Source of the DNA: Nephrocerus scutellatus
Lineage: Eukaryota; Arthropoda; Insecta; Diptera; Pipunculidae
Assembly: GCA_947095585.1 (NCBI GenBank)
Contig: OX352761.1
Location: forward strand, 59,388,832 to 59,452,831
Reading direction: 5' to 3'
Length of the DNA: 64,000 bases
Shown here: piece after piece, positions 1-64,000 of the stretch
How positions within the stretch are numbered: position 1 is the first letter of the stretch
Layout of the letters: every line of letters begins with the position of its first letter
Program-made: the position numbers and the translations under genes
The notes under the pieces: generated by a model
Seen by the model: only the letters and a program-made list of their open reading frames with translations
What the model was told of the DNA's origin: nothing
Databases searched by the model: none

Positions 1-260
1 TACTCGTGGCGCTCTAAATGATCATCAGTTTACCCTCAAGCCCATCTTCGGACGTTAAATTCAGGGATTCGTTATTCAGCCGTACAACACGTATGTGGAA
101 TGCTCTGCCAAGCTCTGTCTTCCCACATTACTATGAACCACAGGCATTCAAAACACAAGCTCATAGACATCTCCTCTTTTCTCCTCCTCTTCCTTAACGC
201 CCACGCTGTGCCAAGCATATAGCCGAGCATTATAGGGGTGCGAACCCCTTGAAGCGTGCG
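1..260 (+). mobile_element. Jockey-clade LINE (J2) 3' end, fragment
   Basis: This is the last part of a reverse-transcriptase ORF and 3' UTR of a Jockey-type non-LTR retrotransposon. The translated end has the conserved C-terminal pattern FRDSLFSRTTRMWNALPSSV, the 'WN.LP' signature of Jockey/CR1 ORF2 tails, then a stop near 199. The reading frame shifts near base 50, so the copy is dead. The same tail recurs in the J2 copy at 13610-16517 (minus) and in a short fragment at 39890-40045. The 5' part lies outside the window. Confidence 0.75.
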
Positions 261-358
261 CGAATTATAACAAAAAAAATCGTCAAGGTTTATTGTAGTT
301 TTCAATTATCATGATCTATTGATTAAACATTAAAGCATTTGGACTTACGTCTAATCCA
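260..358. other. short AT-rich spacer, no feature seen
   Basis: Sequence between the J2 tail and an oppositely oriented J2 fragment. It contains a phrase like the J1 3' UTR (a 'gtcaaggtttattgtagttttc' type stretch also seen near 6545-6570), so it may be a remnant of a LINE 3' UTR. No coding signal. Confidence 0.35.
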
Positions 359-359
359 A

Positions 360-800
360 TGAAGCAGTTTTTCATCGACTCCATAAGCACGCATTTTAGA
401 CAAAAGAGCTTGATGCCAAACTCTGTCAAATGCCTTAGAAATATCGAGTGCAACAGCTTTGCTGTCTCCAGATTGATGCAAAGACCGGTTTCACTGTTCG
501 GTGAGATATACCATCAAATCACCACTAGAACGTTGCCCACGAAATCCATACTGCCGGTCACTAAGGATTCCGTTGGTTTCAAGATACTTTTAAAGCTGAA
601 AATTGGAAAGAATGGATGTAAGTGCTATGGGCCGGTACGAAGAAGAAGACGACGTCTCTCTTTTTTTTGGTATGGGCTGGACAAAGGCTGTTTTCCAACT
701 TTTCGGGAACAGTCCAGAAGAATAGGATAGATAGAAAAGCTTTCTAGTCAGCAAAAGAATGAAAACCACCGTTATCGGCTTTAATGCAATACATGAACGG
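360..800 (-). pseudogene. J2 LINE reverse-transcriptase fragment
   Basis: Read on the minus strand this matches the fingers/palm part of a Jockey-clade RT: LFYLSYSSGLFPKSWKTAF, IPKK, SYRPIALTSILS, then a stretch like YGFRGQRSSGDL and ALDISKAFDRVWH in shifted frames. The same blocks occur in the J2 copy at 14660-15332. The C-terminal palm with the catalytic FADD motif is absent. Frameshifts are visible (for example around 590-610). It lies head to head with the J1 copy that starts near 815. Confidence 0.75.
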
Positions 801-814
801 CTATGCACGTACAT

Positions 815-1815
815 GATGAATTCATATTTTGAAATTCATTTCACAAATATCCGAGGCATTAAAAGTAATTTCAACTCGATCGTGGCACATCTTGACGCGA
901 ATAAACCTGCGGTTCTAAGTTTATGTGAAACGCAACCCTCTTATATGGGTACCCCGAATGATTTTCATTTTGGTTCCACATCGTGGGGTTATTCTTTTTA
1001 TTCGTAATGACATAAGTTTTAGTATACCTAATTTTATTTATCCAAACAGTAATCCCATGTTCAATACGATATGGATTGAAATTAAAATTTCAAACCATTC
1101 CATGTTTATTTGTTCCCTTTATCGTAGTCCAAATTTGTCACCTGATGACACTAAAAAAGAGTTTAATTACTTATCAGAAACTATAGACAAAATTTACCAA
1201 TCCTCACGAATATCAGAATTGGTTGTTTTGGGCGATTTTAATGGCCACAATGATTCATGGTTGACCTATTCGAATGGTAGAGATAGTTCTGGTGAAACTG
1301 CAGAACTATTTTCAAATATTAATCTTCTCACCCAACTCGTTGATAAGCCAACTAGGTATCCTGATACTTCAGGTCAATCTCCTCACCTTTTAGATTTATT
1401 TCTTACTACTATGCCAGATAAATATTCAATTGATGTATCTGCTCCATTAGGTCTTTCTGACCATGCTTTGGTAGTAGCCAAATTTTCAATAACTCCAGCC
1501 TTTATAGAGCCTACTCATAAAAGGCTAATCTGGCACTATAAAAATGCTAACTGGGAGCACCTGAACCAATTTTATAGCTCATTTGATTGGTCAACCTGCT
1601 TTTTCAGCAATAATGCTGATGAAGCATCTCAACTTATTACGACAACCATTTTGCTAGGAATGAAAAATTGCATTCCATCTTCATTTAAAAAAAAAATACT
1701 AGCAAGAATAAATGGTTTAACGAAAATTGAAGGTCAGCAGTCGCGTGTAAAAAAGCAGCCCATTTGGACTACGTTAACTGCACTTCTGAAGAAAACCTCG
1801 TTAAGTTTCGAATAG
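815..1815 (+). pseudogene. J1a ORF2 endonuclease domain
   Basis: Exonuclease-endonuclease-phosphatase fold of a Jockey ORF2, the nickase for target-primed reverse transcription. Visible blocks: IHFTNIRGIKSNFNSIVAHL at the N-terminus (starting ATG at 817), LCETQ (catalytic Glu region), FICSLYRSPN, VVLGDFNGHNDSW (catalytic GDFN) and GLSDHALV (SDH). The N-terminal frame from 817 is shifted relative to the frame of 925-1815 because of a frameshift near 975-1000. Here the bases joining ETQ to GTPNDF keep frame; in copies b and c they do not. Confidence 0.8.
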
Positions 1816-3278
1816 CTAGAAACAGATCAAACGTTATTTTGAAAAGGGCAAAAATAATATTGACCTTAAGATTCGAGATAACATGCGAAAAATTTTGAAT
1901 TCTGATTCAAACAGTCGAAGCTTTTGGTCGTTTGCTGCATTGGTTAAAAGAAACTTTGCAGACAATACTACGTCTATTCCATCTTTATTTCATAATGGTA
2001 TTCATTATAGAACTGATATTGAGAAAGCTAATCTCTTAGTTTCTCATTTCGCTGGTGCGTCTACCCTTCCTTTAACTAACCAAAGCCCTCCAATTCTCCC
2101 GAATCAAGGCCCAGGTATGTCTAAAATCTATTTCCAGAAACGGGTTGTTTCAAAGATTCTTAAAGAACTTGACCCTAATAAAGCGACTGGCCCAGACGGT
2201 ATTCCGCCATTAGTATTGAAAAGATGTCATCATACTTTGTCAAAACTGAAGAGTGGTGTTTTTCCATCAATTTGGAAAATAGCAAATATTCAACCCGTTC
2301 CGAAAAAAGGTGATAAATCGGCACCTACGAACTACCGTCCAATTGCTTTGTTGTCGGTTCTATCTAAGGTAATGGAATCTATCATTAATTTCAGACTAAT
2401 GAACTATCTGGATTCGAATGTTTTTTTATCCGATGTTCAGTATGGATTTCGTAAAAATCGCTCTTCAGGTGAACTAATGACGTGCATGACTCATTGTTTG
2501 GAGCGAAGCATTGAAAACCTAGGTGAATCAACCGTTGTTTCCTTAGATATTGCTAAAGCTTTTGATAGAGTATGGCATGATTGGCTTATTAATAAGATTC
2601 GCGCGCTGAATTGTCAGTCAAAAAGAATGCAATTCTCGCTTGATAGGTTCGCGTGAATTAATGAATTCGATAATTCTTTCGAACATTTAAGTCATTCTTG
2701 ATTGGGGCAGATCTTATAGAGTAGAATTTAACCCAAATAAATTTCAGAAGACAGTTCAACATTACAGTTCACCTGCTATTAATGGTGCCCATATTGCGAG
2801 ATCTGATTCACTGAAGTTGTTAGGTTTAAAAGTATCAAGTGATCTTTCCTGGAAAGAACATATTTATGAAATTTCAAAAAGAGCTAGCCAATGTTTGGGC
2901 TTCATAAGACGATGTAACTTCTACTTCACTCCCTCAGTAGTATTAAGATTATATAAATCTTATGTTAGACCAATTTTAGAATTTAATTCATATGTGTGGG
3001 GTGGGGCTCCAAAATCTCATTTGGTTCATCTTGATGGAGTTCAAAATAGAGTTATACGTTTGATAAACGATGTATCCATTACTTCGTCTCTTGATACTTT
3101 GGAGCACAGACGAAATGTAGGAGCTTTATCAGTTTTTTACAAATTCTACAACGGTAGATGTGCTTTAGAAACCCGTTCTCTAGTTCCAGGTCCTTTTGTC
3201 GGTAACGTAAACACTGGTTTAAGGTCCAATCAACATAGATTTGCCTTTGGTAGATCCCGTGTTTCGCGAATCTTATAA
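1816..3278 (+). pseudogene. J1a ORF2 reverse transcriptase, broken
   Basis: RT domain of J1 copy a. The 1883-2656 frame has ATGPDGIPPLVLK, VPKKGDKSAPTNYRPIALLS, SDVQYGFRKNRSSGELM and VVSLDIAKAFDRVWHDWLI. It then jumps directly to CQSKRMQFSL, skipping PQGS and FADD, and goes out of frame. The 2817-3278 frame has the thumb/C-terminal region (LGFIRRCNFYF, RPILEFN, RVIRLINDV). A smaller deletion also removes 'HTLAKPLSKLFYLSMK' seen in copies b and c. Inactive. Confidence 0.8.
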
Positions 3279-3357
3279 TCTGCAGGCGTTCAAATTCGCC
3301 GTTAACAACTTCTTGAAGGATGATGGTTAAAGTATTCATAAGTTGTTTCTTAATATA

Positions 3358-3360
<3 letters not shown>

Positions 3361-3389
<29 letters not shown>
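3361..3389 (+). repeat. 29-base poly(A) tail of J1a
   Basis: Uninterrupted run of 29 A directly after the 3' UTR of J1 copy a, consistent with a poly(A) tail left by target-primed reverse transcription. J1 copies b and c do not end in a long A run. Confidence 0.85.
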
Positions 3390-3392
<3 letters not shown>

Positions 3393-3577
3393 TTTATCAC
3401 TGATTTTTCGTGACTCTTTCGTTTGTAAGGCCTGGTACTACAAGCGAATTCGTTGCGATTTTCTGTTGGGCTGTTGTCTTTCAAAAAATCTTCTTATTCT
3501 TGTAATTTTTAATTGTTTTTATTTTAATTTATTTAACATATTTTTTTTCAAGTATTTCGTTATTTTTACATTGTGAA

Positions 3578-3715
3578 ATGAATTCTTATTTTGAAATTCA
3601 TTTCATTAATATTCGCGGCTTTAAGGGTAATTTTAACTCCATCGTAGCGCATCTTCACGCGAATAAACCCGCGGTTCTTAGTTTATGTGAAACGCAGACA
3701 TATGGGTACCCCTAA
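3578..3715 (+). pseudogene. detached N-terminus of J1b endonuclease
   Basis: An ATG at 3580 opens a frame with FEIHFINIRGFKGNFNSIVA and LCETQ, the first block of the AP-like endonuclease, including the Asn of the NIRG motif. It reads TYGYP then stops at 3714. Compared with J1a, a few bases are missing after ETQ, so it is out of frame with the long ORF at 3687. Copy c shares exactly this defect. Confidence 0.75.
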
Positions 3716-6401
3716 TGATTTTCAATGTCCGGGGTATTCTCGTGTCGACTGTTTAGTTCCGCATCGAGGGGTTGTTCTCTTTATTAGAGATGATATATGT
3801 TTTAGTATTCCTAATTTTACTGTTCCGAAATGTAATCCCTTGTTCAATACGATATGGATTGAAATTATAATTGCAAACCATTCAATGTTTATTTGTTCCC
3901 TTTATCGTAGTCCAAATTTGTCACCTGATGACACTATAATTGAATTTGATAATTTATCGGAAACAATTGACAAGATTTACGAATCCTCACCAACTTCAGA
4001 ATTAATAGTTTTGAGAGATTTTAATGTCCATAATGATTCTTGGTTGACATATTCGAATGGTAGAGATCGATCAGGTGAATCCGCAGAACTATTTTCAGAT
4101 GCCAATCTCCTAACACAACTCGTCGATAAGCCAACTAGATATTCCGATACAACTGGTCAATCACCTCACCTATTAGATTTATTTCTAACTTCTATGCCAG
4201 ATAAATATTCAATTCATTTATCTGCTCCATTAGGTCTTTCCGACCACGCTCTGGTATTAGCCAAATTTTCAATAACCCCAACCCTTGTAGGGTCAACAAG
4301 TAAAAGGCTACTCTGGCACTTCAAAAATGCTAACTGGGAGCTCCTGAATCAATTTTTTAGCTTATTTGATTGGTCAACCTGCTTTTTCAACCATAATGCT
4401 GATGAAGCATCTCAACTGATCACGTCAACCATTCTGCTAGGAATGAAAAATTTCATTCCTTCCTTCTTTAAGAAAAGCAATATTCGTAAGAATAAGTGGT
4501 TTAATGATAACTGCAGGTCAGCAGTCGCGAGTAAAAAATCAGCCCATTTGGATTACGTTAATTGCCCATCCGTAGAAAACCTTGTTAAGTTTAGAATAGC
4601 CAGAAATAGAGCTATTATTAATAGGTCCAAAGTAATAAATGACCAAAAGATTCGAGATAGTATGCGGAAAATTTTAGATTGTGATTCAAACATTAAAAGC
4701 TTTTGGTCATTTGCAGCAATGGTTAAAAGAAACTTTGCAGAAAAGACTTCTTCTGTTCCTACTCTATTCCATAATGGTATTCTTTATAAAACTGATATTC
4801 AGAAAGCAAATCTCTTAGCTTCGCATTTTGCTAGTGCGTCAACCCTTCCATTTTCTAACCAAAGTCCACCAATTCTCCCGAATGTAGGCCCTGGTATGTC
4901 TTCAATTTATTTCCGTCGTCGGGTTGTTTCCAAAATTCTTAAAGAACTTGACACCAATAAAGCAACTGGACCCGACGGTATACCACCATTATTATTGAAA
5001 AAATGTCATCATACTTTGGCAAAACCGCTTAGCAAATTGTTTTATCTCTCAATGAAGACAGGTGTTTTTCCGTCAATTTGGAAAATAGCTAATATTCAAC
5101 CCGTCCCGAAAAAAGGTGATAAATCTGCACCTACTAACTACCGCCCTATTGTTCTGTTGTCAGTTTTATCAAAAGTAATGGAATCTATCATTAATTTCAA
5201 ACTAATGAGCTATCTGGATTCGAATGCTCTTTTATCCGATGTTCAGTATGGATTTCGAAAAAATCGATCTTCAGGTGAACTAATGACGTGCATGACTCAT
5301 TGTTGGGAGGGAAGCATTGAAAATCTAGGCGAATCAAGCGTTGTGTCCTTGGATATTTCTAAGGGTTTTGATAGAGTTTGGCATATTTGTCTTATTAATA
5401 AGATTTGTGCGCTCAACTTACACCCCTCTCTCATTACATGGATTGAGGATTATTTATGGAACCGCAAAATAAAAGTGGTATTGAATTGTTTTTCCTCATC
5501 TTCGCATGAGATCAATGCTGGCGTTCCTCAAGGGTCATCCTTATCGCCAACATTATTCTTAATATATATCAATGACTTGTTGTCTTCTACAACATGTGAT
5601 ATCCACTCATTTGCTGATGATACGACGTTATCGGCTTCCATGGAGTTTGTTAGTCAAAAAGAATGCAATTCTCGCTTGATTGGTTCGCGCGAATTAATGA
5701 ATTTGACAATTCTGTCGAACATTCAAGTTATTCTTTATTGGGGCAGATCTAATAGGGTGGAATTAAACCCAAATAAATTCCAGGCTTGTCTTTTTTCTCA
5801 AAAGGCAATTCAACATTACGTAGCACTTGTAATTAATGGTGCCACTATTGCGAGATCAGTTTCACTTAAGATGTTAGGTTTGAAAATTTCTAGTGAACTT
5901 TCCTGGAAGGAACATATTTATGAAATCTCAAAAAGAGCGAGCCAATGCTTGGGCTTTATAAGACGTTGTAATTTTTACTTCAGCCCCTCTGAAGTATTAA
6001 GATTATATAAATCTTATGTTAGACCAATTTTAGAATTTAATTCAAATGTGTGGGGTGGGGCTCCAAGATCGCATTTGGTTCATCTTGATGGAATTCAAAA
6101 TAGAGTTATCCGTTTGATAAACGATGTAACAATTACTTCATCTCTTGATTCTTTGGAGCATAGACATAATGTTGGAGCTTTATCTGTTTTCTACAAATTT
6201 TACAACGGTAGATGTTCTTCAGAAACCCATTCTCTATTCCCAGGTCCTTTTGTCAGCAACGTTAACACTCGTTTGAGGTCTAATCAACATAGGTTTGCCT
6301 TAAAACCGTTCTCATGTAGAACACTTCAAATCGTCCTTTTATCCGAGAGTGACTTCGATGTGGAATCAATTGGTCGACTCCGTATTTCCCGAATCTTATA
6401 A
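3687..6401 (+). CDS. J1b ORF2: endonuclease-reverse transcriptase (904 aa)
   Basis: Long uninterrupted ORF2 of a Jockey-clade LINE. In order: truncated AP-like endonuclease (residues 1 to about 220; FICSLYRSPN; the usual GDFN is RDFN here; GLSDHALV), a linker, then RT (about 390-720: KATGPDGIPP, VPKKGDKSAPTNYRP, YGFRKNRSSGE, VVSLDISKGFDRVWH, INAGVPQGSSLSPTLFLIYI, SFADDTTLSAS catalytic Asp pair) and the thumb/C-terminal region. The ATG at 3687 is internal: the first endonuclease strand with the NIRG motif lies upstream in another frame, so the protein probably lacks nicking activity. The RT appears complete. It differs from copy c by about six residues and one codon. Confidence 0.85.
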   Translation: MKRRHMGTPNDFQCPGYSRVDCLVPHRGVVLFIRDDICFSIPNFTVPKCNPLFNTIWIEIIIANHSMFICSLYRSPNLSPDDTIIEFDNLSETIDKIYESSPTSELIVLRDFNVHNDSWLTYSNGRDRSGESAELFSDANLLTQLVDKPTRYSDTTGQSPHLLDLFLTSMPDKYSIHLSAPLGLSDHALVLAKFSITPTLVGSTSKRLLWHFKNANWELLNQFFSLFDWSTCFFNHNADEASQLITSTILLGMKNFIPSFFKKSNIRKNKWFNDNCRSAVASKKSAHLDYVNCPSVENLVKFRIARNRAIINRSKVINDQKIRDSMRKILDCDSNIKSFWSFAAMVKRNFAEKTSSVPTLFHNGILYKTDIQKANLLASHFASASTLPFSNQSPPILPNVGPGMSSIYFRRRVVSKILKELDTNKATGPDGIPPLLLKKCHHTLAKPLSKLFYLSMKTGVFPSIWKIANIQPVPKKGDKSAPTNYRPIVLLSVLSKVMESIINFKLMSYLDSNALLSDVQYGFRKNRSSGELMTCMTHCWEGSIENLGESSVVSLDISKGFDRVWHICLINKICALNLHPSLITWIEDYLWNRKIKVVLNCFSSSSHEINAGVPQGSSLSPTLFLIYINDLLSSTTCDIHSFADDTTLSASMEFVSQKECNSRLIGSRELMNLTILSNIQVILYWGRSNRVELNPNKFQACLFSQKAIQHYVALVINGATIARSVSLKMLGLKISSELSWKEHIYEISKRASQCLGFIRRCNFYFSPSEVLRLYKSYVRPILEFNSNVWGGAPRSHLVHLDGIQNRVIRLINDVTITSSLDSLEHRHNVGALSVFYKFYNGRCSSETHSLFPGPFVSNVNTRLRSNQHRFALKPFSCRTLQIVLLSESDFDVESIGRLRISRIL

Positions 6402-6634
6402 TTTACAGGCCTTCAAAATAGCTGTAAACAACTTCCTGAAGGACGACCGTAGTGTTCATTAGAGGATAAGATTATTTTATATAAAAAAATTACTATTTTT
6501 TGTATTATTTATAATATTTGTTGTTTATTTTGTAATATTTTCTTGGTCAAGGTTTTTTGTAGTTTTCCCTGACCATGATTCATTGATAAAAGTATTTGGA
6601 ATCGCGTCATTTTAAATTCGTGTTCGTTTTTCGT

Positions 6635-6825
6635 AATGCTTTTTCAACGAATCAGAGAGAATTCTGAGAAAATAAATTGAAACCGGCTACAAACGTGAGG
6701 AATGTGATATATTGTAAATCACATTCCTTTAATTTTTATTTTATTTTGAATTTTAATAAAGGGCTTAGCCGTGACGCAAGTCATTCAGGGAGTCCTCCCT
6801 TGGCAATAAGTCTATATATAAAAAA
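6635..6825 (+). other. possible gypsy-1 LTR part; contains 11-bp hairpin
   Basis: AT-rich stretch between J1b and the recognisable gypsy-1 LTR end. It holds an inverted repeat (6698-6728) and a TATATATA run near 6812, which could be U3 sequence of the LTR that ends at 6913. The alignable similarity to the LTR at 38883-39404 begins only near 6826. Confidence 0.3.
6698..6728. repeat. perfect 11-bp inverted repeat (hairpin)
   Basis: AGGAATGTGAT at 6698-6708 pairs with ATCACATTCCT at 6718-6728 across a 9-base loop. A related GGAATGTGT/ACACATTCC hairpin occurs twice at 38626-38770, just upstream of the other gypsy-1 LTR. Confidence 0.8.
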
Positions 6826-6913
6826 AAATTGTAATTGTAATTTGTTTAATGTTAATTTGTTCGCTTTGATTTGTATGTCTAATACTCGATGAAACAATAA
6901 ATAAGTTCCTACA

Positions 6914-6931
6914 TGGGGGCTCAACTGGGAT
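6914..6931 (+). other. primer-binding site (tRNA-Pro-like)
   Basis: TGGGGGCTCAACTGGGAT lies immediately 3' of the LTR end. It differs at a few positions from the sequence complementary to the 3' end of tRNA-Pro, the primer site used by many Ty3/gypsy and retroviral elements. Confidence 0.6.
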
Positions 6932-7099
6932 TTACCGAAATTTTGAACTTTTTATTGTTGTTACTGTGTCGGTGCTCTGTCGTTCATTTACGGTACTGCT
7001 ACTGCTGTTCATCGCAAGTGCGTAAAGCGCCGAAGGATTGTGCGAAAAGTGGCGAAGCGGAGATAGAAGAAAAATTAGAAAGTCAAGTGAAAGAAAGAT

Positions 7100-7262
7100 A
7101 AGTTGTAAAGAAAAGAAATATAAGAAAGACAAGAAGTTAAGAAAGTAAAGAGACAACAAGTTAAGAAAGTAAAGAGGCAAGAAGTTAAGAAAGTGTAAAA
7201 ATAAGAAGTTGAGAAAGTGAAGAGATAGAAAGTTAAGAAAGTGAAGAGACAAGAAGTTGTGA
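7100..7262 (+). repeat. 24-bp tandem repeat in gypsy-1 leader
   Basis: About six imperfect copies of a purine-rich 24-base unit like GTGAAGAGACAAGAAGTTAA plus GAAA. The same repeat, about seven units, lies at 35650-35860 upstream of gypsy-1 gag. Its reverse strand gives a meaningless 8-residue periodic frame (FLNFLSLH). Confidence 0.85.
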
Positions 7263-7290
7263 TACCACAAGGATCTAGACAATCCCACCC

Positions 7291-8151
7291 CTACTCGTTG
7301 AACCAGTTATAGCTTCGTATGAAGCTCAATAGACTATTAATGTCAATTTGGTTTAGATCGTTGAAATCGTTGAAAAAGAACGCTCCCAGATGGAGCTTCT
7401 GCCTATTCGAGTGGGCTGGGCACGTACAAAGTAGATGTAGAGTGGTTTCCTCCTCCTCCTCATCCATGCAGCTTCTGCAGAAATCGTTGGAAAAGACTCC
7501 TAGCCTTTCTGCATGCTTGTCTATGAGACAGTTTTCTGTTATGACACCTATAATGGCACTAATGTGCAGTCTGTTTTGAGAGATCAAACACGTGGAGCGT
7601 TTCGGATCTAGCTTGGGCCAGATCTGCTTCGTTGCTATGCAAGTTGTATCGTTTGACCATCTATAATTAGTTTTTATTATAGCATCCCGTTTAAACATGA
7701 GTTTGCACGTAGCGATCGGCATGCCTAGTAAACCATATTCAGGCAATAGGGGTAGTGTGGTTCCATGTTTGACGAGTTCATCGGCCATACAGTTACCAGG
7801 AATGTTTCTGTGCCCCGGCACCCAGCACAGGTGAATGTTGAATTGATCCGCCATCTCCTCAAGAGACGATCGGCGATTCCGGGCCAGAATTGAATTAGTG
7901 GAGTCAGATTCCATGGACTTTAGCGCAGCCTGGCTATCCGAGAAAATGTGGATATCCTTAACAGATATGACATTACTCTTCAGCCAAGACAAGACTTCCT
8001 TAATAGCCATGATTTCCGCCTGGAAAACACTACAGTCATCAGGAAGACGGAACGAGAGACTTAGATTTAGTCTTTTTGAAAAGACACCTCCGCCAACCCC
8101 TTCATCAGTTTTCGACCCGTCTGTGTAGAAATGAATTCCTTCATTTTCCAA
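7291..8151 (-). pseudogene. RNase H domain + C-terminal zinc knuckle of LOA-type ORF2
   Basis: A 286-codon open stretch with a complete RNase H signature: FYTDGSKTDEGVGGGVF (Asp, residues about 8-24), FQAEIMAI (Glu), HIFSDSQAALKSM (Asp) and WVPGHRNIPGNCMADELV (Asp). The C-terminal half has CRSCM..HLLCTC, a CCHC zinc-binding motif typical of I and LOA clade ORF2 ends. All RNase H catalytic acids seem intact. The domain normally follows the RT in one polyprotein; here the RT upstream is in another frame and deleted, so this is a relic. Confidence 0.82.
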
Positions 8152-8263
8152 GTAGATACTTTCCTCCCAAGAAGACCTGGAGGGTATGGTAACCTGGACG
8201 TTTTTGTTGAAGTGAAGCTGCGGAATTGTATAGTCTTGTTGACAAGTGGAGTCCTGACTGAAT

Positions 8264-8899
8264 TCAGGATAGAAGAGTGGCCGAAATCATTCCCGGTCCA
8301 CTGAGAGATTGCTCTGAGGCAAGTAGCCGCGCTTGCAGCCAGTTGTTCGCCGAAGATGTCGAGTGGAGCAAGGTTGAGCAGAATGACCAGTGCAGCAGAG
8401 GGAGTTGTAGAAGCGCTCCGCTCACACAAATACAAGCTGTTCTTTGGACTCTGCTTAGTTTGTCACGATTGATCGTCCACCAAACAGCCACACCGTATAG
8501 CAGAATAGGTCTGACTACTGCTGTGTACAGCCAATGAGTAATATGCGGTTGGAGACCAAGATATTTGGCCTTATCGGAGAAAGTCAAGCTTGTGCCCTTG
8601 ATGGATGGAGGGTTGACAAGTGGGATTTTGTACTTCCTCGTAAAGAGGACAAGTTCGGTTTTTTGGGGGTTTACCCCTATACCACAATGATCTGCCCAGC
8701 TTTTTAGCTTATTTAGAGCATTCTGCAGAAGTTCTTTCAAGGTGTGTGGGTGCTTTCTTGAGACGGCCATGGCAACGTCCGCATAGGCGATCACTCTGCA
8801 TCCCTCTCCCCTCAGGCGAACCAGCAGCTCACTCACCGGAATTATTCCGTCTGGTCCTGCAGATTTATATGGTTTGAAGCTATGTAGTGCCCAAAGCAA
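8264..8899 (-). pseudogene. LOA-type RT fragment with palm deletion
   Basis: The frame begins FKPYKSAGPDGIIP (RT block 2) and jumps straight to LVRLRGEGCRVIAYADVAMAV. The fingers and the PQG block are thus deleted, and the catalytic YADD has become YADV. The thumb follows (LKSWADHCGIGVNPQKTELVLF, KYLGLQ, RPILLYGVAVWW). Inactive. It continues out of frame into the RNase H domain at 8151. Confidence 0.78.
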
Positions 8900-8944
8900 T
8901 TTGTCCTTATCAATTATATCTTGAGATATGGTATTATACCTAAT

Positions 8945-8960
8945 TGATCTATATAGATCA
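8945..8960. repeat. 16-bp perfect palindrome
   Basis: TGATCTATATAGATCA reads identically on both strands. It lies at the junction between the LOA fragment and the 3' end of LINE-K, possibly by chance in AT-rich DNA. Confidence 0.7.
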
Positions 8961-9059
8961 GTGTTGTAGGTAGTAGTTTAGTTTATTTAATCTTCAAGGT
9001 ATTCTTTACAAGATTTGAACAAGTAATAACTTAATACAAAAATAAAAATAAATATATTA

Positions 9060-10812
9060 CTAATGAATTTTTAACAAACTTAATATATATTTTTTAAATA
9101 TATCTCTATTCATAACGAAAATGTCTAAATGATTACAATATTTATTGAATACAGAGCAAGCATGAGCAATTGGACCATTAAGTCCATAATTGGTTCTATG
9201 ATTTCTTAAATGCAAAAGGTTATTAACTCTAAACTGCCTATTTGGGGCATGAAAAGGAATTAAACTCAAAAGCTCAGGACAGTCCACCGTGTTCATTATT
9301 AATCCCTAATGAACATAATGTAATAATAATTTCTTCTCGATTTAAGAGGTATTAGACGATAAGAAGTAATCTCGAGTTATATGGAGGCAGCTCACCCGGC
9401 CAATTCAATTTACGAATGGAAAAACGACTAAAATTTTTTTGAACCCTTTCAATTCTGTTGATACTATTTGCGTAATAAGGGCACCAGACTATACAGCAGT
9501 ATTCCAAGACCGAGCGTACAAGAGAGACATATAATGACTTCAGTGTATATGGGTCAACAAAATCTCTAGAGTTCCGCTTTACAAAACCTAACATTCTATT
9601 TGCTCTAGCAATAACAAAGTCATAGTGAAGATGAAATGTTAACTTTGAGTCAAAATAACACCAAGATTACAATTTTGAAAAACTCTTTTCAACTTTACTT
9701 TTTCAATGTTATAATTTGACAAAAGGGGATGCGCTTTTCTTGAGAATGAAAGAACACTGCATTTATTAATATTAAAATATAGCTTGTTAATATTACACCA
9801 TCTTGTAATATTATCAATGTCCTCCTGAAGTAGTAAACAATCAGTTTCGCGTTTGATTGAAAAGAACAGTATAACATCATCCGCATACAGCAAGCATTTT
9901 GCATTTTCAACATAAAGTGGCAAATCATTTATAAACAGAAGAGGCCCCAAATGACTACCCTGCGGAACGCCAGAGGAATTAAATATAAGGTCGGAAGTTA
10001 CCTCACCTATTTTTACTCTGGTTTCTGCCCAATAAGTAGCTAGAAAGCCATTTTAGTATTGAAGAATGGAATCCTAATTTTTCTAATTTAGCAATCAAAA
10101 TGCTATGCTGCACCCGGTCGAAAGCCTTAGCAAAGTCTGTATAAACCACATCCACTTGACGACCATACTCTATCTCATTTACACAATAATCTGTGAAAAA
10201 TGAAAGATTTGTCGCAGTAGAACGGCCTGTTAAAAAGCCATGCTGAAATGATGAAATTCTATTCCTTAAAGTCGACACAATCTTTTTCTTCACAATTGCC
10301 TCGAAAATTTTTGGTATTAAAGGTAGCTTTGAAATTGGCCTATAATTTTCAATAAGTAGGCGAGATCCAGATTTATGAATTGGTGAAATATTAGAAAATT
10401 TCCATTCTTCCAGGAATTCTCCTTGCTCCAGAGATTTGTTGAAAATATGTAGCAATGGTTCAGTAATGCTTCACACACAATTTTTTAAAAAGACTGGAGG
10501 AATATCATCCGGTCCACCATTCTTATTGATGTCAATATTCGCAAGTTCAATTTCAACTTCTTCTTCCGTAAGAGATAATTGACCCAAATCTGTTAGTTCG
10601 CCACCAATTATTTTAGCATTATCCCTATTCAGAGTTTCTCTTGCAAAATTTGATTTAAAATAATTTGCAAACATGTTACAAATGGTCTTTAAATCATTGG
10701 ATGTCTCCCTATAATACGAAAGATTAGAGGGTAAACCAAAAGTTTTCTTTTTTTTATTCAAGAAATTCCAGAAAACTTTTGGATTACTCTTAATCTCAGA
10801 CTCAACAGACAT
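9060..10812 (-). pseudogene. LINE-K reverse transcriptase, multiply frameshifted
   Basis: RT blocks appear in order but in at least five frames: KVFWNFLNKKK and NKNGGPDDIPPVFLKN (10471-10812); EWKFSNISPIHKSGS, NYRPISKLPLIPKIFEAIV, FQHGFLTGRSTATNL, DVVYTDFAKAFDRVQH (10003-10455); GPLLFINDLPLY and CLLYADDVILFF, the catalytic YADD (9639-9950); RNSRDFVDPYTLKSLYVSLVR (9352-9594); and a C-terminal RNHRTNYGLNGPIA block (9060-9296). Catalytic residues are kept but the ORF is not. Confidence 0.8.
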
Positions 10813-10968
10813 TAAATATTGACTAAAGGTGTATTTCTTAAGAAATTCATACTCTTTTCTTAATCGTTTAAATTCCTTTCGTAAACATGAATTGTTCTTG
10901 CTTTTTTTTTTGCCATTTTAGATGTTAAGTTTTTCAATCTCTTTAAACTATTATTAAACCAAATAAGG

Positions 10969-11683
10969 TTATTCCCCTTTATAACCTTTTTTGCTTGGAA
11001 CAAAAATATGAAAAATTAATTCTATTTTATTCATGAATACTTCATAACTTTCACTTAAACTTAAGTTCCTGAATAGATGACTCCAGTCAAAAGTATTCAG
11101 ATAATTTTTGATATTATTAAAATTAACTGCATTAAAATCATACTTGTAACTAATCAAGGAATTTAAGCCCAAGTCAATATTAGAAAAGATATTTAGGTTA
11201 AAATCTATACATAAAAACTTGTGATGAACACTATCCTTTAATAGCTGAACATTTGCAGACGAAATCTGAGCTTCAAGTTCTCTATGGATAAAAATAAGGT
11301 CTAAAATGCGATTAATTTCATTTTTTACATCATTGATCTGTATAAAATTTAAAGCAAACATTGAATCAATTGTTTTATGTTCCATATCCTTTGATAAATT
11401 TACTGGTATAAGACATTTTTCTTCGTCGGAATAAGCCCAACTAAGATTACCTAAGTTAAAATCGCCTAGTACAACTGCAAAGCAATTATCGTTGAGTGAG
11501 TCCATTATATAGCTAATATTGTCTACATGCGCTGAATAAATTTCAATACTGCTATTAGGTGGAATATAGCTAACAAAAAAATACAAAATTACTGGGCAAT
11601 ATTTTAAGATAACTTTTATACAAATTTGCTCAATTTCTACATCAGAATGAAAAGGCAGCACGAATTCTTCACTGCATAGATCC
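10969..11683 (-). pseudogene. LINE-K endonuclease, C-terminal two thirds
   Basis: AP-like endonuclease of LINE-K after the BEL1 interruption. The frame enters at the target duplication (11679-11683) and shows FVSYIPPNSSIEIY, CFAVVLGDFNLGNLSWAYS (catalytic Asp/Asn), a DLIFIHRE block and a VHHKFLCIDFNL block near the position of the catalytic SDH, which appears altered. The linker to RT (NNLIWFNNSLKRLKNLTSK) is broken by a frameshift in a T-tract near 10907-10916. Confidence 0.78.
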
Positions 11684-12388
11684 TGTTTGTATGTAGTTGT
11701 TGTTGGGTCTACTAGTATTGACCAAGGTTATTTTACCTTGACAATAGCTGATGAGAATGGTACATAAACCAGTATCACCAATTAGACTAGCAACGTTTGT
11801 TTGTGTTACCCAGTGAATGCGAAAAATGAGCGAAACAATGAACGGCGATTTAAAGAAAACTTTAACGAACTTGTTAATTGAATGACCATTTATTTCATTT
11901 ATTCATAGCTAGCATATCCCAGACAACTCGAACGGATGTTTCCCATGAAAAAGTGCTAGACTAAGATTTGTAACAAAATAGTATATGAATGCACGCGTCA
12001 GAGGTGTGCAACGAACGTGGGAATAAATTACAAAAAGTGTGATAAGAAATTATTCTACTGAATAAGTCAGCACATTGCACTGATCGTGGGAACAAGAATA
12101 TTGCAAAATAAGACGTCAGCACATTGCGCTGGTCGTGTGAATAAATTTAAAGACAATTTGGTAACTAAATATACTGTTACATGTGTATGTGTCTATTTTG
12201 AATTTTATACATTTATTTGATAAGGAAATATGTGCAATATGTGCATTTAAGTTTTATTAATCTAAGTAAGGAAATATGTTCAATGTGTGCATTTAAGTTT
12301 TATTAATCTAAGTAAGGAAATATGTGCAATGTGTGCATTTAAGTTTTATTAATCTAAGTAAGAAAATATACTACTCTAAGTATCAACA
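11684..12388 (-). repeat. BEL1 3' LTR
   Basis: In element orientation it starts TGTTGATACTTAG at 12388 and ends ..ACATACAAACA at 11684, next to the GATCC target duplication. Bases 11873-12388 match the LTR at 21719-22233. Relative to that copy it has a third 46-base unit and lacks about 44 bases near 11915. The 188 bases at 11684-11871 have no counterpart at the inner end of the 5' LTR, which must have been deleted there. The adjoining purine-rich GCGCGGAGAA (12389-12400) is a plausible polypurine tract. Confidence 0.82.
12221..12358 (-). repeat. 46-bp tandem repeat, three units, in BEL1 3' LTR
   Basis: Three exact-length 46-base units (12221-12266, 12267-12312, 12313-12358) containing GGAAATATGTGCAATGTG. 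The 5' LTR has two units (22112-22157 and 22158-22203). The copy number differs between LTRs of one element, so it changed after insertion or during reverse transcription. Confidence 0.88.
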
Positions 12389-12409
12389 TTCTCCGCGCCT
12401 TGAACTATT

Positions 12410-13034
12410 GTTTAAATATGAACGGTAAAGTTGTCTCCATCTCTTGAGATAGTCCTAGGAGCTGGCAGTGGTGTGTTGGTCGATGCTTGTTTTTGACGAC
12501 GTTGTATGTTAGTCCAGATTTTGTAGCTCAAGATGATCAGGCAGCAGAAGAAAGCGATGTATCCAATCGCAAATTGATGGACATCATGGGCCTGTGTTTG
12601 GTGCAGCGATTCATAAGTTGTTGTTGTGTGATGAACTCTTAGTTCTTTTCATCTGACTGTCCTGAATACTCTATCGTGTGGTGAACTAAGTATTCTGGAT
12701 TGCGGATGTTCATGAAGTTGGACAGATTCCCCACCGGCGTGAACCATTTCCTTACTGAGCTGGAATAGACGTTGTGCCCATGGATGGCAACTAAATCGTG
12801 TTTAACGGTGCAGTCCGCCGGAATGGTTAAAATGCCAGACCGTTGCAGAATTACTTGAGACACGTTCCTTTGGCAAACGACGTTTAACAGAATTTCGTTC
12901 CGTAGGGAAAATGTCCACTGATTTGAATTTCGGATCTGGACCCAGTACTGGTTGTTTTGCGAAATTGATAAACTTACATGATGAGTTGTCGAGAGTAGAA
13001 TTGAATTGGAGTATTTTTACTTCGGTCCCCATGA
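12410..13034 (-). pseudogene. env-like third ORF remnant of BEL1
   Basis: Downstream of integrase and before the polypurine tract are remains of an envelope-like glycoprotein ORF, as known in roo-type BEL elements. Visible: a segment with GILTIPADCTVKHDLVAIHG (within 12780-12863), of the kind seen near the C-terminus of insect retroelement Env proteins; then, in a shifted frame, a hydrophobic stretch of about 20 residues (about 12515-12570; FFCCLIILSY core) followed by a basic tail (KIW, QRRQKQ), consistent with a membrane anchor and cytoplasmic tail, ending at a stop near 12413. The ectodomain is largely missing and at least one frameshift separates the parts, so no functional protein is possible. 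An uncharacterised BEL-specific tail protein is the alternative. Confidence 0.6.
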
Positions 13035-13609
13035 CTATTGGTAATAGGGACGAGAAAGGTAAGATAGGTGGTAACGTAACGAGAGGATTGTTTCGAATTT
13101 TCTTCTTCGGAGGTGCTTCTGTTCAGGATGTTTACCGATGTACGGGGAGCTTGAATTTGGCTCTTCACATGATGTTAGCTTTGGAAGAACTGGTGGTGTT
13201 TCTAAGTCGGCTTGAGATCCCAAATCTTGAATTTCAATAGGTAGAGGTGACAACCTGTGAATTGGCCTTCGGAAGATGCTGTTTGCTGTTTGTATTTCTG
13301 CAACGCGCACTACTCCGTCCTCTCCGGGAAAAGTCTGAAGTACTCTCCCCAGTGGCCATTTCATGACTGGACAGTTGTCTTCTTTAATAATGACCAAAGT
13401 TCCTGGAAGTATATTATTGCATTTGTGTTTCTAGATCTTCATAGGTCAATGATGCAGGTTCCATACTGCGTTGTAGAAAATGTTTTGCCGATTTTACCGC
13501 TGCTTCCCAAAGGCCTCCGAAATGGGGTGCCCTAGGAGGAATGAAATGAAATTCAATCCCTCTTGCTCTGAATGCGTGGTGTATCTTCGTTCTTGCTTTG
13601 TCAGTGTGA
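13035..13609 (-). pseudogene. BEL1 integrase, C-terminal part
   Basis: Continuation of the BEL integrase after the nested J2 LINE. At 13609-13500 the frame reads TDKARTKIHHAFRARGIEFH then PPRAPHFGGLWEAAVKSAK, where the Glu of GGLWEAAVKS is the third residue of the DDE triad. Next come LTYEDLETQMQ and, after a frameshift near 13410, the BEL-specific end VIIKEDNCPVMKWPLGRVLQ and VRVAEIQTANSIFRRPIHRL. The frame runs on to 13035 with no recognised domain. Confidence 0.85.
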
Positions 13610-15332
13610 ATAATTTCGCTCTATGCACGCGAGTCTTAAACGACTGCAGATCATAAAAATGCGGAAACACAGAATCAGGCAAATCATTCCATATAACAAT
13701 CGTGCGGCTAAAGAAGGAATCTCTGAATTGGTTAGTACGTCCGAAGATAGGCTTAATAGTAGACCCGTGAGCTCGAGTTGAGGAACGGGTATTACGGATG
13801 GGTTGGAGAATAGGCGGGATGCATCTGGATATTTCTTTTGAACACCGCTTGTGGAAAAAGCGACAAAACAGTGACAGGCAGGACACATTCCTACGATGTT
13901 CAAGCGATTCGATTGTTTTCGCGATATGAACGTTACCAATAAGTTTTAACGCGCGCTTCTGAACTCTGTCTAGTAGATGCAATGTAGTCTTGGGGGCACC
14001 TGCCCAGACAATACAATTGTATTCGAGTTTAGGGCGAATATACGCCTTGTAAATAGTAGCCAGATCTGAAGGAGTGAAGTACATCTTGCACCGTTTTAGG
14101 AAACCTAAACATCTCGTAGCATTTTTGGCGATGACAAATATGTGGTCGTTCCAACGAAGCTTGTTGTTGACGCACATACCGAGAATTGAGAGCTTTTCAG
14201 TTTTTTTGATGCAAGAACCATTCATGGATAAAGGTTGGGGGTTTAAATTACGCTTAGACGACAGAAGACAGCATTGGGTTTTAGAAGCGTTAAATTCAAA
14301 TCTATTATGTAGTCCCAACCTTGTTATGCTGTCAAGGTCAGAATTTAACGTGCTTAACATACGTTGTTGTTCAAGTTCCACTTGTAACGAAGAGGGTCGT
14401 GCAGAAAGCGTGAAATCATATGAAAAGCTAAGAGTACTGTCATCAGCGAAAGAATGGGTTGGATTAGAGGTGGTGGATAGGAGATCATTAATGAAAATTA
14501 GAAAGAGTGTCGGAGATAAAACAGAGCATTGAGGAACACCGGCGTTTATGCGATGAACATTGGATTTGAATCCGTCCAATACGACCTGGATTGAACGGTC
14601 AGAAAGGTAGTTACTAGTCCAATTGAGCAGGGTGTTATTTATTCCATAAGCATTCATTTCGACAAAAGAGCTTGATGTCAGACTCTGTCAAATGCCTTGG
14701 AAATATCGAGTGCAACAACTTTACTTTCACCAAATTTGTGACTGGTTCCACTTTTCAGTGAGATAAGCCATCAGGTCACCTGTAGAACGTTGACTACGAA
14801 AACCATACTGCTGGTCACTAAGGATTTCACGTGATTCAAGGTATTGCATAAGCTTACGATTGATCAGGGTTTCCATGACCTTGGAGAGTATAGATGTTAG
14901 TGCAATGGGTCGGTACGAGGAAAGGGATGACGTTTCGCCTTTTTTAGGAACAGGCTGGATAAAGGCTGTTTTCCAATTCCTTGGGACGACTCCAGAAGAA
15001 TAAGAGAAATGGAAAAGTCTGCGAAGTGGTAATGCCAACGTTGAAGAACAACTCTTCAAAACTATAGGGGGAATGCCATCAGGCCCAGCAGATTTATGAA
15101 TGTTGAGATCATTTAATACTCTTGCCACTTGACGAGTACGGAAGTAAATCTGTCCCATAGAGGATTCAACTCTTACAAGTACAGGCGGCGACAACGTGCT
15201 ATCTGGCAGCGTAGAGCTAGCTGCGAAATGTGAAGCAAGCAGATTGGCCTTGTCTTTTGAGCTGGCAGTTGGAATGTCATTGTGAATGAGCGTTGGAATT
15301 GAAGACGAGGCAGTATTTTTAATTCGTTTCAA
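13610..15332 (-). pseudogene. J2 ORF2 reverse transcriptase, frameshifted
   Basis: First part (15332-14727): KSAGPDGIPPIVLK, NWKTAFIQPVPKKGETSS, SYRPIALTSILSKVMETLI and QQYGFRSQRSTGDLMAYLTE, then loss of frame. A short stretch with ALDISKAFDRV then a stop follows near 14700. Second part (14657 down): INAGVPQCSVLSPTLFLIFI (Cys replaces the usual Gly of PQGS), HSFADDSTLSFS (catalytic Asp pair) and the thumb. The C-terminus has FRDSFFSRTIVIWNDLPDSV. Dead by frameshift and stop. Confidence 0.83.
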
Positions 15333-15389
15333 TAATGACCAAAAATGTTTACTTCCTTTGGGACATTGAAGTATTTTTTGTCTCAGTTT

Positions 15390-16466
15390 TTAGTCATAGT
15401 CGAATTTGGTGCGTTTAAGGAAGGCATTGCAATCATTTCTGACTCGTCTAAATTTGGTTCGGTTTTCCACAGTGGGTTTTTTTTTATATAACCGAAAGCA
15501 TACCTCACGGTTCCTAGTAGCCTCTTTGCAGCTTAAATCATACCAAGCATTTTCCTTCGGTTTGATACACTTTGTCCTGGAAGGGATAAATTGTCTCATA
15601 CCCTCGAGGATTATGTTAGTGATCGTATCAGAAGTGGCATCCACACCACTATTGGCGTTAAGTGGCCAGTTATAGCTTTTAAAGAAATTATTGAGGCCAT
15701 CCCAGTTGGCTTTCTCGTGTAGCCATACTTTTCTTTTAGGAGTTTTCTCTTTAACTGTGTGGTTTGACAACGAGAAATTAGCTGATACTACACAATGGTC
15801 TGAAGAGCCTAGAGGCGATAATACACTGACGGTGTATTTGTTAGGAAGAGAAGTAAGAAACAAGTCAAGGGTATTAGCGTTATGACTTACAATGTCTGGA
15901 ATTCGAGTGGGCTCATTCACAAGCTGAGTGAGATGGTTAAAATCAGCAAATAACTCAACATCCTTTCCTTGCTGTGTTGTTAAGCCTGAATGGCGCAGCC
16001 AACTAGAATTGTGTATGCTGAAATCTCCCGCAATTACGATTTCAGAGAATTCATCAAGTGATAAAATTCTAGTGATAGAGTCGGACAGTGAATCTAGCTC
16101 ACTACAAGTTGAGACACTGTCTAAATTAGGGCTTCTGTATATGAAGCAGTAGTAAATGCTATGCTTACGCACTTTGACTTTAAGCCAAATGAAGTTGAAT
16201 TCCGCGTTGGAACAATGATTGAAATGTGCTTGGGACTGGTAAGCAATATCACTTCGGATATATATTGCGAGACCGCGGTGGGAAAAAAATACTGGCACTA
16301 AGTTGTAACCAGGCCAACTAAAATCCGAGACGTCGGAATCAGCATTTACCTGAGTTTCTGTTAGTGCCAGAATAGCAGGTTTGTGGTCTGCTAAATGGAC
16401 GCACGTGGCCGAGAGATTCGATCTAAGCCCACGAATGTTACACAAATCGACCCTGAATTCGCACAT
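15390..16466 (-). pseudogene. J2 ORF2 endonuclease domain
   Basis: Open from the probable LINE start codon at 16466 (MCEFRVDLCNIRGLRSNL). The open frame itself extends upstream to 16553 through BEL1 sequence, which is not LINE. AP-like endonuclease blocks: LCNIRGLRSNL (Asn), ALTETQ (Glu), HRGLAIYIRSDI, YYCFIYRSPNLDS, EIVIAGDFSIHNSSWLR (GDF, with Asn replaced by Ser) and PLGSSDHCVVSANF (SDH). It ends at 15390 within the linker to RT. The Asn-to-Ser change in GDFN could weaken activity. Confidence 0.82.
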
Positions 16467-16517
16467 TAGACGAATAAGACACACACCGATACAATAGAGA
16501 CAAACCGTGGTGAGATT

Positions 16518-17556
16518 GATTTTTGGCACCGACAAAGTTGGTTGCGTTGTCACAATACAAGTGACGGCAATTACCTCGCCTTCCGATGAATCTTTTTATA
16601 GCCGCTATGAACCCCATGGTCGAGAGGTCCGTGACAAGTTCTAGATGAACTGCCTTCGATGCGAAGCAGCAGAATACTGCGATGTATGTTTTTTGAGGAT
16701 GCTTTCCCCTCACCTTAAAATGAGTCCTGAATGGACCGCAAAAATCGACCCCCACATTAACGGATGGACGCGCTGGCTGGACTCTATGCGCAGGAAGATT
16801 TCCCATTATTTGCGTGAGCAATTTTGGTTTTACCCTTGCACACCTGACGCAATTCTGTACGATTGATCGCGCTAGTGTTTTGCCTTTGATGGGCCAGAAT
16901 TTCTGTCTAGTGATAGATAGCAGAGCTTGTGGACCACAATGTAGATTCTCGCTGTGAAGTGACGTCATGAGTAACTTCGTGAATGGGTGTGAATAAGGAA
17001 GTAGTAGCGGATGTTTTGTTTCGTAAGGTAGTGATGAGGCTTCTAGACGACCTCCTACTCGGATTGCGCCTCTATCATCAATGAAAGGAGATAAGCTTAC
17101 GATTGGGCTGTCCTTTGGGGTCTCTGCGAGTTGTTGTAGATATCTTAAGTCCTTCTTGAACTCCTCACCCTGCATAATCTTTATAACGCATATTAATAAC
17201 TTATGCATTTCCATCGGCTTCAAGGTACCCGTATCTCCCTTGTTCTTTGTGGCCCTCGAGTAACTAATAAATCGGAGTACGTAAGCGTAAATGCGTTGAA
17301 GTCTCCGGAATTTGTTTTGATGATCAACATTGTGCATTATACTATAGGGCTCGGCTGTAGCTGCTAACACATGTTTTGTGATTCTTTTCTCGACGTCGCA
17401 TTCACCTTTAGTCGTGTATATAGGGGGCCATGCGGATTCCACTCCATGTAAGTATAGAGGCCCATAAAACCACAGGTTGCATGATGCCAACTTCTCTGCC
17501 GGGATTCCACGCGAAAGTATGCCGGCCGGGTTGTCTCTAGATCGTACGTGTCGCAA
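16518..17556 (-). pseudogene. BEL1 RNase H end and integrase N-terminal part
   Basis: The frame starts at RHVRSRDNPAGILSRGIPAEKL, the end of BEL RNase H and connector. It continues through VKIMQGEEFKKDLRYLQ, DRGAIRVGGRLEASSLPYET (BEL signature), HPLLLPYSHPFTKLLMTSLH, then the zinc-binding HHCC region (SENLHCGPQALL, CVRCAR), VNVGVDFCGPFRTHF (first Asp of DDE) and RRGNCRHLYCDNATNFVGAK (second Asp). It is cut by the J2 insertion and resumes at 13609. The RT that should precede it is deleted: gag at 17579 is only about 25 bases away. Confidence 0.88.
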
Positions 17557-17578
17557 AATTGAGCTGTGATCCGGAATC

Positions 17579-18073
17579 TTACAATGCTCTGCATTCTACA
17601 ACGCCGACTTGGCTGTCCTCAAGTTTGACTACTACCGTGCTAAGGAACACGTAACATCTTTTGGTTTGCGCCAATGCTGCTGCCGACACAATCGTATTGC
17701 CCTGCCCTGTGAGTTTATCTGGATGGGATTCCAGGGGGCGTTGTCCACTGGAGGTATGAGTTGGCAATGTTGGTGTTTTCTCAAAATGTAACAAGGGGTT
17801 GTGTTTTCTTGAACATTTCGTGCAGCCACGGACAGCACATGATGGTGCTATGTGGCCATGTCTTAGGCAATTCATGCAGAGGTTTTTCTTCTTGACGAAG
17901 TCCAAGCGGCTTGTCGGTGTCAATTGTGAGAACTTCTGACAATAAAACAATTTGTGGTTGTCACTGGAGCATAGCGGACAACGGGCTCTTTCTGCTGCAA
18001 TAGACATCAATGCACGTGCAACCGGTTCCTTTTGATGGTCTTCTATGATTCGAGCTTTGTTTCCCAATGCCAA
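17579..18073 (-). pseudogene. BEL1 gag C-terminus with zinc knuckles
   Basis: Nucleocapsid part of BEL gag: RCPLCSSDNHKLFYCQKF (CCHC-like), LDFVKKKNLCMNCLRHGHIA then PSCAVRGCTKCSRKHNPLLH (further CCHC/H knuckles), typical of BEL/Pao. It enters the protease region (CYVFLSTVVVKLED) and stops at 17579. The frame begins at the J1c 3' boundary (18073/18074), so J1c lies directly against gag. Gag N-terminal domains are not found on the far side. Confidence 0.85.
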
Positions 18074-21000
18074 TACGAAATAACGAACACGAAACTAAAA
18101 CGACGCGATTCCAAATACTTTTATCAATGAATCATGGTCAGGGAAAACTACAAAAAACCTTGACCAAGAAAATATTACAAAATAAACAACAAATATTATA
18201 AATAATACAAAAAATAGTAATTTTTTTATATAAAATAATCTTATCCTCTAATGAACACTACGGTCGTCCTTCAGGAAGTTGTTTACAGCTATTTTGAAGG
18301 CCTGTAAATTATAAGATTCGGGAAATACGGAGTCGACCAATTGATTCCACATCGAAGTCACTCTCGGATAAAAGGACGATTTGAAGTGTTCTACATGAGA
18401 ACGGTTTTAAGGCAAACCTATGTTGATTAGACCTCAAACGAGTGTTAACGTTGCTGACAAAAGGACCTGGGAATAGAGAATGGGTTTCTGAAGAACATCT
18501 ACCGTTGTAAAATTTGTAGAAAACAGATAAAGCTCCAACATTATGTCTATGCTCCAAAGAATCAAGAGATGAAGTAATTGTTACATCGTTTATCAAACGG
18601 ATAACTCTATTTTGAATTCCATCAAGATGAACCAAATGCGATCTTGGAGCCCCACCCCACACATTTGAATTAAATTCTAAAATTGGTCTAACATAAGATT
18701 TATATAATCTTAATACTTCAGAGGGGCTGAAGTAAAAATTACAACGTCTTATAAAGCCCAAGCATTGGCTCGCTCTTTTTGAGATTTCATAAATATGTTC
18801 CTTCCAGGAAAGTTCACTAGAAATTTTCAAACCTAACATCTTAAGTGAAACTGATCTCGCAATAGTGGCACCATTAATTACAAGTGCTACGTAATGTTGA
18901 ATTGCCTTTTGAGAAAAAAGACAAGCCTGGAATTTATTTGGGTTAAATTCCACCCTATTAGATCTGCCCCAATAAAGAATAACTTGAATGTTCGACAGAA
19001 TTGTCAAATTCATTAATTCGCGCGAACCAATCAAGCGAGAATTGCATTCTTTTTGACTAACAAACTCCATGGAAGCCGATAACGTCGTATCATCAGCAAA
19101 TGAGTGGATATCACATGTAGAAGACAACAAGTCATTGATATATATTAAGAATAATGTTGGCGATAAGGATGACCCTTGAGGAACGCCAGCATTGATCTCA
19201 TGCGAAGATGAGGAAAAACAATTCAATACCACTTTTATTTTGCGGTTCCATAAATAATCCTCAATCCATGTAATGAGAGAGGGGTGTAAGTTGAGCGCAC
19301 AAATCTTATTAATAAGACAAATATGCCAAACTCTATCAAAACCCTTAGAAATATCCAAGGACACAACGCTTGATTCGCCTAGATTTTCAATGCTTCCCTC
19401 CCAACAATGAGTCATGCACGTCATTAGTTCACCTGAAGATCGATTTTTTCGAAATCCATACTGAACATCGGATAAAAGAGCATTCGAATCCAGATAGCTC
19501 ATTAGTTTGAAATTAATAATAGATTCCATTACTTTTGATAAAACTGACAACAGAACAATAGGGCGGTAGTTAGTAGGTGCAGATTTATCACCTTTTTTCG
19601 GGACGGGTTGAATATTAGCTATTTTCCAAATTGACGGAAAAACACCTGTCTTCATTGAGAGATAAAACAATTTGCTAAGCGGTTTTGCCAAAGTATGATG
19701 ACATTTTTTCAATAATAATGGTGGTATACCGTCGGGTCCAGTTGCTTTATTGGTGTCAAGTTCTTTAAGAATTTTGGAAACAACCCGACGACGGAAATAA
19801 ATTGAAGACATACCAGGGCCTACATTCGGGAGAATTGGTGGACTTTGGTTAGAAAATGGAAGGGTTGACGCACTAGCAAAATGCGAAGCTAAGAGATTTG
19901 CTTTCTGAATATCAGTTTTATAAAGAATACCATTATGGAATAGAGTAGGAACAGAAGAAGTCTTTTCTGCAAAGTTTCTTTTAACCATTGCTGCAAATGA
20001 CCAAAAGCTTTTAATGTTTGAATCACAATCTAAAATTTTCCGCATACTATCTCGAATCTTTTGGTCATTTATTACTTTGGACCTACTAATAATAGCTCTA
20101 TTTCTGGCTATTCTAAACTTAACAAGGTTTTCTACGGATGGGCAATTAACGTAATCCAAATGGGCTGATTTTTTACTCGCGACTGCTGACCTGCAGTTAT
20201 CATTAAACCACTTATTCTTACGAATATTGCTTTTCTTAAAGAAGGAAGGAATGAAATTTTTCATTCCTAGCAGAATGGTTGACGTGATCAGTTGAGATGC
20301 TTCATCAGCATTGTGGCTGGAAAAGCAGGTTGACCAATCAAATAAGCTTAAAAATTGATTCAGGAGCTCCCAGTTAGCATTTTTGAAGTGCCAGAGTAGC
20401 CTTTTACTTGTTGACCCTACAAGGGTTGGGGTTATTGAAAATTTGGCTAATACCAGAGCGTGGTCGGAAAGACCTAATGGAGCAGATAAATGAATTGAAT
20501 ATTTATCTGGCATAGAAGTTAGAAATAAATCTAATAGGTGAGGTGATTGACCAGTTGTATCGGAATATCTAGTTGGCTTATCGACGAGTTGTGTTAGGAG
20601 ATTGGCATCTGAAAATAGTTCTGCGGATTCACCTGATCGATCTCTACCATTCGAATATGTCAACCAAGAATCATTATGGACATTAAAATCTCCCAAAACT
20701 ATTAATTCTGAAGTTGGTGAGGATTCGTAAATCTTGTCAATTGTTTCCGATAAATTATCAAATTCAATTATAGTGTCATCAGGTGACAAATTTGGACTAC
20801 GATAAAGGGAACAAATAAACATTGAATGGTTTGCAATTATAATTTCAATCCATATCGTATTGAACAAGGGATTACATTTCGGAACAGTAAAATTAGGAAT
20901 ACTAAAACATATATCATCTCTAATAAAGAGAACAACCCCTCGATGCGGAACTAAACAGTCGACACGAGAATACCCCGGACATTGAAAATCATTAGGGGTA

Positions 21001-21307
21001 CCCATATGTCTGCGTTTCACATAAACTAAGAACCGCAGGTTTATTCGCGTGAAGATGCGCTACGATGGAGTTAAAATTACCCTTAAAGCCGCGAATATTA
21101 ATGAAATGAATTTCAAAATAAGAATTCATTTCACAATGTAAAAATAACGAAATACTTGAAAAAAAATATGTTAAATAAATTAAAATAAAAACAATTAAAA
21201 ATTACAAGAATAAGAAGATTTTTTGAAAGACAACAGCCCAACAGAAAATCGCAACGAATTCGCTTGTAGTACCAGGCCTTACAAACGAAAGAGTCACGAA
21301 AAATCAG
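18074..21307 (-). mobile_element. J1 LINE copy c, near full length, inverted twin of copy b
   Basis: About 3234 bases, nearly identical to copy b (3400-6634) and in opposite orientation, within BEL1. Ends defined by comparison: CTGATTTTTCG side at 21307, TTCGTGTTCG side at 18074. It shares copy b's frameshift in the endonuclease N-terminus. Flanking sequences differ from those of copy b, so it is a separate insertion of the same, already defective, source sequence. Confidence 0.88.
18309..21020 (-). CDS. J1c ORF2: endonuclease-reverse transcriptase (903 aa)
   Basis: Uninterrupted ORF equivalent to that of J1b. Motifs: FICSLYRSPN, LIVLGDFNVHNDSW (the intact GDFN that copy b has lost), GLSDHALVLAKF, KATGPDGIPP, VPKKGDKSAPTNYRP, YGFRKNRSSGE, DISKGFDRVWH, INAGVPQGSSLSPTLFLIYI and SFADDTTLSAS, with a thumb similar to copy b. 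One codon is missing in the SSTTCDIHSF stretch. As in copy b, the ATG lies past the first endonuclease block, whose NIRG-bearing piece is in another frame at 20995-21130. The RT core looks intact. Confidence 0.85.
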   Translation of the reverse strand: MKRRHMGTPNDFQCPGYSRVDCLVPHRGVVLFIRDDICFSIPNFTVPKCNPLFNTIWIEIIIANHSMFICSLYRSPNLSPDDTIIEFDNLSETIDKIYESSPTSELIVLGDFNVHNDSWLTYSNGRDRSGESAELFSDANLLTQLVDKPTRYSDTTGQSPHLLDLFLTSMPDKYSIHLSAPLGLSDHALVLAKFSITPTLVGSTSKRLLWHFKNANWELLNQFLSLFDWSTCFSSHNADEASQLITSTILLGMKNFIPSFFKKSNIRKNKWFNDNCRSAVASKKSAHLDYVNCPSVENLVKFRIARNRAIISRSKVINDQKIRDSMRKILDCDSNIKSFWSFAAMVKRNFAEKTSSVPTLFHNGILYKTDIQKANLLASHFASASTLPFSNQSPPILPNVGPGMSSIYFRRRVVSKILKELDTNKATGPDGIPPLLLKKCHHTLAKPLSKLFYLSMKTGVFPSIWKIANIQPVPKKGDKSAPTNYRPIVLLSVLSKVMESIINFKLMSYLDSNALLSDVQYGFRKNRSSGELMTCMTHCWEGSIENLGESSVVSLDISKGFDRVWHICLINKICALNLHPSLITWIEDYLWNRKIKVVLNCFSSSSHEINAGVPQGSSLSPTLFLIYINDLLSSTCDIHSFADDTTLSASMEFVSQKECNSRLIGSRELMNLTILSNIQVILYWGRSNRVEFNPNKFQACLFSQKAIQHYVALVINGATIARSVSLKMLGLKISSELSWKEHIYEISKRASQCLGFIRRCNFYFSPSEVLRLYKSYVRPILEFNSNVWGGAPRSHLVHLDGIQNRVIRLINDVTITSSLDSLEHRHNVGALSVFYKFYNGRCSSETHSLFPGPFVSNVNTRLRSNQHRFALKPFSCRTLQIVLLSESDFDVESIGRLRISRIL

Positions 21308-21718
21308 AGAGCCGATAGGCTTTCCAAAAAATTCAACTTAAATAAATACTTGTATAAAAGTCCATTTTGATCTTGTTAAGAATGTGGATCTTTCTTTATC
21401 AAGCAGAGCTAGGTTCGGTCTTGTCCAAGATCAAGAATTAACACTTTTCGTAGTTATCCAAGTCCAGCAATCATGCATGTATCCAAAAAATATTCTTTAA
21501 TTTTTTTTTGAGATGTTACGCAAAGAAAAAACACCAAAATTGAAATCTTTACAACACAACAACAAGACTGAAGGAATTAAAACACAACTTGTATAAAAAG
21601 GAAAAATAGAGTTTAAATTAATAAGAAAAAACAAATTTTTTAATTATTTCAAATAAATTCTATTATTAGTTTTTAAAATTTTTTTTGCTTGCGATATGTC
21701 TCAAGGCTAGCTTTTTTA
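21308..21718 (-). other. AT-rich segment between J1c and BEL1 5' LTR
   Basis: About 410 bases where the inner LTR end, primer-binding site and gag N-terminus of BEL1 should be. None of these is recognisable. One minus frame gives LYKYLFKLNFLESLSAL, vaguely gag-like but not convincing. It may be unrelated DNA brought in by a deletion or insertion. Confidence 0.4.
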
Positions 21719-22233
21719 ATTTAATTGAATGACCATTTATTTCATTTATTAATAGCTTATATAATATGATTTCTTATCATAAGCATGCATTCGTTGAGTG
21801 CAGTGCTAGCATAACCCAGACAACTCGAACGGATGTTTCTCATGAAAAAGTGCTAGACTAAGATTTGTAACAAAATATTATATGAATGCACGCGTCAGAC
21901 ACCGAACGTGGGAATGAGTTACAAAAAGTGTGATAATAAATTATGCTACTGAATAAGTCAGCACATTGCACTGATCGAGGGAACAACAATACTGCAAAAT
22001 AAGACGTCAGCACATTGCGCTGGTCGTGTGAATAAATTTAAAGACAATTTGGTAACTAAATATACTGTTACATGTGCATGTTTCTATTTTGAATTTTATA
22101 CATTTATTTGATAAGGAAATATGTGCAATGTGTGCATTTAAGTTTTATTAATCTAAGTAAGGAAATATGTGCAATGTGTGCATTTAAGTTTTATTAATCT
22201 AAGTAAGAAAATATACTACGCTAAGTATCAACA
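21719..22233 (-). repeat. BEL1 5' LTR, inner end truncated
   Basis: Same orientation as the 3' LTR: starts TGTTGATACTTAG at 22233, next to the target duplication GATCC (22234-22238). Similarity to the 3' LTR ends near TTAATTGAATGACC (21719). About 188 bases present at the end of the 3' LTR are missing. It has an extra 44 bases (about 21763-21807) and two rather than three 46-base units. Confidence 0.82.
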
Positions 22234-22470
22234 GATCCGAAGTTACCGCCAGTAAAACACCACCTCCTCTTGAAAATCCAGTACTTATAGAATCTCGATC
22301 TCTTCTATACACAATAAAATCACTCGAATTAAAAAGTTCGCTGGAAGAAATCTCTGAAATTAGCCAACTCTCAGTGATAGCAATAATATTGTAACCTCAT
22401 TCAACTAAAGCCAAGGACAGCTCATTAGTTTTTGTTCTCAACCCGCCTACGTTTTGGTAGTAGACAGATA
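22234..22470 (-). pseudogene. LINE-K endonuclease N-terminus
   Basis: Reads ILSVYYQNVGGLRTKTNELS (catalytic Asn region), then a TGA stop, YNIIAITESWL (catalytic Glu), DFIVYRRDRDSISTGFSRGG and GVLLAVTSD, ending exactly at the BEL1 target duplication. The continuation is at 11683. The stop after ALVE inactivates it. Confidence 0.82.
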
Positions 22471-23055
22471 AAATTGAAGACAACGGTGAAGAAGGAGCGT
22501 TAGCAATTATTTCAGAAGATGCTCCCTCACCCTGTATAGGGCCGTGTAGCAACGATGCATCAAAAACTAGAGAAGTTAACGATTTTGCTCTCGTTCGTTC
22601 TCCTTTATAAAAAAAGTAAAATTTCGTACACGGACGTCTGCTGGCCACAGCGTAGCATCAAAGACATTATTATAATAGTATTCTGAGACAATAAGCTTAA
22701 AATTAATACGTTTAAGTAAACTTTCATAAGCATCTTTTTTAACCAATTTATAACAACTTATATGTTCTTTTGGTATATTAGCACGAGTTGATACATAATT
22801 AGTAATATTTTCTGCTGTTACCGATGGTTTGAAAGAGGACAGATGAAGAACTCTCTAAGCAGTTACAACATCCAACTCCTTACTAACACCGCTACCAACG
22901 ATAAACCTTAGCTTTCTTTTTTTATTTCGCGCATTTGTTACTGTGTTCCAGTAAGTGTTACTTGTTGCAGCTGTATCAACAGTATTGTGCGAAGGTGTAG
23001 CAATATCAGTGAATGTCACGTTCGTATTGTCCCCATCGCTGCAAGTATTATTTAC

Positions 23056-23676
23056 TTATACGCTCGCCGCTGGCGTTGATAGAGGTCTGCGAACAGCTGA
23101 TAGCGGTTTTTTCGAAACATTCGAAATAGACGGTAGAGGAAGTGCAACAGCTGAATTGGTGTTGTCTTCACTACCCACCAACACTTCAGCAAATGTTTGT
23201 TTCTGAACTGGGTGTGTTTGCTCACAGCATTTGTCTCTTTTCCCTTTCATTGAAACACCGACTGATTGAAATGTCGACTTCAACATCTCTACACTATTTA
23301 CACTGTCTTTCTGCGATTTGGATATATTATCCAATTTACTGCTTAACTTATTGTCTATAGCGTTTATGCAATTTAAAACATCTTTTTTATTATCACTAAG
23401 TTTATAGTCGTTACCACTTCAAGTTTATAGTCGTTAATTTTTTTTATTGATTTCTTCCATATTCCTAAGCAAGATCGCTATTCCTTCATCGACATTGTAG
23501 ATGTAGTGGACACAATTATCGCACATGAACCGAATATAATTCTTATCCAATGTGTTTAAATTATATTGGTCTAAATCGGCACAACTTTGCGTAGGATGAA
23601 ATACTTTACCACAGACACCTTCACATCTGATGCTGGATTCACCTCGAATTTGTTTTCTACAATGGGCACATTACGA
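23056..23676 (-). pseudogene. LINE-K ORF1 with PHD finger
   Basis: Around 23512-23672 the minus strand encodes CAHCRKQIRGESSIRCEGVC, then HPTQSC and FMCDNCVHYIY. This is a C4HC3 PHD-type zinc finger, a domain known in ORF1 proteins of CR1/Jockey-group LINEs. A stop codon interrupts the start (ATG TCG TAA at 23676-23668). After further breaks, 23334-23056 encodes a Ser/Val-rich segment with TFAEVLVGSEDN. ORF1 products coat LINE RNA; this copy is broken. Confidence 0.72.
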
Positions 23677-24379
23677 CATAATAAAGAAAATTTTAAAAAT
23701 GGAGAAACTAAAGCAAAAATTTCAAAAAACACAACCACATTGATGACTGAGAATGAGAGCTATCTGTGAAATGGGTATCTAGAAGTAGTCCACGAACCAT
23801 CAGCTTTTTTTCAGACAGCTAGGCATTATTGGATTCGTTGAGAGGATTTTCCTGAGCCTTGATGCTTCCGAAGTATTTGTATTTATTTATTGAATTTATA
23901 AGCATTTTAAAACAAAGTGTCTTATTTATAATACTTATAATGTATGGATTTAAATTAAAATTTAATTGAAATTTCAAAGAGAGAAAAAAAATAAAAATAT
24001 ATATATTAACTGAAATATTATTTATAGAAGTTATTGAAGTTATTATACATTATGTAAAAATATTGAAATTTTCAATGATAATCAATGTTTTAGAAATAGT
24101 TTTAGCATTTATATAGGTTTTTTAAAGAGTTTTCAAAGGAAATATAGCTGTTCAGACCCCTCAAGTTCGCCGGCAGGGAGTTCCAGAGGCCAACAGCATG
24201 TACAAAAAACTGATTCTTAGAGTTTCTATATCTAAAGGTTGGGACAATTAGAATATTACTTGTTTGTGATACTGGGAAAATTAGTTTCTCGAAAAGATAA
24301 TTAGGAGATCTAGTTTGTATAAGTTTAAAAAGAAACGTTAAACTTAAAAAATCTATATACTTGCTTGTACTGTTGTGCA

Positions 24380-24945
24380 GCTGTGTTTAGGTCTGAAACC
24401 AGATTGCGTCAGTGTTATCAGGCTATGGGTTTCCAAAAACGTCATAATTTGTCGACTCATAATTTTTTCAAATGCTTTGGAGATGAAAGGTAGGATGGAA
24501 ATTGGTCGGTATTCTTTTTGTTGTTTACTTGACTTCTTCAGAATTGGAATTATTTTTGAAGCTAATTATTTTTGAAGCTAATTATTTTTGAAGCTTTCCA
24601 TAATTTTGGATAACAAGACTTTGTCAGGATGGTATTAAAAATGTGTGTCAGGAAAGGAGATATAAAAATGAGAATAATTTTAACAAACTTAGGATGCATA
24701 TTGTCTAATCCAATAGCTTCCGATTTTATGTCTTTTACAACTTTGTATACCTCTACTTCAAAAAATCTTTTAAAACTGAAATTTGAAAGAAACTTATAAT
24801 TTCCGCTAAAAATTCTGTCAAGCTCTGCACCAGTATTTGTGTCCGAGACAGAATTTACAAACTTATTGTTTAGCTCATTTACATCACAATTATCTTCAGC
24901 ATTCTTTTTTTGCCTTGCAATACCAAAAGATTTGATATTTTCCAC
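24380..24945 (-). pseudogene. LINE-L reverse-transcriptase N-terminal part
   Basis: KSEAIGLDNMHPKFVKIILI, CYPKLWKASKI, then after frameshifts EYRPISILPFISKAFEKIMS and LTQSGFRPKHSCTTVQAS, which are RT blocks 2 to 4 of a CR1-like LINE. A small duplication, AATTATTTTTGAAGCT repeated at 24550-24595, breaks the frame between KIISFK and the YRPIS block. The palm motif is absent. Confidence 0.75.
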
Positions 24946-25127
24946 AGTTTTTTGGAAGACAGATTATTAAATTTTGAAGCAAAAAATCTCCGTTTGGAAT
25001 TTCTTATTTCAACATTTACTGCATTTCTTAAATTTTTATACTGGTGTAACATTTGTGGTAGTCTGAATCTTTTCCAGCGTCTATAAGCTGTATTTCTTCT
25101 TATGATAAGGTTATCAATTTCGCTAGT

Positions 25128-25657
25128 TTACCATCCTAAATCAGGGTTTTGAATTCTTATAGTTTTAATAGGTACAAAAGTTTCAAACAGATGATTAATT
25201 GTATTTGTAAAAAGTTGCACTTGCTCATCAACGTCAAAGAGATGATATATATTTTCAAGACTAGAACTATAAATACTTGCTATTAGTGATTGCATATCTA
25301 TGGAATTAAAATTTCTAAACGAAATGTTTTCCATTGCTACACCCGCATTAATTCGAATGTTATAAAAAACGACAATTAAATCGTGCTTGGAAAAACCGGG
25401 CACATCAAGTTGCCCATAAATGTTGACAAGATCAGGTTGGTTGACCAAGAAAACATGAAGCAGAGTAGAGCTAGAAGATGTAAAATGTGTAGGGGGGTAT
25501 TACTATTAACAGGAAACAAGTCGAGAGATAGGAACTATCTCTGAAATGTTTAATCCTATTATTTTGAATATCTAACAGGTCAATGTTTAGGTCCCCCCGA
25601 TAAGAATGTGGTTATAGTCAGATGTTAATTCTTCTAGAACATCTGTGATGGTGTTTG
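25128..25657 (-). pseudogene. LINE-L endonuclease C-terminal half
   Basis: Fragments in several frames: VLEELTSDYNHILIGGDLN then IDLLDIQNN (catalytic GDLN; a frameshift in the G-run at 25594-25599), THFTSSSSTLLHVFLVNQPD and LDVPGFSKHDLIVVFYNI (SxHD catalytic block, seen as SKHD). CR1-type spacing. The 5' end is cut at about 25657, where an unrelated LINE fragment starts. Confidence 0.72.
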
Positions 25658-25989
25658 TCGATTACACCAGCCAGCAGTTTTTTAGTTTCACAAGCAACTT
25701 CTATAACTCTTCCATTCTGCCGCAGAAGATTTCTAGCATGCGCGTTTGGCTTTCCTCAATTCTTTTTTATACACTTCAAGGGATTCTTTGTAGGCATCCC
25801 AGTCGGTCTCTGTTCCTGTGAACTTGGCGAAGTTGAAAACCTTTCTTCAGCTTTTTCTAAATTGGCCCAGCTCAGAGTTCCACCACTGCAGTAGGTAGAA
25901 CAAGAGGACAGGAAGCGGAGATAGCTCTATTTAAGGCCAGGGTGAGTTCCTCGCAAGGCAAGGGGGTTCATCGTCCAGACTAAACTGAG
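25658..25989 (-). pseudogene. LINE fragment: endonuclease-RT linker (I/R1/Jockey type)
   Basis: Minus strand reads WWNSELGQFRKS, KVFNFAKFTGTETDWDAYKE then KELRKAKR, the well-known linker between endonuclease and RT (PWW..EL....R..F..AK.....Y.....Y.KE+RKAKR) of I/R1-group LINEs. It is only about 330 bases, with frameshifts, wedged between LINE-L and the 3' UTR of LINE-M. Clade is uncertain. Confidence 0.65.
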
Positions 25990-26213
25990 GGTAATTAAGT
26001 TATTAACAAAATATTTTTCTATTGAAATTAGAAATTACAAAATTTAAATTATTAGCATTAAAATTTTAAGTAATTTTAAGTAACATATTTTAAGTAGGAA
26101 TAATGATAATATACTCGTATTGGTTAATTACTTAAATTTAAGCCAAGTATGAATTTTTTTAATTTATGTTTGAACAAGTTTTGGTTGTTTATAATCTTTA
26201 GGTACATCGGAAG

Positions 26214-27823
26214 TTAGTTGATTACAGTTGGTACTGTGTACTTTAGCTCTCTTCTACCATATACGTTATAGAAGCCTGGTACTTGGCGCATCTGTTGAGC
26301 TCGTCTTCTCGTGTTGAAACTGTGTGTTATGGCACTCTGGAAGCGGGCATCATCTTTATATTCGATTGCCAACGTCATTTCGAAAATTTGCTGCGTATTT
26401 AGTACCTTAAAATTTAATAAATTAGATTCCGAGCTTGAAATAAAAATATTCCGCAGTATTGTTGTCTGTAGTCTGTTTAATATATCGATGTGCGTTTTTG
26501 ACGCGTTACCCCATGATAGTACACCGAATTTTGACTCCACCAAAGCATAATACACTTGTTTTTGTACCTTACTTGTCGAATACTTTTTTAGGTACACTAA
26601 CGCGAACAATGCACTTTTGAGCTCTTTACGTATTCTATCAACCTGGAAATCCCATTTAAAGTGCGAGTTAATCGTAACTCCAAGGTAATTATAGGTGTCC
26701 ACAACTTCTATCTGATTTTCCGTCATTCCATTTGGGAAATCTTAATTTCTGACAGTTATTCTTGGATTAGAGGCCCTATGATGGGGACCCCTAATATGCA
26801 TCAGTTTAGTTTTTAATGTATTAATAACCAGGCCGATGTCGTGACACCATCTAACTGCTTTATCAACTTCCGATTGCATGTAGCAGATTGCCGTTTCCAG
26901 GGAGCGATGCCTTATGATGATTGCGGTATCGTCCGCATAAGAAAACGCAGTTGATTTCTTAAAAATACGAAGCATTTCGTTTGTGTAAATAATGAAAAGT
27001 AATGGACCAAGCTTTGATCCTTGTGGGACTCCATAATTAGCTGCTTTGCTGGAACTAAACTTATATTTTATTTTAACCTTGAAGCTCCTGTCACTAAGAT
27101 AATTTTCTATCCACTTTGATAGTACCCCGCGAATACCGACGCTCTCTAGTGCAGAAATTACCTTATCATGGTTTAGTGTAGCGAACGATTTACTAAAGCC
27201 TATAAATACAACAAATATGTCATGGTTTTTGTTTAAACTACCATTTACCAGATTTGAAAACTCTCCCAGAAGTTTGTTTATACTTTTATTTTTTCGAAAT
27301 CCATATTGGTTTTTATGTAACAGGTTATTACTTTGAATGAAATTAAAAAGTTGTCTAACAACAATTTCTTCTAGGCATTTATCAATTACTGGAAGTATGG
27401 AAATAGGCCTATAAATGCATATATCACTCCTAATTCCTTTTTTAAAAATTGGCCGTATCGTTGTAGTTTTTAGTAGATTTGGAATCTTACCTTGTGTTAG
27501 GCTTAAATTAACAATTTTTGTTATTAGTGGTGCAAACACACTAGCGTTAAGTTTAATGTCCTTAGCCCGAATTCCATCAACCCCTGGAGCTTTATTTGGG
27601 TTAACTGATCTCAATATTGCATACATTTCCACTTCATTGGTTCCTTCAACATATATAGAACTGGAAATGCTGCCATTTATGTGATTTGAAGTTATCGCAA
27701 CGCATTGGTGAATTATACTCGTAGCTTGTTCGGAGAAACTTTCCGCAAAATCATTCGTTAACTGAGCAATATTTTTATCTTGCGGGAATTTTTTAATAAG
27801 CTTGCCATCAATATTTGGTTTTT
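26214..27823 (-). pseudogene. LINE-M reverse transcriptase
   Basis: Nearly intact RT. NPNKAPGVDGIRAKDIK, TTIRPIFKKGIRSD, YRPISILPVIDKCLEEIV, NQYGFRKNKSINKLL, FVVFIGFSKSFATLNHDKVI (the usual D-x-SKAFDT Asp is replaced, a loss of a palm Asp), GVPQGSKLGPLLFIIYTNEM, TAFSYADDTAIIIRH (catalytic), then after a frameshift near 26730 the thumb and tail (VVDTYNYLGVTINSHFKWDF) to a stop at 26214. The missing first catalytic Asp and the frameshift make it inactive. Confidence 0.82.
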
Positions 27824-28669
27824 AATAAAAATTTACCCGATTTTCTTCAAATTTTACACACATGTGTATACCCAATAAACAATACTTTTTCGAAAATTTG
27901 GTAGTGATCGGGTCTCGGGTTCGGCCGCAAGGCCCTTATACATTTTTTAAATATCTGTACTGGCATCAGATATTCGTCGCCCTTTATGGTCTGTGTGCGG
28001 TGTGTGCTGCGCAGTCGGCTGCGCTGCATGGTTTTGGTGGTGGAGAGAGAGAGAGAAATCTTAGCTCACGCACAAATGAACCCAGCAAATGAAACGAGAC
28101 ATAAATGTTTTATGCTTAATTCAACTTACATTTTTAAATTCTCTATATTAACTTCACTTGCCCGTGGGTCGTCGGTCGGTCGTCGGTCGGTCGTCTGTCG
28201 TGGATTTTTGCGATCAATTTTTAACCCACTTCCCATGGCCCGATTTTATTGAAATTTTGCACACATGCGTATTTCCGGAGACAACACTTTCTATTAAATT
28301 TTGAGGCCCCTCGGGCTGCGGGGTCGGGGGGCTCCCAAACAACAATTTTAAAAAATTTACCCGATTTTTTTCAAATTTTACACACATGTGTATACCCAAT
28401 AAACAATACTTTTTCGAAAATTTGGTAGTGATCGGGTCCCGGGTTCGGCCGCAAGGCCCTTATACATTTTTTTAATATCTGTACTGGCATCAGATATTCG
28501 TCGCCCTTTATGGACTGTGTGCGGTGTGTGCTGCGCAGTCGGCTGCGCTGCATGGTTTTGGAGGTGGTGGAGAGAGATAGAGAAATCTTAGCGCACGCAC
28601 AAATGAACCCAGCAAATGAAACGAGACATACATGTTTTATGCTTACTTCAACTTACATTTTTATTATAT

Positions 28670-29390
28670 ACTGAATTGTATTTTTATTGATGTCGTTTTT
28701 TTTGTTGTCGATATCAACTTACACATAGAACAACAAGTTTTCACAATATTCTGTCATTTGGCGTTTTCATAAATTAGTTCAGAGCAGTCAAAGAGTTCTC
28801 AAGATAAATGTTCGTGTTTCTTATTTGCTCAGAGTATGAGCGTGCTCTAAGTGCTCAGAATAAAATGATCTGAGCTTTTTCAATTTTAACATCTGATGTC
28901 AAATGTTTGTTTCGATGATTTTCTTCTACAATAAAAAAAAAATGGCCCAGGATCGAGGGGCTCCCATATCAATTTCTGCGATTAGAGAATTTAGATGAAA
29001 AATTTTAATTTTTATGGGTTGTTTTTTTATTTACTGAATTTTATTTTTATTGATGTCGTTTTTTGTTGTCGATATCAACTTACAGATACAACAACAAGTT
29101 TTCACAATATTCTGTCATTTGGCGTTTTCATAAATTAGTTCAGAGCAGTCAAAGAGTTCTCAAGATAGTTGTTCGTGTTTCTTATTTGCTCATAATATGA
29201 GCGTGCTCTAAGTGCTCAGAATAAAATGATCTGAGCTTTTTCAATTTTAACATCTGATGTCAAATGTCTGTTTCGATGATTTTCTCCTACAATAAAAATA
29301 AAATGGCCCAGGATCGAGGGGCTCCCATATCAATTTCTGCGATTAGAGAATTTAGATGAAAATTTTTAATTTTTATGGGCTGTTTTTTTA
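28670..29390. repeat. tandem duplication of X module C (about 360 bp)
   Basis: Two copies of a 360-base segment starting at 'ttactgaatt..tatttttattgatgtcg' and ending at 'tttttatggg'. They differ at few positions. A third copy ends the complete unit at 30235-30600. Confidence 0.85.
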
Positions 29391-29694
29391 GTTTTTAACT
29401 GCATTAACTGCTATCAAATTACCCCAATGAGTATATGAGTATAAAAACCAAGTAATATCCTAGTATTTATTTAATGTGATGCTATCCCAACTTTTCAATT
29501 AGTATTGTAATCCGAAATCCAAACTTCATTATAAATGTTTTGAAAATTATATGCCTGGGTATAACCCTAAGTATTCTATAAAATAGTTAATTTCTTATAA
29601 GATTTCCAAAAAAGATTTAAGTGACAGGAACAGAAATATAGAATTATGATACTAAAGTTCATTCAACCAAAACACAGCTCAAATAGAAATCTTT
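29391..29694. other. AT-rich unique gap inside X cluster
   Basis: About 300 bases with no match to X modules and no coding signal seen. It separates two X insertions. Confidence 0.5.
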
Positions 29695-30604
29695 ATTTTT
29701 AAATTCTCTATATTAACTTCACTTGCCCGTGGGTCGTCGGTCGGTCGGTCGTCGGTCGGTCGTCTGTCGTGGATTCTTGCGATCAATTTTTAACCCACTT
29801 CCCATGGCCCGATTTTATTGAAATTTTGCACACATGTGTATTTCCGGAGACAACACTTTCTATTAAATTTTGAGGCCCCTCGGGCTGCGGGGTCGGGGGG
29901 CTCCCAAACAAAAATTTTAAAAAATTTACCCGATTTTCTTCAAATTTTACACACATGTGTATACCCAATAAACAATACTTTTTCGAAAATTTGGTAGTGA
30001 TCGGGTCCCGGGTTCGGCCGCAAGGCCCTTATACATTTTTTAAATATCTATACTGGCATCAGATATTCGTCGCCCTTTATGGACTGTGTGCGGTGTGTCC
30101 TGCGCAGTCGGCTGCGCTGCATGGTTTTGGTGGTGGTGGAGAGAGAGAGAGAAATCTTAGCGCACGCACAAATGAACCCAGCAAATGAAACGAGACATAC
30201 ATGTTTTATGCTTACTTCAACTTACATTTTTATTTACTGAATTGTATTTTTATTGATGTCGTTTTTCGTCGTTTTTCGTTGTCGATATCAACTTACAGAT
30301 AGAACAACAAGTTTTCACAATATTCTGTCATTTGGCGTTTTCATAAAATAGTTCAGAGCAGTCAAAGAGTTCTCAAGATAAATGTTCGTGTTTCTTATTT
30401 GCTCAGAGTATGAGCGTGCTCTAAGTGCTCAGAATAAAATGATCTGAGCTTTTTCAATTTTAACATCTGATGTCAAATGTTTGTTTCGATGATTTTCTCC
30501 TACAATAAAAAAAAATGGCCCAGGATCGAGGGGCTCCCATATCAATTTCTGCGATTAGAGAATTTAGATGAAAAATTTTAATTTTTATGGGTTGTTTTTT
30601 TTCC

Positions 30605-31740
30605 TTTCCAATATCTCATTTATTAGACTCCATGTTTTTTTTGGATCATGACAGGCTGCATTGAATTTCTCTTCATAGTAGAGCGATTTTTTAGACGACA
30701 ATTCCTTATTTAAAATGTTTCGATATCGTTTGTACTCCATCTCTCCAGTCTATTGTTTTTCCATCTCCTGTAAAGCTCATCTCGTTTTTTACATTGTGAC
30801 AAAGGGCCAGAAGTAATCCATGGGTTATTTTTACGTTTGGATTTGTGGGAATTGTGGAAAGTCGATTTTTCGTAAATTTCATTCATTTTGCATACAAACA
30901 AAATATAGACTATTTCTACATCGGTCTCGTTGAGAATGTTATCCCAGTTGGTTGTTCTTATAAGTTCATTCACCTTGTTTGAGCAGAGGTACTTGTATGT
31001 TGTGCTGTCTTCATTAGGCGCTACGATTTGCATTGAACAATTTCCGTACCATAGGGCATAATGGTCCGAAATGTCAGTCTCGATAACGGCCGAATATATA
31101 TTTGCTGTTCAGGCATGCTAATAACAATGTGATCAATTAACAAAGACGTTCCTGTGGCCATGTCTGTTTTTGTATGTGCTTTTATAATATTTATAAGTCC
31201 TTTTGACGCTAGCATTTCCTGGTAGTCTTTGACCCAGCTTTTTGTTACGTCTTGAACATTAACGTTTATGTCTCCCATGATTATGGTTTCCTTTATCCCA
31301 TTGGTTTCTTGCAAGTTATTTGCCAATACGTCTACGATAAAATCGTTTATACTGTAGCCCGGAGGCCTATAAACTCCTAGTAAAAGTTTTTCTTTGTCCT
31401 TTTCTTTTACTACGATTTTTAAACATTCAAATGATGTTGTTTCAATTTCAAGTCTTTTATACTTAATGGTATTCTTTATGTAAATTGCAATTCCTCCACC
31501 TCTACGATGGTTTCTATTTAGAAATTCTGAGTTGACCCCTGTTTGTTTATACTACATACATCTATTGTGTAAAACAAATTTTCTTCTTTTTTAATATTAA
31601 CTTCTACCAAAACGATAATATCTATGTATTCCAGAATTTTACTAATGCTGATTTGGAATGTATTCCAATTTTTCCTTATAGATCTAATATTAAAACATAG
31701 ACAGCCAAAATTAATCATACGAAACTGTTCCGGTTTTATG
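30605..31740 (-). pseudogene. LINE-M ORF2 endonuclease and linker
   Basis: Starts INFGCLCFNIRSIRKNWNTF (catalytic Asn), DIIVLVEVNI (Glu), then frameshift; HRRGGGIAIYIKNT and LLLGVYRPPGYSINDF in another frame; IKETIIMGDINVNVQD (catalytic GDIN), TSLLIDHIVIS. The linker (31033-30605) includes NKVNELIRTTNWDNIL and YYEEKFNAACHDPKKTW. It then meets the X-element cluster inside an A-run. Three or more frame breaks. Confidence 0.78.
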
Positions 31741-32311
31741 TCGCTTTAACCTTGAATAACCCTAAAATCAATATTAGTTATCGATTCTTCATTATTTTCA
31801 TTTGTGTTTTCCATTCTTATTTTGATATATGTATTAGTTTATTAGTTTATTGTGTTTAATAATAACAGTGGAAAGATTATGTAATTTTATTTATGTCATC
31901 ATTTGTAAATATTCGCATCGCTTGTACTCCGTCACTTCTTCTTGCCATTATTCTTCCATCCTTATCCACACATATTTCCAGTTGGCTTCTCTGGCTTTAT
32001 TTTTTGTTAGCCATAGCAGCAGACGCTTTGCTGCTGTAAGCTGAGGATTAGTGTATATTATTTGGTTTTTATTTTCCAGCGATCATATTTGGCATTATTT
32101 GATTAAGTCGAAGTGTTCCTTTTGTACGCGTGTTATTTAACAATGAATTTCGAGTTTTCGAATTGGTAAATTTTACCACAATGTTACTTGCTGCTTTAAC
32201 CTGTTTGTTTTGACATTTGGTCGATATATTTCATCAATGTCTAAGACTTTGATAACTGTATCGGTGTGCTTTGCTAAAGAATCAAGAATTTCCATTAGAT
32301 TTTCATTAGGA

Positions 32312-32944
32312 TCATTCATAGATGTTATTTATTTCAACATTGTTTTGTATCAGCTGTTGCCCTATGTAGTACATGCGTTCTGTAAGGTTTTTAATGTGCA
32401 CGTCTTTGTCACTATTCTTCTGCGCCAATTCGGTAACCTGTTTCGATAGTTCTTTCATTAATTCATTGCTGCTTTGTACAGTATTTTTCATCTCCTCATA
32501 TTGTTTGGCAATAAAATCAGTAGACGACATGAAGTCGTTTAACATGGCTTTCATTTCTTTAATTTCAATTTCAATGAATGCCACGTTCTCGTATGGTCTG
32601 AATTTTTTTGCGAAATTTGTTCCCTGTTCTGGTTCTTCCGAATCTCTCGGTGTTTTTTGGGCCTGTTGTTGGATTTTTTGCGAATCAGTTCGTTGCTGAA
32701 TAATATGTTCGTTTTCTTTTGAGGTATCAATAGAAATTTTGCATTTCTCGCATCTCCACTTTGCCTTGTTCGAGGATGACATTGTTCGGTATGTAGATTC
32801 CCTGACTGTTGTGCAAGTGCAGTGTAGCCCATTTGAGCATCCATTACATCGAACAAAGTCCCCGGTATTTGGGAGGGGATCTGTACATATTGAACATATT
32901 GAGTTTTCCGCCATGGAGTGGCTTTTACACTTTACCTTATCCAA
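32312..32944 (-). CDS. LINE-M ORF1: PHD finger plus coiled coil (210 aa)
   Basis: Intact ORF1. Residues about 17-66 form a C4HC3 PHD finger: SICSICTDPLPNTGDFVRCN, GCSNGLHCTCT, WRCEKC. A polar Gln/Ser-rich spacer (70-115) follows. Residues about 120-205 are charged and heptad-like (EIEIKEMKAMLNDFM, MKELSKQVTELAQKNSDKDV), predicted coiled coil for trimerisation. This plan is known for ORF1 of CR1/Jockey-group LINEs, where the protein binds the element RNA. It ends at 32312, about 570 bases before ORF2 starts. The companion ORF2 is dead, so the protein is probably not used here. Confidence 0.78.
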   Translation of the reverse strand: MDKVKCKSHSMAENSICSICTDPLPNTGDFVRCNGCSNGLHCTCTTVRESTYRTMSSSNKAKWRCEKCKISIDTSKENEHIIQQRTDSQKIQQQAQKTPRDSEEPEQGTNFAKKFRPYENVAFIEIEIKEMKAMLNDFMSSTDFIAKQYEEMKNTVQSSNELMKELSKQVTELAQKNSDKDVHIKNLTERMYYIGQQLIQNNVEINNIYE

Positions 32945-33115
32945 CCTATTTCGTATGACAAGCTATGCGGACCGAGTTGATTAAGCTTTTTGAAAGTGTG
33001 TGCTGTAATTAACTCGCTTGCGTATCAACTTTACGGCTGTCAGAAAAGTGCTCGAGTGTTGTCTCCTTCCCACTTCTGCTGCGTTTTGTGACTATTTCAA
33101 CTTTTTTTGCAAACC

Positions 33116-33342
33116 CCGCAATATCAATAAAAAATAGCAGAGGACTCACCAATCTAAGCCTAGGCTTTAATTGTTTGATTTATTTAATTTATCTTCATTG
33201 ATTTTTTGATATCCTTTGATACTTATTCCTTGTTGCCTTCAGTTGGTGTACTTTAACTACGAGAACTATTTTAACACAGCTGATTTTTTTCTAATGCTCA
33301 TTAACACTGATGATCTGAGAAAGAGTGCTCAGCCGAAACTTT
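33116..33342. other. intergap between LINE-M 5' end and LOA LINE
   Basis: AT-rich, no ORF or repeat recognised. 'aacttttcagtttcgttc' contains a small inverted repeat only. Confidence 0.4.
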
Positions 33343-33573
33343 TCAGTTTCGTTCATTGAGACTATTTTTCACTAATATGCAGGATCTTGGTTTACCTTTG
33401 TCTGTCGCATATAGCGGATAGTAGTTAGGAGTCCTGAGTTTACAAACTCGGTTGTTGACAACCCAAGGCTCTTGTATCAGGACTATATCTTCTCCGTCTT
33501 TACAAATACGGAGTAGAAGGGAGGCCGAAGCCTTTTTGGAGTGCTGGAGATTAATCTGTACCACCTGCAGCAT
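33343..33573 (-). pseudogene. LOA-type ORF2 start (endonuclease N-terminus)
   Basis: MLQVVQINLQHSKKASASLL carries the catalytic Asn block (QINLQHSK), and IVLIQEPWV the catalytic Glu block of the AP-like endonuclease. The rest of the endonuclease and the RT are missing; the frame stops at 33343 in unrelated sequence. Confidence 0.75.
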
Positions 33574-33599
33574 TATTGATACCCTTGGGAAGAGAAACC

Positions 33600-35348
33600 T
33601 CCACTACAGTTTTGTCCAGCTTATCCCCCTCCGAAGGCAAGCTGAGAAGCTCGTCCTCATTGGTAGATTCCCTGAAAAGGAGGTCATCCCACTCCAAGTC
33701 CGACTGAGTGTCAGCAATGGAGACGGAAGACTGCGACGAATTGGCCGAAGCTTGGGGAACGTCGTCAACTATCATGGAGACAGAAGACTGTGACAGGGTA
33801 GCCGAAGCTTGAGGAACAACGTCATCCATCGTAGGGAAGGTGACGGATGTTCCAGGTTCAGGAACATGAAACTCCGAGTCCGAGGGATGAGCGGGTGGTT
33901 AACGGCTTCTATCTCATCCTTCTTATAGACCCGAAGTGTGATGCGGTTCCATCCAAACTGAATCACGCCTTTGGTCCTCGCCAGGGGAGCAAGGGATTCC
34001 TGGTTGAGCACAACTATCGCGGATCTGTAGTAGGCCCTACGCTCCTCTATCTTAGCGACCTTCCAGTTGTGCGTCGAAAGGGAGGGACTGCTTAGCCGTA
34101 AGACTTCGAGTATTCCATCAGCAGTGGGGGGTTCGATAGGAATCCAAGTCCGCGCTCTTGGTCGGCTAGGGATATCCTTCTTTGCAACAACCTCGAGCTT
34201 GGCACCAGGCCAAACCTCCCAAAGACTGCCAATAGCCAGTTTAAAGAGATCTCGAGATCTCGAATCTTCGCACGGTATTAGCTTTATCCGGCCTTGATAC
34301 CAACCGCCATCGTATGTGGTCGGAGGAGGTCAAGTGCGACCCTTCATAAAGCTCGTGAAACTGCCTGAAAGTTTGACATTAACTTGTTGCCACTGATCAG
34401 GAGAGATGGATCCATCTGTGTCGCTACGATCAATTATCGCAACAACGATTCTGTGTTTTAGGACTTCGCTGAAGGACCTCTGATATGTAATGGTGGAGTG
34501 ACTAGGGGCGGTTGAACTGTGTGCCTTGAGTCTTTTTGAGACCGGAATGACCTCCACCGATCTCTGTCGCTTCGACGTAGAGTCTCCGCTGGTCTTCATG
34601 CTGTCCTTAACAAGAAAGTCTTGGGCCCATTTAAGCTTGGCGATTTGCCTCGGCGTCCTGCTGGTCTTCGGAATAGCTCCGAGGGTCTTTAGTGTCCGAT
34701 TGGCATTACACCGGTCCTTGTAGAGCGACCTTGTTGGAGCGCGCTGCTGCGAACTATAACTACAAGATGCACTCCCAAGTGAAGTAGTCGGTACGACGTT
34801 ACCCCCTTTTTTTGGTGCATGTGGCAGTAGGGCCATGAGTGCCACAACCCTGCCGCTGCTGGTAGAAGAATTTCCTTTAATAGCCGCTCTGCGCTTGTCA
34901 GCAGTGAATAATACACCACCCACCATTGCAGGGGCCCTTCCGGTAGCCAGCGATTGTGCCGTACTACCGTCCGGTATAGAAGAAGAACCGATAATTGAAA
35001 ATCCATTTTTTGCCATAGTGACCGCTCTGCGTTTGTCGGCAGTGGATGAACCACCATCCGTCGTAGCAGGGGCACTATCGGTAGCCAGCGAGTCCGGTAA
35101 TTGAAAATTTTTTTTTTCCCTAAGGACCGCTTGCGTTTGTCGGCAGTGTGTGAACCACAATCGGTCGTTGCAGGGGCACTAACGGTAGACAGCAATTGCA
35201 CCGTGCTACCGTCCGGTATAGAAGAAGAATCGGTATTAGAGTTGCTAGTTTTCTCACAACTAGCAAAAGAAAAATATTTATTATTTGCTGCCATTTGATT
35301 CCCACGAGTGACGGCAAAAAGAGGTCGACATGCACAGAGATCCGCCAT
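33600..35348 (-). pseudogene. LOA-type ORF1 (DUF4780-like) with internal repeats
   Basis: ORF1 starts at 35348 (MADLCACRPLFAVTRGNQM). The N-terminal third has three copies of a roughly 43-residue repeat (SIPDGST..SL.T..APA...G...TADKRRA). A frameshift in a run of T/A near 35105 moves it to the frame of 34330-35160, with a basic segment (IPKTSRTPRQIAKLKWAQDF, KRQRSVEVIPVSKRLK). After a stop near 34330 it continues as GGWYQGRIKLIPCEDSRSRD, LFKLAIGSLWEVWPGAKLEV and VVLNQESLAPLARTKGVIQF, a DUF4780-like domain found in ORF1 of LOA/I LINEs. Role: RNA-binding partner of ORF2. Broken. Confidence 0.72.
34880..35245 (-). repeat. tandem repeat within LOA-type ORF1
   Basis: Three imperfect units of about 125-130 bases (starting near 34880, 35015 and 35120), each with 'gcgtttgtcggcagtg..', 'gcaggggc' and (units 1 and 3) 'accgtccggtatagaagaag'. 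They encode the 43-residue protein repeat. Confidence 0.8.
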
Positions 35349-35399
35349 ATACAGATAAGGCTAGTTTAGTTAGGAGGGCGCCAGGTATCCGTGACACTC

Positions 35400-35649
35400 C
35401 GTTCGACACTGGGTTTTTTTTTAAACTGGGCCCCCAGCCAGGCTGATTATCAGCTCGGGTCGTATTACACCTTAATCTAGCCCAGGGGGTGAGGACGGGG
35501 ATATGGATAGTAGATTAAGGAGATGGTAGGAGGAGATAGGAAAGATGGTACAATAGTGCGAGCACCATATAGTTTCAGGACTCATCTTAGGGAGAACACC
35601 CAAGAATCTTTGACCTTACTACAATCCCCTACAACGCTTTAAGTTCGAC
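35400..35649. other. junction region before gypsy-1 leader, unassigned
   Basis: G/A-rich region with a C-rich patch (GGGCCCCCAGCC near 35428). Probably the 5' UTR of the LOA LINE and the border with gypsy-1. The LTR and PBS that should precede the gypsy-1 leader are absent here. Confidence 0.4.
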
Positions 35650-35860
35650 GCTCAGGTAGGAGAAGTGAAGAGATAAGAAGTTAAAAAAGTGTAGAGACAA
35701 GAAGTTAAGAAAGTTAAGAGACAAGAAGTTAAGAAAGTGAAGAGATAAGAAGTTAAGAAAGTGAAGAGACAAGAAGATAAGAAAGTGGAGAGACAAGAAG
35801 TTAAGAAGGTGTAAAGACAAGAAGTAAAGAAATTGAGAAGGATAAGAGGCGGATAAAGTG
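35650..35860 (+). repeat. 24-bp tandem repeat in gypsy-1 leader
   Basis: About seven imperfect units of GTGAAGAGACAAGAAGTTAA + GAAA, purine-only for long stretches. Same family as 7100-7262. It lies between the primer-binding site and the gag start in the intact element. Confidence 0.87.
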
Positions 35861-35944
35861 ACAAGATAAGTGGTATAGAAACACAAGTGGCATATAAAAG
35901 AAAGAGAAGAAGTTGTAAACCGACGTTGTCTCAAGACAAAGTGA

Positions 35945-36346
35945 ATGGATCAGTTACATGAACTCACCGTTAAGCAGCTGCAAACATTCCTAAGAGGAAA
36001 ACAATTGTCGTACCGATATAATTTAAAAGCCGATTTAGTGAATCGAATTAACGATACATTCGGAGTAGGAGTCGTCAAGATTGAAGACGTGTTGGCGGCT
36101 ACAAGAGAAGACGATCTGGAGACTACAGACGAAAAGAATACGCAAGAAGTAGGACTCGAATCACAAGTGAGTACGATGACCAACCGAAACAATTTTGTAT
36201 TCCGTGACGTGGAGGAATCCCTAGAACTGTTCTCGGGAGAAGAAGGAAGTCGATTTACTAAATGGATCAGAGAGTTTGAAGTCGTCGCGGTTTTGTGCAA
36301 ATGGAAAATACCTATACCTATAGACTATACACACGTCGGTTGTTAA
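35945..36346 (+). pseudogene. gypsy-1 gag, N-terminal part
   Basis: Opens MDQLHELTVKQLQTFLRGKQ then YNLKADLVNRINDTFG, resembling a SAP-type helix-loop-helix at the start of some insect Ty3/gypsy Gag proteins. An acidic linker follows, then FRDVEESLELFSGEEGSRFT and KWIREFEVVAVLCKW, the capsid-like retrotransposon gag start. It stops at 36346. The capsid continues out of frame (LKGAARLAVEATEGITDW at about 36345-36400) to about 36660. Confidence 0.72.
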
Positions 36347-36729
36347 AGGGCGCTGCGAGGTTGGCTGTTGAGGCCACCGAGGGAATAACTGACTGGGCCA
36401 AGCTGAAGGCTCACTTAGTGAGAGAGTTCGGAAAGAAAACGTCGAGAATTTAAGTACACCGACAACAAGATAGTAGAAAGAGTTCGAAAGTCTACTAGAA
36501 TACTTGTACGTAATTGTACAGATCAGGAATCAAGGTGAGATGAACGAGTTCTCCCTGATCGAGCATAATATCAACGGAATTCCGGACACGGTAGGAAACA
36601 AATCAATTCACTACGAAGCCGCAACGATAGAGGAATTAAAGCAGAAGCTAGAGATATAAAGCAGAATGCAGAATGGACGGCGGCAGAAACAATAGAAATA
36701 CCAGGCCAGGTACATCGTCAAGCGGAGCG

Positions 36730-37060
36730 TCTACATTAGGGAGGTGTCATAACTTTGGGTCGTTGTCACATTTGGCTCAAGGTTGCCCGGGTAGAGGAAA
36801 AGGTATGTTGCTTCAAGTGTAACCAGTCGGCCACATATCTCCGAATTGCCCATTGAAGACGAAGACTGCCTCACCGACGAGTAATATAAGCCAGGTGCGT
36901 CGCAACGAGTCCGATGACAGTCTTGTCAGGATCAACATCGACGGTAAACCACACCGCGCGTTCGCCGACAATGTAAGTGATATCCACTGGTTCATAAGTC
37001 AATTCAAAGGGAAATTCAAGGAGCAAAACTTGAACAACCAGGAATAATAATAAAGGGTTT
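36730..37060 (+). pseudogene. gypsy-1 zinc knuckles and protease remnant
   Basis: Two CCHC knuckles are visible but damaged. RCHNFGSLSHLAQGCP has Phe where the second Cys belongs. KCNQS..HI..NC is shifted by a one-base loss near 36830. Further on, LVRINIDGKPHRAFADNVSD has the layout of an aspartic protease (FADTGSDI expected), with the active-site D-T-G changed to D-N-V. Nonfunctional. Confidence 0.65.
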
Positions 37061-37479
37061 CGGAAATCGACTGCAGAAGACGTTGGGCTCATGCGTATTG
37101 GAAGTCCAGATTGGGGCAGATAAGTTGATACCGGATCGGTGACTTCAAGATAAGATATTATTGGAAAAGGACTTTTTTAACAAAGTTAACGTCCTGATAG
37201 ATCATGACGAAGTTAAAAGTCATGACGAGCAAAGACGCCAACATAGATGAAGAAATAAAAACGTACGAGTTGGGGGAGAACAACATATTCACAATAGACG
37301 TAACGGAGCTCAAGGAGAAAAGTAACAAGCTGCGAGTAGGCAACGAGAAGAATAGAGGGTGCATCGAAAACAGCGTAAACTAATACGCGCTGAGGAAACC
37401 AGCGAAGTCGCGTACCGAAATCAGTATTGAAATGATGGACGAGATTCCAGTGTATAGAAAAGCACGGAGGCTGGCGCCG

Positions 37480-38530
37480 ATAGAGGAAAATAGTAGACGA
37501 ACAAATAAAGGAGTGGTTGGAGGAGGGGATAATCCAGAACAGTCGATCAGAATATGTGCTTGTCAAGAAGAAGGATGGCAGCCATAGATTGTGTTAGACT
37601 ACAGACAACTAAATGCGAAAATTGATAAGGATCGTAACCCAATGGCTGTAATAGAAGACGTGCTAGAGCAGTTACACGACGCGAAGATATTCATAACTTT
37701 AGATCTCAAAAACGGTTTCTTTCATGTAGACGTCGCAGCGTTCGTGACACCAGTCGGCCAGTTCGAGTTCCGAAGGGTCCGTTTCGGCCTATGCAATTTG
37801 CCGGCCACGTTCCAGCGATTCATCAACCAAATATTCCGACACTTGATTCTGAAAAGATACTTATTGCTGTATGTGGATGACATTATAATCTTTTTCATGG
37901 ATGAGGAGGAGGCGTTGGAGAAGCTTAATGCGATGTTAAGTGAAGCAGCGGAGTACGGACCCGTGATTAAGTGGGAAAAATGCAACTGCCCGAGCATATC
38001 AGTTGAGTTCTTAGGACATAGTGGAGAACGGAAGTATAAAACTGTCGGTGAAGAAGTTGTGCAGAAGTTCCCGATACCAGGCAACGTAAAACAAATCCAC
38101 AGTTTTATTGAATTGACGGGATTCTTTCGGAAGTTCGTATCGGGGTACTCACAAATCGCAAAGCCGCTGTCAGATCTGTTGTGCAAGTCGGTAAAGTTTC
38201 ACATTGGAGAGGAGCAGGAAGTTGCGATCAACACACTAAAGCCATGTCTATGTAAGGAGCTGGAATTGAAACTGTTTAACCCAATATTGCCGACCGAGCA
38301 CCACACGGACGCGAGTCTAATCGGATATGGTGGAGTTTTGTTGTAAAAGCACGAGTACAACGAATTCTATCCCACTTTCTATATAAGTTTTAAGGCGGCA
38401 GCATCAGAAAAAAATAATACGAGTTAGAAGTATTAGCCATTACGAAGTGTCTGCAGATGCTGCGTGTGTATTTACTGGGGATTTAGTTCACAGTGGTGAT
38501 CGATTGTAAAACATACCAGGCAACGATGAC
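37480..38530 (+). pseudogene. gypsy-1 reverse transcriptase and RNase H
   Basis: RT starts in a shifted frame with EQIKEWLEEGIIQ and YVLVKKKDGSHR. Then (37591-38346) LDYRQLNAKIDKDRNPM, IFITLDLKNGFFHVDV (first catalytic Asp) with a short deletion, AFVTPVGQFEFRRVRFGLCN, LPATFQRFINQIF, RYLLLYVDDIIIFF (catalytic YVDD), the connection (VKQIHSFIELTGFFRKFVSG) and the RNase H start HHTDASLIGYGGVLL. After a stop, VVIDCKTYQATMTKKDLC completes part of RNase H at about 38490-38550. Integrase is absent. Confidence 0.82.
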
Positions 38531-38594
38531 GAAAAAAGATCTCTGTCCGCGTGAGTTATATCAACGAAGCAATACCAATAATAAATAACTGATA

Positions 38595-38840
38595 AGATAA
38601 TCCACAATCTGTTTTTACGACGAACGGAATGTGTATTTTGACACATTCCAGCCGTTCATATAATCATCTAGAAGCTATTTTTATGAGGGATGGATTGTAA
38701 ATTTTGACACTGATACGGTCGTCCACAATCAGTTTTTACGACGAACGGAATGTGTATTTTGACACATTCCAGCCGTTGATATAATCATCTAAAATCTATT
38801 TTTATGAGGTATGGATTGTGTATTTTGTCACCAACCGTCC
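38595..38840 (+). repeat. 123-bp tandem duplication with internal hairpins, before gypsy-1 LTR
   Basis: Two units of about 123 bases, each with 'gtttttacgacgaacgg', a GGAATGTGT-ATTTTG-ACACATTCC hairpin (38626-38649 and 38747-38770) flanked by AACGG..CCGTT, and 'gaggNatggattg'. It takes the place of integrase sequence between RNase H and the LTR. Confidence 0.82.
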
Positions 38841-38882
38841 ACTGATACGATCATCCCTAATCTAATTTACTGAGGGACATAA

Positions 38883-39404
38883 TGTTGCAGTATGTTGATA
38901 TGACTTCTTTATTCCACTCAACATAAAAGACAAAATATTTTATTTTAAGTCAGTCGATATTTTACTTTTAAATAAAAAGGTCGCTGCCCTCGTCTCGACC
39001 CATTCCATTGGAGTTAGATAGCAACAAAGTAATGCCATCTGAGACGAACAAATACCCAACAGACAGAGAATAGCATCATCAGCATAATACGCCGAGGTGA
39101 TTGCGGAGTTGCAGCTGTGTGTACGTGGATAAGCATGGCGTATGCTTGGTATCAGTTGCTGAGTCAGCTAGGCGTTTTGTCGCTGTGGTGATGGTCAAGA
39201 TGGTAAAGTGACAAGGCGCGTGACGATGAACAGCAGCAGCAGTTCCTGTTAACTTTTTGAACTAGTCGGTCGGCGTTTACGCTCATCTAATTTGGGTTGA
39301 ATCATTTGTTTTGATTTAATTGTAATTGGAATTTGTTTAATGTTAATTTGTTCGCTCTAAATATAATTTCTAATTCTCGATGAAACAATAAATAAGTTCC
39401 TACA
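38883..39404 (+). repeat. gypsy-1 3' LTR
   Basis: Inferred 522-base LTR running TGTTGCAG..TTCCTACA. Its right end is fixed by the solo copy ending at 6913, directly followed there by a primer-binding site. The left end is inferred from the TG start after GAGGGACATAA, a possible polypurine tract. An AATAAA signal lies at 39388-39393. Confidence 0.68.
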
Positions 39405-39559
39405 TGTATAGTCGTATAAGACAGAATTAATTCAAACACTGTAATAGCAACTATTTGTTTAACTTTGCATTTGCCTTTGGCGAGACTCGCAAAGTAGGAT
39501 TGGTTGCAGTCCCTGCAAGATCCGCGACACTATACAACTAAAATTCTGTTAAGCTAAAT

Positions 39560-40200
39560 CAGTCTTTAGAATGAATTACAAATATCGATATGGCGAGCTG
39601 AGAAGCTTCGATTTACTATCTTATACTCAGTGTTAATAATTAATTTAATCCCATACCTTTGACACAATATTTTTGTTGCTGGAATAGCCTTTGTTTAAAT
39701 AGCTGCGACTATGTTGTCGGTTGATATGTAATTAATTTTACGTTCGCATTATCGATGTTATCCTTTATGAAGTTATGTCTAATATCGATGTTTTTTGAGC
39801 ACGCTTTAGATGTATTGCCTCATATTTCCAATTTCCTAACTGTTTTAGCCAAATAGCTCCTGAACTGTTGTTGAACTGAATATCCCCAAGGCCATCATCG
39901 GAAGTCAATTAAGGTCAGAGATTTGTTCTTCAGCCGAACAACACGTATGTGGAATGCTTTGCAAAACTCTGTTTTTCCACATGGCTCCCCTTTTCTCATC
40001 CTTTTTCTCAATACCCACGCTGCGTCAAGAATATAACCGAGCATTATAACAGTGCGCACTTTACGCGTACCGGTTGCCTACGACTATGACGCAGATTGCA
40101 GTTTCTTGTAACATTAAGAATTTTCCATTGCATGAATGCCGTTTGTCAATATCAGACGCAACGTCAGAATCTGAATATCCCAATATGCCAATATTATTGA
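39560..40200 (-). pseudogene. Copia RNase H and C-terminus, interrupted
   Basis: 40200-40075: GILGYSDSDVASDIDKRHS (Copia RNase H start). After the J2 tail insertion (39890-40045), 39880-39590: FNNNSGAIWLKQ, CSKNIDIRHNFIKDNIDN (Copia HIDIR.HFIR block) and KAIPATKILCQRYGIKL, the terminal 'TKALP..K' block, with stops between. Noncoding today. Confidence 0.72.
39890..40045 (+). mobile_element. J2 LINE 3' tail inserted in Copia
   Basis: Short fragment like bases 60-235: 'ttcagccgaacaacacgt', 'atgtggaatgct', 'aataacc..gagcattata'. It is a 5'-truncated J2 insertion splitting the Copia RNase H. Confidence 0.7.
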
Positions 40201-40202
40201 AT

Positions 40203-40445
40203 ATAAATTTTTTTAAACTAACCCGATTTTATTTAAGTTTTGTACACATGTATAACTCCGATGACAACACTTTTTGTAAATATTAGTGATCGGACCACAG
40301 AAACCCATATATATTTTTTTTCAAAATTAATCCGATTTTATTCGAACTTTGCACACATGTGTATCTCCAATTAGAGAATTTACATGAAAATTTTAATTTT
40401 TTCAAAAGCTTCCGACTTTGACTTCAAAAAATATTTTATATACTT
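40203..40445 (+). repeat. X-element fragment
   Basis: Two X modules: 'acccgattttatttaag..' with 'tacacatgtataactccgatgacaacactttttgtaaa', and a terminal module with 'gcacacatgtgtatctcc' then the TTAGAGAATTTAC end and 'aaaattttaatttttt'. Inserted in the Copia remnant. Confidence 0.7.
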
Positions 40446-40446
40446 T

Positions 40447-40893
40447 TTTTTTGATTAATCGTCAATAAAAGTAACGAAGTATCTGGAACCTCCAATTGGC
40501 ATATTCTCCATTGGTCCACAAAAATTAGAATGTTTCACATCCAAAAAGTTAGTTGCTCTTTTTCCCTTGTCTTTGAATGTAAAACGGGGGTATGTTGCTT
40601 TAAAAATGTCTTCAGCATTTTCTACTCCTTTTATCAATTCTTTGACTTTTTGGTAATTCAATGATCCCATCAATAAACTTTACTCTAGCTAACAGCTGCT
40701 TAGTCTGATTAAAAATTAAGCAGCCATTTGGATTAAAAATAAAACTGTTTCCTATTTGAGTTATTCTTGATACTAATAATAAATTTCCTGCTATCGCAGA
40801 AACGTAAAAAACATCTTTGACTATTTGATTTTTACCAATTACAATTTTTACATCACTAGCACATGCAATACTATATATTTCATTATTGGCCAC
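40447..40893 (-). pseudogene. Copia GAG-pre-integrase and integrase start
   Basis: 40893-40612: protease end and pre-integrase domain (VKDVFYVSAIAGNLLLVSRI, SFIFNPNGCLIFN). After a jump, 40673-40455: GSLNYQKVKELIKGVENAED, then VKHSNFCGPMENMPIGGSRY and FVTFIDD. The first and second halves of the integrase catalytic core start are recognisable (HSDVCGPM expected; here HSNFCGPM, so the catalytic Asp is lost). Confidence 0.75.
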
Positions 40894-40990
40894 ATATATT
40901 TGTTTTGTTGTTGATTCCCTTTCTTGGATTTACCATTCTCGATGAGATGTCATGTGTTGCGATGTGCCGCTATTTAAAGACTAATGTCGT

Positions 40991-41270
40991 TTTTTTTGTT
41001 GTTTTAGAATTCTGAGCTCGAGCTCATATTTTTTTTTATCGAAAAACGAACACGAAAGCTTTACATTTTTTTGTTGCATGTGTTGTTGTTGTAGTTAATG
41101 AAAAGAGGGGCAAATCTCCGAAAATATCAAGATCTGTTTGAGGGGAAATCCGATCTATCGTAGATTGTTTGACAATCAATCTGCGTCAGATTTTTTTTTA
41201 AAAAAATAAAAAAAAAAACCACGATGTAAGATTTGTCTGATTCGCTGATGTCAAAAGCATCGCGGGGACT
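40991..41270. other. AT-rich gap with poly-T/A runs
   Basis: No coding signal. Contains 'cgaaaaacgaacacgaa' (41042-41058), the reverse complement of the 3' terminus of J1b, without further J1 similarity. Confidence 0.4.
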
Positions 41271-42905
41271 TTCAGAGCAGGAACCTCTTTGCGCATGTGA
41301 GCTAGGTGTCCTAGCCACCGGTGCCTACCGAGCTTAATTCTCTTCACGATGTCGACATCGCGGTAACGCTTGTAGATCTCATAATTATAGAGTCTCCGGA
41401 ATCGTCCTTCATCACATACGAGGCCAACAATTCTCCGTAAGACTTCTCTCGAACGCGGCTAAGAGGTCAGAATGCTTTTTGCTAAGCACCCAAGTCTCGG
41501 ATCCATATGTAAGTACTGGTATGACCATTGCCTTATATACCAGCAGCTTGGATGTTATGGTTAAGTTCCTGGATTTGAAAAGTCTTTACATACTATAGTA
41601 GGCTTTGTTGGATTCAAGCAACCATGCGCGTATTTCTGATTCCATGCTGTTATTGGCTGCTACAGTTGACCCGAGATAGTTAAAGGATTGCACTACTTAT
41701 TCGCGTTCCACTATTTTAATCGCGGGACCAATGTTGGATCTTCTAGTCACAGACGTGGCCACCATGTTCTTTGTTTTGCTCTCATTTATGTGCAGCCCCA
41801 GATTTTATGCCGCCTGCTCGATCTGGATTAAAACTTCCTGTACCGCTCTTTGGTTTCTACCAACGATGTCAATATCGTCTGCGTAGGCTCGTATCTGAAT
41901 GGACTTACAGAGGATTGTACCTCTCGCCGTTACGTCGGAGTTTCGGATCACTTTCTTCAATGCCAGGTTGAAGAGGACGCAGGCCAATCCATCCCATTGT
42001 CGTAGCCTGCTATAGATGTTGAATGGGCTTGATAGTGATCCGAATATTTTTACTTGGCTTATAACATTGGTCATGGTCAACCTACAGGGTCGTGTCAGTT
42101 TATTTGGGATGCCGAATTCTCTCATGGCTTTATAAAGTTCTACTCTGGCTATGCTATTATAGGCGGCTTTAAAGTCTATAAAAAGATGGTGTAGTGAGTT
42201 TGGAAACTCTAGACGTTTTTCCATCACCTGTATAAGGGTGTAAATCTGATCAGTTGTTGATTTGCCTGGGATGAAGCAATACTGGTATGGACCAATGATG
42301 ACTTTAGCGTATGGGGCTATCCTGTCTTGAAGGATAGAGGAGAAATAGCACGGTACTCAACAACGTTATACCACGATTATTGCTGCATTTTGTGATATCT
42401 CCCTTCTTATGTATGGGGCAAAGGATGCCTCTTCGCCAGTCTTCTGGCATAACTTCTTCTTGCCATACTTGCACTATTATTTCATGAATTGCTTGGTGTA
42501 ATGTGGGGCCTCCTATTTTTATCAGTTCCCCTGGGATCCCATCAGATCCCGGGGCCTTATTATTTTGAGCCGATTTATCGTTCTGCTAACTTCATCTATG
42601 CTTGGTGGCGGCAGCATAGTATGATCTTCGGTCATTGGTGGAGCCTCCGATTCCTCAGTTAAATGCCCATTTAGCAACTTATGAAAGTGATCTTCTCAGC
42701 GCTCTTAGATGCCTTTAAGATCGGTGATATTACCCTCTTTGTTTTTGCAGCATGTGCAACGCGGTGTAAATTGCGTCATACCGCATATGCTTTGGATAAA
42801 CTTCCGCGCCTGCTGCGGTCTTCGCTCTCTGTACTGTTCTGGTTCACGGACGAGATTCTTCTTCCGGACTGCTTTTTTCGCCGGCGAACTGTTATTCCAT
42901 TGACG
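41271..42905 (-). pseudogene. RTE-like LINE, RT region remnant
   Basis: Minus-strand RT of the type common in insect RTE-like elements. 42900-42600: a linker with KNKEGNI, RREDHFHKLLNG and PPPSIDEVSRTIN. Then PEDWRRGILCPIHKKGDITK, QYCFIPGKSTTDQIYTLIQV, HLFIDFKAAYNSIARVELYK (FDF-type block), SRLRQWDGLACVLFNLALKK (RQGD expected; here RQWD) and QIRAYADDIDIVGRN (catalytic YADD). The tail FNYLGSTV, VLTYGSETWVLSKKH reaches about 41330. Multiple frame breaks. The endonuclease is missing. Exact clade uncertain. Confidence 0.75.
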
Positions 42906-42964
42906 GAGATGAAGTTAAGAGCAGAGAGTTAAGAGCGGTTTCTCAAACGGGAAACGGAACAATT

Positions 42965-44157
42965 TTGGATTCGCGAGCAAAAAACATCGATTTAAATTTA
43001 TCTACACATTATGTGAAAACGAATGTCTTTTTGAGGATACTTAGGTGTGTTGCGACTGCACTGAACCGAAATATTCCAATTCTAGCTGTCATCGACGGGG
43101 GAAGTCAGCACACTTACGTACGCCAAAGTGTTGCAAACAAACTAAACTTAAAAGCAATTGGGACGGTCGATTTGTCAGTAATTCCATTCGGTAGTTTATT
43201 AAAGTTAAACTCCGTTTGAAAAGTTCTTTAAATCTCGGTGTGCTTATATCAGTTGAGGCCGTCGTAGTGCCGGAAATCTGCGTGGACGTATTAGAAGTTC
43301 CAGAGAGCGATTGTCCACTCTTTGAAGGCATGAGGTTGTCAGATGTTCGCCCAACACATATGGAGGAAGAAGAGGGGTTAAGTCTTCTCATCGGATCTGA
43401 TTTTTACTGGTCTGTCATTACTGGAAATCAGCGTCATCTGACCAAACGAGCTATAGAGACAGTATTTGGATGGGCCTTACAGGGTGTCGATGTCTCCGTA
43501 AGTAATAGTCTCCTTGCATCTAATGAAAACTCTTGTTGTACTTCCAGCAGTCTTCCTGGTTTAACAGCAATAAAAGTAGATCCTTCTCAGCTCTGGTCGC
43601 TCAAAGCTATTGGTATAAAGAGTAATGAAGAAGAAAATCAAGAGCTGACGGACAGCCTTACCGAGAAATGTAACACCCGAGTAGGCTCAAGGTACATCGC
43701 AAGCTTGCCCTGGAAAAGGGTTCATATCCAAAATGACAACAAGGGACAGGCGTTGCAGCGCTTACTCTCACTGTTTCGACGTTTGTCAAGAGAACCAGCA
43801 AGACTTTTGGAGTACGACGCTGCTATTAGGCAATTAATTAACGACGGCGTTGCAGAACAATTTGATTTCAATTGCAATAGCCCGCGGGTGTTTTATATGC
43901 CGTATCGACCTGTTTATAAAGAAGGAAGTACCACAAAATTACGTGTGGTATTCGACGCGTCATCGCAAAGTGATGGAACCGGCTCTCTGAACGATCATCT
44001 ACTGAATTTTCGCCTAGGCCTCATAGGTATTGTGGCAGACATCGAAAAGGCCTTCCTTCAAATCTCTTTAAAAACGGAAGATCGTGACAGCCATCGTTTC
44101 CTATGGTTTGAATCAACGTTCAGGTCAGTCACCGATTGCCGAGTTCCGGATGACTAG
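42965..44157 (+). pseudogene. BEL2 protease and RT N-terminal part
   Basis: 42965-43219: NIPILAVIDGGSQHTYVRQS, a retropepsin-like start where D-S/T-G is D-G-G, and VANKLNLKAIGTVDLSVIPF. A stop at 43219. 43230-44157: LSLLIGSDFYWSVITGNQRH, TVFGWALQG (BEL DUF1758 end), RRLSREPARLLEYDAAIRQL, FYMPYRPVYKEGSTTKLRVV, FDASSQSDGTGSLNDHLLNF and VADIEKAFLQISLKTEDRDS (catalytic Asp). About 13 residues are deleted after SLNDH compared with other BELs. Frame lost near 44130. Confidence 0.82.
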
Positions 44158-45165
44158 AGTTACGTTTGGGGTAAATTGCAGTCCCTTTCTATTATGTGCG
44201 ACTATCAAACATCATCTTAAGCATGAGGAAGTATATTTAGCTGAAACCTGCTGTGTACTGAAATACAGCATATACATGGATGATTTAGTCATTAGCGTAG
44301 ATGGCGAAGATGAAGGAAGATGAAGGAAGAAGAATTTGCAACGAAGCAGTCACCGTCCTGAAAGAAGCATTGATGACCCTTCATAAATGGAACTCGAACA
44401 ACAGCAAGGTACGAGAGGCGATGAGCACCATCAGTACGCCTCACAAGCAAAAAGTATTGGGGCTATATTGGTTCATACATAGCGACGAGTTCCTATGGAT
44501 TCGTTTGATGCAATGCTTGTTTCCAGTTTAACAAAAGGGACCAAACGCAACGTGCTCTAAACTATCGCAAGGATCTTTGACCCAATAGATATTCTTGGTT
44601 CTTCTATTATCAAACTAAAGATTCTTTTCCAGAATTTATGGATAAAGAAGATATCGTGGGATAAAGTTCTTACTGGTGACTCTTTGACTGAGTGGAACGA
44701 ATGTGTTAGTAGTATTCTGGAACTGAGAGACATGAGCATTCCAAGAGGAGTGCTTTCATTACCTTCACGAAGAGGAATTATGGAAATCCACATCTTTGCG
44801 GACGATAGTACGAAGGCCTATGTGCCAAAAATCGAGTGGCTCCTTTGAATTCCGATGGCAGCAGTGAACTGATCCTACCCAAATTGGAACTTACGGCTGC
44901 TGAACTTGGAGCTGCTCGGCTTCATTCGTATTTGCAAGGGGCTTTGAAGTTATCCTCCGCCAAATATAGCATGTGGACGGATTCTAAGATAGTCCTGAGT
45001 TGGATCCAAGGCAACGTGCAACGCTGGAAGCCCTATGTTCAGAACAGGGTCGACGAGATCAGAAGGCTGACGAAAATTTCTCAGTGGAATCATTGCAAGG
45101 GTAAAGCCTTACGAGAGGGATTAGCGGTAATGCTCTTCGTAAATCTTCACTCTGGGCTCACTGAG
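44084..45165 (+). pseudogene. BEL2 RT C-terminal part and RNase H
   Basis: 44130-44323: RMTRVTFGVNCSPFLLCATI and KYSIYMDDLVISVDG (catalytic YMDD). Then a small duplication (GAAGATGAAGGAA twice near 44308-44330) shifts frame. 44330-44530: EAVTVLKEALMTLHKWNSNN. 44540-44830: LWIKKISWDKVLT, IHIFADDSTKAYV. 44836-45100: SELILPKLELTAAELGAARL (RNase H), SMWTDSKIVLSWIQG, WKPYVQNRVDEIRR, then LRKSSLWAH out of frame to about 45165, where gypsy-2 begins. Confidence 0.82.
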
Positions 45166-45184
45166 AACGATAACAGCATTTGGA

Positions 45185-46297
45185 ATTTTCAAAATCACCA
45201 ACATCGATGAAAAGAAAAATTTATTACTACACTACATGGGTAATGAAACGCACGACATAATATCCGATAAATTGGCTCCGCTAAAACCAAATGCAAAAAC
45301 ATACGACGAAATAGTTAAAATATTGGGTAATTATTACAAACCAGAACCACTAGAAATTGTGGAAAACTTTAGATATCATCTACGCAAACAACATGATGGA
45401 GAAACAGTTAGTGAATTTGTTAATGCATTACGTAAATTGGCAATTACATGCAAGTTTGGTAATTACTTGGATACAGCTTTACGAAACCAGGTGGTGTTTG
45501 GCCTGCGATCATCGAAAATTCAGAACAGACTGCTGGAATACAAGGAACTAACATTACAAAAGGCTATCGACACAGAAACAGCAATGGAAGTTTCTGCTAA
45601 AGGGGGTGCGGAAATACATATACAAAAAAAAACCCATAAAAATTAAAATTTTTCTTGTAAATTTCCTAATCGGGGATACACACACACACACACTGCGTGC
45701 TCGTTTTGTGGCAAAATCATCCACCAAGTGACGCAGCGACAGCCAACACCGCTGCTCACAAAGCACAGAGCTCAGACTTTGCCGTGATCTGATGCGATAT
45801 AGCGATATCCCCCCCCCCCCCCGACCGCGAGGTCCAAGGGGCCTCAAATTTTAATAGAAAGTATTGTCACCGGAAATACACATGTGTGCATTTCAATAAA
45901 ATCGGGCTATGGGAAGTGGGTTAAAAATTGATCGCAAGATTCCATGACACACAAACAAACAAACCCACAAACCCACGGGCAAGTGAAGTTAATATAGAGA
46001 ATTTAAAAAGTTGGAGCAACAAAATGTATTACATATGCTTGAAGATAAAAAGTACCAAAATTACACAAAATATTCAGGTAATCTTACATGTCCAATAACA
46101 AAAATATTACAGATAAAAAAAAACCGTGTTACCGTTGTGGTGATAATATACACTTAGCAAATAAATGCAAATATATTAATACAATATGTAATTTCTGTAA
46201 TATTAAAGGTCATTTAGGAAAAGTTTGTTCTAAAACTAAAGCAAAAGTTAACATTTCCAATAAAAAAAATATAAAAACCAGAAACAAATTTTATTGA
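45185..46297 (+). pseudogene. gypsy-2 gag with two zinc knuckles, split by X-element
   Basis: Capsid part (45236-45630): MGNETHDIISDKLAPLKPNA, YDEIVKILGNYYKPEP, VENFRYHLRKQHDGETVSEF and LRNQVVFGLRSSKIQNRLLE, classic Mag/Ty3 gag. It is cut in an A-run at 45625-45631 and resumes after 46009 with LEQQNVLHM. Nucleocapsid (46088-46297): CYRCGDNIHLANKC and CNFCNIKGHLGKVC, two perfect CCHC knuckles, followed by a basic tail. Without the X-element the gag would be almost continuous. Confidence 0.83.
45631..46009 (-). repeat. X-element inserted in gypsy-2 gag
   Basis: Read on the minus strand: TAAATTCTCTATATTAACTT end, 'tgcccgtgggtttgtggg', 'cacttcccatagcccg', acacatgtgt palindrome, 'ggcccc', then an internal part with a C14 run (about 45810-45824) and a (CA)n, and the end TTACAAGAAAAATTTTAATT + TTTATGGGT. 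Both sides abut A-runs of the target gag. Confidence 0.78.
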
Positions 46298-47270
46298 TGT
46301 TAGAGAAGTTTGCAATATTGTTAAAGTTAACGATAGAAATAAAATTTGGGTAAATTTAAAAGTAAATGAAAATTATATAAAATTTGAAATTGATAGTGGA
46401 TCACCTGTATCTATAATTTCTTTAAATACTAAATTACAATATTTCAACAACATAAAGTTTATTAAGTTTTTGCAATATAAAAATAAATATTTTCGGGTTT
46501 TTGAACGTCGAAGTATCATACAATAACACTATTTCTAAATTAAAATTATACGGGGTACACACGGGTAGACAGCCTTTGTTAGATCGAGAATGGTTACGTC
46601 ATTTACAATTTAATTGGAATAAAATATTAAATGAAAGTTTTTCAAATATTATTCATATTGATAATTGTACAACAACTACACAACAAAAATTACAAGAATT
46701 GAGAATTAAATACGAAAATGTTTTTAAAACAAATACAATTGGTAAAATAGCAAATATGCAAGCTCATACGTTTAAAAGAAAATACAATACCAGTCTTCAT
46801 GAAAGCTAGAACTGTACCATTTGCAAATTGAAATTGAAATTGAAAAATTGAAACTATACTTCAAGGCATATCAGGTGTTACGGTATTCTTACACGATATC
46901 AAAACTACTGGCGAAAACGATGAAGGACATTTACAAAGATAAGAAGAAGTTCTAAATAGATTGAACAAATACAATATGAAAGTAAACATTAATTGTGAAT
47001 TTATGCAAGAAAACAAACAATACTGTGGTTATATAATTAACAAAAATGGGGTACAGAAAATGCAAACCAAAATAGATGCAATACAAAATATGGCAGTTCC
47101 GAAAAATAAAGACCAAGTACGTGCAATGGTTGGTTTAATAAATTACTATGGTAGATTTTTTAAAAACCTAAGTACTATAATTTATCCAATTAATAATCTT
47201 TTAAAAAAAGATACGAAATTTATTTGGGATAAAAATTGTGAAAATGCATTCAAAAAATTAAAGAATTAAC
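46290..47270 (+). pseudogene. gypsy-2 protease and RT remnant
   Basis: Protease: YIKFEIDSGSPVSIISLNTK with the intact D-S-G (about 46375-46430). Then KLKLYGVHTGRQPLLDREWL and the RT start QELRIKYENVFKTNTIGKIA. The RT core is deleted: KARTVPFAN jumps to ILQGISGVTVFLHDIKTTGE, where the FLDD catalytic motif reads FLHD. The connection follows: NEFGYIINKNG-like CGYIINKNGVQKMQTKIDAI and MVGLINYYGRFFKNLSTIIY. Dead by deletion, catalytic loss and frame breaks. Confidence 0.8.
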
Positions 47271-47274
47271 ACAA

Positions 47275-47875
47275 TCACCTACAATATTGGCACATTACGA
47301 TTCAAATTTACCATTACTATTAGCTACAGATGCTTCACCATATGGAGTGGGAGCAGTCTTAAGTCACAAATACCCTGATGGTGTTGAATACAGTACGCTT
47401 CACAAACATTATCAGAAACACAGAAACGATATAGCCAACTTGATATGGAAGAAATTTTATCAATACATTTTTGGTAGAAAGTTTACACTCATTTGCGACA
47501 ATAAACAAGTTTTACAATTTTTGTCACCGAAAAAAGGTTGACCAACTATGGCTACATTACGAATGCAACATTATGCAATATTTCTTGCAGGTTTCAATTA
47601 TGATATCATATACAAAGATACAAAATCATATGCTAATGCTGATGCAATGTCACGTCTACCAACAAAAACATGTGAAAATCTATTAGATGAATCGGATGCT
47701 ATGGAAATTAACCAAATTGAAACATTACCAATTACGGTACAAGAATTAGCCAATGCAACTGTAAGATATGAAAATTTTAAAATTTTGATACAAGGATTAA
47801 TTAAAGGAGAAAATATACATTCAAAACATAGATTTGGAATGAAAGAATTGGCTCGAATGTACTGTTGGTGGTAAG
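47275..47875 (+). pseudogene. gypsy-2 RNase H and linker to integrase
   Basis: 47287-47541: LLLATDASPYGVGAVLSHKY (first Asp), YIFGRKFTLICDNKQVLQFL (third Asp region). The segment between is deleted after YSTLHKHYQK. 47548-47874: MATLRMQHYAIFLAGFNYDI, SYANADAMSRLPTK (ADALSR end of RNase H), then an Ile/Glu-rich linker to a damaged zinc-binding region near 47900. Confidence 0.78.
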
Positions 47876-47879
47876 GAAT

Positions 47880-49011
47880 GAACCATGATATAGAACATAT
47901 AGTAAAAAATTAAAAAATTGCCCAATATATAAATCGAATCCAACAAAAGTACCATTACATCTATGGGAAAAAGCAACTAAACCATTCCAAAGAGTACATG
48001 TTGACTTTGCTGGACCATTTTAATGTAAATATAATTTGATTTATATAGATGCATACTCGGAATGGCTAGAGGTAAAAATACTAAATGATATTACCACAGA
48101 TACAACAATAAACAAATGTAGAGAAATTTTTAGTACATTCGGAATTCCAGAAATTTTAGTAAGTGATCATGGGGTACAATTTACGTCGCGCGAATTCCAA
48201 TTTTTTTAAAAAACAATGGTATAAAACATAAAATGGGTGCACCATACCATCCAAGTACAAATGGACAAGCCGAAAGATACGTTCAAACTATTAAAAATAA
48301 ATTACGATCATTGAAATGCAATAAAACACAATTGAATGCAGAATTATGCAATATACTATTAACATATAGAAAAACTCCACATCCATCGACTGGAAAATCA
48401 CCATCACAATTAGTTTTTCAAAGACAGATTAGATCACGAATAGATTTAATGATACCTACGACTGCAAATGAAAATCATAAATTTATAGAAAATTCTACGA
48501 GAAATTTATTAATTGGGGATAAGGTAGCTTGTCGCGAATATTTGAATAAATATATAAAATGGAGATTTGGTACAATTACAAAAAGAATTGGATTATTAAA
48601 TTACGAAATGCAATTAGATGGTCATAGAAAATGGCAACGTCATATCGATCAGTTAAGGGTTGTTGGTTCCGATGTGCGCGGAGAGATCAGTGATAATGTG
48701 ACTTACGATATTTATGATGATACTTCCACATCCAATACCGATAATAAGCGAAATGATTTAAATCCATATAAAATAAATTATAACCCTAATGTAAATCATA
48801 CAAATGCTACCGAGTTTAATAAGACTATTACAAATGAAAGAATTTAAATACCAAGTAGTATAAATGAAAATATTGTATTAGAGTCAGAAAACGTAAATAT
48901 GGAAAATAATACTGTTCCGGGATCTAACACCACAAATGTAAAATATGAAGATAATCCTATACGTAGATCCAAGAGAATTATTAGAAAGCCAAATAGATTA
49001 AATTTATAAAA
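47880..49011 (+). pseudogene. gypsy-2 integrase
   Basis: KATKPFQRVHVDFAGPF (first Asp of DDE), a stop, LIYIDAYSEWLEVKILNDIT, FGIPEILVSDHGVQFTSREF (second Asp), a stop, then from 48233 MGAPYHPSTNGQAERYVQTI (third catalytic Glu in QAERYVQT), LTYRKTPHPSTGKSPSQLVF, GDKVACREYLN and a C-terminal tail to RRSKRIIRKPNRLNL at 49009. The 48233-48847 frame is open. The DDE triad is recognisable but split by two stops. Confidence 0.8.
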
Positions 49012-49053
49012 TGTACATGAACAATATGAATTATTAATTACTGAGGGGAGAGT

Positions 49054-49226
49054 TGTTATATCCACTGAAATATATATCACTTAATCTAGTAATTTCCTAG
49101 TTTACTTTTCTAAGCTGTCATATTTTCAGTATAAATATATAGGTATTACTTCCTCTTGTCAGTTCGAATAAAGAAAACACTCGTACAAATCATCAGACTA
49201 AGTCTTTTTCTTGTTTTACAATTACA
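49054..49226 (+). repeat. gypsy-2 3' LTR
   Basis: Begins TGTTATATCC right after a polypurine tract (TGAGGGGAGAG, 49042-49052) and ends near ..TTTTACAATTACA, where BEL2 integrase sequence resumes. Contains AATAAA near 49169. No 5' partner in the window, so the length (173 bases) is inferred. Confidence 0.65.
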
Positions 49227-50350
49227 CCGGCAATTACGACGGCTATAACAGATATAGTTCCTGGAACCGTTTACTCCGAGTTACAGCGTTCATTTATCGC
49301 TTTGTCCGAAACACTAAAGAAAGGCTAAGATCGTCTAGGATCAAATCCGAGTTCGAAGTCCCAATTCCGCCTTTGTCAGCTGCAGAAATCCAAAATGAAG
49401 AAAACCATTGGTTTCGGTATGTCCAAAAACATTATTTTTTTTAATGAAATTTGCCTATTGCAGAAGGGCCGAGTTTTAATGAAGTCTTCAAAGATTTGCG
49501 AGTTATCTCCCTTCTTAGACAAGGGTGTCATGAGGTTAGGCGGTCGTCTGCAGTCATCAAATGAAGTGATGGATGCAAAACACCCGATTATCATCCCAGC
49601 AAAGTCACACATTGTCAGTATTATCGTTGAGGACTACCATCAAAGAGTACTTCAGGCTGGAGTCAACATTGTGCTGGCACAATTACGGAAGCATTTCTGG
49701 ATTGTGAAGGAGCGGCAGTTGGAGCTAACGAGGAGTTTATCGAATGATCATTTTTTGATGGCTCTTAGGCGGTTCATTGGCAGACGTGGGGTGCCTACTA
49801 GGATATTGTCAGACAACGCTCGCGTTTTTCGGAGAGCTGCTATTGAGTTGCGTAGTACTGACTCTCTTTAGGACGAAGAAGTCATCCAGGGATTCCTGTC
49901 ACTAAGAAAGATAAAGTGGAATTTCACACTTGAACGTGCGCCATGGTGGGGTGGTTTCTGGGAGAGACTGATCCGAACAATGAAAAATTTGATGAAAGTA
50001 ACAATCGGCAAGGCAAAACTTAATTTTGAACAGTTAAGACCAATCATCGTCGAGACAGAAGAAATTGTCAATAGCCGTCCTCTTACATATGTGAGCGCAG
50101 ATCCAATGGACCTATCCCCCCTGACGCCTTCAAGTGTTCTTTTTGAGTCGCGAAGTGTACCTATAGATTTATCGCCCAAAGAGCCTGACGCAGAGATCCT
50201 TCGAAATGTCTGGAAGCAGCGGATGAGATACGCTACTAAGCTAAAAAATCGATGGCGGCCGAATAAATCCACGGTCCAGCTAAAAGAGGGTGATGACGGC
50301 CGATTCAACTACTTTATCCTCTGGAACTTCATCTGCGCCCGGCCGATGAT
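49227..50350 (+). pseudogene. BEL2 integrase with internal deletion
   Basis: 49227-49440: DGYNRYSSWNRLLRVTAFIY, RFVRNTKERL (BEL connector), SAAEIQNEENHWFRYVQKHY. 49440-49871: ELSPFLDKGVMRLGGRLQSS (BEL signature), HPIIIPAKSHIVSIIVEDYH, NIVLAQLRKHFWIVKERQ, then a jump to DHFLMALRRFIGRRGVPTRI and LSDNARVFRRA. The zinc CxxC and the first catalytic Asp are thus deleted. After a stop, 49872-50340: FTLERAPWWGGFWERLIRTM (catalytic Glu), NSRPLTYVS, RNVWKQRMRYATKLKNRWRP. Dead. Confidence 0.82.
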
Positions 50351-50573
50351 GTTAAAAATTAAGTTATAAGCTGACTGCTCATGACTAATGTGTCGATCTC
50401 TTTCTTACATTTGCCATGTATTCTATATGCTTACACTAGTATCATGTTTGTTCAGTTGCGATTCTCCTTTACTACGGTCGACATCATTCTTTGTAATCAT
50501 TCGCATTGTAATAGTAATAAATATATGAATACAATCGGACTTTGTTTAATTAATAACGGTCTTTTTTACAACC
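50351..50573 (+). repeat. probable BEL2 3' LTR
   Basis: Starts TGTTAAAAATTAAG within the end of the integrase frame, as in many env-less BELs, and ends near TCTTTTTTACA. Contains a TTCAGTTGCG initiator-like site (about 50454) and an AATAAA at 50517-50522. No second copy in the window to confirm the borders. Confidence 0.5.
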
Positions 50574-51066
50574 AGCTCAGCGGTCCAGGGTTCGCAAAAA
50601 CTTTTTTTGTTTGTTTGTAAATACTATTTGAATTGAATATTATACATATACATATTGTTAAACATAACACATAAATTAATTGAAATATAAGTGAAATACT
50701 TTTCTTGCACATAAAATATTTTACTCTAGAATAAGCACCCTGTAGGCTAAGAACAATTGTAACGGGCTTTGCTTCAATAGTACTGCACCGACAATTACGT
50801 AGCAACACTCATGGCAATACACAGTGTGAATTACATATTTACACAAGTGTGTTCCCACCGAGTTACAAAGTAAAATCATACATAATTATAATTACTAACA
50901 AGAACTATGTACTACAACAACAACACGGCCATTGGGTTCAGCATGCGGACAACGGAAAACATACATCACACACACGGTATACGCATGCCGCACGCACAAA
51001 CAGGGACAATGTACACACACGGAAGATTACTATACGCATGCTGGACCAAATGAACCGTTAGTTCAA
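50574..51066. other. AT-rich stretch upstream of hairpin locus, nothing recognised
   Basis: No coding similarity. Contains short alternating purine-pyrimidine runs (acacacac, 50966-51020; 'acgcatgc' near 50980 and 51034). It could be upstream promoter or U3 sequence for the transcription start proposed near 51093. Confidence 0.4.
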
Positions 51067-51067
51067 G

Positions 51068-51093
51068 TATAAAAGGAGGCTGCTGATCGCTCA
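51068..51093 (+). promoter_or_regulatory. candidate core promoter (TATA box and initiator)
   Basis: TATAAAAGG at 51068-51076, then CTCAACAGG with TCA at 51091-51093 about 25 bases downstream, a plausible start site. A consensus 5' splice site, CTG|GTAAGA, is at 51131-51139. Together with the downstream AATAAA cluster this suggests a transcription unit, or an LTR R region. Inference only. Confidence 0.5.
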
Positions 51094-51136
51094 ACAGGGA
51101 GTCGTTCGTGAACCGTCGCAGGGTGCACCACTGGTA

Positions 51137-51810
51137 AGACTCATAATTCTTTGATTATTCTTAGTTTATTTTTATTCTTAAGTTATATATTCCCCCCACC
51201 TGCGGTAAGGGGTTGTGAGTCTATTATCATAGTCTATATATAGCATATAACTTCCCCCCACTCGTGGTAAGGGGTTATATGCTATTATCAGTATTCACTA
51301 GCAAAGGTTCTACACAGTTTGCAACTTCCCCCCACCCGTGGTAAAGGGTTGCAAACTATTGTTATTTCGCTCATAGGGGGCAGAGATTTTATCTCTCCAT
51401 TTCTGGTTTGGTCAGCTACGTTTTCTAGCTTGCATACGGGTTGCAACGTCCCCCCACCCGTGGTAAGGGGTTGCAATTCCACATTTAGCTATTGCGCTCA
51501 TAGGGGGCAGAGATTTTATCTCTCCAGTTCGGATTTGGATAGATATTTTACTTACAAGAACATTAGCCCAGACATATCTTACAGCTTCCCCCCACCCGCG
51601 GTAAGGGGTTGTAAGATATTACATTACATTACATATAGCTCACAGCTTAACAAACCCCCCCCCCCCTCCACCCGCGGTAAGGGGTTGGGAGTCTTTTATA
51701 ATAGTATATATATAGCATATAGCTTCCCCCCACCCGTGGTAAGGGGTTATATGCTATTATCGTTATTTATTTGCAAACTATTGTCAGAGGTGGCAGAGAT
51801 TTTATCTCTC
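51137..51810 (+). repeat. array of about ten hairpins of two classes
   Basis: Class H1, seven units (cores near 51192, 51254, 51328, 51450, 51587, 51655, 51726): a constant core with CCCC/GGGG and CCAC/GTGG pairs and TAA between, flanked by self-complementary arms that differ from unit to unit. Examples: ATAGCATATAAC/GTTATATGCTAT (51240-51285), AGTTTGCAAC/GTTGCAAACT (51316-51357), ATATCTTACA/TGTAAGATAT (51574-51619), ATAGCATATA/TATATGCTAT (51712-51757). Unit 6 has lost its arms and holds a 14-C run. Class H2, three units (51382-51396, 51509-51523, 51795-51809): AGAGAT-TTT-ATCTCT preceded by GGGGGC or GGC. Longer duplications link units 1-2 with 6-7 and 3+H2 with 4+H2. Confidence 0.85.
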
Positions 51811-51894
51811 CATGTCTAACTTGGTTAGTTATACTTAGTGGTACGACTCACACACCTACGAATGCACCTTACGATGTCGGGACGTCGACTCCCC

Positions 51895-52035
51895 GAATAA
51901 AACAGTAAGCTAAAACATTGTAAAACCACGAATAAAACAGTAAGCTAAAACATTGTAAAATCACGAATAAAACAGTAAGCTGAAACATTGTAAAACCACG
52001 AGTAAAATAGTGAGCCAAAAACATTGTAACACCAT
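51895..52035 (+). repeat. 35-bp tandem repeat with AATAAA signals
   Basis: About four units of a 35-base repeat with GAATAAAACAGTAAGCTAAA and ACATTGTAAAA. Each unit but one has AATAAA. Further AATAAA copies follow at about 52077, 52100 and 52114. It could act as a polyadenylation region for a transcript through the hairpin array. Confidence 0.8.
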
Positions 52036-52205
52036 AAGTTAAATAAAATTCCAAAAGAAAAACAAGACATCTTTAAATAAAACATTGTACAACCTTAAAT
52101 AAATAAAAGCCGAATAAAACCAACAAACGTCTTAAGATTTAAATGTTTTTCTGTAACGAACCCTTGAAATCGCTGAGCATACCCCAGCTATAAAACTTCG
52201 TTACA
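52036..52205. other. AT-rich link to transposase remnant
   Basis: Degenerate continuation of the AATAAA-rich repeat, then unique sequence up to the end of the pogo-like transposase remnant. No gene seen. Confidence 0.4.
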
Positions 52206-53338
52206 CGTCTACCTATGAACAGCATTTAAATGTGGAGTGAAATGTATTTAGAGCCAAAGCAGTCTTTTTACCTCTAGAAAAATTCCTTGTAGCATATTCA
52301 ATGCTGTTGCTGAAGCCTCTGCGACTGTTCCGATAGTGCAACTTCGTTAGACGTATCACATTCTGGTCCATTGGCTGAATAAGGGGCGTTGCATTCGGAG
52401 GCATAAACATTGTGATGATGTTGCCATCATTACTACGGAGTTCGATTTCCCTTGGATGGCTGGGAGCGTTGTCAAGAATCAACAATGCCTTTTCAGGCAG
52501 ATTATTGTTTTTCATAAATTTTCCGAACCTGAGTATTGAATTATGAAATTATGATTTAGATAACTTTTGAATCGTAGAACTTACCTGTGGAAAAAATTCG
52601 GAATAAAACCATTTTTTAAAAATTGCTTTTTACCGTCCATGCCGTTTTGCAGTTGGTGTATGTTATGGGAAGATCAAAATTCTTGAAACATCGCGGTTTT
52701 TTTGCCTTGCCAATAACTAGCAATTTTAATTTATGCTCTCCTGTTCTATTGGTACACACAAGAAAAGTTATGCGCTCCTTCTGCCAGGAGCTGATCTCTC
52801 ACCATTGTGAATATAAGTTTTGTTCGGAATCAATTGCCAGTAAAGACCACTTTCATCGGAATTATAAACCTGGGCTTTAGTCGAGTTCTCTTATCTTCTC
52901 AGATAACGTGCCTGAAAAGGCTTGACTGCACTTTCATATGCGCTTAATTTTTCACCGCTAATTGCCAAAAGTCGCATTCCAAATCTTGCCTTGAAATTCT
53001 TTATCCAACCATCACTGGCATTAAAGGATAACCTTTCTTTGTAGATGGAATGTAGCTTTTTGGCTTTCGCTCTAATCATGTTTCCTGATATTGGGACATG
53101 TCGGTCTCGCTGCCTCAGAAACCATCTGTATAGGGCAGCCTCCATTAATGGCATCTGACTTTTCTTAAGTGTTTTTCGCGATTTTATCAGATTGCTTTTG
53201 TTTTTTATACCGCTAATGGTTGATTTTGCAACACCAAATTTCATCGCGAGGGACCATTGCACCATTTTTGAGATCCTCTAGAAGTTCACATTTTTGTTTT
53301 AAATTTAAAAACTTAACTTTTCCTTTGACGGGTGGCAT
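52206..53338 (-). pseudogene. pogo/Tigger-type transposase with a 56-base intron
   Basis: Start ATG at 53338 (MPPVKGKVKFLNLKQKCELL). A one-base frameshift near 53245 precedes SLAMKFGVAKSTISGIKNKS, the CENP-B/psq-type helix-turn-helix. Then a Tc5-type HTH (FLRQRDRHVPISGNMIRAKA, SDGWIKNFKARFGMRL), and DDE domain blocks AQVYNSDESGLYW (first Asp; partly shifted, with a stop), [12 protein letters not shown] (second Asp) and [17 protein letters not shown] (third Asp). A 56-base segment, 52529-52584, has GTAAGT..CAG ends; removing it joins NFFHR to FGKFMKNN in frame. The C-terminus is lost at about 52210. Dead DNA transposon of the Tc1/mariner superfamily. Confidence 0.82.
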
Positions 53339-53639
53339 CTTTTCTACATGAAAATTCACTTTGAACTAAAAACGAAGCGTATCGAAAGCAAGTTACGGAA
53401 AGGAGAACATATAACTACAGTAGAACTAAGTCCCGTTACTTTTCAAACTTACGGTTACGACAGTCTAGACAAAACGATAAAATATACTAAAAACAGAGCA
53501 TAATGATAGCACATGTTAAAATAAATAACTTTTCAGAGTGACAAAACGAAACCATACAAGAAAACCACTTAGCAAAAAATAGCGTTCATCTTTTCGAACA
53601 CTCGAATTTGACCCGTTCATCTTTTGGAACCCTCTAATG
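53339..53639. other. gap between transposase and Helitron remnant
   Basis: May hold the 5' UTR and terminal inverted repeat of the pogo-like element: CAGTAGAACTAAGTCCCGTT at 53419-53438 resembles the CAGTAGAAC start of Tigger ends but points the wrong way for a terminus, so it is not assigned. No coding. Confidence 0.35.
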
Positions 53640-54905
53640 AATAAACTTTACAATTTATTAATCCAAAATTTCTTTATAAACAACATTTCCCTGGTACGTA
53701 GTAGACAAAATCTTAACTCTGACGTCATTGAAATGACAAATCCTTGAGAATGCAACATAAAGTTGTCATGTCCAAAGGCAGGCTCCGACAGATATATCCC
53801 AACTTTGTTCACTGTTTGACCTTGAGACTTATTTAAAGGCATAGCAAATGCCGCCTTAATAGGAAATTGTCGTCGTTTAAGTTTAAAAGGTAGCTTCAGG
53901 TCGGAACTTGAAAGATCGATTCATGGAATTAAAAAAAATAATTGTGCCAATTGTGATCAACCGATCTCATGTTCTCTACTAAACACAGTTTCTCCAAATT
54001 GTGCCAGTTTTGCGAATACTTAAAGCTTGACTGAACCACCGCAGAACACATGGCATTTGGAACAATAGCTTAACATTGCCGGAAATCCCCCCCAATTAAC
54101 ATTACCTTTCCAACAAAAGGGACTTTAGTTTGCAACTTCCTGCAGCATCTTATAAATTTAATTAAGAACATGACTGGATTCCATAGTGCATTAATCTTTA
54201 ATACTCAATTTTGCATGAGGAATATCCTCTGCACCATCACTTTCCATCCTCAATCCTGAGACGGGTGTTTCACCGATAAGTACAGGCAGTTTAAAAAGTG
54301 AATAGAATGATCGTCCATTAATTAATAAATTAGCAGCTACTTCAGTTGTGTCCGTAGCTAAAACTAAGTGGTTTCTTGCACGAAAGTGACGAATCAGTGT
54401 CAGTCATACAAATAAGTTTTCCACTACCTCCAGGACCATCAAAAATCAAAAAAATTTCTGGTTTCATCTTCAGTTGCACCACCAATTTTGTGAAATACAC
54501 TTGCCTGCATGAAATTAAAAGAAAATATCATTTCAATTTCATTCTCTTCTTCAAAATTGATTGGGACGTAGTCAATATTAGGTAATCCGTTTTCAACATT
54601 GGGTAGCTTGAAAGACTAGAGTAAATCCTGGTATCCTTAAAGCGGACTGAATGTCCTTTAAAGCATATGATTCCCAATTGGTGCAAGGCTCATCCATTAC
54701 GTAAAGTTTGCGTTTATCTATCTTCATTCATGTCGTTCTCATTTTCATTCCAAAACAACAAATGGTCAGATGGCTAGGGAAAAGCACGAATATATGCAAA
54801 AATCTGTTTCATTTGGACAGGCATAATACGATTTGGAGTATTTCAGAGTTCCTAGGTTTCGTATTGCATTGCAAGACATCGCAGTGCACCTAGTGTGTGC
54901 GCAGT
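53640..54905 (-). pseudogene. Helitron Pif1-like helicase, C-terminal half
   Basis: Degenerate minus-strand helicase of a Helitron RepHel protein. From 54905: VQMKQIFAYIRAF, LLFWNENENDMNED and YVMDEPCTNWESYALKDIQS (Rep-helicase linker); IDYVPINFEEENEIEMIFSF; IFDGPGGSGK (Walker A, the usual Thr is Leu); NHLVLATDTTEVAANLLING; RSFYSLFKLPVLIGETPVSG; a GGDFRQ-like motif (WGGFPAML in a shifted frame) and VENMRS-like block; MPLNKSQGQTVNKVGIYLSE (motif VI region); NVVYKEILD end near 53650. At least eight frame breaks. The Rep domain and Helitron ends were not found. Confidence 0.78.
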
Positions 54906-55082
54906 ACCTGCATAGCATGGTAAGGAAGCGCAAGTCAGCGATGTTCTTGGTGTATGCCGGTTATGTGCTAGTTTAGATATGTGCGGACTGCACAACCTTA
55001 CTCAGTAATAAGTATTGAAATATTTTATATTGTTTTGTTGCTTGTAATTTTATACTTAAATAGATATATATTTTAATTACAG
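54906..55082 (+). other. intron end upstream of PKC exon
   Basis: T-rich run (55021-55080) leading to the acceptor TTTTAATTACAG at 55071-55082. No TE similarity in the last 100 bases. Confidence 0.6.
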
Positions 55083-55276
55083 ACCGTTCGACAACAAGAA
55101 GTAAGACGTTTGATCCTGTATGGAATGAACAGTTTTTGCATGAAGTCAACAACGCTAAAAATATTAATTTGACAGTTTTTCATGATGCAGCTTTGCCACC
55201 AGATGATTTTGTTGCTAATTGTATAATTCCTTTTGAAGATATTCTTCAGAATGAGTGTAGTGCACCAGATCTTTGG
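55083..55276 (+). CDS. Pkc98E: novel-type protein kinase C, C2-domain exon
   Basis: Internal exon, 194 bases, between a TTTTAATTACAG acceptor and a GTAACA donor. It starts with the last two bases of a split codon (phase 1) and runs RSTTRSKTFDPVWNEQFLHE, VNNAKNINLTVFHDAALPPD, DFVANCIIPFEDILQNE, APDLW, 64 codons ending on a codon boundary. TFDPVWNE..F and LTVFHDAALPPDDFVANC are diagnostic of the N-terminal C2-like domain of novel PKCs (epsilon/eta; fly Pkc98E). That domain guides membrane and partner binding of this diacylglycerol-activated Ser/Thr kinase. Reading frame intact and codon choice unlike the TEs around it. A processed copy is excluded by the intron; a duplicated gene fragment is not. 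Symbol is by homology. Confidence 0.87.
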
Positions 55277-55335
55277 GTAACATCTGTTATACATATTAAA
55301 AATAGTAATTTTGTAATAGTTCAATTTTTTTTTAG
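55277..55335 (+). other. 59-base intron of PKC gene
   Basis: GTAACA..TTTTTTTTTAG. Its removal joins DLW to VNLEPHGKIH in frame. Short introns of this size are usual in Diptera. Confidence 0.85.
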
Positions 55336-55393
55336 GTAAATTTGGAACCGCATGGAAAAATTCATATAATTATTGAATTGAAAACCTGTAATG
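55336..55393 (+). CDS. Pkc98E: novel-type protein kinase C, end of C2 domain
   Basis: 58-base exon encoding VNLEPHGKIHIIIELKTCN plus the first base of the next codon, then a consensus donor G|GTAAGT. W-V-x-LEP-x-GK-x-H-xxx-EL is the conserved last strand of the novel-PKC C2 domain, so it follows directly on the exon at 55083-55276. The next expected exons (pseudosubstrate, two C1 zinc domains, kinase) were searched for by eye in the remaining 8.6 kb and not seen, so the next intron is long and full of repeats. Confidence 0.86.
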
Positions 55394-55611
55394 GTAAGTT
55401 TATTTTAAATTTAAACTTAATACCTCAAAATAAGGTATTGTTAATACGCTAGAGTCGAACTATTGTATTTTTAGCAGAAAAGTTTTTAACCTATTTGTAT
55501 TCTGTTAAATTAAGTTCACTTTTTAATAAAAAATGGAGGTGTAGCCACAACATTCTTTTACGGACGGGGGCGGAATCTTCAGTAAATGTATATTAAAGTT
55601 ATTTTTCGTTT
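55394..55611 (+). other. PKC intron, unique AT-rich part
   Basis: Begins with the donor GTAAGT. No repeat or coding signal except a small G-rich patch (ggacgggggcgg near 55562). Confidence 0.55.
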
Positions 55612-56330
55612 TTTAAATTCTCTATATTAACTTCTCGTGCCCGTGTGTTTCTGGCTTGCTGGCTGGCGGACCAAATCTTGTGATCAATTTTTAACGCACT
55701 TCCTATAGCCCAAATTAATTTAAACTTTGCAAACTTTGTGTATCTCCGATGACAACACTTTTCATTAAAATTTGGGGCCCCTCGGGCCTTGTCGTCAGGG
55801 GACTCCCATACAAATATTTTACAAAATTTACCCGATGGTCATTAAGTTTTATACAAATTTGGAAGTGGTCGGGTGTTTGAAAGACAAAAACGGCAATATA
55901 TTGATAGAGACAAAGGAAAAAATGCACCGCATATCGTTACACAACCACTCTTCTATGATTTTTTTTATGATAAACATATTGCCAAGCGAGAACTCCCTGG
56001 ATAACTTGCGCCACGGCAATAGGATTCAAAAATTAAAGGAATGTAATTTACAATACATCACATCCGTCACGTTGGTAGCCGGTTTCAAGGTATTTTCTTA
56101 TGGGGCACCCATACAAATTTTATAAAAAAAAGTACCCGATTTTATTCAAATTTTATATACATGTGTATCTCTGACAGAGAACGCTCTTTGTAAAAAATTT
56201 GAAGTGAATCGGCTCCAAGACAGAAGAACTCCCATATAATTAACCCAATTTTATTCAAATTGCACACATGTGTATCTCCGATTAGAGAATTTACATAAAA
56301 AAATTTAATTTTTATAAGCTTTTTTCTTAA
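55612..56330 (+). repeat. X-element copy in PKC intron
   Basis: Starts TTAAATTCTCTATATTAACTT, then (TGGC)n-like 'ggcttgctggctggcgg', 'cacttcctatagcccaa', four degenerate about-120-base modules with TACACATGTGTATCTC motifs, and ends GATTAGAGAATTTACAT + 'aaatttaatttttata'. The inverted terminal match TAAATTCTCTA/TAGAGAATTTA is present. Confidence 0.78.
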
Positions 56331-57232
56331 CTTTTGTTTTGTTTTTTATTTTGTATTTGTATTTTAAATTTTTTATTTTTTTTTAAATTTCTTTTGCTCT
56401 TAACAGATTTCTCATAAGATATTTCTTTTGGGATATTTGCAAGAACTCGAAAATCTGTCCAAGTAAACTGCCACTTCGGGTTGGCCAACTTCCGCCAAAA
56501 TCAACTTGGACCTTCAAATTGATGTAAAAAGCTTAAATATGAATTTTTGTCCCTATCAATTCAGCTGTCTGGGCTGTAGAGTGGACACAGAAAGAAAGGC
56601 TCACAGACCGACAGACATGGACAGAGATTTTTTTTCGCTTTTTCTGAACAGGATATACGGAAATGGGTAAATCTGCAAAAACCCCGAGTTCGAAAATTTT
56701 CATGATTACCATGATTCTTTTACTATGTAAACATTTACATTTACTACGTAAAAGAAAGTAATACTGTTTATAAAATAAAAATCTATGTAATAGGCGTAGT
56801 TTATTATTTGCTCCAAGTTGTAAATATTGTTGCGACGAAAGTTTATTAATTTAAAGGTACAACTTTAATAACCAAAAAGTAATAATAACAAAAAATTACA
56901 AATGATGATTACTTTATTATGCACACAAAACATTTAGACTTGAATTTCACTAATATTCACAATGTTGCAGCTGCTTGCGAAATGGAAAAAGTACAAACCT
57001 TTCTTCTGCTTAGCGCTATAAATGAATCCTAAAAAGTGGCTAAGACATAGTACTACAAGTCTGAAGTTCGCACGTTATTTCGCACGGCACTATTTTTTCG
57101 GGCTATTTCGTAATTTGACAAATGCTCAATTCAATCTTTGTTGTTTTGCCATCATATAGAAAAAAACGAGTGCGTATAACCTTTACCTAAGTTACATCCT
57201 TGGATGTTGATGCTAAAAGATATAATTCATAA
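56331..57232. other. AT-rich intron segment, no gene seen
   Basis: About 900 bases without coding signal. It includes 'acagaccgacagacatggacagag' near 56605-56630, like the tetranucleotide zone of X-elements, and an inverted pair 'ttactatgtaaacatttaca'/'tttactacgtaaaagaaagta' near 56730-56760. Confidence 0.45.
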
Positions 57233-58350
57233 AAAACAACCCATAAAAATACAATTTTTCATGTAAATTCTCTAATAGGAGATGGGTATGTGTTAAAATT
57301 TGAAGAAAACCGCGCTAATTTTTAAAAAATTTACATGGATACCACACGGGGTCAGGGCCCGATCACTCCAACAAACTTACAAAAAGTTTTGTCGATCAGT
57401 GATACACATGTGTTTAAAATTTGAAGAAAATCGAGCTAATTTTTAAAAAAATTATATGGGAACCCCCGGGCCTCAGGGCCTCACTACAAAAACCTTACAA
57501 AAAATTTTGTGCATCGGGGATACACATGTATATAAAATTTAAAAAAAAATCGGGTTAAGTTTTTTAAAAAATTTGTTGGGGCCCCATGACCCTCCAAAAC
57601 CTGTCTCCAAAATTTTTGCTAAAAGTGTTGCTCATCGGAGATACACACGTATCGGGTTAATTTTTTTTAAAAAAAATTGGGGACCAATGACCCTGGGCCC
57701 CGGGGTCTCCAAAATTTTTAAAAAAGTGTTTTTCATCGGAGATACATACGTATATAAAATTTTAAGAAAATCGGGTTAATTTTTTTAAAAAAAATTTTGG
57801 AGCCCCACGTCCCCGGAGTCCGGGGTCACCACATTTTTTACAAAAAGTGTTGTCTATCGGAGATACACATGTGTATTAAATTTGAAGAAAATCGGGTTAA
57901 TTTTTTAAAAAAAAGTTACCCGGGACCGGGATGTCCACATTTTTTTTACAAAAAGTGTTGTCTATCGGCATTAAATTTGAAGAAAATCGGTTTATTTTTT
58001 AAAAAAAAGTTATGGGGCCCCACGAACCCGGGCCCGGGGTCTCCAGAATTTTTACAAAAAGTGTTGTATATTAGAGATACACATGTGTATAAAATTTGAA
58101 GAAAATCGAGAAAAATTTTGTAAAATATTTGTAGGGGAGACCCCATGGCCCGAGGGGCCTGAATAGAATAGAATAGTTTTAATTGAAAGTGTTGTCTCCG
58201 GAAATACACATGTGTGCAAAATTTCAATAAAATCGGGCTTTGGGAAGTGGGTTAAAAATTTATCGCAAGATTCCACGACAGACGTCCGACAGCCGACCGA
58301 TTGCCGACCGACATCCGTGCCACGGGAAAGTGAAGTTAATATAGAGAATT
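57233..58350 (-). repeat. X-element, long form with about eight tandem modules
   Basis: About 1.1 kb. Left end ACAACCCATAAAAATACAAT, right end TTAATATAGAGAATTTAAAA. Between them are eight to nine tandem modules of about 100-125 bases, each with ACACATGTGT or a variant, 'AAATTTGAAGAAAATCGGGT', an A/T run, a GGGGCCCC-type patch, and 'TACAAAAAGTGTTGTC' + 'ATCGGAGATAC'. The last module is replaced by the conserved end with a CCGAC/GACA repeat. Codes for nothing recognised. Confidence 0.83.
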
Positions 58351-58620
58351 TAAAAATAAACATTCTGATTCCAACCGTCTGCAACGCTTTCATCGTCGGC
58401 ACGACAGCTCGGATTTCATAAACAAAAAACATAGCAATCACAATCTGATGTACATTAGCTCTTATCTCAGTTTAAATGCGACTGACCCTTTTTCTATTTT
58501 CCGAAATAATACACACTAGAGATAAGACATTAAGATAATAAGATTGTACGTTGTAGAGATTATATATTTTAGTCTTAAGATCGATTTCAATGAATAAAGT
58601 TCGTTTCTTTCTTTCCTTGA
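58351..58620 (+). other. possible LTR-like sequence before gypsy-3
   Basis: Includes an initiator-like CTCAGTTTAAATG (about 58466) and AATAAA at 58594-58599 followed by pyrimidine-rich 'ttcgtttctttctttcc'. It could be the R-U5 part of the gypsy-3 5' LTR. No primer-binding site and no second copy recognised. Confidence 0.4.
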
Positions 58621-58859
58621 AACTATCCGAATTTTATTTTTTTTTCATGTTTTTAAAAGTTTTAAGATTTGAATAAATTGTGCTTTGCCAGTTCAATAGA
58701 ATTACTTTGCTTAGTATTAAGAAGTAATTGGAGTATTTGAAAAATAAAAACCAGTGGAACTTAATATTGCAAGAACAACAGTAAAACGATAATTGCATGA
58801 CAACAAGGAAAGCTACCTTCGACATCAACAGACTGGGTCTTAATATCACAATGGAAAAA

Positions 58860-59730
58860 AATTCAACAACAGAATAGCCTAACTAGAAGTCGTCATAAAA
58901 AGGCAGTAGACTATTTTCCAAAAGACTTAATCGAGCAATTTTGTGGGCTAAAGCCATTAGACAATGGGTATAGCCCTACTACCTTTATAAGAGCTGTGGA
59001 TGCTTCATTCAACGGAAACAACACCCAAGCACAGTAGTATGGTCTTCAAATAATTATTATTGACAACCCTACATGGGAGACATCAAAGAAATAATCATTC
59101 AACAAATGCAGCCAAGGAAGACATACGCCGAAATTTTTAATTATTTCAGGACTGTCAGATAAGCGTTCTGGATGAACTTTTTACTATATTTGAACAAAGT
59201 AAATTTAATATAAAAAGAGTTGTACCCACATAAACCTGGTATTTATCAACCGAAAAAGTAAGTTAGGGATCTGGTTGACATCATACCAACAAAAATAGAT
59301 GTACAAGCTAGAGCTGATAGTACAGAAAACGAAAAAATGCATGATATAACCTTAAAGTATACTTAACTTAAATGACTAAAAGATAACAGAACATAAGATT
59401 ACAACCACAGAAAAATGTATACACAAAGACAGGAAAATAAACCAACTTTAAATAATGTACAAAATAAACGTTATTATACAAACTACCAAAACCCAAATTA
59501 TATTCAAATTACTATCCCAAACTATAACAAGTATAACAAAACTGACTCTAATAGCTGTACAAACAATACAAATAATAATGGAACAATCGTGGAAATAACA
59601 ATTATCTAAATAATAATAATCAACAAGGTAACCGTTAAAATAACGGAAATAATTACAATAATAGAAACTCCGGAAATCAATCGAGCCAAACTCGAAACTC
59701 CCACATGATTGTTGATCAAAGTTTTTGATA
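58860..59730 (+). pseudogene. gypsy-3 gag remnant
   Basis: Multi-frame remains with KTYAEIFNYFR-like capsid text and, at 59415-59640, an Asn/Thr/Tyr-rich tail (NYQNPNYIQITIPNYNKYNK), then RNSGNQSSQTRNSHMIVDQS in another frame. Such Asn-rich Gag tails without CCHC knuckles are typical of the 17.6/297 group. More than ten stops or shifts. Confidence 0.6.
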
Positions 59731-59749
59731 TGCGTCTACTAACTTAAGA

Positions 59750-60530
59750 AATAGTAACCTAATAGACATTTGTAATGTAGGGGAAAATGACGTACATTTT
59801 TTAGCATTGCCTCAAAATCTAAATTATCTATAGTAACAATCACTATAGGTAAACAGATATTTTGTTTGTCTGATATTTAGATGTTTAAGAGATACTGGTT
59901 CATCGAGTAACACATTACTAAGAGAAATGTCTTATTAGAAAATTATACGGAAGAAAAATTGTTAAAACTATCAATGAAATAAACCAAGTAAATTACAAAA
60001 TAGTAACACCTTTCCCTAAATAACATGTTGGAACATTAAGTTTGAAACTGACAGATTTTGAAAATATAAACTATTATAGTTCAACATTTTTAATACCATT
60101 GAAAGCACATATAAATATTGAATTCCAATTTGTTGAAATACTCTGAAATAAATTATTTTTCGAAGAATTCAACTAGCGCTTTTGCATTGAAAATATCTGA
60201 AAAGAAAAAAATATCTTAAGCAAATTCAATTTTGACTACTTGAATCAGGAAGAAAAAGACTCAATAACAAAACTATTAATACATTTTAGCGACCAATTTT
60301 GTAAAGAAGGCAATAATCTTTCCGCCATAAGTGAAGTGTAACACTAAATCATGACTAAAATTGATAAACATTTATATTCTAGAATATATCGATGCCCACA
60401 ATTTCACGAAACCGAAATCCAAGGACAAGTTAATAAAATGCTGAAACATACATTATTCGCGAAAGTAAATCTCCTTATAACATTCCCCTATGGACTGTTC
60501 CAAAAAAAAAAAATTCAGGAGTAAAAAAAA
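59750..60530 (+). pseudogene. gypsy-3 protease and RT N-terminal remnant
   Basis: VHFLALPQNLNYL, RDTGSSSNTLL (a D-T-G aspartic protease centre at about 59891), then HFSDQFCKEGNNLSAISEV, MTKIDKHLYSRIYRCPQFHE and TFPYGLFQKKK, the beginning of RT. It is interrupted at an oligo-A run by X-elements at 60531. Confidence 0.65.
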
Positions 60531-62240
60531 CAACACATAAAAATTAAAATTTTCCATGTAAATTCTCTAATAGGGGATACATATGTGTACAAAGTTTGAA
60601 CCGGGTTAATTTGGAAAAAATTAATATTAGAGCACATGTGTATAAAAAATATTTGTATGGGAATAAAATTCAAATCAAAGACTCAAATTTTTTTACAAAA
60701 GGTCTATCGGAGATACACATATCTTTAAAATATAAAGTAAATCGGGCAAATTTTTAAAAAAAAAATGTATGGTCCCGCCCTGGGTCTCAGGGCCCATTCC
60801 CTCCAAAAATTTTACAAAAACTTTTGTCCATCGGGATAAACAAATGTTTAAAATTTGAAGAAAATCGAAATTTTTTTTTACAAAAAATGTTGTCTATCAG
60901 AGATAAACGCGTATATAATTTGAAGAAAATCGGGTTAATTTTTTTTTAAAACGTTTTTGGGGCCCCAGGACCCTGGGGACCGGGGTATCCAAATTTTTTA
61001 CAAAAAGTGTTGTCCATCGGAGATGCATATGTGTATAAAATTTGAAGAAAATCGGGTTAATTTTGAAAAATTTTATATGGGCACCCCTCGGCCCTGAGGC
61101 CCTTAATTCATAATAATTTGGCTTTTGGAAGTGGGTTAAAAATTGATCAGAAGATCTGACCAGCCAGCCAGCCAGTCCACCAGCCACGGGCACGCGAAGC
61201 TAATATATTGGAGAATTCAAAAATTCGTGTTAATTTTTTTTTAAAAATTTGTTGGGACCCCATGACCCTAGGGTATCCAAAAATTTTACAAAAAGTGTTG
61301 TCCATAGGAGATACACATGTTTATAAAATTTGATGAAAATCGGGTTAATTTTTTTTTAAAAAATGTTATGGGGCGCCACGACCCTGGGGCCCGGGGCCTC
61401 CAAGATTTTTACAAAAAGTGTTGTTCATCGGAGATACATAAGTGTATAAAATTTAATGAAAATCGGGTTGATTTTTAAAATTTTTATATGGATGTATATT
61501 TAATTTAAATAGAATGTTTTGTCTCCGGAAATACACATGTCTGCAAGATCGGACTTTGAAAAGTGGGTTAATAAGTAATCGTAAGATTCCACGACAAACA
61601 GACCGACCGACCGACAGACAGCCGTGCCACGGGCAAGCTAATTTAAAAATTGAAATTTTTCTTGTAAATTCTCTGATCGGAGATTAGATTTTGTGGTGAA
61701 TTCCCTATTTGGTGGTGAAAACATAGCAGCCACAGTGTACAGTTGGTACGACGTACACACAACGACGTACGAAGTACCACTAAAATTATTTATTTTGAGT
61801 TGAGTTAAGCTGTAATGCAGTTGAGTGCGTACCCATTTCTTCATATACTCGTAATATTGTACAAAACACAAATTCTCTTTACTCTCTGGTCTCTGCTGCA
61901 ACGCAACAACCCAAATCGTAAATTCGAGCATCGCTGTCTACACGCGTCACTCATCAGCGCACACAGAACACAGTATGATATGATCTGAAAAAAAATGAAA
62001 AATTTGTATGGGAGCCCCCCGATCCCGCAGCCCGATCTTTCTGAAATTTTAAAAGAAAGGTGGGACACCGGAAATATTCATGTGAGCAATTTCAATAAAG
62101 TGGGGCTTTGGGAAGTGGGTTAAAAATTTATCAGAAAATCTGACCAGCCAGCCAGCCACCCAGCCAGCCAGCCACACAGCCAGCCAGCCACCCAGCCAGC
62201 CAGCCACGTGCACGCGAAGTTAATATAGAGAATTTAAAAA
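60531..62240 (-). repeat. X-element cluster inserted in gypsy-3 RT
   Basis: At least three X copies on the same strand: 60531-61222 (ends CTAATATATTGGAGAATTCAAA), 61223-61665 (ending at the 'aaatttttcttgtaaattctctgatcggagat' type terminus) and 61995-62240 (with a long CCAGCCAGCCAC zone, 62140-62205, and TTAATATAGAGAATTTAAAA). Between 61666 and 61994 is unrelated sequence. The outer borders are oligo-A runs of the gypsy-3 target. Within the cluster the acacatgtgt modules number about ten. Confidence 0.78.
61666..61994. other. unique DNA inside X cluster
   Basis: Contains 'ttggtacgacgtacacacaacgacgtacgaagtacca', an imperfect 18-base inverted repeat at 61745-61782, and an octamer 'gctgcaacgcaacaacc'. 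Not coding. Confidence 0.45.
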
Positions 62241-62488
62241 GGCGATTGGTAATCGATAACCGTAAATTAAACGAATATACGGTCGATGACAAGTTTTCAA
62301 TCCCAAATCTGAACATCTATTAGATAAATTAGGTAGGTCACAATATTTTACAACTATTGACTTTGTAAAAGGTTTCACCAAGTAATAGTTAGGGAAGAAG
62401 ACTTAAAACGTTCCTTCAACTTTCCAAAGATTGATGACTACTGTCCTTCGTGACTTTATAAACAAATATTTTATCGTCTATATCAAGG
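62241..62488 (+). pseudogene. gypsy-3 RT, palm part
   Basis: RLVIDNRKLNEYTVDDKFSI then IPNLN; ITIFYNYTIDFVKGFHQVIV-like text in two frames (TTIDFVKGFHQ, first catalytic Asp), VREEDLKRSFNF, then TTVLRDFINKYFIVYIK, where the palm YVDD/YIDD is interrupted after YI by the hAT terminus at 62486. Confidence 0.75.
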
Positions 62489-62599
62489 GTGTCCCACCTT
62501 TTTGTTTCCCTGGGCCACATTGGAAGAAGACATGATGTTTCGGGCCACAAGTATATTAATTTAGTTTTAGTTTTTAGTTTTTTAGTTTATACATTTTTT

Positions 62600-63319
62600 C
62601 ATTATGAAAACCGAACAAGATTTAGCTTTCGATGTCATAAATGATTTGATTTCATTAAGTGCATCATAAAATCTTTTTAGCATTTGTCCTCGACTGAGCT
62701 ACCTTACTTCTTTAAAGCATACGATATCGCCATATTCAGCATCAACATTTTTAAGAAATTCGTTGAATTGCCGATGATTCAATCCCCAGGCTCTAATAAA
62801 ATGTACAGTCTTGACGAAGATTTGCATAATATGATCCATTTTTAAAGCTTTTCCGCATAAATTTTCTTGGTGTACAATATACTTCATCAAACGAGAGTTT
62901 TCGACAGCAATGGCATCGTTTTCTATTAATTTTACAAACCCCTCGTTTTTACCGAACATAGGTGGGGCACCATCGGTAACTACGTAGATATATTGGAAAG
63001 TGACAAAGAAAATCGCGTTAAAGTTTTTTTCACGGCTTCCTATATCTATGGATTTTGCCATGTATTTTAATGGCACTAAAGAAGACATTTCTTCAGTTAC
63101 ACTATATTTGTCATTAATACCTCTAATAAAAATGGCAAACTGAGCCGCTTCAGTACTTTCATCCACGGCCAAAGAATACAGTTTAAGACCCCAGGTTTTA
63201 CTTTTTAAATCCTTTTCGATAGATTTCCCAAGATCGTCAACTCTCCTGGCAATAGTTTGATGAGACAAACTGATTTTAGAAACATCACCTTTCTTTCGTG
63301 GACAAATTATATCTGCCAC
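62600..63319 (-). pseudogene. hAT transposase core, deleted
   Basis: MADIICPRKKGDVSKISLSH, TIARRVDDLGKSIEKDLKSK, KLYSLAVDESTEAAQFAIFI (VDEST block, first catalytic Asp), TEEMSSLVPLKYMAKSIDIG, YIYVVTDGAPPMFGKNEGFV (TDGAP block, second Asp), VHQENLCGKALKMDHIMQIF (C..H block), then EVR stop; in the next frame LSRGQMLKRFYDALNEIKSF. The usual C-terminal hATC region with the catalytic Glu is missing. By eye about 40 residues are also missing before MADIICP. Confidence 0.78.
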
Positions 63320-63423
63320 GCTTTACATAAATAAACTCGCCATCGGAAAATGGTTTCGATTTTTTGGCGATTAAATTTGCGACTATATAACCTTCACAAA
63401 TGATTCTGTCGGAATTTTAAAGT

Positions 63424-63706
63424 TTAAATTTTAACCTTTGTTGAGAAATGTAAGACCTTTTTTAGTACCATTAATTGGTCTTTGCAACACATTCCTTGAT
63501 ATGCATCGAATTTGGAAGCAGGTTTTTGTGCGTAATGTCTTTTCAAATTACACTCTTTGAAGACAGGTATCGAAAAACGACAAATTAAGCAGAATTCCTC
63601 ACCTTTCACCTCATGAAAAAAGTAGTCCTCTGTCAATTTTTCATTAAACAACCTTTCATCGATATATTTCGTTTTCTTTCCTTTTTGTTTAGACGTAAAG
63701 GGCATG
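63424..63706 (-). pseudogene. hAT transposase N-terminus (BED-like zinc finger)
   Basis: Starts near MPFTSKQKGKKTKYIDERLF, then NEKLTEDYFFHEVKGEEFCL, CLICRFSIPVFKECNLKRHY (C2..H zinc-finger core), KFDAYQGMCC and KDQLMVLKKVL. The layout is that of GTF2IRD2/ZBED-type hAT proteins: a DNA-binding finger at the N-terminus. It ends at 63424; the middle continues at 63319 after a short broken stretch. Confidence 0.72.
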
Positions 63707-63730
63707 CTTAAGTGAAAAATGTTCAAACTA

Positions 63731-64000
63731 TTAATTTAGTACAGGTACACGCTAGCATGATAACAGAAATAAATGTTTATTTTTGTAATGAATGTTGAAA
63801 ATAGAAAGCTGTATACTGAAGTAAACAAGAATATGTACTTACTTGCCTTAAAATGAAAAATATCACCCTTAACCCAAACAACAGGACAGTGTAGCTGAGC
63901 GATCAACGCAAACAGAAAGAGAATTTAGTACAGAACGAAGAGCTTTCTGTTCTGTTTCTGTTCCTGTTTCTGTTTTGTCCATCAGAGATAAACATGTTTG
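63731..64000. other. AT-rich end of window with CTGTTT repeat and X start
   Basis: 63940-63978 holds an imperfect (TTCTGT)n run. The last 26 bases, TTGTCCATCAGAGATAAACA + TGTTTG, match the module boundary of an X-element, so another copy probably begins here. Confidence 0.55.

Follow-up and report, generated by a model that had tools for sequence, protein, structure and literature searches.

A tandem array of covarying hairpins in the expected R region of an LTR retrotransposon family of Nephrocerus scutellatus that looks Osvaldo-like

Insulators are known in the long terminal repeat (LTR) elements of flies, and the repeated elements in the 5' noncoding part of gypsy, ZAM and Idefix act as double-stranded protein sites. 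Yeast mitochondrial GC clusters combine a GC-rich core with complementary arms, and retroviral R regions and leaders hold, as a rule, a few unique stem-loops. Structured R regions are already a known kind: lentiviruses, gammaretroviruses and spumaviruses have long, structured R regions or 5' leaders, and PMC3601003 links the residual conservation of long retroviral R regions to stem-loops. Long LTRs characterize the Osvaldo lineage (Osvaldo, Ulysses, Isis and mosquito relatives), with 997 to 2055 bp given for Culex; according to PMC3286476, the hosts are dipteran and the primer binding site (PBS) is invariably of tRNA-Lys. The family described below, from the fly N. scutellatus (Diptera; Pipunculidae), has similarly long LTRs and also 4-bp target duplications. 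Unlike retroviral leaders, it carries up to 10 copies of one hairpin that alternate with a second, in numbers that vary between copies; its hairpin arms covary, in contrast to the gypsy, ZAM and Idefix repeats, and its cores, unlike the yeast clusters, lie in LTR arrays at the places examined, none standing alone. Searches of open-licence PMC papers gave no report of a tandem, copy-number-variable array of two alternating covarying hairpins in R, nor any that describes covarying hairpins in tandem for the R regions of Osvaldo-lineage elements.

The array was encountered in a 64,000-nt stretch of assembly GCA_947095585.1 (contig OX352761.1, positions 59,388,832 to 59,452,831), here called the window. 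A first-pass annotation, made from the letters of the window, had described seven hairpins with a common core (H1) and three of a second type (H2). Both sets were recovered by pattern search (Table 1), the H2 hairpins being identical to one another, and none of 100 shuffles reached seven H1 cores or three H2 hairpins. The TATA box and donor-like site described ahead of the array and the AATAAA-rich 35-bp repeat behind it are likewise all present in the sequence. The arm lengths given earlier (12, 10, 10, 10 and 7 bp) came close, with contiguous Watson-Crick pairs measured at 11, 9, 6, 10 and 10 in H1 units 2, 3, 4, 5 and 7 and at 1 in unit 1 and 3 in unit 6. When arms of equal composition were drawn at random, at least 9 contiguous pairs arose in about 3 of 10,000 draws. 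The right arm of unit 1, TTGTGAGTCT, is by eye complementary to AGACTCATAA, which an AT-rich insert separates from the unit 1 core, while unit 6 has a C run where its left arm would be expected and is without a good one.

Table 1. Features of the LTR and its hairpin array, in window coordinates
Feature	Position	Strand	Basis or remark
LTR, left end truncated	50570..52205	+	genomic alignments; right end ...CTTCGTTACA
TATA box TATAAAAGG	51068-51076	+	U3/R junction, read from sequence
End-to-end stem of R, 5' half, predicted	51097..51129	+	window -41.4 kcal/mol, 0/500 letter shuffles
Splice-donor-like G/GTAAGA, predicted	51133-51139	+	read from sequence
H1 core starts (n = 7)	51192, 51254, 51328, 51450, 51588, 51664, 51726	+	pattern search
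H2 hairpin starts (n = 3)	51379, 51506, 51792	+	pattern search
H1 unit 1 core	51192..51212	+	left arm partner displaced to 51138-51147
H1 unit 2 with arms	51240..51285	+	pattern, arm pairing, unit alignment
H1 unit 3 with arms	51314..51359	+	pattern, arm pairing, unit alignment
H2 hairpin 1	51379..51398	+	pattern search
H1 unit 4 with arms	51436..51481	+	block duplicate of unit 3
H2 hairpin 2	51506..51525	+	pattern search
H1 unit 5 with arms	51574..51619	+	pattern, arm pairing, unit alignment
H1 unit 6 core	51664..51684	+	block duplicate of unit 1
H1 unit 7 with arms	51712..51757	+	block duplicate of unit 2
H2 hairpin 3	51792..51811	+	pattern search
End-to-end stem of R, 3' half, predicted	51863..51893	+	directly before first AATAAA
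Four 35-bp tandem repeats with AATAAA, poly(A)-signal-like	51894-52034	+	tandem repeat search
Terminal inverted repeat TGTAACGAA...TTCGTTACA	52152..52205	+	closes LTR-end stem-loop; fold -11.0 kcal/mol

Comparison of the window with itself aligned H1 units 1-2 and 6-7 as one 114-nt block with 89% identity, and unit 3 plus its H2 with unit 4 plus its H2 as a second (86% over 98 aligned columns). The array in the window grew through block duplication, so the five complementary arm pairs of the first-pass annotation, although present, represent three independent arm types there. When the segment 50000-54500 was searched against the window, no further copy appeared. A 182-amino-acid stop-to-stop frame overlaps the array at 51271-51819 and has no Pfam match, and no Rfam match at gathering score was obtained in the window. 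Both hairpins were without a match in IMG/VR, and searches of GTDB genomes and of phage records gave none.

The anatomy of the LTR was drawn from 39 genome stretches around copies of the array, for which at least 92 genome alignments were found, several as pairs 5 to 9 kb apart (40 of 510 candidates scored). Intact LTR copies start with TGTAAGGACG and end with CTTCGTTACA. All 14 left-most alignments listed begin at window position 50570, which corresponds to about base 45 of the intact LTRs; at the right edge, five of the 10 right-most alignments listed stop at 52205 and five extend 1 to 25 bases further. Among the 32 copies showing the end with the TATA box, the window included, TATAAAAG is found in 29 and the donor-like GGTAAGT in 25, the latter also occurring in a second subfamily. 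From the position of the TATA box, we infer that transcription would start near 51093-51100; the first AATAAA is at 51896-51901. At the 3' end of the LTR, a stem similar to that of the window is seen in the two other copies folded (L047 and L077). In intact copies the inverted repeat of this stem adjoins the presumed PBS and, as we see it, resembles the retroviral U5-IR. A retroviral U5-IR loop is mentioned in PMC3601003. As judged from these landmarks, the array sits where the R region of the LTR is expected. The interval annotated at first, 51068-52135, spans the TATA box to the last part of the LTR, and one of the readings offered for it, the R/U5 leader of an LTR element, agrees with the LTR ends obtained from genomic copies, which place the array where R and U5 belong.

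Within the window, the LTR is followed by CGTC after 52205, with no PBS there, and upstream lies the end of a BEL/Pao pol gene (matches 49524-50344); in our reading, this LTR copy is truncated and dead and neighbors a fragment of BEL/Pao. Ownership of the array by the upstream BEL/Pao element was the first idea, from its position (the pol remains reach 50344), and was ruled out since the element examined between such LTRs (L070 and L071) carries Ty3/gypsy genes. A solo LTR with a target duplication was also considered and rejected: the pairs of ends tried yielded neither a 5-bp nor a 6-bp duplication, and the eleven 4-bp duplications come from very many end pairs tried, with a left end that is truncated.

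The BEL/Pao remains occupy window 42800-50361 in + orientation, with a Peptidase_A17 match at 44809-45210 and an RP-QLLYPLE-like stretch at the pol end (about 50297-50344). By eye, a Ty3-like insertion at about 45200-49230, whose rve_3 match is just under the cut-off, seems to interrupt them; the BEL integrase was without a match in IMG/VR. On the - strand beside the LTR, 52891-53277 encodes a Tc5/pogo-type transposase DNA-binding domain (HTH_Tnp_Tc5, E 1.7e-16). Elsewhere in the window, 3397-6638 and 18071-21310 form a 3.24-kb inverted duplicate (99.4% identity) with a long reverse-transcriptase-like frame, and a 46-bp tandem repeat is common to 12221-12369 and 22112-22214.

Grouped by its features, without a tree, the element looks like an Osvaldo-like Ty3/gypsy retrotransposon. 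LTR lengths are about 1.1 to 1.75 kb (653-2403 in L038, 592-2050 in L039 and about 1.1 kb in L077). Directly after the LTR, nine copies show (G)TGGCGCCCGAGCAGGGAC or a near form of it, which we presume to be a tRNA-Lys-type PBS, and a G-rich purine tract lies upstream of some intact LTRs (L039, L042 and L048 among them). It is because LTR length and this presumed PBS type resemble those of the Osvaldo lineage, as given in PMC3286476, that the label is used. Both LTR pairs checked have 4-bp target duplications, GTTT for L038/L039 and GGAT for L047/L048; the latter two are about 49 kb apart and, if they belong to one element, it was opened by later insertions. The internal pieces L070 and L071, from one element, contain RNaseH, Integrase_H2C2, rve, gag and zf-CCHC matches, with RNaseH before integrase in pol. 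Among named sequences, the two best hits to the integrase piece come from Bactrocera dorsalis and Drosophila melanogaster. Between the integrase and the 3' LTR, the reading frame is broken in L070 2413-3570 (G000:C3:63880300-63884000), where the beginning and the later part of Peptidase_C48, the Ulp1/SUMO protease, are matched weakly and separately, with E 0.0053 and 0.1 and neither reaching the Pfam cut-off. Ulp1 domains are reported in Ginger1 and Mutator DNA transposons in PMC2836005.

An exact search of the 613-Mb genome (nine contigs) gave 1042 matches to the 21-nt H1 core CCCCACCCGYGGTAAGGGGTT, 439 on one strand and 603 on the other. The H2 pattern has 316; the reversed core and the H2 control gave none. 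The second LTR subfamily (three loci, L074 to L076), with 6 to 10 H1 units per array, keeps the H1 core and has different arms that are nonetheless complementary; at two of these loci, AGAGGT/ACCTCT replaces AGAGAT/ATCTCT in H2. So many exact cores with differing arms might be expected of small mobile palindromes that copy their flank in inverted form when they insert, another reading in the first-pass annotation. This was dropped after a genome-wide search for the core, as the three apparently lone cores examined among the 1042 matches (L077 to L079) all lie inside LTR arrays, each with three H1 and one to three H2; both ends of the LTR are seen in L077, and its right end in L078. Since flanks outside the arms also look alike between units, we regard such palindromes as extremely improbable. 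As a separate observation, three LTR copies (L035, L036 and L037, G000:C2:61428500-61443500) follow each other at a tandem-like 5.87-kb spacing and are 97.5% and 99.4% identical over about 3.1 kb, flanks included.

Covariation was scored on 93 distinct H1 units of exactly 46 nt, from 161 matches. Paired cells amounted to 89.7%, compared with 82.7% in shuffles, 129 cells in these related rows were changed on both sides, compared with 44.4, and the covariation score was 0.328, compared with 0.201 (0/500 shuffles in each case); sliding the partner lowered pairing to 28 to 46%. The numbers of pairs changed on both sides (246/500) and of further pair types (436/500) showed no excess over shuffles. 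From unit to unit in the genome, the H1 arms covary in the way expected of RNA structure, with two of the five measures at shuffle level, and the doubly changed cells bear out the arm covariation suspected at first reading. Arm types lie a few paired steps apart (AGCATATAG/TTATATGCT, AGTTTGTAA/TTGCAAACT, ATCTTACAG/TTGTAAGAT and AGCTCACAG/TTGTGAG; GGTTTGTAG/TTACAAACC is found in the second subfamily) and, by eye, reflect stepwise paired changes on common outer flanks. The head columns T14, C24, G25, G27, T29, A30 and A31 are invariant in 93 of 93 units, and each head includes GGUAAG, with four of its six letters invariant and the other two at 90% or more, the same letters as in the leader donor. 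The hairpins were kept foldable while their letters changed, which suggests that the shape of the RNA is important to the element. Some copies retain broken or chimeric H1 arms. In L031, L032 and L034, chimeric-looking units have left and right arms of different types that pair poorly, as if exchange had occurred inside the fixed core.

H2 is mostly conserved in sequence (84 of 138 copies identical), and its covariation is weak, with seven doubly changed cells (1/500), a score reached in 17/500 shuffles and paired cells in 42/500; the remaining two measures were at shuffle level (300/500 and 303/500). Its few paired changes are A-U to G-C in the second subfamily and U-A to C-G in L065 and L078. 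Such conservation would suit a chromatin insulator or transcription-factor platform acting at the DNA level, as in the 5' regions of gypsy, ZAM and Idefix, and the left flanks of H2 are repetitive too, the three commonest, TCATAGGGGGCA, TTATAGGGGGCA and TCAGAGGTGGCA, accounting for 53, 23 and 20, together 96, of 138 copies. In the window, these flanks (51375-51383, 51502-51510 and 51788-51796) read AGGGGGCAG twice and AGGTGGCAG once, presumably like the middle of a CTCF site. That putative likeness is one of motif, and a double-stranded site does not need arms that change letters yet stay complementary, as those of H1 do; we therefore hold an insulator or factor platform to be unlikely.

Which strand folds was judged from wobbles and energies. 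In the eight pairs next to the H1 core, G.T wobbles outnumber A.C by 116 to 27, 53 of the 116 being one shared pair next to the core; this count took all 87 distinct arm pairs of the 161 matches, a few in shifted register. The consensuses of 15 arm types with at least two units gave a sense-leaning tally of 10 to 4 over pairs 2 to 8. Changes inside arm types (152 units, arm clusters of fewer than four dropped) comprised 53 G.T and 36 A.C, compared with about 1.2 to 1 estimated from the flank spectrum, and show little sense bias. In all eight copies folded, the sense R lies below its dinucleotide shuffles (12 per copy; z -2.3 to -10.6), and in seven of the eight the folding energy of the antisense strand is the lower one; the C.A pairs of the fixed core (its CC/AA loop) would be G.U in antisense. 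We lean tentatively toward the sense strand, since the TATA box and poly(A)-like signals of the LTR point that way.

The lower antisense energy is among the observations that would fit a process acting on DNA, in which plain tandem duplication spread the units and template switching or conversion in small palindromes kept the arms complementary, with no function in RNA. The block duplication of H1 units agrees with it, as do the unequal unit numbers of the 5' and 3' LTRs of one element (L038 and L039) and the occurrence of chimeric units. Template switching, however, should yield perfect pairs alone, whereas G.U wobbles are common in several arm types; the arm types are, by eye, separated by single paired steps, and the head as well as the arms is conserved across subfamilies. 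We leave this DNA process a real, if minor, chance of being the right account.

The first 45 bases of R are predicted to pair with the stretch before AATAAA in an end-to-end stem of 19 aligned pairs (18 of 46 sequences were skipped for want of one R end). As in the window, none of 500 shuffles of the 3' part matched the duplex energies of L075 (-43.4 kcal/mol) and L077 (-47.7 kcal/mol), while shuffled letters paired as well in 9 and 21 of 500 (two runs) for L074 and in 16 of 500 for L047. After a further four were dropped for replaced ends (L032, L055, L040 and L041), 24 rows, 17 of them distinct, had a single cell changed on both sides (65/500), and their share of paired cells was only slightly above that of shuffles (0.960, compared with 0.951; 0/500). 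This stem is given as a prediction, as its sequence is conserved with hardly any paired variation; the duplex energies suggest that the whole array may fold as one closed domain.

The explanation we favor, and consider reasonably probable, is that the array, within the R region of an Osvaldo-like LTR, forms a domain of RNA stem-loops that acts in cis and is present at both ends of the genomic RNA. Its observed part consists of the LTR anatomy, the many genomic relatives and the covariation of the H1 arms. The LTR leader and the arm covariation of the first-pass annotation hold together in it, and the mobile palindromes do not. While elements of the family were active, R would have been transcribed from the TATA box, placing the array at both RNA ends, where it would fold as successive H1 and H2 stem-loops, which the long end-to-end stem may close. 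Each H1 would present a freely varying stem and a head of fixed sequence, made up of a CC/AA internal loop and a CCGYGGUAA tip. The heads are putative sites, present in several copies, at which a single protein would bind; the likeliest candidates are the Gag of the element itself, in packaging and dimerization, or a host RNA-export or splicing factor. Tandem H1 copies would give multivalent binding, and the number of units would shift through unequal exchange.

A more specific role may be read from the partly buried GGUAAG of each H1 head, the heart of a 5' splice site, and from the conserved leader donor GGUAAGU ahead of the heads: the array might offer U1 snRNP a tandem bank of structured sites or decoys whose copy number can be tuned, which we think decidedly unlikely. 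If it were true, the retroelement could set the balance of spliced and unspliced RNA or repress the early poly(A) signal of its own R, and covariation would preserve the stability of the hairpins.

For genome annotation, the family carries a caution, in that hairpin arrays met in raw genome sequence may be the R regions of LTRs and not new noncoding RNA genes. With about 1000 exact cores, free arms and a fixed head in one genome, it provides natural compensatory-mutation data, and it is a ready test case for the recruitment of proteins by retroelement leaders.
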